DNA from: Nesterenkonia alkaliphila
GTDB taxonomy: Bacteria > Actinomycetota > Actinomycetes > Actinomycetales > Micrococcaceae
Length of the DNA stretch: 37,665 nt
Reading direction: 5' to 3'
Assembly (NCBI RefSeq): GCF_009758175.1
Contig: NZ_WRPM01000099.1
Span: 1-37,665 of the forward strand
The first letter of the stretch is position 1. Each line of letters starts with the position of its first letter. The notes below the pieces were generated by a model, which saw only the letters and a program-made list of their open reading frames with translations, was not told where the DNA came from and searched no databases. Positions 1 through 37,665 of the stretch are shown here, in pieces. Made by a program: the position numbers and the translations under genes.

Positions 1-1224
1 GAGACGGGCTAGAGCTTGCTGGTTATCAGCCGTGACTTTCAGTGCCTCATCTGAGACCAGTGAGAGTCTCATGCTGTAGCGGTGTCGGGCGAGTGGACGG
101 GGGCTTATTGCTTCGATTGCTCCCTGGTGAAGAGGGCCCAACAAGTTGTTGAGTGGGAAGTAGAGGCTTGCTACGTTTTTGGGGCAGCTGCGTCGAGAAT
201 CTGGGAAGCACTCGTCAAGGATATGCCTCGGCACATCGACACCCTGACCTTGGGTAGGATACATGTTGACGCCAATTTGGGGATGGGCGTTCAGCTCAAT
301 AATGGCGTAGTTGCCTTCCACTTGACCCGCGTGGTCGTTGAAGAGAATATCTACCCCTGCGCAATAGAGATCAGGTATTGCCTGTGTTGCTTTCACCGCG
401 GCTTGCCGGAGCTCGCGCGGCAGGTTCCAAGTAACATCTATGACGTCGCCACCGGCGCTTGCATTAGCTGCGCTACGTAACTGAAGGTACTCACCTCGGG
501 CCGGCACGCTGGAAAGAGTATGACCCTGACGTCTCAAGTAGTCCTCTACTTCACGGTCATGCTTGATGAGCCCTTTCGAAAGGAACGGGTTCTTTCGGCG
601 AAGAGCATTTTTGCGTTCCACCAGTGTTTCTACGGTGCTCTCCCCATCTCCGAGTATGTTGGCTGGAACCCGCTTGCATGCAGCGACCACGCGCGAACTA
701 TAGACCAATACTCGATAGTCCTCGCCGACTATATGTGATTCCATGACGATAGGCGCAGGTCCATCCATTTCAATGAGGTCGCGGTAGCGGTCCTCCAGCA
801 TCTGCTCGTCAGAGATTCCGGAGAATACTCCATGACCCATACTTCCTTTTAGAGGTTTGATGACAACCGGATACCCGATGCCCCGTGCTCGTTCCTTCAG
901 TACAGAGAGTGTGTCTTGTGAAGGTTCGATGATGGCGGACTCGGGAACTGGGATTCCTGCGGCGCGCAGTTTTGCATTTGTTTTGAACTTATTATTCGCG
1001 ACCCTGACAGCGTCCCACGTAGTCATATGTGGCCGGGAACGGATGAAAGTAACGGCGTTACCTGAGTCATCTTGAATCCGATACTTACGCAACTCTGGAT
1101 CCAGGAACGTCACCTGCAATCCGCGCCTCCAAGCTTCGAGTGCAATGGTGTAGCTGGTGAGCTTTCCGCCGAAACCGTCCTTCACCACCTCCGGCTGGAA
1201 ATGCTCGGGCCACTCTGCCTCCAT
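1..1224 (-). CDS. ATP-grasp ligase, cyanophycin-synthetase/RimK-like (partial, runs off left edge)
   Basis: Read on the minus strand, an uninterrupted frame of 408 codons runs from ATG at 1224 to the window edge with no stop, so the 3' end is missing. The ATG has an AGGAGG five bases upstream (1230-1235). An in-frame ATG at 1302 is possible but has no such site. The protein shows ATP-grasp landmarks: GYPVVIKPLKG with Lys123, a glycine loop at 127-133, LRSAAN at 249-254 followed by GGD at 258-260, and the metal-binding E310-x-N312 pair. The family joins a carboxylate, activated as acyl phosphate, to an amine. A new strand-helix segment begins at about residue 382 (RYSMRLSLVSDEA) and resembles the C-terminal domains of the two ligases at 1356-3708. 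G+C is only about 51% by hand count over 541-660, suggesting acquisition from elsewhere. The substrate cannot be told from sequence. Confidence 0.85.
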   Translation of the reverse strand, partial: MEAEWPEHFQPEVVKDGFGGKLTSYTIALEAWRRGLQVTFLDPELRKYRIQDDSGNAVTFIRSRPHMTTWDAVRVANNKFKTNAKLRAAGIPVPESAIIEPSQDTLSVLKERARGIGYPVVIKPLKGSMGHGVFSGISDEQMLEDRYRDLIEMDGPAPIVMESHIVGEDYRVLVYSSRVVAACKRVPANILGDGESTVETLVERKNALRRKNPFLSKGLIKHDREVEDYLRRQGHTLSSVPARGEYLQLRSAANASAGGDVIDVTWNLPRELRQAAVKATQAIPDLYCAGVDILFNDHAGQVEGNYAIIELNAHPQIGVNMYPTQGQGVDVPRHILDECFPDSRRSCPKNVASLYFPLNNLLGPLHQGAIEAISPRPLARHRYSMRLSLVSDEALKVTADNQQALARL

Positions 1225-1355
1225 AAGGACCTCCTGCTGACCTGGGGCTCCGATGATGCAAACTTGGCACACTCTACGCCTTATTCGTGAGAACACTCTC
1301 ATTATGGTGAGTCAGCCTTCCCAGAACCAGGTGTAGCCCAGAAAGTCTACGGCCA
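1225..1355. promoter_or_regulatory. divergent promoter region between two ATP-grasp genes
   Basis: This 131-base gap separates two divergently oriented ligase genes and must carry promoters for both. On the minus strand a CATAAT hexamer (1301-1306) could be a -10 for the left gene. On the plus strand TTGGCA (1264-1269) resembles a -35, but no convincing -10 follows at 17 bases. No strong palindrome is visible. Confidence 0.35.
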
Positions 1356-2666
1356 ATGATCAGGAACGCGATGCACTGTGAGCGAGTGCGCACTCCGAAT
1401 CAGTATTCCAGCGCTGAGCTTTTCACAGGCTTGGGGCGTGCTCCGCTGACCACGGTCTTACTGGATCGGGATTGTCTGGCTTATGGCCTTTCCGTCTTCA
1501 GGACATCAGCACAGACGTTGATAGTCGTGGACGCTCAGGGAAACCAGATGGGTTTCAGCAAGGCGGGCTCGGTGATCAACTCCAGGCCGGCAGCCCCGCT
1601 GACCCAGGACAAGCACTCCACCCGTCTGATTCTCCAGGATCAGGACGTTCCGGTGCCAAAAGGAATGCGTTTCACCCCACAGGATCTGGAAGCTGCGGTT
1701 GACTACGCCTCGGAGGAACTGGGTTACCCGGTGGTGGTCAAACCTCTGCACGGAACCCAAGGCAAGGGTGTGCTCACCGGGATAGGTGATGAATCCGAGC
1801 TGAGGTGGGCATTCGGCGAGCTCAGCGGTGACACGGCACAGGACGAAATCGTCGTTGAGGAACAGATCGAAGGGGAGGCCTACAGGATTATTGTGGTCAA
1901 TGGCCGGGCAGTGTCGGCGCTCATCAGCCGTCGTTGTGCGGTGACCGGTAACGGTTCTCAGACTGTACGTCAACTCGTGGAGGAGCGGCAGCAGGTGCGC
2001 CGCGGCAACCCTCATCTGATGAGCCGCCCCATCCACGTCGACGAACGACTGGAACATCTGCTGCAGCGGCAGCACACCGCCCTCGACAGCGTCCTGGAAG
2101 CGGGTCGCACCGTGCACGTCACCTACGGGTCGAACACCAGTCAAGGCGGAGAGCCCGAGCAGGTACTCGAGAAGCTGCATCCCTCGATATTGGAAGCCAG
2201 TGCCCGCGCCGTGGAGGCCATTCCCGGTCTTGGCTTCGCCGGGGTCGACTTCATCATCCCTGCTCCAGACCGTCCGCTGACTGAACAGCGTGCCGGTATC
2301 TGTGAGATCAACTCAGTGCCGGCAGTAGACTCCCACGAATACCCCCTCTACGGCGCTCCAGTCACCGTCGCCCAGGAGCTGGTGAGGACCTCGGCCGAAC
2401 ATGCTGGAGTCAGCCTGAGCAGCTACCGCACCACCGTAGCGCTAAAGGTCACGATTGACTGCCCCGGCGCCCGAAAAGAGTTCAAGGATTGGCTGGCCGC
2501 ACGGGCTGAGCAGATGGGCCTGAAAGTCAGTTTCCGTCTCCTCAGCCTCAGAACCGTTCACGGAAAGGTCAACGGACCTGCGGAGGAAGCAGCCGCATGG
2601 CTCGCCCATGCCTTCCAAAACCCGCATCAGGTGACGCCACGCAGTCTGGAGGTCCACCATGTCTAA
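1356..2666 (+). CDS. ATP-grasp ligase with extra C-terminal domain
   Basis: 436 residues. ATP-grasp features are GYPVVVKPLHGTQGKG with Lys129 at about 123-137, the linker-binding segment IVVEEQIEGEAYRIIV (165-180), and CEINS with E317 and N319. It therefore probably binds Mg-ATP and forms an amide bond. It departs from the canonical cyanophycin-type pattern: where the two best-conserved paralogues here have LRxxxN then GGD, this one has VTYGSNTSQGGE (255-266), without the arginine and the aspartate. After residue 355 a beta-alpha-beta domain of about 80 residues follows, possibly acylphosphatase- or ferredoxin-like in fold but without the acylphosphatase catalytic Arg/Asn. The start could instead be ATG 1371, which has AGGA at 1362-1365. 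The next gene overlaps it by 8 bases, implying coupled translation and perhaps a heteromeric complex. Confidence 0.8.
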   Translation: MIRNAMHCERVRTPNQYSSAELFTGLGRAPLTTVLLDRDCLAYGLSVFRTSAQTLIVVDAQGNQMGFSKAGSVINSRPAAPLTQDKHSTRLILQDQDVPVPKGMRFTPQDLEAAVDYASEELGYPVVVKPLHGTQGKGVLTGIGDESELRWAFGELSGDTAQDEIVVEEQIEGEAYRIIVVNGRAVSALISRRCAVTGNGSQTVRQLVEERQQVRRGNPHLMSRPIHVDERLEHLLQRQHTALDSVLEAGRTVHVTYGSNTSQGGEPEQVLEKLHPSILEASARAVEAIPGLGFAGVDFIIPAPDRPLTEQRAGICEINSVPAVDSHEYPLYGAPVTVAQELVRTSAEHAGVSLSSYRTTVALKVTIDCPGARKEFKDWLAARAEQMGLKVSFRLLSLRTVHGKVNGPAEEAAAWLAHAFQNPHQVTPRSLEVHHV

Positions 2667-3708
2667 ACCGTCCGCGCCCCTGCACTCACCGGACTCCCTC
2701 ACCGCTGCGGAATACGACTCCTGGTGCCTGCGGGCAGAACTCCTGGCCCGGCAGATGTCTATAGCGAACTACCCGGGAGACGTGGTCTTCACCATTGAGC
2801 CCGCGGCTACCAGACTGGCCTTCACCCAAATAGGCTCCTACGGGGTGACCTATGCAGGCATGGGATTGGACAAGACGTCCCCGAAGACCTGGAAGCTGCT
2901 CAAGCACGCGGGGCTGCCGGTACCGCACTACAAGGTTTTCAGCAGGGATAAGGGCCATGAGGCACAGGGCTTCGCACAGAAGCATGGTTACCCAGTGGTG
3001 GTCGCAGGCGTTTCGGGTGCCTCGCGCCGCACCGCTGCAGACAAGGATGAGCTCACTGAGGCACTGCACACACTGCGGAGCAAGTCCCGGGGCCAGCTCC
3101 TGGTCAATGCCTCGGTCAATGGACCGGCCCTGAGGTTGCTGGTGCATCAGGACCAGGTGGTGGCGATCAGCCAGAGCCGGAGCAGGGCCTATCGTTTGGA
3201 TGAGGTCTCCGAATCACTGAAGAACTTTGCTGTTGCGGCGGTGCGGGCCATCCCCGGCATCGATACAGCGGGAGTCACCATCGTGGCTCCGAGCCCGGAG
3301 GAGCCGCGGGCCGAGAAGAACGCCGTACTGGAACGTGTCATGCACCACCCGCACCTTCGGGACTACGTCGGAAGATCAGATGAGGCTGCGCTGGCGCTGG
3401 CCGGAGAACTGATCCTGGCGGAGGCCCGTAGGATCGGCGCAGCCCTGCCTGAGCCCGCCCCACGGGGGAACTATGAGATCAGGCTCTGCTCAGTTCCATC
3501 CCCAGCCAGCTTCGCAGCAAAGCTCAGCGAGCTCATCGGAGCATTTGGCAGCGTTCACGTGCACAGTGGTCCCGAGCAGAAGGAGAAAGGGTTGTACGTG
3601 CAGCTGGAAGCTGCTTCTGCTGATGCGGCCCTGATCATCACCCAGGCGCTGGGCGGCCTTCCAGGCGGGGGTTCCGCTCACGCGGTCACCGTCCGGCTGA
3701 TGGATTAG
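2659..3708 (+). CDS. degenerate ATP-grasp homologue, probable pseudoenzyme partner
   Basis: 349 residues, start ATG 2659 with GGAGGT five bases upstream (2648-2653), overlapping the preceding ligase by 8 bases. It follows the same plan as that ligase: LPVPHY at 86-91, GYPVVV at 110-115, VRAIPGIDTAGVTIVAP at 195-211, and a C-terminal beta-alpha-beta domain from about 271. The catalytic positions are gone: the VVVK lysine is Ala116, the glycine loop reads GVSGASR, the E-x-N metal pair is E225-R-V227, and about 90 residues containing the RVPAN/GDG and LRxxxN...GGD segments are deleted. The frame is open and has a good ribosome site, so this is not simple decay. I infer a non-catalytic subunit or regulator of the adjacent ligase. 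A divergent ATP-grasp with altered chemistry is the alternative. Confidence 0.75.
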   Translation: MSKPSAPLHSPDSLTAAEYDSWCLRAELLARQMSIANYPGDVVFTIEPAATRLAFTQIGSYGVTYAGMGLDKTSPKTWKLLKHAGLPVPHYKVFSRDKGHEAQGFAQKHGYPVVVAGVSGASRRTAADKDELTEALHTLRSKSRGQLLVNASVNGPALRLLVHQDQVVAISQSRSRAYRLDEVSESLKNFAVAAVRAIPGIDTAGVTIVAPSPEEPRAEKNAVLERVMHHPHLRDYVGRSDEAALALAGELILAEARRIGAALPEPAPRGNYEIRLCSVPSPASFAAKLSELIGAFGSVHVHSGPEQKEKGLYVQLEAASADAALIITQALGGLPGGGSAHAVTVRLMD

Positions 3709-3754
3709 ACTCGATCGGTCAGCTTTTCGGTTCGAAACAAGAGGAGATCCTGAG

Positions 3755-4459
3755 ATGGCGGAGGCGCCACTGGTGGGGATTCTGGGCGGGATGGGACCGG
3801 CAGCGACAGTGGACTTCTACTCCAAGCTCATCGCTGCCACTCCTGCCTCCACGGATCAGGAGCATCTACGGGTGATGATCTGGGCCGATCCTTCTGTGCC
3901 GGACCGTTCCCGGGCTATTACGGGCGGGGGAGAAGACCCCACCCCGCAGTTGGTCGCCGGTGCTCAGCAGCTGAAGGACGCCGGGGCTGCCTTCTACGTG
4001 GTGACTTGCAACGGGGCCCACGCGTTCCTGCCCCGGGTCCGTGAGCAGGTGGACCTGGAGTACCTATCCATCGTCGAGGTCACTGCCGAGCACCTGTCTG
4101 CCTTGCCCTATGTCTCATCCGCTGGGCTGTTGGCCACCGACGCCACTCTGACTGCTGGGCTGTATCAGGAGAGCCTGGCGGCGTCGAACATCACCCCGGT
4201 GCTGCCGGACGCAGCGGGGCAGCACGCGGTGATGGAAGCGATTTACGCAGTGAAGGCCGGCAGCCTCACCGCCGAGCAGGAGCGCGCTCTGGTGGAGGTC
4301 GCGGAGACACTAGTGGACGCTGGAGCTGATGTGATTGTGGCAGCCTGCACTGAGATTCCGCTGGCGCTCTCAGCTGAGGAGTCGCCACGCCCCCTCGTCG
4401 ATCCCTCGATCCTGCTGGCCAACCAGGTGGTCCAGAAGGCCGCCTCCCTGGCGAGTTGA
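3755..4459 (+). CDS. aspartate/glutamate racemase family protein
   Basis: 234 residues, start ATG 3755 with GAGGAG at 3741-3746. The N-terminus GILGGMGPAATVDFY is diagnostic of the Asp/Glu racemase (RacX/YgeA-like) family. The two catalytic cysteines of a cofactor-independent racemase are present: Cys85 in VTCNGAHA and Cys198 in AACTEIPL. Family members interconvert L- and D-forms of acidic, or in some cases other, amino acids in the cytoplasm. The exact substrate is not readable here. It lies 46 bases after the degenerate ATP-grasp gene and 3 bases before the MFS gene, so it is probably part of the same operon and could supply a D-amino acid to the ligases. A stand-alone role in D-amino-acid metabolism is also possible. 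Confidence 0.88.
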   Translation: MAEAPLVGILGGMGPAATVDFYSKLIAATPASTDQEHLRVMIWADPSVPDRSRAITGGGEDPTPQLVAGAQQLKDAGAAFYVVTCNGAHAFLPRVREQVDLEYLSIVEVTAEHLSALPYVSSAGLLATDATLTAGLYQESLAASNITPVLPDAAGQHAVMEAIYAVKAGSLTAEQERALVEVAETLVDAGADVIVAACTEIPLALSAEESPRPLVDPSILLANQVVQKAASLAS

Positions 4460-4462
4460 ACT

Positions 4463-5686
4463 GTGGATAGCCATAGGATCCCACCTGAGCTGAAGGTACT
4501 GATTGCCTCGGCATTCATCATCGCCATTGGGTTTGGCATTGTCGCCCCGATCCTGCCGCAGTACGCCTCTGATTTCGGGGTCTCTGCTTTCGCTGTCTCG
4601 GCTGTGGTGTCAGCGTTCGGGCTTTTCCGCCTGCTCTTCGCACCAGCGTCCGGGAAGCTGACCCACATACTGGGGGAGACCCCGGTGTATGTCATCGGCC
4701 TGCTGATCGTAGCCGCCTCGATGATTGCCACCGCATTCGCACCGAACTTTGAGCTTCTGCTGCTCTTCCGCGCGCTAGGAGGTATCGGCTCCACGTTCTT
4801 CACAGTCTCCGCGATGACGTTTCTGGCGCGTAAGTCGCCTCCCCAGATACGAGGACGAGTCTCCGGGGCGTACGCTTCAGCCTTCCTGATCGGGAACGTG
4901 GCAGGGCCACTGCTAGGATCCAGTCTTCTGCTGCTCGGACAGCGAGCGCCGTTCCTGGTCTACGGTGTCGCCCTGATCATCGCCGCTGCCCTAGTGTTTT
5001 TCATGCTGCGGAAATCCCGGTTGGAAGATCTGAACAACAAGGTCACACTCCAACGCGCCACTTTGGCTGAAGCCTGGCAAAGGCCCAGCTACCGGGCAGC
5101 GCTGACTTCCGGATTCACCAATGGGTGGGCTACGTTCGGCGTGCGCAATTCGATCGTTCCGCTGTTTGCGGCCTCTGCGTTTGTCGGCGGGGGACTCATC
5201 ATCGACTCTAGTCAGTTGGCTGGAGTGGCACTGGCGACATTTGCAGCGGGAAATGTTGTTACAGTGCTCACCCTGGCCAAGCGGTCTGACCAGTGGGGAC
5301 GGCGACCCCCCATCATGGTGGGTTTGACGATAGCCGCAGTCTCCACCGGTCTGCTGGGCCTGGCCCCAGAGCCGTGGGTGCTGCTGGTGCTGAGCCTGAT
5401 AGCAGGTGCCGGAACTGGACTCATTGTCCCGGCCCAGCAGGCGGCCGTGGCCGACATTGTGGGCGAGGGGCGCAATGGGGGGCCGGTGGTTTCGACATTC
5501 CAAATGACCCAGGACCTCGGCGGGATCCTGGGCCCGCTTCTTGCCGGCTTCCTCGTAGACCATTTGAGCTATGCTTGGGCGTTCGGGATCACCGGTCTAG
5601 TCATGCTTGTAGGCGCAGCAGCTTGGACAGCCGCGCCAGAAACGCTGCCCCCAAGAAGACCTGAACCCCCAGACACTGAGGACTAG
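4463..5686 (+). CDS. MFS transporter (drug/metabolite exporter type)
   Basis: 407 residues with about 12 hydrophobic segments in two halves and a charged cytoplasmic linker near residues 178-205. The first helix starts at about residue 10 (LKVLIASAFIIAIGFG). RKSPPQIRGRVSG (about 124-136) fits the motif-B region of multidrug-type major facilitators, and SDQWGRRPPIMVGL in the second half repeats motif A. Such proteins usually export small molecules by proton antiport. The GTG start lies 3 bases after the racemase stop with no Shine-Dalgarno sequence, so translation is probably coupled. In context it is the likely exporter of, or self-resistance pump for, the product of the ligase cluster. Substrate unknown. 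Confidence 0.85.
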   Translation: MDSHRIPPELKVLIASAFIIAIGFGIVAPILPQYASDFGVSAFAVSAVVSAFGLFRLLFAPASGKLTHILGETPVYVIGLLIVAASMIATAFAPNFELLLLFRALGGIGSTFFTVSAMTFLARKSPPQIRGRVSGAYASAFLIGNVAGPLLGSSLLLLGQRAPFLVYGVALIIAAALVFFMLRKSRLEDLNNKVTLQRATLAEAWQRPSYRAALTSGFTNGWATFGVRNSIVPLFAASAFVGGGLIIDSSQLAGVALATFAAGNVVTVLTLAKRSDQWGRRPPIMVGLTIAAVSTGLLGLAPEPWVLLVLSLIAGAGTGLIVPAQQAAVADIVGEGRNGGPVVSTFQMTQDLGGILGPLLAGFLVDHLSYAWAFGITGLVMLVGAAAWTAAPETLPPRRPEPPDTED

Positions 5687-5691
5687 GAAGC

Positions 5692-5713
5692 CCTGGAATC
5701 ACGGTTCCCCAGG
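5692..5713. terminator. weak hairpin between convergent genes
   Basis: CCTGG at 5692-5696 can pair with CCAGG at 5709-5713 across a 12-base loop, in the 54-base gap between the convergent MFS and ATP-grasp genes. The stem is short and no T-run follows on either strand, so this is only a tentative terminator. Confidence 0.2.
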
Positions 5714-5740
5714 TTGGAGACTGGCCCGGGGGACCTGTCA

Positions 5741-6883
5741 CTATCTGAGTTGTTTGTCCCTGAACCAGCGCCAGCGGCGGCGAAGAATGCGGAGGTTGCG
5801 CCGAACTTCTGCACGGACCTTCTGCTGTGCGGTGAGTTCAGAGTCGGAAGTGTCCGTGGGCTTGCTTTCAGGAAACATGCTTGCCACCAGAATTTCTGCC
5901 ACATCTCTGCTCTGGCCTACCCACGGGAAATGGTGACCGGTCATCATGGGAGTGCTGTTGACTTCCAGCACATAGGGTTCTGAGCCTTGGCCCTCCCGGG
6001 GTAGCAGCATATCGATGCCGGCCAAGCGGAGCCCGGGAATCGCCCGCGCGACGTTCTCAGCCAACTCGACCTCCTCCGGACTCAGGTCATCTGTGGCGTC
6101 AACGCCGTCGCCGCCGCTGTGCACATTCGAGTTGGGTCTCAGCCACACCTGACGGCCCTGTTCAGGGACAACATCCAGGTTCAGCTGTTGCTTTCCCAGC
6201 TCCCGTGTCACGACCTCGTCGACTGGTATCTGGTAGTGCACGGGATTCTGGGACTCTGTGCGCAGTCGATTTTTCTCCTCAATCAACTCCGAGACTGTAG
6301 AGGCACCATCCCCTATGACATTGGCAGGCACCCGGCGGGCTACGGCTGCGACCTTGCCGTACACCAACAGCACCCGGTGCTCCACACCGGGGATGAAGCG
6401 CTCCACCAACACATCATCGGAGATCGCTGATACTGCTGTGAAGGCTTCTTCAAACTCGGCGAACTCAGTGATTCCGACATGTACCGAGCTGCCCATGCCC
6501 TCGTTCGGCGGCTTGACCACCACGGGTGTCTTCTGAGCGGCCCACGCCCAGGCTTCAAGGACCTGATGATGCTGGAAGGCCACGTTCTCCGGCGCTCTCA
6601 CCCCATAGTTGAGAAGCAAGCGACTGGTGACGTCCTTATAGCGTGTGCAGCGGCTGGCGAGCACGCTGTTCAGATTTGATCGCGCTCCATCAAACCAGAC
6701 GCGTCGCTTACCCACCTGCATGCTCAGCCGCCGCTTGGCATCTGGCGCTACCGGGATGCCCCTGGCCATCGCCCGGTTTGCCAGCAAGGCACTGGTTAAC
6801 CCGCCCTTGATGTCATTCTTGACCAAATATTGATGTGTATCTGACAGAGAAGCAGGTACTTGTTCAGTGTTGGTTTGGCGCAA
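5741..6883 (-). CDS. ATP-grasp ligase, cyanophycin-synthetase-like, complete active site
   Basis: 380 residues on the minus strand. The start is TTG at 6883, preceded by GAGAGG eight bases upstream. It is chosen because the segment NDIKGGLTSALLANRAMARGI aligns with the N-terminus of the partial ligase at 1-1224. All landmarks are present: VVVKPPNEGMGS with Lys124, ERFIPGVEHRVLLVYGK (161-177), RVPANVIGDG (184-193), LRPNSN (248-253) with GGD (257-259), and E307-x-N309. HHFPWVGQSRDVAEILVASMFPE is the ending seen in the ATP-grasp domain of cyanophycin synthetases. Unlike the other three it lacks the extra C-terminal domain and instead has a very basic tail (356-380, many Arg), perhaps for nucleic-acid or membrane contact. 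It is convergent with the racemase-MFS genes and belongs to the same island. Confidence 0.85.
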   Translation of the reverse strand: MRQTNTEQVPASLSDTHQYLVKNDIKGGLTSALLANRAMARGIPVAPDAKRRLSMQVGKRRVWFDGARSNLNSVLASRCTRYKDVTSRLLLNYGVRAPENVAFQHHQVLEAWAWAAQKTPVVVKPPNEGMGSSVHVGITEFAEFEEAFTAVSAISDDVLVERFIPGVEHRVLLVYGKVAAVARRVPANVIGDGASTVSELIEEKNRLRTESQNPVHYQIPVDEVVTRELGKQQLNLDVVPEQGRQVWLRPNSNVHSGGDGVDATDDLSPEEVELAENVARAIPGLRLAGIDMLLPREGQGSEPYVLEVNSTPMMTGHHFPWVGQSRDVAEILVASMFPESKPTDTSDSELTAQQKVRAEVRRNLRILRRRWRWFRDKQLR

Positions 6884-7010
6884 ATCGATAACCTCTCAGC
6901 CAGGCATTCAACGACAGCGTCATAAACTACGCGTGGTAGCTGGTGGTCAGTTGGGCAAATGATGGCTGTTAGCTGACGGTCCTAAGTGGGAGAACGCGTT
7001 GGGTCAGGAA

Positions 7011-7038
7011 AGTCCCGGACCCACCTGGATCCGGGACT
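7011..7038 (-). terminator. hairpin downstream of amt
   Basis: AGTCCCGGA (7011-7019) and TCCGGGACT (7030-7038) form a perfect 9-bp stem around a 10-base loop, 37 bases beyond the amt stop. No U-run follows on the minus strand, so it may act as a non-canonical terminator or 3'-end stabiliser. Confidence 0.5.
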
Positions 7039-7074
7039 CCTGCGACATCCGTCAGTTACGAATATCTGGAAGCA

Positions 7075-8316
7075 CTATCTCACCATGGGCTGCTCCGCAG
7101 AGGGCATGATGTAGGCCTCCGCCTGGTGGGCAGCGGAGTCGATGCCCTCCTCCTCGACCTGCTCGTCCACCCGGAACCCGATGGTCTTGTGGATGGCCAT
7201 CCCGATGAGATACGTGGCACCGAAGGCAAAGACCAGAGTCACCACACAGGCCACCACCTGAGCGATCAGCAGCTCGGCGCCGCCGCCCACCAGCAGGCCA
7301 GTGCGGCCCTCACCGTAGATGTCCTCGTAGCCGAAGAGGCCGATCGCAATGGTGCCCCACAGGCCGGCCACAAAGTGCAGGCCGACCACGTCCAGAGTGT
7401 CGTCATATTTGCCGTACTTGAAGTCCACAGCGAAGCAGCAGATCGCACCGGAGACAGCACCCAGGAGGATCGCGCCGATCGGCTGCACGTGAGCCACAGC
7501 CGGGGTGATAGCCACCAGACCGGCCACGATGCCGGAGGCCGCCCCCACCGGGCTGGGCTTCTTGCCGCGGGCCCACTCGGTGAGCAGCCAGGCCGTCAGC
7601 GCAGCGGCCGGAGCCAGCATAGTGTTCAGCCAGTTCAGGGAGATCTCGTCAGTGCTGCCGGCCTCACCGAGGTTGAAGCCGAACCAGCCGAACCACAGGA
7701 TCGAGGCACCCAGCAGCACCAGCGGCACGTTGTGCGCCTTGGTGGGGGCGAAGTTCGAGCGCGGGCCGATCACCAGCACCAACGCCAGCGCAGCCAGGCC
7801 GGCGCACATATGCACCACCAGGCCGCCGGCGAAGTCCACGGCCTCGCCCACGGCGTCACCGATCAGACCGCCTTCCACCAGGAGGCCACCGTCGCCCCAG
7901 ACCCAGTGGGCCAACGGGGCGTAGACCAGGGTCAGCCAGATCGGCACAAAGATCATCCAGGCGGAGAACTTGGCGCGGTCAGCGATAGCACCGGAGATCA
8001 GTGCCGTGGTGATGATGGCGAAAGTGCCGCCGAAGCCCACCCACACCAGCCCATCGCCGGCCTCCTCGAAAGAGGTGAAAGCGGCAAAGTTGTCAGTCGG
8101 GTTGCCGAACAGCCCGCCGATCGAGCTGCCGAAGGAGATCGCATCGCCCCACAGGGTCCAGGTGATCGCCACCAAGCCCATAGCCGCGAAGCTCATCATC
8201 ATCATGTTGACGGCGGATTTGGTCTGCGACAGACCGCCGTAGAAAAGTGCCAGACCAGGGGTCATGAACAGCACAAAGGCGCCGGCCACGACTACCCAGA
8301 TAACTTCTGCTTCCAT
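7075..8316 (-). CDS. amt: ammonium transporter Amt
   Basis: 413 residues from ATG 8316, which has GGAGGG six bases upstream. A frame extension to 8337 is possible but lacks a site. It is an 11-helix Amt/MEP/Rh channel that moves ammonium across the cytoplasmic membrane. Visible family features are the early FYGGLSQTKSAVN segment, the signature DFAGGLVVHMCAGLAALAL with the first pore histidine, VVGLHFVAGLWGT with the second, and the C-terminal regulatory arm GFRVDEQVEEEGID. In many actinobacteria amt is followed by glnK and glnD between ftsY and ffh. Here neither is present and an ATP-grasp gene follows, so the PII partner must be elsewhere or absent. A GlnR-like box lies upstream at 8417-8432. 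Confidence 0.97.
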   Translation of the reverse strand: MEAEVIWVVVAGAFVLFMTPGLALFYGGLSQTKSAVNMMMMSFAAMGLVAITWTLWGDAISFGSSIGGLFGNPTDNFAAFTSFEEAGDGLVWVGFGGTFAIITTALISGAIADRAKFSAWMIFVPIWLTLVYAPLAHWVWGDGGLLVEGGLIGDAVGEAVDFAGGLVVHMCAGLAALALVLVIGPRSNFAPTKAHNVPLVLLGASILWFGWFGFNLGEAGSTDEISLNWLNTMLAPAAALTAWLLTEWARGKKPSPVGAASGIVAGLVAITPAVAHVQPIGAILLGAVSGAICCFAVDFKYGKYDDTLDVVGLHFVAGLWGTIAIGLFGYEDIYGEGRTGLLVGGGAELLIAQVVACVVTLVFAFGATYLIGMAIHKTIGFRVDEQVEEEGIDSAAHQAEAYIMPSAEQPMVR

Positions 8317-8416
8317 CAGTGTCCCTCCAGAAAACATCTCTACTCACCAGTGACCCTCACCGGTGCGAGCTGGGTTCCATCGTTCACCTGACGTGTTTCA
8401 CCACGGCGGCCCTTAT

Positions 8417-8432
8417 GTTTCCGTTCAGTTAA
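8417..8432 (-). promoter_or_regulatory. GlnR-like half site upstream of amt
   Basis: On the minus strand the sequence reads TTAAC, six bases, GAAAC, close to the actinobacterial GlnR a-b half-site pair (GTnAC-N6-GAAAC). It lies about 100 bases before the amt start, a typical target of GlnR. The second pair seen at strong sites is absent, so this is a weak or chance match. Confidence 0.35.
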
Positions 8433-8460
8433 ATCTCTCCGGCGAAAACGTATTTAAACC

Positions 8461-8513
8461 ACGACGCCGCCCCACTGAACTCCCGGAAACCCGGGTGAGT
8501 GGGGCAGCGTCGT
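8461..8513 (-). terminator. rho-independent terminator of ftsY
   Basis: Positions 8461-8476 pair with 8498-8513 over 16 bases with a single C/A mismatch (8468/8506). A smaller CCCGG/CCGGG hairpin can form in the loop. On the minus strand the stem is followed by GGTTTAAATACGTTTTCG, which is T-rich. It starts 21 bases beyond the ftsY stop and also insulates amt from ftsY transcription. Confidence 0.8.
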
Positions 8514-8533
8514 ACTGGTTATTGAGAGCTGGG

Positions 8534-9721
8534 TCACTCCTCCAGGAGCGCGTCCACGAACTGCTCTGTGTCAAAGGGAGCCAAGTCATCGGGACCCTCG
8601 CCGAGCCCGATGAGCTTCACCGGAACTCCCAGCTGCTTCTGGATGGCCACCACAATCCCGCCGCGGGCGGTGCCGTCCAGCTTGGTCAGCACGATCCCGG
8701 TGACATTCACGACTTCGGAGAAGACCTTGGCCTGGCTCAGTCCGTTCTGCCCCGTGGTGGCATCGAGCACTAGGAGCACCTCGTCCACCTGGGACTTCTT
8801 CTCAATGACTCGCTTAACCTTGCCCAGCTGATCCATCAGGTTGGCCTTGTTCTGCAGCCGTCCGGCGGTATCCACCATCACCACATCGGACTCCAGCTCG
8901 ATGGCCTTCTCCACAGCGTCAAAGGCTACTGAGGCAGGATCAGCGCCCTCCTTCTCCGAGGAGACAGTGGGCACGCCCACCCGGGAGCCCCAGGTGGTCA
9001 GCTGTTCGGCGGCTGCGGCGCGGAAGGTGTCGGCGGCACCGAGGATCACATCCTTGTCCTCGGCAACCATCACCCGGGCCAGCTTGCCCACAGTGGTGGT
9101 CTTACCCACCCCGTTGACACCCACCACCAGCACTACGGATGGCCGGCCGGGATTCTTCACGTTGAGGCTTCGGTCGAATGCCGGGTCCACCAGTTTGATC
9201 AGCTCCTCACGGAGCATAGCCTTGACCCGCTCAGGATCCTTAGAGCCCTCCACAGTGACCCGCTGGCGCAGAGTCTCCACCAGCTCAAAAGTGGGCTCGG
9301 CGCCCAGGTCCGCGGAGAGCAGCGTCTCCTCAATCTCATCCCAGACATCATCATCGATCTCGTCGCGGCTCAGCAGAGCCAGCAGAGACTTGCTGAAGAT
9401 GTTGTTGGACTTCACCAACCGGGCGCGCAGCCGGGCCAACCGGGTCTCCGGGGCCTCCGGCTTCTCCAGAGTGTCAACGGTGACATCCGGGGCCTGCGTG
9501 TCGAGATCCGCGGGGGTGCCCTCCGGCCGGTCCGTGACCAGCGTGGCGCCGCCGGGCTCATCCGGGGCACCGGGGGGCAGGTCATCGGCGTCCCGGTCAG
9601 CCGGGAACTCCCGGCGCGGCTTCCCAGCGGTCAGCGGGCGTCCCTTGACCAGGAACAGGCCCAGCAGACCCACCAGCACGGCGGCTAGAACAATGAAGGT
9701 GATAAAGACTGAAGTTTCCAT
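8534..9721 (-). CDS. ftsY: signal recognition particle receptor FtsY
   Basis: 395 residues from ATG 9721; an in-frame GTG at 9739 is the alternative. FtsY is the SRP receptor GTPase that docks ribosome-nascent-chain complexes with Ffh at the membrane translocon. An N-terminal hydrophobic helix (about residues 5-25) gives actinobacterial FtsY a membrane anchor. It is followed by an acidic linker (36-92), the N domain (about 95-185) and the G domain: P-loop GVNGVGKT (201-208), DTFRAAAAEQL, DTAGRL and TKLDGTARGG. Upstream there is no smc gene, the usual neighbour in relatives, but two unrecognised genes. The partner ffh lies nearby in the opposite direction. A strong terminator follows. Confidence 0.97.
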   Translation of the reverse strand: METSVFITFIVLAAVLVGLLGLFLVKGRPLTAGKPRREFPADRDADDLPPGAPDEPGGATLVTDRPEGTPADLDTQAPDVTVDTLEKPEAPETRLARLRARLVKSNNIFSKSLLALLSRDEIDDDVWDEIEETLLSADLGAEPTFELVETLRQRVTVEGSKDPERVKAMLREELIKLVDPAFDRSLNVKNPGRPSVVLVVGVNGVGKTTTVGKLARVMVAEDKDVILGAADTFRAAAAEQLTTWGSRVGVPTVSSEKEGADPASVAFDAVEKAIELESDVVMVDTAGRLQNKANLMDQLGKVKRVIEKKSQVDEVLLVLDATTGQNGLSQAKVFSEVVNVTGIVLTKLDGTARGGIVVAIQKQLGVPVKLIGLGEGPDDLAPFDTEQFVDALLEE

Positions 9722-9791
9722 TACCCAAGATTGTCCCACAGCGGCCGCGCGCGAGGGTGAGTGGGGAGAGCGTGAGCGGGGAACCGCCGGT

Positions 9792-10466
9792 TCAGCGCCT
9801 GAAGCGGCGCCGGATGTTGCTCAGTGCGTTCCGGGCCTGCTGGGCGGCGGGGGAGACCCGCTCGCCCATCCGGTGGATCAGGCTGGAATTGGTCTCCTGG
9901 GCCAGCACCTGCAGTTTGTCATGGGCTGACTCCGCAGACTCCGCGGCAGCGGTGATACCGGCCTCAAGCTCCTCGATGCGTGCGTTCTGCGCCGCGATCC
10001 GGGCATCCCGCTCGGCCAACTGGGTGGCGTGGTGCTCCCTGGCATCGCGCAGCTGCTGCTCCAGCTCAGCCTGCTTGTTCTCATGTTCCTTCAGCGTTCC
10101 GGACATACCCTCCAACAGACCGATGAGCTCCTGCAGCTCCGCCGCCGAGGGTGCAGCCTCCACCACCGATTCAGCCTGCTTGACCCGCTCCTCCAGGGCG
10201 GCATAGTCCACCTCGCGGACCTGCTCCAGGCGCTCATAGACACTGCGCAGCTCAGCAACCAGATCCTGCTGGTGGCCCAGCAGTGCGGTCACCACCTGCT
10301 GGGCGTTCTCCCCGATATCGGTGGGCGGCTCGATCTGCTGATCCTCCTCATCAAGCAGATCCTCGAACTCAGGGTCAGCCAGCGGAAAGCTCTCCGCCTC
10401 CTGGGCACTTGCTGCGGTGGCGGCGTCGTTCTCAGGAGCCTGCTGGGGGTCCTTATGCTCGGTCAT
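9792..10466 (-). CDS. coiled-coil protein of unknown function
   Basis: 224 residues, start ATG 10466 with AGGA seven bases upstream, 9 bases after the preceding gene's stop. I do not recognise a family. The N-terminal 60 residues are acidic and low in complexity (DLLDEEDQQIEPP). Residues of about 60-180 are rich in Glu, Gln, Ala and Leu with heptad character typical of a long coiled coil (for example ELEQQLRDAREHHATQLAE). The C-terminus ends in a basic RRRFRR. There is no signal peptide or membrane helix. The layout, acidic head, coiled coil and basic tail, recalls DivIVA-like or septum-associated scaffolds, but nothing specific supports that. It is co-directional with ftsY and probably in one transcript with the next gene upstream. 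Confidence 0.7.
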   Translation of the reverse strand: MTEHKDPQQAPENDAATAASAQEAESFPLADPEFEDLLDEEDQQIEPPTDIGENAQQVVTALLGHQQDLVAELRSVYERLEQVREVDYAALEERVKQAESVVEAAPSAAELQELIGLLEGMSGTLKEHENKQAELEQQLRDAREHHATQLAERDARIAAQNARIEELEAGITAAAESAESAHDKLQVLAQETNSSLIHRMGERVSPAAQQARNALSNIRRRFRR

Positions 10467-10475
10467 GACTCGATC

Positions 10476-10964
10476 CTACTTCCGGCCCAGCAGGATGTCG
10501 TCGAAACTGCGTTTGTGCCAGGGCGCTGGCTGCGGCTCCGCTGCACTCACCACGGGGTTCTTCCCGGTGGCCGGCCTGCTCACCGGCCGGGCAGCGGCCA
10601 ACCGGGCCCGGGTCTCGCGTTCGGCAATGGTATCGGCAACCTGCTTCGGCAGTGCAGCCTGACCGATATGGGCCGGCACCTGGAGGGTGCGCATGTCGCC
10701 CTCAGTGAGTGCGCGCAGCCCGGCTGCGGGGAAGTTCAGCAGCTGCTCCACAAACTCGGCGCGCTGGCCGAAGGAGGCGCTGCGGGCCCGGTGCGCGGCG
10801 GAGACCGCGATCGGAGAGGTCCGGCTGCGCACCAGCTCCGGCAGCTGCGGGTGTGAGGCCAGTGCCCGCCCAGCGGCACGGTGAGCAGATTCCGCCGCAC
10901 GCAGGTACCCCAGATGGGCCCCCAGGGCAGACTGGATCACCTGTGCGTCAAGATTTTGGCTCAC
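10476..10964 (-). CDS. conserved hypothetical protein, no recognised domain
   Basis: 162 residues from GTG 10964. There is no Shine-Dalgarno sequence. A TAGAGT hexamer ends six bases before the GTG (10971-10976), which fits a leaderless transcript. The protein is Ala/Arg-rich and mostly helical. It has no hydrophobic segment, and ends in a short motif WHKRSFDDILLGRK after a Pro/Ala-rich linker. I cannot assign a function. It is the first gene of a minus-strand run with the coiled-coil gene and ftsY, divergent from ffh, so it may share regulation with the SRP genes. Confidence 0.65.
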   Translation of the reverse strand: MSQNLDAQVIQSALGAHLGYLRAAESAHRAAGRALASHPQLPELVRSRTSPIAVSAAHRARSASFGQRAEFVEQLLNFPAAGLRALTEGDMRTLQVPAHIGQAALPKQVADTIAERETRARLAAARPVSRPATGKNPVVSAAEPQPAPWHKRSFDDILLGRK

Positions 10965-11073
10965 GTTGTTACTCTAGGGGTTTGACAGTTCACCGCGCGG
11001 CCCGAGGCTTCAAGCTCGGGCTGAACGGGGTACGACGACGCCACCTACAGTCTCGTAAGGAAACGCACCAGAC

Positions 11074-12666
11074 GTGTTCAACTCGCTCTCTGATCGCCTC
11101 ACCGCGACGTTCAAGAACCTCCGCGGCAAGGGAAAGCTCACCGAGGCCGATATTGACGGCACCGCCCGGGAGATCCGGCGGGCCCTGCTGGACGCCGATG
11201 TGGCGGTCCCGGTGGTCCGCGAGTTCATCGCCCGGATCAAAGCCCGTGCCCTGGGCTCGGAGGTCTCCCAGGCGCTGAACCCCGGCCAGCAGGTGGTCAA
11301 GATCGTCAACGAGGAGCTGGTCGGCATCCTCGGCGGTCAGACCCGCACCCTGGAGTTCGCCAAGCAGCCTCCCACCATCATCATGTTGGCAGGTCTGCAG
11401 GGTGCCGGTAAGACCACTCTGGCCGGCAAGCTGGCCGCTCATCTGAAGAACCAGGGCCACACCCCGGTGCTGGTGGCCTGCGATCTGCAGCGGCCCAATG
11501 CGGTCAAGCAGCTGCAGGTCGGCGGTGAGCGCGCCGGTGTCCCGGTCTACGCCCCGCATCCGGGCGTCAGCTCCGAGGCCGAGGTTCCCACCGGCAACCC
11601 GGTGACGGTGGCACGAGACGGGGTGGCCCACGCCAAGGAGAAGCTGCACGATGTGGTGATCATCGACACCGCCGGCCGGCTCGGCGTGGACCAGGAGCTG
11701 ATGACCCAGGCCGCGGATATCAAGGCTGCTGTGGGCGCCCACGAGACCCTCTTCGTCATTGACGCGATGATCGGTCAGGACGCGGTCAACACCGCACAGG
11801 CCTTCAACGAGGGCGTGGACTTCACCGGCGTGGTGCTCACCAAGCTCGACGGCGACGCCCGCGGCGGCGCAGCCCTCTCAGTGGCCTCGGTCACCGGCAA
11901 ACCCGTGATGTATGCCTCCACCGGCGAGGGTCTGAAGGACTTTGAGGTCTTCCACCCTGACCGGATGGCCCGCCGCATCCTGGACATGGGCGATATCCTC
12001 TCGCTGATCGAGCAGGCCGAGGCCAACTGGGACCGCGCCGAGGCCGAGAAGATGGCCAAGAAGTTCGCCGACCAGGAGGACTTCACCCTGGAGGACTTCA
12101 GGGCCCAGATGCAGCAGATCAAGAAGATGGGCTCCATGAAGAAGCTGCTGGGCATGATGCCCGGCGCGGCCGGGATGCGCCAGCAGCTCGAGCAGTTCGA
12201 CGACTCCCAGCTGGACCGGGTGGAGGCCATCATCAACTCGATGACCCCCCATGAGCGCAACGCCCCCAAGATCATCAACGGCTCCCGCCGGGCCCGCATC
12301 GCCAAGGGTTCCGGAGTCCATGTCTCTGAGGTCAACCAACTGCTGGAGCGGTTCGGCCAGGCTGCCAAGATGATGAAGAAGATGGCCTCCGGCGGGGGGA
12401 TGCCCGGAATGCCGGGAATGCCCGGCGGCGCTATGCCGGGGATGCCCGGTGCAGGCGGCCACGGCGGAAAGAAGAAGGCCAAGGGCAAGGGAAAGAAGCA
12501 GAAGGGCAAGTCCGGCAACCCCGCCAAGGCAGCTCAGCAGGCCCGCGAGGCCGAGCTGCAGCGCAGCCAGAAACGGATGGACGGATCCAGCTTCGGTGCA
12601 GGGAAGAACGACTTCAACCCGGAGGAGCTCAACCTCCCCAGCGGTTTCGAGAAATACCTGAAGTAG
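11074..12666 (+). CDS. ffh: signal recognition particle protein Ffh
   Basis: 530 residues, GTG start with AAGGAAA at 11057-11063. Ffh is the GTPase subunit of the signal recognition particle. It binds hydrophobic signal sequences and 4.5S/scRNA and delivers ribosomes to FtsY. The N and G domains carry GLQGAGKTTLAGK, DLQRPNAVKQL, DTAGRL and TKLDGDARGGA. The M domain (about residues 325-435) is methionine-rich, with MKKLLGMMPG and the RNA-binding region SRRARIAKGSG. The C-terminal tail has repeated GMPGMPG units, a lysine-rich stretch and a conserved GFEKYLK end. It is divergent from the ftsY-side genes and begins the long plus-strand run of translation genes. Confidence 0.98.
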   Translation: MFNSLSDRLTATFKNLRGKGKLTEADIDGTAREIRRALLDADVAVPVVREFIARIKARALGSEVSQALNPGQQVVKIVNEELVGILGGQTRTLEFAKQPPTIIMLAGLQGAGKTTLAGKLAAHLKNQGHTPVLVACDLQRPNAVKQLQVGGERAGVPVYAPHPGVSSEAEVPTGNPVTVARDGVAHAKEKLHDVVIIDTAGRLGVDQELMTQAADIKAAVGAHETLFVIDAMIGQDAVNTAQAFNEGVDFTGVVLTKLDGDARGGAALSVASVTGKPVMYASTGEGLKDFEVFHPDRMARRILDMGDILSLIEQAEANWDRAEAEKMAKKFADQEDFTLEDFRAQMQQIKKMGSMKKLLGMMPGAAGMRQQLEQFDDSQLDRVEAIINSMTPHERNAPKIINGSRRARIAKGSGVHVSEVNQLLERFGQAAKMMKKMASGGGMPGMPGMPGGAMPGMPGAGGHGGKKKAKGKGKKQKGKSGNPAKAAQQAREAELQRSQKRMDGSSFGAGKNDFNPEELNLPSGFEKYLK

Positions 12667-12824
12667 TAGTAGAGTAGGCAGGTACTTTGCTCAGGTTCGG
12701 CGAGCACCCTCTACCCTCGCCGGCCTGGCCAAATGTTCACGCACGTGGCCCGGAGCTGTTTGCATACCCCCACGCGGTCCCGGCAGAGACGTGCACCCCA
12801 ATACCTACAGGAGTAACCACACAA

Positions 12825-13250
12825 GTGGCAGTCAAGATTCGTCTGAAGCGCATGGGCAAGAAGTTTGCCCCCCAGTACCGCGTAGTCGTTGCCGACTCCC
12901 GCGCCAAGCGCGATGGCAAGAACATCGAAGAGATCGGCAAGTACCACCCCACCGAGGAGCCCTCGTTCATCGAGATCGACTCGGAGCGGGCGCAGTACTG
13001 GCTCAGTGTGGGCGCCCAGCCCTCCGAGCAGGTCCAGCAGCTGCTGACCATCACCGGTGACTGGCAGAAGTTCAAGGGCCTCGAGGGTGCTGAAGGCACC
13101 CTGAAGACCAAGGCTCCCAAGGAGGAGTTCGTGCTCTCCTCCAAGGGCTCGGTCATCGTGGACAAGGCTGAGGAGCCCGCCGCAGAGGAGGCCCCTGCCG
13201 AGGCTGAGACCCCTGCTGAGGAAGCATCCGAGGAGAAGACCGAGGCATGA
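12825..13250 (+). CDS. rpsP: 30S ribosomal protein S16
   Basis: 141 residues. The start is GTG 12825, giving [20 protein letters not shown], the family N-terminus, with AGGAG at 12809-12813. S16 is a small-subunit assembly protein that binds 16S rRNA. Residues of about 1-85 are the S16 fold ([34 protein letters not shown]). The rest is an acidic Glu/Ala/Pro tail, an extension common in actinobacterial S16. An in-frame upstream extension exists but does not resemble S16. The 3' end overlaps khpA by four bases (ATGA). Confidence 0.97.
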
Positions 13251-13504
13251 GCACCGACGCTGCACTCACCGATGCACTGGAGCACTTGGTCCGCGGGATC
13301 GTCGACTCACCCGATGAGGCCGAGGTCCGCCGCAAGAACGGCCGCCGCTACGACACCCTCCAGGTCCGGGTCAGCCCCGAGGACCTGGGCCGGGTGATCG
13401 GCCGCGCCGGCCGCACTGCCAAGGCTCTGCGCACGGTGGTGGCAGCGCTGCCCGGCGGCCATGACGTCCGGGTGGACGTGGTCGACACTGACCGCCGCCG
13501 CTGA
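13247..13504 (+). CDS. khpA: KH-domain RNA-binding protein KhpA
   Basis: 85 residues starting at an ATG that overlaps the rpsP stop (ATGA), so translation is coupled. The protein is a single small KH domain: [18 protein letters not shown], then [25 protein letters not shown] with the GRAG form of the GxxG nucleic-acid-binding loop. KhpA is a global small-RNA and mRNA binding factor. In Firmicutes it partners KhpB/EloR in controlling cell elongation. The position between rpsP and rimM is the standard one in actinobacteria. Confidence 0.93.
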
Positions 13505-13522
13505 CGCCATCGGGTGAGACCC

Positions 13523-14092
13523 ATGGCGCACACTGAATATCACGACGACCCGCAGTCATCGTCCCAGCAGGGCGAACGGCTGCGGGTCGCTCGCATCGGC
13601 AAACCGCACGGGATCCGCGGGGAAGTCACCGCCCAGCTCTACACCGATGAGCCCGCCGAGCGCCTGGCCCCGGGCGAAACTCTGATCCGGGTTCCCGGGC
13701 CGGAGACCCATGACCAGGGGACCACGCCGCTGACAGTGACCTCCCAGCGGTGGAACAAGAGCATCTGCCTGTTGGGCTTCGCGGAGATCCGCGACCGCAA
13801 TGCTGCTGAGGCCCTGCGCGGGACCATGCTCTACGTGGACGTTGCGGCCGAGCCCGAGGACGACGAAGAGGGCTGGTACTCCCACGAGTTGGAGGGTATG
13901 AGCTGCCTGGGGGCAGATGGGCGCGAATACGGCGTCGTACTGGAACTGCTCACCGGGGATGCTCAGGATCTGCTGGTGGTCAGAACTGCTGCCGGGCAGG
14001 AGGTCATGGTGCCGTTCGTGGAGGAGATCGTCCCAGAGATCGATCCGGAGGCCCGGCGCATCACGCTGACCCCGCCCGAGGGGCTGTTCTGA
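13523..14092 (+). CDS. rimM: ribosome maturation factor RimM
   Basis: 189 residues from ATG 13523, preceded by GGGTGAG; an in-frame GTG at 13514 has no ribosome site. RimM binds S19 and helps process the 16S rRNA 3' domain. The N-terminal domain begins RVARIGKPHGIRGEV, the family signature, and ends near residue 95. The C-terminal PRC-barrel follows (EGWYSHELEGMSC, VMVPFVEEIVPEIDPEARRI). It lies 18 bases after khpA in the rpsP operon. Confidence 0.95.
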   Translation: MAHTEYHDDPQSSSQQGERLRVARIGKPHGIRGEVTAQLYTDEPAERLAPGETLIRVPGPETHDQGTTPLTVTSQRWNKSICLLGFAEIRDRNAAEALRGTMLYVDVAAEPEDDEEGWYSHELEGMSCLGADGREYGVVLELLTGDAQDLLVVRTAAGQEVMVPFVEEIVPEIDPEARRITLTPPEGLF

Positions 14093-14177
14093 GTGAGCCC
14101 AAAGCGGTTCTTCTGCGTTCTGCACAGGGGTATTTCCCCATGCACTGTGCACAACCCGATGCGGAATGAGGTGCTGG

Positions 14178-14924
14178 GTGCGGATTGATCTGATCTCGAT
14201 CTTTCCGGAGTTCTTCGAGGTCCTGGACCTCTCATTGATCGGCCGGGCCCAGCAGGAGGGCCTGCTGCAGATCCGGCGGCACAATCTGCGCGACTACACC
14301 GCCGATAAGCACCGCACTGTGGACTCTCCGCCCGCCGGCGGCGGGGCCGGAATGGTGATGAAGCCCGAACCCTGGGCGCAGGCCCTGGAACAGGTGCTCG
14401 CCGAGACATCAGGCAACGAAGACGCCGCCGAAGAGCTCGGTGCCGGTAAGACGGGTGATTCCCGCCCCACCCTGATCATCCCGACACCTTCGGGGGAGGT
14501 CTTCACCCAGGGCCATGCCCAGGAACTGGCCGGGCATCAGCACCTGGTATTCGCCCCGGGGCGCTTCGAGGGGATCGACGAGCGGGTTACCGAATGGGCA
14601 GCCGGGCACTTTCAGGTGCGCAGACTGAGCATCGGCGACTATGTGCTCAATGGGGGAGAGGCCGCCGCAGTGGTGATGATCGAGGCCATCACCCGGCTGA
14701 TCCCCGGGGTGATCGGCAACGAGGCCTCATTGGAGGAGGAGTCCCACACTGATGGGCTCCTGGAGTACCCGGTCTACACCAAACCAGCTCAATGGCGTGG
14801 TCACCAGATCCCGGAGGTGCTGCTTTCTGGCAACCATGCCAGGATCGCAGACTGGCGCAGGGCCCAGGCCGAGGCCCGCACCCAGCAGACCCGGCCCGAT
14901 CTCTGGGCGCGATGTCAGTCCTGA
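14178..14924 (+). CDS. trmD: tRNA (guanine-37-N1)-methyltransferase TrmD
   Basis: 248 residues. GTG 14178 is chosen because it yields the family N-terminus [12 protein letters not shown] and has GAGGTG at 14168-14173; an in-frame ATG at 14166 would add four residues. TrmD places m1G at position 37 of tRNAs to prevent frameshifting, using S-adenosylmethionine bound in a trefoil knot. Motifs are [43 protein letters not shown] and the late [15 protein letters not shown]. The 3' end overlaps the convergent sseB-like gene by 10 bases. Confidence 0.97.
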
Positions 14925-15358
14925 GCGGCTTCAGCCTCGGCGAGCTGCTCTTCCACAAAACTGCGCATCTGAGCCATCTGCTCGGCCGGGATCAGGAACT
15001 GGTGTTCAGCCATGGGGTCCAGCACCACGCCCACATCCAGGGTGCGCACTAGGGTGATTCCATTGGTCTGCACCACAAAGGGAGCCTGCTCCTTGTGCTG
15101 TTCGGCCTCCTCCTGAGAGCTGAACAGCACCGGCAGCGGCTTGCCATCACCGTCCTGGACCACCAGCAGGTTGGCGCCCTTGTCATTATCCGGCTCCTCA
15201 GAGCTGGCTGCGTAGACCGTGCTGTTGAGGAAAGCGTTGAGCACTGTGGTGACATCATCCTGCAGAAAGCCCTCATCAGTGCGGTTGGCCGCGGCTGCCT
15301 GCAAGGCCTGCTTCAGCTCGGGCACGGTCTCTTCAGTGGTCTCAGCGGTCTCAGTCAT
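14915..15358 (-). CDS. SseB-family protein
   Basis: 147 residues from ATG 15358, with GAGAG about nine bases upstream. The middle of the protein matches the SseB N-terminal domain: [34 protein letters not shown] and [22 protein letters not shown]. The family is widespread in actinobacteria but its biochemical role is not established. The N-terminal 30 residues are acidic and Thr/Glu-rich. It is alone on the minus strand inside a plus-strand cluster and overlaps trmD tail to tail, so the two transcripts may interfere. Confidence 0.8.
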
Positions 15359-15481
15359 TCCTGATCACTCTCAATACTCTGGTTTCTCTGGATCATTCGG
15401 TCCCCACCCACGCTACGGCAGAGCCCCTGCCTGTGCGAGGGCTGTCCGGCCCAGCTGGCTGGATTGGGCGGAGAGCGAAAA

Positions 15482-15510
15482 TTGAGAAAGTGGCCGAACC
15501 CGCATAGGAT
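15482..15510 (+). promoter_or_regulatory. promoter upstream of rplS
   Basis: TTGAGA (15482-15487), 17 bases, TAGGAT (15505-15510) is a good housekeeping-sigma promoter. Transcription would start near 15517, leaving a leader of about 180 bases before rplS. Confidence 0.6.
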
Positions 15511-15696
15511 GGAGTGCTGTGCCTGCTGGGTGCCGACTCTGCCATAGGGGATAGGTGCCGTACAGTCAGGACCCGCCGACTGGTGAACATCCTCGCCCGG
15601 CGGAACCCAAAGCTTATGACCTGCGCTGAGCCTGCCTCAGCCCGCGTCCCTGACATCAGGCAGCTGACCTGTGGCAGCACTGAAGAAGGAGAAACC
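15511..15696 (+). other. long 5' leader of rplS
   Basis: Together with the promoter this fills the 338-base gap between the sseB-like gene and rplS. It can form small hairpins, for example GCTGAG/CTCAGC (15625-15630 with 15636-15641). The in-frame upstream codons do not look like L19. A leader of this length ahead of a ribosomal protein gene could allow autoregulation, but I recognise no known leader class. Confidence 0.35.
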
Positions 15697-16092
15697 ATGC
15701 AGAAGCTCGACTTTGTTGACGCCGCCAGCCTGCGCAGCGACGTCCCCGACTTCGCCCCCGGCGATACCGTCAACGTCCACGTGAACATCGTGGAGGGCAA
15801 GACCACCCGTGTCCAGGTCTTCAAGGGCTACGTGCTCGGCCGCCAGGGCTCCGGTGTGCGGGAGACCTTCACCGTGCGCAAAGTGTCCTTCGGCGTCGGT
15901 GTGGAGCGCACTTTCCCGGTGCACTCCCCGGTGATCGAGAAGATCGAGGTGCTGGCCCGCGGTGACGTGCGCCGCGCCAAGCTGTACTACATGCGTGATC
16001 GCCACGGCAAGGCCGCCCGCATCCGCGAGAAGCGCGAGTCCCAGGTGGCTCGCTCCCAGGGTGAGAAGGTGGAAGAAGTTACCGAGGCCTGA
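15697..16092 (+). CDS. rplS: 50S ribosomal protein L19
   Basis: 131 residues from ATG 15697, with AAGGAG at 15687-15692. L19 sits at the 30S-50S interface. The family core is plain: [58 protein letters not shown] and [24 protein letters not shown]. The C-terminal tail is acidic. It is followed closely by two signal peptidase genes, a standard actinobacterial order. A promoter and a long leader precede it. Confidence 0.98.
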
Positions 16093-16115
16093 GCCCTCGT
16101 TAGCTCAACTACGCT

Positions 16116-16760
16116 GTGACACGACGCCGACGCTGGATTCTCAGTGTCGGCGTCGTCGTCGTTTTAGCGGTGCTGCTCGCCACCCTGGTCAGAGTCTTTG
16201 CCGCCGATATCTACACCGTGAACCAGGTTTCTATGGAACCTACCCTCAATGACGGTGAGCGCATGCTGGTGGTTAAGGACTACCCCGGAGCCCACGGGGT
16301 GCAGACCGGGGATGTGGTGGTCTTCGACGGGGAAGGCTCCTTCGATCCCTATCAGGGCGGCCCCAGCCTGAGCCGCAGCTTGGAACGGATCGGCCATTGG
16401 GTCGGTATCGGCTCCCCGCCCGGGGTCTACGTCAAGCGGGTGATCGGCAGTGAAGGCGACCTAGTGGTCTGCTGCGATGAGACCGGGCATCTCACCGTCA
16501 ACGGCGAGCAGCTCATCGAACCCTACTTGGACTACCAGATCTCCCCGGCGACTCCCGCCTCCGAGATGAGCTTCGAGGCTCGGGTGCCTGCGGGACGGAT
16601 GTGGGTGATGGGCGATAACCGGGAGGCCTCTGTAGATTCCCGAGACCTGCTGGGAGCTCCTGGCGGCGGTATGATCAGCCAAGACCGCATCATCGGCAGG
16701 GCCACCCAGGTGATCTGGCCTTGGGGGGAACGGCGCAAGCTTGAAGGAGACACGCAGTGA
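16116..16760 (+). CDS. lepB: signal peptidase I (first copy)
   Basis: 214 residues, GTG start at 16116 with no clear Shine-Dalgarno sequence. One N-terminal membrane helix (about residues 7-28) follows four arginines. Then come the catalytic serine in VSMEPTL (Ser39) and the general-base lysine in YVKRVIG (Lys107), and box E MGDNREASVDSRD. It cleaves signal peptides on the outer face of the membrane. Compared with the next gene it has a shorter N-terminus. The pair of cysteines in VVCCDETG is shared with the second copy. It overlaps that gene by four bases, so the two are co-translated. Confidence 0.95.
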   Translation: MTRRRRWILSVGVVVVLAVLLATLVRVFAADIYTVNQVSMEPTLNDGERMLVVKDYPGAHGVQTGDVVVFDGEGSFDPYQGGPSLSRSLERIGHWVGIGSPPGVYVKRVIGSEGDLVVCCDETGHLTVNGEQLIEPYLDYQISPATPASEMSFEARVPAGRMWVMGDNREASVDSRDLLGAPGGGMISQDRIIGRATQVIWPWGERRKLEGDTQ

Positions 16761-17482
16761 CCGCTGCTGAGCACGAGCCTCAGGCTGTCGAACCCACCCC
16801 GGAAGAGTCGCCCAGGAAGAGGCGGCACTGGGCCGTGAGCTTCCTCATCGAGACGGTGGTCATTGTGGGCCTGGCCATCGTCATCTCCTTCATCATCAAG
16901 ACATTCTTCCTGCGCGCCTTCTACATCCCCTCCGAGTCCATGCAGCCCACCCTGGAAGTCGATGACCGGATCGTGGTCAACCTCCTGTCACCAGGGCTGA
17001 TGGATATCGACCGCGGAGACGTAGTGGTTTTCGAGGACACTCGTAGCTGGTGGGGCGGACCAGCAGCCGAGACCAATGCGGTGCAGGATGCCCTGATCTT
17101 CATCGGCCTGATGCCCGATACCTCCAGCCACTACGTGGTCAAGCGCGTCATCGGGCTGGAGGGCGACACTGTGGAGTGCTGCGATGAGCAGGGGCGGATC
17201 CTGGTCAACGGCGAACCGGTCGACGAGCCTTATCTCTATCCCGGAAACGAGCCCTCTGCTACAGACTTCAGCGTGACCGTGCCGCAGGACCACGTCTGGC
17301 TGCTGGGCGATCACCGAGCCAACTCCGCGGACTCCCGCTCCCATGTGGGCGAAGCTGACCAGGGGGCGGTGCCTGAGGAGGACATCATCGGGCGCACCCT
17401 GAGTATCGTATGGCCGGTGGACCGATGGGGCGGCGGGGGCAACGACCGAGACCCCTTTGAGCATATTCCTGATCCGCAGTGA
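16757..17482 (+). CDS. lepB: signal peptidase I (second copy)
   Basis: 241 residues from GTG 16757, overlapping the first copy's stop (GTGA), with AAGGAG upstream. It has a 24-residue acidic and basic cytoplasmic N-terminus, one membrane helix (about 26-48), the catalytic Ser61 in SESMQPTL, Lys129 in VVKRVIG, and box E LLGDHRANSADSRS. Two tandem lepB genes occur in several actinobacteria. The two differ enough in the region after the serine to suspect different substrate preferences. It overlaps rnhB by four bases. Confidence 0.96.
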   Translation: MTAAEHEPQAVEPTPEESPRKRRHWAVSFLIETVVIVGLAIVISFIIKTFFLRAFYIPSESMQPTLEVDDRIVVNLLSPGLMDIDRGDVVVFEDTRSWWGGPAAETNAVQDALIFIGLMPDTSSHYVVKRVIGLEGDTVECCDEQGRILVNGEPVDEPYLYPGNEPSATDFSVTVPQDHVWLLGDHRANSADSRSHVGEADQGAVPEEDIIGRTLSIVWPVDRWGGGGNDRDPFEHIPDPQ

Positions 17483-18174
17483 GCCCATCCTCAGCCACCA
17501 ACGCCACCCTGCGGCCGGAACTGGCCCTGGCTCGAGAGACCGGGGCCAGGCTCATCGCCGGCGTGGATGAAGTCGGTCGCGGCGCACTGGCCGGGCCGGT
17601 GACCGTAGGCGTGGTGGTCATCGACCTGGATGCCCTGCCGGCCGAGGTGATCGCCGCTGAGACGGGGGTCTGGCCTGTCCTGGACGGAGTCCGTGACTCC
17701 AAGCTGCTCAGCCCCGGTATGCGAAAGTCCTGGCATCCCAGCATCTGCGAGCAGGCCCAGGCCTACAGCGTGCAGCACTCGGCAGCGGAGCTGATCGACG
17801 CGGCAGGCATCAGCGCCGCCATGGGTGCCGCCGGGCGCGCCGGGCTGGCTGAGGTCACTGAGCGGCTGGGCCGGCCACCGGATGTGGTGCTGCTGGACGG
17901 GATCCACAACTGGCTGCAGGCCCCAGAGGTGCCGGTGCGCACTATGGCCAAAGCAGACACCCTGGCCCTCTCGGTGGCCTGTGCCTCAGTGCTGGCAAAG
18001 GTGGAGCGCGACGGGCTGATGGAGGACTTAGCCGCTGCCCACCCCGAGTTCGGCTGGGAGTCCAATAAGGGCTACGGATCGGCCCAGCACCGCGAGGCGA
18101 TCTGCCAGCTGGGCCCCACCGCCTACCATCGCCAGAGCTGGAGCCTGGTCAAGCCGGCCTTGCCGGGACTGTAG
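17479..18174 (+). CDS. rnhB: ribonuclease HII
   Basis: 231 residues, GTG start overlapping the lepB stop. RNase HII removes ribonucleotides and RNA from RNA-DNA hybrids. The active site is visible: Asp30 and Glu31 in GVDEVGRGALAGPV, Asp140 in VVLLDGIHNW and Asp160 in KADTLALSVACASVLAKVERD. The late GYGSAQHREAI motif is also typical. In relatives a DUF2469 gene often follows; here a 162-base gap without a gene separates it from yraN. Confidence 0.96.
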   Translation: MSPSSATNATLRPELALARETGARLIAGVDEVGRGALAGPVTVGVVVIDLDALPAEVIAAETGVWPVLDGVRDSKLLSPGMRKSWHPSICEQAQAYSVQHSAAELIDAAGISAAMGAAGRAGLAEVTERLGRPPDVVLLDGIHNWLQAPEVPVRTMAKADTLALSVACASVLAKVERDGLMEDLAAAHPEFGWESNKGYGSAQHREAICQLGPTAYHRQSWSLVKPALPGL

Positions 18175-18304
18175 GCCTGGTTCCTGGACCTTCGCACTGC
18201 CTCGGCGCAGTTTTCCCCAAGCGTGTCGGTGGCCTCTACGGCGCGCCGCCGAGCGCACAGCAGTTCGGGCCGGCGTGCTGCGTGGCCTGAGCAAGCTCCA
18301 GGCT

Positions 18305-18334
18305 GGTGCTCACTACTTCAGTGAGAGGAGCACC
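18305..18334 (+). promoter_or_regulatory. hairpin enclosing the yraN ribosome-binding site
   Basis: CTCACT (18309-18314) pairs with AGTGAG (18320-18325), and GGTG (18305-18308) with CACC (18331-18334). The Shine-Dalgarno AGGAG (18326-18330), six bases before the ATG, is left in the bulge between the two helices. This could modulate yraN translation. Confidence 0.4.
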
Positions 18335-18336
18335 CC

Positions 18337-18708
18337 ATGCGGGCCAAAGACCGCACCGGCGTCCTGGGCGAAGACCGTGCCGCTGAATACCTCCAGGCCA
18401 AGGGGCACCGTATACTTCAGCGCCGCTGGCGCACCCGAACCGGTGAGCTGGACCTGATCACTATGGACGGCGCTCAGCTGGTGGCGGTGGAGGTCAAGAC
18501 CCGGCGCGGGCTCGGTTACGGCCACCCCCTGGAGCACATCGATGAGGCCAAGCTGCGCCGGATCCAACGGCTGCTCAGCGAATACGCCGCAGCCCACCGC
18601 ATGTGGTCGGTGCCCCGGCGGATCGACGCGGTGGCGGTGGTCCTAAAGGCCACCCCGGGCTCTGTGGAGCTACGGGTCCAGATCGATCACCTCCAGGACC
18701 TGCCATGA
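18337..18708 (+). CDS. yraN: YraN/UPF0102 family nuclease-like protein
   Basis: 123 residues, ATG 18337 with AGGAG six bases upstream. The fold is restriction-endonuclease-like: LGEDRAAEYLQAKGHRILQRRWR, then GELDLITMDGAQLVAVEVKTRRG with the E-D...E-x-K arrangement of that superfamily. The family is conserved and usually next to comM and dprA, suggesting a role in DNA processing, but its reaction is not established. The stop overlaps the comM start by four bases. Confidence 0.9.
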   Translation: MRAKDRTGVLGEDRAAEYLQAKGHRILQRRWRTRTGELDLITMDGAQLVAVEVKTRRGLGYGHPLEHIDEAKLRRIQRLLSEYAAAHRMWSVPRRIDAVAVVLKATPGSVELRVQIDHLQDLP

Positions 18709-20267
18709 GCATGGGCCGTGCACGCTCAGTGGTGCTCATCGGGATGGAGGGCCATCTCATTGAAGTCGAGGCCGACATCGGCCAGAGTCTGCCGGCATTC
18801 GTGCTGCTGGGCCTGCCCGACGCCGCCCTGAGGGAGAGCCAGGACCGGATCCGCTCCGCGGCCAAGAACACCGGTATCGAGCTGCCGCGCCGCCGCCTGA
18901 CCATCAACCTGTTCCCAGCCTCGCTTCCCAAGTCCGGCTCCTCCCTGGACTTGTCCATCCTGGTGGCCGCATGGGCCGCTGAGGCCCATGTGGCAGGCAC
19001 CGCCAAGGTGGTGTTCCTGGCTGAACTGGGCCTGGACGGCCGGCTCCGCCCGGTCAAAGGCGTACTCCCGGCAGTCCGCGCAGCGGCGCAGGCCGGCGCG
19101 GAGACCGTAGTGGTGGCCGCTGAGAACGCCCAGGAGGCCGCCCTAGTGCGCGGGGTGGAGGTGCTGGCCGCCGAGCATGCCCTGCAGGTGGCCTCCTACT
19201 TCCGGGCACCGGGGGCAGTCGAGGTCCCCGCGGACCCGGCCCAGGAGATCCAGCGGGTCACGCCGGGCAGCCCGCACGCTGAACCTAGCGCCGGGGGCGA
19301 GGCAGCCAAGGACCTGGCCGATGTCCGTGGCCAGGCCGAGGCCCGGTTCGCCCTCGAGCTGGCTGCCGCCGGCGGGCACCACATGCTGCTGATGGGCGCG
19401 CCCGGGGCCGGTAAGACGATGCTTGCTGAACGGCTTCCCTCGATCCTGCCTCCGCTGAACGAGGAGGAATCCATGGCGGTCACCGCAATCTCCTCGATCA
19501 GCTCAGGTGCGGCCAGTGTGACCCGGCTGCAGCGGCGTCGTCCCTTTGAGGCCCCCCATCACTCCGCCACGGCACCTTCCCTGCTGGGCGGCGGATCACG
19601 GATCCCGGGGCCCGGGGCGGTGACCCGGGCGCACTGCGGGGTGCTGTTCCTGGACGAGGCGCCGGAGTTTCCGCGCAGCGTGCTGGACTCGCTGCGTCAG
19701 CCGCTGGAGACCGGCAGGATCACCCTGCACCGCTCCGCCGGGCAGGTCACCTATCCTGCGAGGTTCCAGCTGGTGATGGCCTCAAACCCGTGCCTCTGCG
19801 GGCTCAACGTAGGCTCAGGCACTCAATGCAGCTGCACTGTGGCCCAGCGCCGCAATTACCTCTACCGGCTCTCCGGGCCGCTGCTTGACCGGATCGACTT
19901 GCAGGTCCAGGTCGAGCGCCCGCACTCGGCCGCTCTGGCTCTGCAGCAGCCCGGCGAAAGTTCGGCCGAGGTGGCCCGGAGGGTGGCGCAGGCCAGAGCC
20001 GTTCAGACGGAACGTCTGGCAGCCTTCGGGCTGAGCCTCAATGCTGAGGTGCCCATGAACCTGTTAAGCGAGCAACTCCGGTTGCCCAGCAAGGAGGTCC
20101 GCGCGCTGGATGCTGCTCTTGACCGGGCACAGCTTTCGCTGCGCGGCTATGTTCGGGTGCTGCGACTGGCCTGGACCATTTCGGACCTGTTCCTCAAAGA
20201 CCATCCGGAGGCGGATGAGATCGACGCCGCTATGGTTCTGCGCCAGTCGGCAGGGGTGCGCACCTGA
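18705..20267 (+). CDS. comM: ComM/YifB-type AAA+ ATPase (Mg-chelatase-like)
   Basis: 520 residues from ATG 18705 (ATGA overlap with yraN). An N-terminal domain (about 1-165: LIGMEGHLIEVEADIGQSLPAFVLLGLPD, RRRLTINLFPASLPKSGSSLDL) precedes the Mg-chelatase-like AAA+ module: Walker A GAPGAGKTML near 235, Walker B VLFLDEAPEF, then MASNPCLCG with four cysteines, as is typical. In Gram-negatives ComM is a hexameric helicase that extends branch migration during natural transformation. It sits directly before dprA, consistent with DNA uptake or recombination. Confidence 0.95.
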   Translation: MSMGRARSVVLIGMEGHLIEVEADIGQSLPAFVLLGLPDAALRESQDRIRSAAKNTGIELPRRRLTINLFPASLPKSGSSLDLSILVAAWAAEAHVAGTAKVVFLAELGLDGRLRPVKGVLPAVRAAAQAGAETVVVAAENAQEAALVRGVEVLAAEHALQVASYFRAPGAVEVPADPAQEIQRVTPGSPHAEPSAGGEAAKDLADVRGQAEARFALELAAAGGHHMLLMGAPGAGKTMLAERLPSILPPLNEEESMAVTAISSISSGAASVTRLQRRRPFEAPHHSATAPSLLGGGSRIPGPGAVTRAHCGVLFLDEAPEFPRSVLDSLRQPLETGRITLHRSAGQVTYPARFQLVMASNPCLCGLNVGSGTQCSCTVAQRRNYLYRLSGPLLDRIDLQVQVERPHSAALALQQPGESSAEVARRVAQARAVQTERLAAFGLSLNAEVPMNLLSEQLRLPSKEVRALDAALDRAQLSLRGYVRVLRLAWTISDLFLKDHPEADEIDAAMVLRQSAGVRT

Positions 20268-21574
20268 TGCGTGCAGCAGAGCCCGAGTGGGCCGCAACCA
20301 CAGTGCGCAGGGCCCGCGCCGAACTGTGCCGCCTGATTGAGCCAGGTGATCTGCTGGGCGCGGTGACCATCTCTGCCCTCGGTGCTGAGGCCGCACATCG
20401 CCTCCTAGTCTCCGGCCGGGAGCCCGCTGAGCACGAGCAGCAGAGAGTCGGCGAGGCAGCGGAGGCCGCCGGACTGAGCCGGGGCCAGCGCCGGCTTGCC
20501 GAAGGGCTGCAGCGGTGGCGCACCAGGCTCCTCCAACTGACCCGGAGCGAGCAGATGCTCAACGCCCTGCATCGCATTGGCGGGGGCGTGCTGGTGCCCG
20601 AAGACGCCTGCTGGCCGGAGCAGCTGCAGGATCTGGGAGCCGCCCAGCCGTTGTGCCTGTGGTTCAGAACGGTCCCCGGTGCCCAGGACCCGTATGCGCG
20701 TATGCTCAGGGGCCTTCCACAGCCCGGGCGCAGCCTCGCTGTGGTGGGGGCCCGGGAGGCTACGGACTACGGCAGCAGGATCGCCTGGGAGTCAGCCCGG
20801 GAGCTTGCCGGTCACGCGGTGACAGTAGTCTCCGGGGGAGCCTACGGGATCGACGCCGCCGCCCACCGGGGTGCCCTGAGCGCCACCGAGGGGGCACCGA
20901 CCATCGCAGTGCTGGCCGGGGGAGTGGACCGGTTCTACCCGGCGGGCAACGCTTCGCTGCTGAACAGCATCGCCGAGCAGGGCTTGATCCTGAGTGAGAT
21001 GGCACCGGGATCCTCACCCACCAAGTCCAGGTTCCTGCAGCGCAACCGGCTGATCGCCGCGCTGGCGGCCGCCACCGTGGTGGTGGAAGCACGCTGGCGC
21101 TCCGGTGCCCTCTCCACAGCTAACCATGCGCTGAGCATCGGCCGGCCCGTCGGCGCTGTTCCCGGCAGCGTGTACTCGGCAAGCTCGGCAGGATGCCACC
21201 GCCTGCTGCGGGAGACCCCGGCGCAGCTGGTCACCGACGCCGCTGATGCGGTTCAGCTGGTGTTGGAGCAGTCAACCGCCGCCGGGACCCAGGGCATCAG
21301 TGCCCAGAGTGAGCAGCCCAGCCTGCCCATGATCGGGCAGCCCGAGACTTGCGCCGCTGAATCCGTTCAGCCGGTGGATGGGCTCAACGACCTGGAACGC
21401 CGGGTCTATGACGCCCTGCCTGCGCGGCGGTTCACCACCAGCGGGAAACTCAGCGAGGTGGCCGGGATCCCCGTGCCCCAGGTGCTGACATCCCTTACCC
21501 GACTGCGCAGAAAGTCCCTTGCCAGGGAGGAGAACGGCGAATGGGGGAGAGCCCGGCGGAACATGGACGGCTGA
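20267..21574 (+). CDS. dprA: DNA-processing protein DprA
   Basis: 435 residues, ATG sharing one base with the comM stop (TGATG). DprA loads RecA on incoming single-stranded DNA. The Rossmann-like core (about residues 155-325) shows AVVGAREATDYG, VVSGGAYGIDAAAHRGAL, FYPAGN, FLQRNRLIAALAAATVVVEARWRSGALSTA and GRPVGAVPGS. A C-terminal winged-helix (LERRVYDALPARR to the end) is present after a Gln/Pro-rich linker. The N-terminal 100 residues are poorly conserved helical sequence. No other competence genes are visible in the window. Confidence 0.95.
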   Translation: MRAAEPEWAATTVRRARAELCRLIEPGDLLGAVTISALGAEAAHRLLVSGREPAEHEQQRVGEAAEAAGLSRGQRRLAEGLQRWRTRLLQLTRSEQMLNALHRIGGGVLVPEDACWPEQLQDLGAAQPLCLWFRTVPGAQDPYARMLRGLPQPGRSLAVVGAREATDYGSRIAWESARELAGHAVTVVSGGAYGIDAAAHRGALSATEGAPTIAVLAGGVDRFYPAGNASLLNSIAEQGLILSEMAPGSSPTKSRFLQRNRLIAALAAATVVVEARWRSGALSTANHALSIGRPVGAVPGSVYSASSAGCHRLLRETPAQLVTDAADAVQLVLEQSTAAGTQGISAQSEQPSLPMIGQPETCAAESVQPVDGLNDLERRVYDALPARRFTTSGKLSEVAGIPVPQVLTSLTRLRRKSLAREENGEWGRARRNMDG

Positions 21575-21616
21575 ACCTCCCAGGAAGCGCTGTGAGCCTG
21601 ATCTAGACTTCCCGCT

Positions 21617-22540
21617 ATGGAGCCGATGGACCCACTGGTGGAGGAGTTCGCTGCGCACCTGCGTGACGAGCGGCGGCTCTCCGAGCACACCGTTCGCGGA
21701 TACACCAGTGACTTGGTGCAGCTGAGCGGGCATACCGGGGGGCTGCGGAACCTGGGGCTGGCCCAGCTGCGCACCTGGCTGGCGCAGCTGCACGCCGCCG
21801 GCCTATCCCGCAGCACTTTGAACCGCAAGACTGCCTCCGCACGGGCCTTCACCGCCTGGGCGCATAAGCGGGGCCACCTCAGCGAGGATCCTGCTGTCCG
21901 GCTGAAGTCCGCCGCCAGGGGCTCCCATCTGCCTGATGTGCTGCAGGCCAGCCACGTACAGGGCCTCACCGAGGCCGCATCTCAAATGCGCCAGGCCTAC
22001 GAACGCATCAAAGACCAGGACCCCTCCGGCTGGGCGGTAGCGGTCCGCGATGAAGCCATCCTGGAACTGCTCTACGCCACCGGAGTGCGTGTCTCCGAGC
22101 TGGCCGGCCTCGGACTAGGCTCAGTGGATTTTCAGCGGCGGATGCTCAAAGTGCTCGGTAAAGGCCGCCGGGAGCGAATGGTCCCATTCGGCGCCCCCGC
22201 CCAGCAGGCTCTGGAGCGCTGGACCGCCCAGGCCAGGCCGGTACTGACCGGACCGCGCAGCGGCGAGGCCCTCTTCCTGGGCGAACGCGGGGCACGGATC
22301 GATGTCCGGGTGGTCCGCCGGGTGGTGGACACCGCTCTGGAAGCCCTGGGCACCACATCCGCCAGAGGCCCCCATGCCCTCCGGCACACTGCCGCCACCC
22401 ATCTGCTTGAAGGCGGAGCGGACCTCCGCGCTGTGCAGGAGCTGCTGGGCCACGCATCCTTGGCTACCACCCAGATCTACACCCACGTCTCAGCAGAGCG
22501 GCTGGCCAAAGCTTATGCCCAGGCCCACCCCCGCGCCTAG
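21617..22540 (+). CDS. xerC: tyrosine recombinase XerC
   Basis: 307 residues. It has a SAM-like N-terminal DNA-binding domain (1-100) and the catalytic domain with all tyrosine recombinase residues: Arg158 (TGVRVSEL), Lys182 (GKGRRER), His253 and Arg256 (HALRHTAATHLL), His279 (LLGHAS) and Tyr288 (TQIYTHV). XerC with XerD resolves chromosome dimers at dif. Its place after dprA is chromosomal rather than phage context, and the length fits Xer rather than an integrase. A TAGACT hexamer seven bases before the ATG and no ribosome site suggest a leaderless mRNA; ATG 21626 is an alternative. Confidence 0.93.
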   Translation: MEPMDPLVEEFAAHLRDERRLSEHTVRGYTSDLVQLSGHTGGLRNLGLAQLRTWLAQLHAAGLSRSTLNRKTASARAFTAWAHKRGHLSEDPAVRLKSAARGSHLPDVLQASHVQGLTEAASQMRQAYERIKDQDPSGWAVAVRDEAILELLYATGVRVSELAGLGLGSVDFQRRMLKVLGKGRRERMVPFGAPAQQALERWTAQARPVLTGPRSGEALFLGERGARIDVRVVRRVVDTALEALGTTSARGPHALRHTAATHLLEGGADLRAVQELLGHASLATTQIYTHVSAERLAKAYAQAHPRA

Positions 22541-22712
22541 CTCATCCGAGCCGCGGGAAGAACCACGCTCGCCCTTGGGCCGCATTGCAGCGGTCATCGC
22601 GCCCAAAGGCGCGCGAAATCGGCGCACAGCTGTTAAGCTTGAGGTGTACCACCACAGATGCAGCTCCCGGTCGTAGGGGAAGACGTACCGAGACGCATAT
22701 GTGGAGGATGAA

Positions 22713-23216
22713 ATGTCGAATTACGCAGCCAGGGGTGTCCTGCACATCCACTCGGCACCCAGTGCGCTCTGCCCGCACGTCGAATGGGCAGTGGCGTCAG
22801 CTGTCGACGCCAGGGTGAGCTTCTCCTGGACCGAGCAGCCCGCGGCACCCGGCACCCACCGGGCTGAGCTGACCTGGTCAGGAAGCCAAGGTCTCGGCGC
22901 CAAACTCGCCTCCGCGCTGCGCCAGTTGGGCCACCTGCGCTTCGAGGTCACTGAGGAACCCAGCCCCGGAGCAGATGGCTCCCGCTGGTCCCACACTCCA
23001 GAACTCGGCATCTTCCACGCCACCATCGACACCGCCGGAAACATCATGGTCTCTGAGGACCGGATCCGCTACGCCTACGAACTCGGCGCCGGTGATCCCT
23101 CGGTGATGTACCAGGAGCTCTCCCTGGCCCTGGGTGAGGCCTGGGACGAGGAGCTGGAGCCCTTCAGGCATGCTGCCGAAGGCGCCCCCGTCAGGTGGTT
23201 GTCGCAAGCAGTGTGA
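22713..23216 (+). CDS. DUF3145 family protein
   Basis: 167 residues from ATG 22713, with GGAGG at 22702-22706. The start SNYAARGVLHIHSAPSALCPHVEWAV and the segments LTWSGSQGLGAKLASALRQLGHLRFEVTEE and HATIDTAGNIMVSEDRIRYAYE are characteristic of the actinobacteria-specific DUF3145 family, commonly found beside the fatty-acid synthase genes. No enzyme motif or membrane segment is visible. It may be linked to fab regulation or lipid synthesis by context only. The 172-base gap before it holds no gene that I can see. Confidence 0.88.
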   Translation: MSNYAARGVLHIHSAPSALCPHVEWAVASAVDARVSFSWTEQPAAPGTHRAELTWSGSQGLGAKLASALRQLGHLRFEVTEEPSPGADGSRWSHTPELGIFHATIDTAGNIMVSEDRIRYAYELGAGDPSVMYQELSLALGEAWDEELEPFRHAAEGAPVRWLSQAV

Positions 23217-23240
23217 AGTGGGCAGGGCGGCGTCGTTGGT

Positions 23241-23257
23241 TTGTAGACACTCCACAA
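23241..23257. promoter_or_regulatory. candidate FasR operator at the fasR promoter
   Basis: TTGTAGA-CAC-TCCACAA is a 7-3-7 palindrome with one mismatch. It lies 17 bases before the fasR start codon and just upstream of a TAAGCT -10-like hexamer (23260-23265). It matches the perfect palindrome at 24447-24463 in both arms, suggesting autoregulation. Confidence 0.6.
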
Positions 23258-23273
23258 CGTAAGCTCGGTCCCT

Positions 23274-24452
23274 ATGAGTCTCGACACAGGCCGGCTGCCC
23301 CCTGCAGTCACCGTCTCCGGCGAGGCGCTGGAGGTGCTGCGCAGCAACACCGGCCAGCTCACCACTGAGGTTGGCCAGCACCTGGAGCAGAAGCTGCCCT
23401 GGTACAAGCAGCTCAGCACCGAGGAGCGAGCCTCCCTGCGCCTGATCGCCCAGCGCGGCATCGCTGGCCTGGGCAATTGGCTTCAGGATCCCGCAGCCCG
23501 GTCGCTGCCGCTGGTCAATGAGCTACTCGGCCCCGCCCCCACAGACCTGATGCGCACTATCAGTCTGCAGCGGGCCCTACAGCTGATCAGGACCATCGTG
23601 GAAGCTGTTGAGGCCCGGCTTCCCGGGCTGATGCCTGAGGCTGACCGGCCGCCCATGCTCGAGGCCGTGCTGCGCTATTCCCGCGAGGTGGCCTTCGCCA
23701 TCGCCGATGTCTACGCCCGTGCCGCCGAATCCAGGGGCGCCTGGGACTCCCGGCTGGAGGCACTGCTGGTGGACGCTGTGCTGCGCAGCGAGCCGGGGGA
23801 GCAGATCGCCTCCCGCGCTGCAGCAGTCGGCTGGCAGTCCAGCACCGGAGTGGTGGTGATCGTGGGCACCGCCCCGGATCAGGCCGATGCCGTCTACCTC
23901 TCCCACCTGCGCCGGCAGTGTGTTCGCTTCGCCGCTGACGCGGTGGTCGGAGTCCAGGGCGACCGGCTGATCCTGCTCCTCGGCGGGGTCACTGACCTGC
24001 GGAACGGGCTGGAACGTATCCTTGCGCACTTTGGCGAAGGTCCGGTGGTCTACGCCGAGACTGAGGGGCCCATCGCTCAGGCCTCACGCTGCGCCCAGTC
24101 TGCATTCGCCGGCTACTCTGCGGCACCTGCCTGGTCCCGGGCCCCGCATCCTGCCGCCGCCCAGGAGCTGCTGCCCGAACGGGCCCTCGCCGGGGATGCG
24201 CACGCCAAGGAGGCGCTCATCAGCGGCATCTACACGCCTCTGCTGGAAGCCGGCCACGGACTGCTGGAGACCGTGGACTCCTATGTCAATGCCGGGCACT
24301 CCTTGGAAGCCACGGCCCGGGAACTCTACGTGCACACCAACACCGTGCGCTACCGCCTCAAGCGCATTACGGAGGTCACCGGCTGGGACCCGATGGAACC
24401 GCGCGATGCCTACGTGCTGCAGACTGCTCTGAGCGTAGGCCGGGGGTTGTAG
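23274..24452 (+). CDS. fasR: PucR-family transcriptional regulator, FasR-like
   Basis: 392 residues from ATG 23274. The C-terminus (about 325-385) is a PucR-type helix-turn-helix: LLETVDSYVNAGHSLEATARELYVHTNTVRYRLKRITEVTG. The central region (about 165-300) resembles the GGDEF-derived regulatory domain of the PucR/CdaR group, and the N-terminal part is helical. In Streptomyces coelicolor a protein of this type, FasR, lies next to and activates the fabD-fabH-acpP-fabF genes; the same arrangement here supports the name. A shared palindrome upstream of this gene and of fabD is its likely binding site. There is no Shine-Dalgarno sequence; a TAAGCT eight bases before ATG fits a leaderless transcript. 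Confidence 0.85.
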   Translation: MSLDTGRLPPAVTVSGEALEVLRSNTGQLTTEVGQHLEQKLPWYKQLSTEERASLRLIAQRGIAGLGNWLQDPAARSLPLVNELLGPAPTDLMRTISLQRALQLIRTIVEAVEARLPGLMPEADRPPMLEAVLRYSREVAFAIADVYARAAESRGAWDSRLEALLVDAVLRSEPGEQIASRAAAVGWQSSTGVVVIVGTAPDQADAVYLSHLRRQCVRFAADAVVGVQGDRLILLLGGVTDLRNGLERILAHFGEGPVVYAETEGPIAQASRCAQSAFAGYSAAPAWSRAPHPAAAQELLPERALAGDAHAKEALISGIYTPLLEAGHGLLETVDSYVNAGHSLEATARELYVHTNTVRYRLKRITEVTGWDPMEPRDAYVLQTALSVGRGL

Positions 24453-24463
24453 AGTATCTACAA
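24447..24463. promoter_or_regulatory. candidate FasR operator upstream of fabD
   Basis: TTGTAGA-GTA-TCTACAA is a perfect 7-bp inverted repeat with a 3-base spacer. It overlaps the fasR stop codon and lies 68 bases before the fabD start. The same motif with one change lies upstream of fasR. Confidence 0.7.
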
Positions 24464-24531
24464 GTTCACCCCGATGACGTGGTCTCCCCGGATGGGGGTG
24501 CAGAAGGGGCTCAGATGGGAAGGTTGAGACT

Positions 24532-25467
24532 GTGCTAGCGATCGTATGCCCAGGACAGGGTTCACAGACACCAGGAATGCTGCAGCCGTGGTTGGAGTTC
24601 GACCAGGCGGCCGATCATCTGTCCCGCTACGCCGAGTTCTCCGGGACCGACCTCATCGCCCATGGCACGCAGGCCGATGAGCAGACCATCCGCGATACCG
24701 CAGTGGCCCAGCCGCTGCTCGCCGCAGCTGCCCTGATCTCCGCGGGAGCTCTGGGCCTGACCCCGGATAAGCTGTCCGCACACGGGGGCTCCGTAGTGAT
24801 CGCCGGACACTCAGTGGGCGAGCTGCCCGCCGCAGCCCTGGCCGGAGTGCTCAGCGACCAGTCCGCAATGGAGCTGATCGGAGTCCGCGGACGAGCCATG
24901 GCCGAGGCCGCAGCCGCCGAGCCCACCGGCATGGCTGCCGTGCTCGGCGGAGCCGAGGAAGAAGTTCTCGAAGCCATCCGCGAAGCCGGACTCTCCCCAG
25001 CCAATGTCAACGGTGCAGGCCAGATCGTGGCCGCCGGAGCCCAAGCAGCGCTGGGCGAACTGGCCGGGAACCCACCGGCCAAAGCGCGGGTGATCCCGCT
25101 GAAGGTCGCCGGAGCCTTCCACACCCAGTACATGGCAACGGCGCAGCAGAAGCTCGCCGAAGCTGCCGCCGCGGTGACCCCGGCCGAACCAGTCGCCGCC
25201 CTGCTCTCCAACCGGGACGGAGCTCAGGTCAGCGCCGGGTCCGAGGTGCTCGAGCGGATCGTCGGCCAGATCACCCGCCCGGTGCGCTGGGACGCCTGCA
25301 TGGAGACCATGCGGCAGGCTGGTGTCACCGGCATCCTGGAACTGCTGCCCGGAGGGACACTCACCGGACTGGCCAAACGCGGACTCAAAGGCACCGAGAC
25401 CCTGGCCGTGAAGACCCCGGCTGACCTGGAAGCCGCCCACGAGTTCATCGCCGAACACACCGCCTGA
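24532..25467 (+). CDS. fabD: malonyl-CoA:ACP transacylase
   Basis: 311 residues, GTG start at 24532 with GGGAAGG about nine bases upstream. FabD transfers malonyl groups from CoA to acyl carrier protein for type II fatty acid synthesis. Visible are the N-terminal IVCPGQGSQTPGML, the nucleophile elbow GHSVGELPAAALAG with the catalytic serine, the malonyl-binding arginine in RGRAMAEAA, and the catalytic histidine in GAFHTQYM. It is the first gene of the fab operon, with fabH 17 bases downstream. Confidence 0.97.
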   Translation: MLAIVCPGQGSQTPGMLQPWLEFDQAADHLSRYAEFSGTDLIAHGTQADEQTIRDTAVAQPLLAAAALISAGALGLTPDKLSAHGGSVVIAGHSVGELPAAALAGVLSDQSAMELIGVRGRAMAEAAAAEPTGMAAVLGGAEEEVLEAIREAGLSPANVNGAGQIVAAGAQAALGELAGNPPAKARVIPLKVAGAFHTQYMATAQQKLAEAAAAVTPAEPVAALLSNRDGAQVSAGSEVLERIVGQITRPVRWDACMETMRQAGVTGILELLPGGTLTGLAKRGLKGTETLAVKTPADLEAAHEFIAEHTA

Positions 25468-25483
25468 GAACTGAGAGCACACC

Positions 25484-26536
25484 GTGACCGCAACCCTGAC
25501 CCCCACCACCACCGTCCACGCCACCGCCGTATTGGGCCTGGGCGTCTACCGCCCCTCGATCGTGGTGGACAATGAGCAGATCTGCCAGTGGATCGACTCC
25601 TCCGACGAGTGGATCCGGCAGCGCACCGGCATCGTCACCCGGCACCGCGCCCCCGCCGATGTCTCTGTCGTGGACATGGCCGAGGCCGCTGCCCTGGAGG
25701 CGCTGCGGGATGCCGGCACCGACCCCTCCGAGATCGGAGCAGTGCTGGTCTCCACAGTCACCCACCCCTATCAGACGCCCTCGGCCGCCGCCGACCTGGC
25801 CGCCCGGCTGGGCAGCACCCCGGCTGCCGCCTATGACATCTCCGCAGCCTGCGCCGGCTACTGCTACGGCATCGGTCAGGCTGACGCGCTGGTCCGTGCC
25901 GGGCATGCGGAGAAGGTTCTGGTAGTAGGAGTGGAGAAACTCTCCGACGTCATCGACAACCATGAACGCACTATCAGCTTCCTGCTCGGTGACGGGGCTG
26001 GGGCCGTCGTCGTCGGCCCCTCTGAGGAGCCCGGCATCTCTGCCTCTATCCTGGGCTCCAATGGTGAGAAATGGGGTGCCATCACCATGGACAGCTCACT
26101 GCTGGACCTGCGCGACGCCCTCTCCGCGGCCCGGGGCACCGGAGACGCCACTGCGCTGCTGGACCCGGAGCAGAAGCCCTGGCCCACTCTGCGCCAGGAC
26201 GGTCAGACGGTTTTCCGCTGGGCAGTCTGGGAGATGGCCAAGGTGGCCAAACAGGCCCTGGACAAAGCTGGCATCAGTGCGGGGGACCTCGCCGCCTTTG
26301 TCCCGCACCAAGCCAATATCCGGATCATCGACGAGCTGGCCAAACAGCTGAAACTGCCGGAGCATGTGCTCATCGGCCGCGATATCACCGATGCTGGAAA
26401 CACCTCCGCCGCATCCATTCCTTTGGCCCTGCATCGGCTCCGGGCAGAGAATCCCGGCATCTCCGGCGGCCTCGCCCTGCAAATCGGATTCGGCGCCGGC
26501 CTCGTCTACGGCGCCCAAGTCATCCGGATCCCGTAG
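25484..26536 (+). CDS. fabH: beta-ketoacyl-ACP synthase III
   Basis: 350 residues, GTG start. FabH starts fatty acid chains by condensing acyl-CoA with malonyl-ACP. The thiolase-fold catalytic triad is Cys123 (ISAACAGYCYG), His275 (PHQANIRI) and Asn306 (DAGNTSAASIP). WIRQRTGIVTR is the typical CoA-binding loop. In actinobacteria this enzyme often prefers branched primers, which would give iso/anteiso lipids; that is family knowledge, not seen here. Confidence 0.97.
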   Translation: MTATLTPTTTVHATAVLGLGVYRPSIVVDNEQICQWIDSSDEWIRQRTGIVTRHRAPADVSVVDMAEAAALEALRDAGTDPSEIGAVLVSTVTHPYQTPSAAADLAARLGSTPAAAYDISAACAGYCYGIGQADALVRAGHAEKVLVVGVEKLSDVIDNHERTISFLLGDGAGAVVVGPSEEPGISASILGSNGEKWGAITMDSSLLDLRDALSAARGTGDATALLDPEQKPWPTLRQDGQTVFRWAVWEMAKVAKQALDKAGISAGDLAAFVPHQANIRIIDELAKQLKLPEHVLIGRDITDAGNTSAASIPLALHRLRAENPGISGGLALQIGFGAGLVYGAQVIRIP

Positions 26537-26593
26537 GTTAGAGACGCACCATTTTTTCACCACCCACACCGAAACATATGAGAGGAGCCCACA

Positions 26594-26839
26594 GTGGCTG
26601 ATAAGAACGAAATCCTGGCCGGCCTCGCTGAGATCGTCGAGGAGGAGACCGGTCTGGAGACCGAAGAGGTCCAGCTGGACAAGTCCTTCACCGAGGACCT
26701 CGACATCGACTCCATCTCCATGATGACCATCGTGGTCAACGCCGAGGAGAAGTTCGACGTGAAGATCCCCGATGAAGAGGTCAAGAACCTCACCACCGTC
26801 GGCGACGCCGTCGACTACATCGCGAACGCCTCCGCCTGA
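26594..26839 (+). CDS. acpP: acyl carrier protein
   Basis: 81 residues, GTG start with AGGAG upstream. A four-helix acidic carrier protein: the phosphopantetheine attachment serine is Ser40 in EDLDIDSISMM, where most ACPs have DSL. It carries growing acyl chains between the Fab enzymes. It lies between fabH and fabF in the fab operon and is followed by a strong hairpin. Confidence 0.97.
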   Translation: MADKNEILAGLAEIVEEETGLETEEVQLDKSFTEDLDIDSISMMTIVVNAEEKFDVKIPDEEVKNLTTVGDAVDYIANASA

Positions 26840-26871
26840 GGGCCAGGGCATTCGCTTCAGTCTCAGTGCCA

Positions 26872-26894
26872 GTGCGGGGGCTCTGCCCCCGCAC
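26872..26894 (+). terminator. hairpin between acpP and fabF (attenuator or processing element)
   Basis: GTGCGGGGG (26872-26880) and CCCCCGCAC (26886-26894) form a perfect 9-bp stem with a CTCTG loop. A second stem, GCCCGC (26908-26913) with GCGGGC (26925-26930), follows. There is no T-run, so partial termination or mRNA stabilisation that raises acpP over fabF output is likelier than full termination. Confidence 0.5.
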
Positions 26895-26962
26895 ACACGC
26901 ACCAAAGGCCCGCTTGCTCCGCCGGCGGGCACCCCTCGACATCAGCAGCTAGGAAAAAACTC

Positions 26963-28207
26963 ATGTCGCAACGTCTAGTCATCACAGGCCTCGGTGCCAC
27001 CACTCCGCTGGGCGGAGACACGGCCAGCACCTGGCAGGCTGCCTTGGCCGGCACCGCAGGTGCCAGAACCCTGGAGCACGACTGGGTGGCGCAATACGAT
27101 CTTCCAGTCACCTTCGCCGCGGAGGTGGCGGTGGAGCCAGCTGAGGTGCTCTCCCGGCCCGAGACCCGGCGGATGGACCGCTCCACACAGCTCGGCATGG
27201 TCGCGGCCCGTGAGGCCTGGGCCGATGCCGGGCTCCAGGATGCCGCACTTGACGCAGAACGGGTCGCCGTCAGCTTCGCCACCGGTATCGGTGGCGTCTG
27301 GACCCTGCTGAACTCCTGGGACACGCTGCGGGAGAAGGGCCCGCGCCGAGTGCTGCCGATGACCGTGCCGATGCTGATGCCTAACGGAGCGGCGGGTGCG
27401 ATCAGCCTCGAGTTCGGTGCCAAGGCTGGCGGCCGCACTGCAGTCTCCGCCTGCGCCTCCGGAGTGGAGGCGCTCATCATGGCTATGGATCTGCTCCGCA
27501 GCGGGCAGGCCGATATGGTCCTGGCCGGGGGTACCGAAGCAGCCATCCACCCGCTGCCGCTGGCAGCCTTCGCCAATATGCAGGCGCTTTCCCGCCGCAA
27601 TGAGGACCCCGCCGCGGCCTCCCGCCCCTATGATGTGGACCGAGACGGGTTCGTTATGGGAGAGGGAGCTGGCGCACTGATCATCGAGACCGAGGAGCAC
27701 GCCAAAGCCCGCGGAGCCACCGTCTACGCGGAACTGGCCGGCGGGGCAGTCACCTCCGATGCCCATCACATCACCGCCCCGGACCCGGAGGGCATGGGAG
27801 CCAGCCGCGCAGTGCGCAAGGCACTGGCCTCCGCCTCCGCGGAGACCACCGATGTCACCCATGTCAACGCCCATGCGACCTCCACGCCGCTGGGCGATGT
27901 CCCGGAGTATGTGGCGATGAAGTCTGTCTTCGGCAGCCATCTGGACAATGTCTGCGTCTCGGCCACCAAATCACAGACCGGCCACCTGCTCGGTGCCGCC
28001 GGGGCAGTGGAGTCAGTCTTCACCGTCAAGGCACTGGCCGACCGGAAGGCACCGGTCACCATCAACCTGGAAAACCAGGACCCGGAGATCCCGCTCGATG
28101 TGGTGTCCGGGACGCCCCGGGAACTCGGTGAAGGCGACCAGGTAGCAATCTGCTCCAGCTTCGGCTTCGGCGGGCACAACGCCGTGGCGGCATTCAGAAC
28201 CGTCTGA
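26963..28207 (+). CDS. fabF: beta-ketoacyl-ACP synthase II
   Basis: 414 residues, ATG 26963 preceded by an AGGAAAAAA stretch. FabF elongates acyl-ACPs. The catalytic triad of the KAS I/II class is Cys164 (VSACASGVEA), His304 (VNAHATSTPLGD) and His341 (SQTGHLLGAAGA), and the C-terminal SSFGFGGHNAV is present. It closes the fab operon. A hairpin terminator follows 32 bases later and separates it from the convergent aceE. Confidence 0.97.
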   Translation: MSQRLVITGLGATTPLGGDTASTWQAALAGTAGARTLEHDWVAQYDLPVTFAAEVAVEPAEVLSRPETRRMDRSTQLGMVAAREAWADAGLQDAALDAERVAVSFATGIGGVWTLLNSWDTLREKGPRRVLPMTVPMLMPNGAAGAISLEFGAKAGGRTAVSACASGVEALIMAMDLLRSGQADMVLAGGTEAAIHPLPLAAFANMQALSRRNEDPAAASRPYDVDRDGFVMGEGAGALIIETEEHAKARGATVYAELAGGAVTSDAHHITAPDPEGMGASRAVRKALASASAETTDVTHVNAHATSTPLGDVPEYVAMKSVFGSHLDNVCVSATKSQTGHLLGAAGAVESVFTVKALADRKAPVTINLENQDPEIPLDVVSGTPRELGEGDQVAICSSFGFGGHNAVAAFRTV

Positions 28208-28239
28208 TCCAGGCACCGGTCCTAAGACCCAAACAGTAA

Positions 28240-28266
28240 GGGCGCCTCCTCTTTCGAGGGGCGCCC
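28240..28266. terminator. bidirectional hairpin terminator between fabF and aceE
   Basis: GGGCGCC (28240-28246) pairs with GGCGCCC (28260-28266); after a bulged T, CCTC (28248-28251) pairs with GAGG (28256-28259) around a TTTC loop, giving 11 bp in all. It lies between convergent genes and can serve both. Confidence 0.75.
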
Positions 28267-28363
28267 CTACTACTGTGCTGAGTGCAGCTCAGGCATCGCT
28301 TCGCTCACGCCTTTCAATCGCCTCGGAAGACGACGAGCATGCCCGTGTCTTCGCTCGGCTCAA

Positions 28364-31090
28364 TCAGGCATCCCCACCGGTGGTTCCGGAGGTGCCTGCG
28401 TTCACATCGGTCAGGTTGTACTTCTCTATGGCCTGGGCGGCCTTCTTGTTCTTGCCCAGCATCTGCAGAGCACGCACCACCATGGAGTGGCTGTCGATCT
28501 TGAAGTGCCTGCGGGCTGCGGCCCGGGTGTCAGAGAACCCATAACTATCGGCGCCCAGGGTGGCGAACTCATTGGGCACAAACTGGCGGATCTGGTCCGG
28601 AACAGCGGCGTTGTAGTCAGTGGAGGCAACGATCGGGCCCTCCGCCCCTTCCAACTGCTTGGTGACGAAAGGCACCTCAGGCTCACGCTCCGGGTCCAGC
28701 ATGGCCGACTGCTCCACCTGAAGGGCCTGGCGCCGCAGCTCGTTCCAGCTGGTCACACTCCACACATCGGCAGAGACACCCCAGTCGGCGGCCAGCAGCT
28801 CCTGGGCCTCCAGGGCCCAGGGCACGGACACACCGGAGGCCAGCAGCTGGACCTTCTCGCCCTCAGCCTGGCCAGCCTTGAGCTTGTAGATGCCGCCCTT
28901 GACGCCGGCTACGTCCAGATCCTCCGGCTCAGGCAGGTGCTGCACCGGCTCGTTGTACACCGTGAGGTAGTACATGACGTTGTGGTCGCCCTCGTGGTCC
29001 CCGTACATCTCGAACAGCCCGTTCTCAATGATGTGTGCGATCTCGTATCCGAAGGCCGGGTCAAAGTGCTTGACCGCCGGGTTGGTGGCAGCCAGCAGCG
29101 GGGAGTGACCATCGGCGTGCTGCAGCCCCTCACCGGTCAGGGTGGTCCGGCCGGCGGTGGCTCCGATGATGAACCCCCGTGTCATCTGGTCCGCAGCGGC
29201 CCAGAAGGAGTCGCCGGTGCGCTGGAACCCGAACATCGAGTAGAAGATGTAGAACGGGATCATCGGCTCACCGTGGGTGGCGTAGCTGGTGCCCGCAGCG
29301 GTGAACGCTGCGGTGGCCCCGGCCTCGTTGATACCCGGATGCAGCATCACGCCCTGCGGGGACTCCTTATACGCCAACATCAGTTCGCGGTCCACCGAGA
29401 TGTAGTTCTGCCCCTTGGGATTGTAGATCTTGGCGGTGGGGAAGAAGCTGTCCATGCCGAAGGTGCGCGCCTCATCCGGGACGATCGGCACGATCCGCTG
29501 ACCGAAGTCCTTCTCCCGCATCAGGTCCTTCAGCAGGCGCACAAAGGCCATAGTGGTGGCGGCCTTGTTCTTCCCGGAGCCCTTCTTGGCTCCGGCATAG
29601 GCTTTCTCACCCGGCAGCGCAATGGTGTTGGCGGGAACCCGGCGCTCCGGCAGCGGGCCGCCGAGCTCCTTGCGGCGGGCCTGCATGTACTCGATCTCCG
29701 GAGCGTCCTCGCCGGGGTGGTAGTAGGGCACATTGTACGGGTCGGCCTCGATCTGCTCATCGGTGACCGGGATGCGCAGCGTATCGCGGAACCGCTTGAG
29801 GTCCTCCACTGTGAGCTTCTTCATCTGGTGGGTCGCATTGCGCCCCTCAAAGCTCGGTCCCAGCCCATAGCCCTTGATGGTCTGGGCCAGGATTACAGTG
29901 GGCTTCCCGGTGGTCTCCACTGCGGCCTTATAGGCGGCGTAGACCTTCTGGTAGTCGTGGCCGCCGCGCTTGAGGCCCCAGATCTCGTCATCGGACATCT
30001 CCGCGACCAGCTCTTTGGTCTTGGCTGAGCGGCCGAAGAAGTGCTCACGCACAAACTCACCCGATTCGGCCTTATAGGTCTGGTAATCGCCGTCAAGGGT
30101 CTCGTTCATGATCCGGACCAGCTCGCCGGTATCGTCCCTCTCCAGCAGGTGATCCCACTCGCGGCCCCAGAGCACCTTGATCACGTTCCAACCGGCACCG
30201 CGGAAGAAAGCCTCCAGCTCCTGGACGATCTTGCCGTTGCCGCGCACCGGGCCGTCCAGGCGCTGCAGGTTGCAGTTGACCACAAAGTGCAGGTTGTCCA
30301 GCTTCTCATTGGCAGCAAGCTGCAGCAGGCCGCGGGACTCCGGCTCGTCCATCTCACCATCGCCCAGGAACGCCCAGACGTTCTGGTCCGAAGTGTCCTT
30401 GATGCCGCGGTTGTGCAGATAGCGGTTGAACTGGGCCTGGTAGATGGCGTTCATCGGGCCCAGACCCATCGATACGGTGGGGAACTGCCAGAAGTCGGGC
30501 ATCAGCCGCGGGTGCGGGTAGGAGCTCAGCCCATAGGGTGCTTTGGAGGCCTCCTGCCGGAAGCCGTCCAGGTGCTTCTCCGTCAGCCGTCCCTCCAGGT
30601 AGGCGCGGGCATAGTTGCCGGGGGAGGAATGGCCCTGGAAGAAGATCTGGTCCCCGCCGCCGGGATGGTCGGCGCCGCGGAAGAAGTGGTTGTAGCCCAC
30701 CTCGTAAAGGGTGGCCACACCGGCGTAGCTGGAGATGTGCCCACCCACGCCGATCTCCTCGCGCTGGGCCCGGTGCACCATCACCGCAGCGTTCCAGCGC
30801 AGAATCCTGCGGTACTGACGCTCCAGCTCCTCATCCCCGGGGAACTCCGGCTCCTGGTCCACCGGGATGGTGTTGACGTAGTCGGTGGTGGTGACCATCG
30901 GCACCCCGATGGACTTGGCCCCGGCCCGCTGCAGCAGCGCACGGATGATGTACTCGGCGCGTTCGGTGCCGTGAACCTCCACCAGTGAATCCAGCGACTC
31001 GATCCACTCGCTGGTCTCCTCCGGATCCAGATCCGGGAGCTGATCGATCAGTCCGCTGCGGATATGTGATGTCTCTTCGCCAGCGCTCAC
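28364..31090 (-). CDS. aceE: pyruvate dehydrogenase E1 component, homodimeric type
   Basis: 908 residues from GTG 31090, with AAAGG eight bases upstream. The open frame continues upstream to 31627 but that part does not resemble E1. AceE decarboxylates pyruvate with thiamine diphosphate and acetylates the E2 lipoyl group, feeding acetyl-CoA into the TCA cycle and the neighbouring fatty-acid pathway. Visible are [22 protein letters not shown], the ThDP motif [12 protein letters not shown] to [37 protein letters not shown], and the second-half pyrimidine domain ([34 protein letters not shown]). The aceE, DUF3052, ahpE neighbourhood is also found in mycobacteria. Confidence 0.98.
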
Positions 31091-31261
31091 AGTGGGCACC
31101 TTTCCGACGTTGTTCTGTGGGCTCCGCGGTGGCAGAGCCCGTTCGAGGTCTTGATCCGGCCTGCATGGGTGGCGGGCGGACCCGGTCTTGGAAGCAACTC
31201 TACCGGTTTCATGTTGTGTCGCACTTCCCGCTCGCCCCCAAATCCGCGTAACGTTAGCTGT

Positions 31262-31699
31262 GTGGGACAGAACAGCCATGCCGCCACGAATGTTGTAGAC
31301 AAGTCCAGCCTGCTGGAGGAGCTCTGCCTCAGCGCCGACGCCCTGGTCCAAGAGATCGGCGCTGACAGCGACGTCGACGATGCGCTCCGTGACGCCCTCG
31401 ACGATCTGCTGGATGAGCCGCTGATCGACGAGGACGAACAAGAGGTGGTCGACGCCGTCCTGCTGTGGTTCCGCGCCGGGGAGGACGATCTCACCGACGC
31501 CCTGCTTGATGCGCTGACCACCCTGGAAGAGGGCGGCATGGTTTGGCTGATGACCCCCCGCTCCGGCCGGGAAGGCTATGTGCCACCTGTGGAGATCCAG
31601 GATGCCGCCACCGACGCCGGTCTGCATGTCACCTCATCGGCCGGGGTGAGCGCGGAGTGGGCAGCCACCCGCCTGGTGCACCGCAAGTCCTGGTCCTGA
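31262..31699 (+). CDS. DUF3052 family protein
   Basis: 145 residues from GTG 31262; no Shine-Dalgarno sequence is seen, and TAACGT ends seven bases before the start, fitting a leaderless mRNA. The sequence [73 protein letters not shown] and the end [16 protein letters not shown] match the actinobacterial DUF3052 family (the mycobacterial member is next to aceE). The protein is very acidic in its first half. Function is unknown. It is divergent from aceE and six bases before ahpE, so the two are probably co-transcribed. Confidence 0.88.
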
Positions 31700-31705
31700 G
31701 CCCCC

Positions 31706-32227
31706 GTGGCGGATAACAACCTACGACGCCGCCCCGCAGCAGGGGAGCCGGCACCCGGCTTCGCTGCCCGCAACCAGTTCGGGGAGACAGTGGAGCTCTC
31801 CGAACTCAGAGGAGCCCGCGGCGTCGTGCTCATGTTCTACCCTTTCGCCTTCAGCCGGGTCTGCGGCTCCGAACTGGCTGAGATCCGGGACCGCTGGGCT
31901 GAGTTCGGCGAGCTGGGTGTGCGGCTGCTGGCGATCAGCTGCGACTCCGTGCACACCCTGCGGGCCTATGCCGAGGAGCTCGCCCGGCAGGGTGGACCAG
32001 ACTCCGGTGCGGTGCCGGTGGAGTTCGATCTGCTCAGCGACTACTGGCCGCACGGGCAGATCGCCCGGTCCTACGGCGCGTTCAACGAGGATCTGGGCTG
32101 CCCCACCCGGGACACCTTTGTCCTGGACGGGCAGCTGAACGTACGTGCTGTGGTCTCGGCAGCCCATACGCAGTCCCGGGACATTCAAGAGCTGCTGGCG
32201 GGGCTGCAGCTGGTGGCCCGCGAGTAG
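31706..32227 (+). CDS. ahpE: peroxiredoxin, AhpE type
   Basis: 173 residues, GTG start six bases after the DUF3052 stop. A thioredoxin-fold peroxiredoxin reducing peroxides with the peroxidatic Cys53 in FYPFAFSRVCGSEL. The usual T-x-x-C triad residue before the cysteine is Ser50 (Thr/Ser are both seen). The ISCDSVHTLRAYAEEL and PHGQIARSYGAFNEDLGCPTRDTFVLD segments are typical of the AhpE group. A further Cys79 and a Cys in GCPTR exist, so one-cysteine chemistry is only probable. The stop codon TAG is also part of the holA -10-like hexamer. Confidence 0.93.
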   Translation: MADNNLRRRPAAGEPAPGFAARNQFGETVELSELRGARGVVLMFYPFAFSRVCGSELAEIRDRWAEFGELGVRLLAISCDSVHTLRAYAEELARQGGPDSGAVPVEFDLLSDYWPHGQIARSYGAFNEDLGCPTRDTFVLDGQLNVRAVVSAAHTQSRDIQELLAGLQLVARE

Positions 32228-32236
32228 GCTGGTGGT

Positions 32237-33235
32237 ATGCCGCCGAGATCTGGGAGCCGAGGGAAAGCCGCCGGAGTTGATTTCCGGACCGTGGAGCCTG
32301 CCCCGCTGATCCTGCTCAAAGGTTCCGAGGACTATGTGGCTACCCGTGCACTGGACCGGGTTAAGGCCGCGCTGAAGGCCCAGCATGCCGCTCTGGAGTA
32401 CACCCGGTTCGATGTCTCAGCGGCAGCCCCGGGGGAGCTGGCCACCCTGGCATCGCCCTCCCTGTTCGGTGAGCCGCGGCTGATCCTGGCCGAGGACCTC
32501 GCCCAGATGAACGATGCCTTCATGGAGGATGCTCTGCGGTTCCTGGCCGAGCCACCCGACCCTGAGGTGACGCTGATCCTCCGGCACTCAGGAGGCAACC
32601 GGGGCAAGAAGCTGGTGGATGCGCTCAGCGCCCGCGGCGTGGTCATCGACTGTGCCCCGGTGAAGTCGGACAGTGACAAGCTGGACTTCGTGCGCCAGGA
32701 GTATCGGGCCGCCGGCCGCAGCGTTGACCCTGAGGCAGCCCGGGCCCTGGTGGCCGCAGCCGGATCCAGCCTCTCGGATCTGGGCAGTGCCTGCCGGCAG
32801 CTGATGCGCGATGTGCCCGGGGATATCACCGCGGAGCATGTGGAGAAGTACTTCGGCGGCCGGGTGGAGGCCACCGCCTTCAAGGTCGCTGACGCCGCCT
32901 TCGAGGGCAGGGCGGAGGCGGCGCTGAGGCTCTACCGGCATGCCATCGCCACCGGAGTCTCACCCGTGGCGGTCACCGCAGCACTGGCGATGAAGGCACG
33001 CCAGATCGCCGCCCTGGTGGACCACCGCGGCTCCCAGGGAGAGTTGGCCCAACGGCTGAAGATGGCGCCCTGGCAGCTGCAGCAGGCCGGGCAGCTGGCA
33101 CGGCGCTGGACCCCGCGGGCGGCCGCCGCCGCTGTAGAAGCGGTGGCGCAGGCCGATGCGGAGGTAAAGGGCGTCTCCCGCACACCGGAGTACGCCGTCG
33201 AGAAGGCGATCGCGGCGGTCTCTGGTAGTATTTAG
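32237..33235 (+). CDS. holA: DNA polymerase III subunit delta
   Basis: 332 residues from ATG 32237. The delta subunit opens the beta clamp within the clamp-loader complex. The features are PLILLKGSEDYVATRALDRV at the N-terminus, ATLASPSLFGEPRLILAEDL, LILRHSGGNRGKKLVDAL and EHVEKYFGGRVEATAFKVADAAFEGR, followed by the C-terminal helical collar. A TAGGCT hexamer (32225-32230) six bases before the ATG and no ribosome site suggest a leaderless start. Its place upstream of rpsT is conserved in actinobacteria. Confidence 0.94.
   Translation: MPPRSGSRGKAAGVDFRTVEPAPLILLKGSEDYVATRALDRVKAALKAQHAALEYTRFDVSAAAPGELATLASPSLFGEPRLILAEDLAQMNDAFMEDALRFLAEPPDPEVTLILRHSGGNRGKKLVDALSARGVVIDCAPVKSDSDKLDFVRQEYRAAGRSVDPEAARALVAAAGSSLSDLGSACRQLMRDVPGDITAEHVEKYFGGRVEATAFKVADAAFEGRAEAALRLYRHAIATGVSPVAVTAALAMKARQIAALVDHRGSQGELAQRLKMAPWQLQQAGQLARRWTPRAAAAAVEAVAQADAEVKGVSRTPEYAVEKAIAAVSGSI
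33223..33231 (+). promoter_or_regulatory. extended -10 promoter upstream of rpsT
   Basis: TGGTAGTAT is an extended -10 (TGn plus TAGTAT) at the end of holA; no good -35 is seen. It would give rpsT a leader of about 210 bases that includes a GGTGTG/CACACC stem (33327-33332 with 33349-33354). Confidence 0.4.
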
Positions 33236-33447
33236 AGCTAGTGTCTGCGGTCCGGACGGGCCGCGCACTGCCTGACGACGGCATCAGCACGCCCCAGCTC
33301 ATGGGCCCCTCTACCTGAAGAGCCGGGGTGTGAATCGCCAAGGTGCCCCACACCACTGAACTTTCCGCCGTCGGAGGTGTGCCCGCGAGGGCCGCTGCAC
33401 AGGCAGTGCTGATCATGACAAGCACAACAAGCTAAAGGAAACCACCT

Positions 33448-33708
33448 GTGGCAAACATCAAGTCCCAGAAGAAGCGCATCCTCACCAATGAGAAGCGCCG
33501 GCAGCGCAACCAGGCTGTGAAGTCTGAGCTGAAGACCGCTGTGAAGAAGGTTCGCAAGGCCGTGGCCTCCGGCGATAAGGATGCCGCCGCCACCGCTCAG
33601 CGCGAGGCCTCCCGCAAGCTGGATAAGGCCGTGTCCAAGGGCGTGATCCACAAGAACCAGGCCGCCAACCGCAAGTCCGGCCTGGCGCACCTGGTGCAGT
33701 CCCTGTAG
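33448..33708 (+). CDS. rpsT: 30S ribosomal protein S20
   Basis: 86 residues, GTG start with AAAGGA eight bases upstream. Very basic helical protein with the family start [29 protein letters not shown] and end [23 protein letters not shown]20 binds 16S rRNA early in small-subunit assembly. The 212-base stretch before it has no gene and probably is its leader. A hairpin terminator follows. Confidence 0.97.
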
Positions 33709-33736
33709 CACCACTGCTCTGCTTCACCACGGCCGG

Positions 33737-33764
33737 GGCCTCGCACGTGACCGCGTGCGGGGCC
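33737..33764 (+). terminator. hairpin terminator of rpsT
   Basis: GGCCTCGCACG (33737-33747) pairs with CGTGCGGGGCC (33754-33764), 11 bp with one T-G pair, loop TGACCG. Only TT follows, so it is a GC-rich actinobacterial-type terminator just before a TATGAT hexamer that may be the lepA -10. Confidence 0.65.
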
Positions 33765-33821
33765 TTCGCCGTATGATGGAGCCCTGACTCTGCCCGCCGA
33801 CTGAAGGACCAAGCCAAGCCC

Positions 33822-35681
33822 GTGTCACCCAAGGCCAGCAAGCCCCTTGTGCCTGCTAAGACCGATCCTGCGGCGATCCGCAACTTCTGCATCATTGCGC
33901 ATATCGACCACGGCAAGTCCACTCTCGCAGACCGGATGCTGCAACTGACAGGCGTGGTCCAGCCCCGCGATATGAAGGCCCAGTACCTGGACCGGATGGA
34001 CATCGAACGTGAGCGCGGCATCACCATCAAGTCTCAGGCAGTGCGGATGCCCTGGGAGTACGCGGGGGAGACCTTCGCCTTCCACATGATCGACACCCCC
34101 GGGCACGTGGACTTCAGCTATGAGGTCTCCCGCTCCCTTGCCGCCTGCGAGGGCGCCCTGCTGCTGGTGGACGCCGCCCAGGGCATAGAGGCTCAGACCT
34201 TGGCCAATCTCTATCTGGCCATGGAACATGAGCTGGCGATCATCCCGGTGCTCAACAAGATCGACCTCCCGGCTGCGATGCCGGAGAAGTACGCCGAGGA
34301 GCTGGCCCATCTGATCGGCTGCGAGCCGGAGGATGTGCTGCGTGTCTCCGGCAAGACCGGCGAAGGCGTGGATGCGCTGCTGGACCGGATTGTCGAAGAG
34401 ATCCCCGCCCCAGTGGGCCAGCCCGATGCCCCGGCCCGGGCCATGATCTTCGACTCGGTCTACGACACCTACCGGGGTGTGGTGACCTTCGTACGTGTGG
34501 TGGACGGCCAGCTCGGGCACCGCGAGAAGATCCAGATGATGTCCACCGGAGTCACCCACGAGCTGCTGGAGATCGGAGTCTCCTCACCGGAGCCGGAGGC
34601 CACCAAGGGCCTCAGCGTAGGCGAGGTGGGCTACCTCATCACCGGGGTCAAGGATGTGCGCCAGTCCAAGGTCGGTGACACGGTCACCTCCGCCAATAAG
34701 CCCGCCGAGGCGATCATCGGCGGCTATGAAGACCCCAAGCCCATGGTGTTCTCCGGACTCTTCCCCATTGACGGTTCCGACTTCCCGGTGCTGCGTGAGG
34801 CCCTGGAGAAGCTCCAGCTCAACGACGCCGCCCTGAACTTTGAGCCCGAGACATCCACCGCCCTGGGCTTCGGCTTCCGAGTGGGGTTCCTGGGCCTGCT
34901 GCACTTGGAGATCACCCGGGAGCGGCTGGAGCAGGAGTACAACCTGGACCTGATCTCCACCGCCCCCAATGTGGTCTACCAGGTCACAGCGGAGGACGGT
35001 GAGGTGCTCACCGTGACCAACCCCAGCGAGTTCCCTGAGGGCAAGATCCTCGAGATCCGAGAGCCGGTGGTAGATGCCACCATCATCGTTCCCGCCGAGT
35101 ACATCGGGGCGGTGATGGAGCTCTGCCAATCGCGGCGCGGGCAGCTTGAGGGCATGGACTACCTCTCGGAGGAGCGGGTGGAGATCCGGTACAAGATGCC
35201 GCTGGCCGAGATCGTCTTCGACTTCTTCGACCAGCTGAAGTCCCGCACCAAGGGCTATGCCTCGCTGAACTGGCAGGCTGAAGGAGAGCAGGCCGCCGAT
35301 CTGGTCAAGGTGGACATCCTGCTGCAGGGGGACAAGGTGGATGCCTTCTCTGCCATCACCCACCGGGACCATGCCTATGCCTATGGGGTGAAGATGGCCT
35401 CCAAGCTCAAGGACCTGATCCCGCGCCAGCAGTTCGAGGTGCCCATCCAGGCGGCCATCGGCAGCCGGATCATCGCCCGCGAGAACATCCGGGCCATCCG
35501 CAAGGATGTGCTCTCCAAATGCTACGGCGGTGATATCAGCCGTAAGCGCAAGCTGCTGGAGAAACAGAAGGAGGGCAAGAAGCGGATGAAGATGGTCGGT
35601 ACCGTGGAGGTGCCCCAGGAGGCGTTCATCGCCGCGCTGAGCTCCGATGAGGGCAATGCCAAGGAGAAGACCAAGAAGTGA
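33822..35681 (+). CDS. lepA: elongation factor 4 (LepA)
   Basis: 619 residues, GTG start with GAAGGA upstream. Ribosomal translocase-like GTPase that acts on stalled or initiating ribosomes. The G domain has AHIDHGKST, the effector threonine in [22 protein letters not shown] and NKIDLP. The LepA-specific later domains include [14 protein letters not shown] and the C-terminal [51 protein letters not shown]. It is nine bases before hemW. Confidence 0.98.
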
Positions 35682-35690
35682 GCCGGCGCA

Positions 35691-36977
35691 GTGCCCTCCG
35701 TCCTGCCGCTGGGTGACCCGGTCCCCGCTGACGGGTCCTTCCCGCCTGAGGTGCTCTCCGCCCTGGCCTCCCGCGCGGATAAGCCGCTGGGCCTCTATGT
35801 GCACATCCCGTTCTGCTCGGTACGCTGCGGCTACTGCGACTTCAACACCTACACTTCCCAGGACCTCGGGCCCGGTGCCTCGCACCAGTCCTATCCGGAC
35901 ACGCTGATCAGCGAACTGGAGTTCGCCAGAAGAGCTTACGACGACGCCGCCGCACCCCCACGTGCCCTGAGCACAGTCTTCTTCGGCGGCGGCACCCCGA
36001 CCCTGCTGCCGGCCCCGGAGTTGGCCCGCATCCTTGATGCAGCCCGGAAGCTCTTCGGCTTCGTACCCGGGGCAGAGATCACCACCGAGGCGAATCCGGA
36101 CACGGTAACCGCCGAATCGGCGCAGCTGCTGGCAGAGGCCGGCTTCACCCGGGTCAGTTTGGGCATGCAGTCGGCAGTGCCGCAGGTGCTGGCCACCCTG
36201 GACCGCACGCACAACCCGGATAACGTGCCCGCCGCCCATCAGGCTGCCCGGGCTGCGGGCTTGGAGACCTCCCTGGACCTGATCTACGGCACACCGGGGG
36301 AGTCGCTGGCGGACTGGGAGCGGTCGCTGGAAGCTGCCATCGCGCTGGAGCCGGACCATATCAGCGCCTACTCGCTGATCATTGAGGAAGGCACCGCCAT
36401 GGCGGCTCAGATCCGGCGCGGAGCACTGGCTGACATCGATCCCGATGACCAGGCGGATAAGTACCTGCTGGCTGAGCAGCTGCTGAGCCGGGCCGGCTAC
36501 CACTGGTATGAGGTCTCCAACTTCTCACGCACCCCGAAGACCCGCTCCCAGCACAATTTGAACTACTGGCTGGACGCTGACTGGTGGGGTGCTGGCCCCG
36601 GGGCGCACTCCCATCTGGCCGGTGTGCGGTGGTGGAATGTCAAGCACCCGGCGGCCTATGCCCAGCGGCTGCATCAGGGGCTCTCCCCGGGCCATGGCCG
36701 GGAGATCCTTGATGCGCAGGCCAAGGTCCTGGAGCATCTGATGCTGCGCCTGCGCATCCGGGAGGGCCTGGACCTCGCCGAGTACAACGCCCTTCCGGAA
36801 CTGGCAGCAGGTGGAGCGGCCCCGATCACCCCGCAGCTGGTGGCAGAGCTGGTGAGGGAAGGTCTCCTTGACCCCGGCTCAGCCGAGCCGTCTTCCTCGT
36901 TCCCTGAGGGCCGGGCAGTCCTCACCCTGCAGGGGAGGCTTCTTGCCGACGCCGTCACTCACCGGCTGCTGTCCTGA
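35691..36977 (+). CDS. hemW: HemW-like radical SAM protein (heme chaperone)
   Basis: 428 residues, GTG start; the ribosome site is weak. The radical SAM cluster motif is Cys42, Cys46 and Cys49 in HIPFCSVRCGYCDFNTY, as in HemW (CxxxCxxC), and the GGGTPTLL motif follows. SLGMQSAVPQVLATLDRTHN, SLDLIYGTPGES and YEVSNFSRTPKTRSQHNLNYW are HemW signatures distinguishing it from HemN. HemW is regarded as a heme chaperone rather than a coproporphyrinogen oxidase. The usual next genes hrcA and dnaJ are not seen; a minus-strand gene follows. Confidence 0.95.
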   Translation: MPSVLPLGDPVPADGSFPPEVLSALASRADKPLGLYVHIPFCSVRCGYCDFNTYTSQDLGPGASHQSYPDTLISELEFARRAYDDAAAPPRALSTVFFGGGTPTLLPAPELARILDAARKLFGFVPGAEITTEANPDTVTAESAQLLAEAGFTRVSLGMQSAVPQVLATLDRTHNPDNVPAAHQAARAAGLETSLDLIYGTPGESLADWERSLEAAIALEPDHISAYSLIIEEGTAMAAQIRRGALADIDPDDQADKYLLAEQLLSRAGYHWYEVSNFSRTPKTRSQHNLNYWLDADWWGAGPGAHSHLAGVRWWNVKHPAAYAQRLHQGLSPGHGREILDAQAKVLEHLMLRLRIREGLDLAEYNALPELAAGGAAPITPQLVAELVREGLLDPGSAEPSSSFPEGRAVLTLQGRLLADAVTHRLLS

Positions 36978-37020
36978 CCTGGACCGTGGCGATCATCGCC
37001 GGATCAGTGCCGGGGGCGGG

Positions 37021-37434
37021 TTAGCGAATCAGGCGCAGATTGACCGGATAACGGTAGGGGCGGCCCTTATTGCACTCGGAGCCTCCGATCAGGCCGCTGA
37101 TCGCCATGGCCACCCAGACCACCACCAGCCCCAGCCCGGCCCAGGTGCTGACCGCAGGCACAAAGGCCAGCCCGAACAACACGGCCATCAGCACGCTCAG
37201 CGGAAGCGTGAAGTTCAACGCCTCCTTGGACTCCTGATCGGTGAAGGGCCCGCGCTCACGGAACACCAGGTAGATGATCAGCGCAGGGATGCAGCCGGCC
37301 ACGGCGCCGAAGTGCGAGATCATCGCCCAGCGCACATCCTCCTCCCGGGTCAGCATGGGTGCTGGTTCCGGTGTGGGGTGCATGCTGCGTGAGGTGGTGC
37401 TCTGCTTGCCGTTCTGCGGGGTCACTGCGGTCAT
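37021..37434 (-). CDS. DUF4870 family membrane protein
   Basis: 137 residues from ATG 37434, with GAAAGG five bases upstream; a longer frame to 37518 lacks a site. After a 28-residue polar N-terminus the protein has MISHFGAVAGCIPALIIYLVFRERGPFTDQESKEALNF, typical of DUF4870, then two further hydrophobic segments (about residues 77-115). It is a small integral membrane protein of unknown function, found in many bacteria. It converges with hemW. Confidence 0.85.
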   Translation of the reverse strand: MTAVTPQNGKQSTTSRSMHPTPEPAPMLTREEDVRWAMISHFGAVAGCIPALIIYLVFRERGPFTDQESKEALNFTLPLSVLMAVLFGLAFVPAVSTWAGLGLVVVWVAMAISGLIGGSECNKGRPYRYPVNLRLIR

Positions 37435-37533
37435 CGTGCCTTTCTGTGACGGGGGAAGGACAGGCCGGTTCTGCGGCAATTTTAGTGGCTCAACCTGGGA
37501 GCAGCTGTGGCCGCTCAAGGTGTGTCACGCGGC

Positions 37534-37665
37534 GGCGGGACTGGCTTTAGTCGTGAAGCTCGGCGCAAGCCGCGCGAGAGGCGAGCGGGCTCCGCCCGCC
37601 GGCGGGACTAGCTTTAGGCGTGAAGCTCGGCGGAAGCCGAGCGAGAGGCGAGCGGGCTCCGCCCG
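37534..37665. repeat. tandem 67-bp repeat, two copies, continuing past the right edge
   Basis: Copy one spans 37534-37600 and copy two 37601-37665, cut two bases short by the window end. The aligned 65 bases differ at four positions only. Each copy has a hairpin with a GNRA loop, GCTCGGC-GGAA-GCCGAGC in copy two and the same stem with one mismatch and GCAA in copy one, plus a GCGGGC-TCC-GCCCGC palindrome. I see no gene in 37435-37665. Confidence 0.85.

Follow-up and report, generated by a model that had tools for sequence, protein, structure and literature searches.

What does a bacterium build with several ATP-grasp ligases, an aspartate/glutamate-type racemase and a transporter encoded side by side? 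The question is raised by positions 1-6883 of contig C3 in the 3.32-Mb draft genome of Nesterenkonia alkaliphila (G000). The window analyzed here is this whole contig (37,665 nucleotides), the start of which truncates the first gene.

Gene content of the island

Six open reading frames were found in positions 1-6883, located as in an earlier sequence-only reading of this DNA, followed by two genes that we take to be amt and ftsY from their protein sequences:

1..1302, minus strand: g1, ATP-grasp ligase (RimK, 51.5 bits), C-terminus cut by the contig start
1356..2666, plus strand: g2, ATP-grasp ligase, its tail acylphosphatase-like and degenerate (closest among solved structures: cyanophycin synthase 7txv, 124 bits)
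2659..3708, plus strand: g3, predicted catalytically dead ATP-grasp paralogue (8-base overlap with the g2 gene)
3755..4459, plus strand: g4, Asp/Glu-type racemase (Asp_Glu_race, 141 bits; NF052483, 258.5 bits with a cut-off of 190)
4463..5686, plus strand: g5, MFS transporter (MFS_1, 199 bits)
5741..6883, minus strand: g6, ATP-grasp ligase (cyanophycin synthetase profile, 227.5 bits, below the cut-off of 877)
7075..9721, minus strand: amt (7075-8316) and ftsY (8534-9721), which border the island on the right, the same neighbors as in relatives

The G+C content is 60.0% across positions 1-6883 versus 65.9% in the rest of the window, and outside the island no 6883-base stretch falls below 64.6%. 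The local values counted by hand in the earlier reading were confirmed (50.8% at 541-660 and 68.3% at 12001-12060), and GC3 amounts to 57-77% in the six island genes versus 81-88% in amt, ftsY, ffh and lepA, the four genes measured for comparison. Elsewhere in the window, the minus strand of 28364-31627 carries a 1087-codon open frame, possibly the antisense shadow of a plus-strand gene. Genes at the loci compared below were called by a codon-usage script, which missed some genes and gave broken calls in G016.

Pfam and NCBIfam profiles assign ATP-grasp to g1, g2 and g6, and all seven active-site residues checked (the nucleotide-binding Lys, the Gly-rich loop and the Mg-binding Asp, Glu and Asn) are intact in these three proteins, which by their residues belong with the ATP-grasp ligases of the cyanophycin synthetase/GshAB-like kind, whereas g3 does not. 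The residue table comprises 50 hand-picked proteins, among which one PGA_cap-type ligase lacks two residues and one g1 homologue is truncated. Known cyanophycin enzymes are ruled out by curated cut-offs, as g1, g2 and g6 score 195-228 bits against synthetase profiles requiring 850 (TIGR02068) and 877 (NF010623). The cut-off of the N-acetylglutaminylglutamine synthetase profile (TIGR03103, 569) is likewise unreached, with 149.7, 110.8 and 150.4 bits for g1, g2 and g6, respectively, and none of the six window proteins matches the TupA family. As present, g1 comprises 434 aa, with homologues of 469 aa (L024_10) and 471 aa (L026_11); the tail of g2 scores 34 bits against a profile built from the acylphosphatase tails of sister ligases, and the start of g6 is uncertain (TTG at 6883 or ATG at 6769). 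In a ligase tree built by a quick method with SH-aLRT values rather than bootstraps, g1, g2 and g6 each fall into a subfamily of their own (SH-aLRT 100, 99, and 99), while deep branches are weak. The g1 subfamily holds six rows (100) and the g6 clade four (99), including N. alba and two Jiangellaceae. The Jiangellaceae proteins in this clade, together with the patchy distribution, suggest horizontal transfer.

The match of g3 to the ATP-grasp family is weak (CPSase_L_D2 20.0 bits, cut-off 19.8; cyanophycin synthetase profile 6e-10), its nearest fold is the ATP-grasp half of cyanophycin synthetase, and a scan with g3 alone as query returned no matches. It retains one of the seven active-site residues checked. 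Among five core g3 proteins, the Lys, the first Glu, the Asp and the metal Glu are lost in all and the Asn in three; one of two further g3-like proteins retains Lys and Glu. Therefore, of the four related ATP-grasp proteins recognized earlier, three stand with intact sites, while g3 appears degenerate and, judged by its lost residues, was rejected as a working ligase. Unexpectedly, a dead g3-like paralogue accompanies the g2-clade genes in seven of seven cases, once as a fusion. A comparable pairing connects ligases with an acylphosphatase domain (ATP-grasp-acylphosphatase) and a divergent ATP-grasp partner family, as judged by eye from gene tables and uncounted over all loci. In this family the Asn is replaced in 12 of 12 proteins (by Ser in 11), and Lys (9/12), the first Glu (12/12) and Asp (11/12) are mostly kept, so that "dead" would apply to g3 and not surely to the divergent partners.

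Distribution of the ligases and their partner genes

In the source genome, three further genes of the ATP-grasp type, including a divergent one, share contig C88 with smc. They are located towards the contig end and encode a 1453-aa fusion (enolase/PGA_cap/ATP-grasp), the divergent ATP-grasp partner of 381 aa and an ATP-grasp-acylphosphatase of 899 aa. Smc is flanked on its far side by ATPgrasp_ST, a 170-aa gene, and two genes that resemble those for Asn synthase and a glycosyltransferase. The island is thus larger than its part in the window, and since six relatives (G001, G005, G010, G016, G023, and G026) exhibit ligases between smc and amt on a single contig, it probably lies between smc and amt-ftsY. 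The adjacency of C88 and C3 is taken from these relatives, and the 400-base ends of the two contigs share no exact word of at least 10 bases. N. alba (G004) has two contigs ending as in the source genome; in G006 the ligases adjoin smc, with amt outside the stretch examined, and in G007 smc and one ligase are found on a contig that continues into other genes, with ligases, MFS gene and amt on another. Overall, 14 of 30 Nesterenkonia genomes were counted as ligase-bearing, on the basis of g2 matches with E 1e-45 or better, a threshold that was chosen post hoc at a gap in the match list (8.9e-46 to 4.8e-38).

The MFS gene is present in 26 of the 30 genomes, and in G003, G013 and G020 the amt-smc interval contains it without ligases; a large ligase cluster of G003 lies elsewhere, at 425-475 kb. 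Consequently, g5 is a resident gene of the interval with the ligases as guests, and probably not part of their pathway. Its earlier assignment as a dedicated exporter was rejected on these grounds, and no dedicated polymer exporter was recognized among the proteins scanned.

Both catalytic cysteines reported for g4 were found (VTCNGAH and AACTEIP). Among solved structures, aspartate racemase 1jfl comes closest (172 bits), and the NCBIfam label is cysteate racemase CuyB (NF052483), a profile whose cut-off of 190 is also exceeded by two racemases of distant clusters (221.5 and 236.5 bits). Within the genus, the racemase was not found to track the ligases, as it occurs in 5 of 14 ligase-bearing genomes versus 10 of the 16 others. 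It lies in or beside cluster genes in G000, G009 and G010, as a stop-bearing remnant in G006, and together with a glycosyltransferase-like gene on a 5.3-kb contig in G025. Of the ten ligase-less genomes with a racemase, three were inspected: in G020 it is located elsewhere, in G015 it adjoins a Lit-domain gene, and in G029 it occupies the amt-smc interval without ligases and without an MFS match. In this close relative, G029, the racemase of the interval (L137, C2:30000-44000; interval at local 6394-8008) is 91% identical to g4. Thus, scattering of the genes in relatives, named earlier as a refuting outcome, is half observed: racemase and MFS gene also occur without ligases, but the ligases stay clustered. 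In the racemase tree, G000, G029 and G010 form one group (81/99), and a long branch (100/100) separates Nesterenkonia from the distant-cluster racemases; on account of this branch, two lineages seem to have recruited a racemase into the cluster independently.

When named genomes were scanned for the ATP-grasp-acylphosphatase family, the best 80 of 242 relatives were headed by Haloechinothrix alba (65% identity) and Phytoactinopolyspora alkaliphila (67%), followed by five Nesterenkonia (48-53%) and then by proteins with at most 38%. The divergent partner family was found in 8 of the 394 genomes sampled across the class, which represent 3 of 137 genera; for Jiangellaceae the figures are 6 of 22 genomes and 2 of 6 genera. 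These two families led to seven distant clusters, those of H. alba and six Jiangellaceae with P. alkaliphila counted once. All seven share the order Asn-synthase-like gene, small gene, GT-B glycosyltransferase, ATPgrasp_ST, racemase, ATP-grasp-acylphosphatase and partner, and a nucleotide-sugar dehydrogenase is near each of them, that of H. alba being a 95-aa fragment where the locus ends. The gene-neighbor statistics count related species as independent. H. alba is a halophile. The link to saline or alkaline habitats comes from few names, H. alba, P. alkaliphila (by its name) and N. alba, which is called alkaliphilic in the title of a work cited by PMC4585250.

The fused enolase domain keeps the expected metal-ligand and lysine motifs in G000, G009, P. 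alkaliphila and G290 by eye, in an alignment in which 2 of 13 rows are wrong slices. The H. alba domain differs at one expected lysine, and in acylphosphatase-type ligases the motifs look lost. The glycosyltransferase-like product of the source genome is modeled as GT-B (pLDDT 83.9), with weak Pfam matches for such genes (E 0.002-0.007) and none for that of H. alba. The seen part of the source genome's island contains no nucleotide-sugar dehydrogenase, the nearest homologue being on contig C1; for the dehydrogenase of G003 the best specific profiles are UDP-N-acetylmannosamine dehydrogenases, under cut-off. TupA-family ligases lie inside the clusters of H. alba and G010, and the single TupA match of the source genome is on contig C52. 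Because this family occurs in 25 of 30 Nesterenkonia genomes, island-less ones included (0 of 14 controls), it is not specific to the island and its presence alone says little.

Further arrangements were observed outside the interval. On C52 of the source genome (L024, 100000-116029, local 5727-15947), a g1 homologue with 48% identity is located near a TupA-family ATP-grasp gene, a GT2 protein and glmM- and glmS-like genes. In G022, which was counted among the island-less genomes, the direct neighbors of a g1 homologue (46%) are a nucleotide-sugar dehydrogenase gene and a homologue of the 597/888-aa gene of L024 and L030 (L194, C1:575000-590000, local 8983-13362). In G003 (L029, C1:441-454 kb, local 6250-19334), genes for four proteins of 901-974 aa with two glycosyltransferase domains each alternate with ATP-grasp and coiled-coil genes.

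The proposed product and its rivals

With a probability of roughly 0.5, the island belongs to a horizontally shared gene cluster that makes a teichuronopeptide-like acidic polymer of the cell surface, composed of amino acids and probably also of uronic-acid sugars. Gene content, intact and lost active sites, co-conservation and the insertion site are the observations from which its substrates, the polymer, its location and the order of steps are inferred. Of the readings considered, a surface glycopeptide would make use of the largest number of parts, including glycosyltransferases, sugar dehydrogenase, PGA_cap domains and, in two clusters, TupA-family ligases. As follows from the ATP-grasp family, the active enzymes would activate a carboxylate as an acyl phosphate and then join it to an amine, and acidic amino acids, some of them D-forms, may be added to one another or to uronate carboxyls of the glycan. 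Amide-bond formation without ribosome or NRPS, as proposed earlier, therefore remains supported by the similarity of these enzymes to cyanophycin synthetase and GshAB. The racemase would be the source of D-Asp, D-Glu or D-cysteate; the D-acidic residue of the earlier proposal is plausible, given an Asp-type racemase at the same cluster place in all seven distant actinobacteria. Some sister ligases carry a fused enolase-type domain, which may epimerize residues; amidation of carboxyls may fall to the Asn-synthase-like enzyme, the glycan would come from glycosyltransferases and nucleotide-sugar dehydrogenase, and g2 together with dead g3 would act as a two-subunit ligase. Several observations weigh against this reading: PgsB stays below its cut-off throughout the genus sample, the TupA family also occurs apart from the island, the seen part of the source genome's island has no dehydrogenase, the racemase does not track the ligases within the genus, and the proteins scanned include no recognized dedicated polymer exporter.

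The product favored by the sequence-only reading, a small non-ribosomal peptide-like compound that would contain a D-acidic residue and leave the cell through the MFS transporter, would agree with several different active ligases, a racemase and a transporter in one block, with the head-to-tail arrangement of g2, g3, g4 and g5 (gaps of at most 46 bases) and with a ligase content that differs between species. Yet it is unlikely, as the transporter occurs in 26 of 30 genomes and at the same site also without ligases, and the glycosyltransferases and sugar dehydrogenases of the homologous clusters are left unexplained; it is because these enzymes accompany the ligases that a surface polymer is likelier.

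It is similarly improbable that no polypeptide is made and the ligases do no more than attach single amino acids, in amide linkage, to a uronic-acid polysaccharide of the surface. ATPgrasp_ST, which is associated with sugar transfer, and the dehydrogenase in the clusters fit such a role, and hexuronic amides of capsules are known (PMC11800379). However, the ligases resemble polymer or peptide ligases (cyanophycin synthetase and GshAB), many of them occur per locus, and PGA_cap and enolase domains better match peptides. It is very improbable that the ligases make a compatible solute, for instance a soluble dipeptide of the N-acetylglutaminylglutamine amide (NAGGN) type, or a cyanophycin-like store inside the cell. 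The profile matches of g1, g2 and g6 (111-150 bits to N-acetylglutaminylglutamine synthetase and 195-228 bits to cyanophycin synthetase) point in this direction, as does the Asn-synthase-like partner, which resembles that of the NAGGN trio, but all scores remain far under the curated cut-offs (569, 850, and 877), neither a GNAT nor a Mur-ligase domain was found in the ligases scanned, and glycosyltransferases again have no place.

The acidic surface glycopeptide could, more tentatively, represent an undescribed class of surface polymers in salt- and alkali-living actinobacteria, made by ligases in which an active ATP-grasp protein is paired with a divergent or dead one, with fused enolase-type epimerases, and containing D-acidic residues, possibly sulfonated D-cysteate. 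Such a PgsB-independent analogue of teichuronopeptide would have spread horizontally and diversified at a conserved site beside smc. An unnamed ATP-grasp gene set is now tied to a testable product; peptide synthesis by an active and an inactive ATP-grasp ligase together would be a design that is little known, and the genus offers ready-made strains with and without ligases at the site for comparison.

Relation to known systems

In the open-licence literature, nothing was found that pairs Nesterenkonia with ATP-grasp or covers four of the six gene-set terms, which does not imply absence in print. Multi-ligase ATP-grasp amidoligase operons making peptide-modified polymers or metabolites were reportedly predicted by Iyer and colleagues in 2009, and the island is like them in its multi-ligase make-up. 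In the peptidoglycan of lactic acid bacteria, the D-aspartate ligase/racemase pair AslA/RacD likewise combines an ATP-grasp ligase with an Asp racemase, but this system has one ligase and no glycan cluster, whereas the island varies between species within a genus. The ATP-grasp half of cyanophycin synthetase (CphA1/CphA2) provides the nearest solved structures of g2 and the nearest fold of g3; instead of its Mur-ligase half, however, the island ligases carry acylphosphatase-like tails and enolase domains.

The classical poly-gamma-glutamate ligase PgsB (TIGR04012) exceeded its cut-off in none of the 30 genomes, with one hit in a control set containing Bacillus subtilis. The known poly-gamma-glutamate enzyme was thus rejected, and the peptide part would have to come from ATP-grasp enzymes. 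The teichuronopeptide (TUP) system is not known to include a racemase, enolase domains, an Asn-synthase-like gene or dead ligase partners. Two of the clusters have TupA-family ATP-grasp genes in common with this system, whereas the TupA family is absent from the six window proteins. Teichuronopeptide of the alkaliphile Bacillus halodurans C-125 is an acidic polymer of the wall that consists of amino acids and glucuronic acid (PMC8153356), and in alkaliphilic Bacillus an acidic wall polymer is held to contribute to keeping the cell interior less alkaline (PMC8153356). If the acidic surface polymer proposed here is real, it would be an actinobacterial analogue, made by other enzymes.
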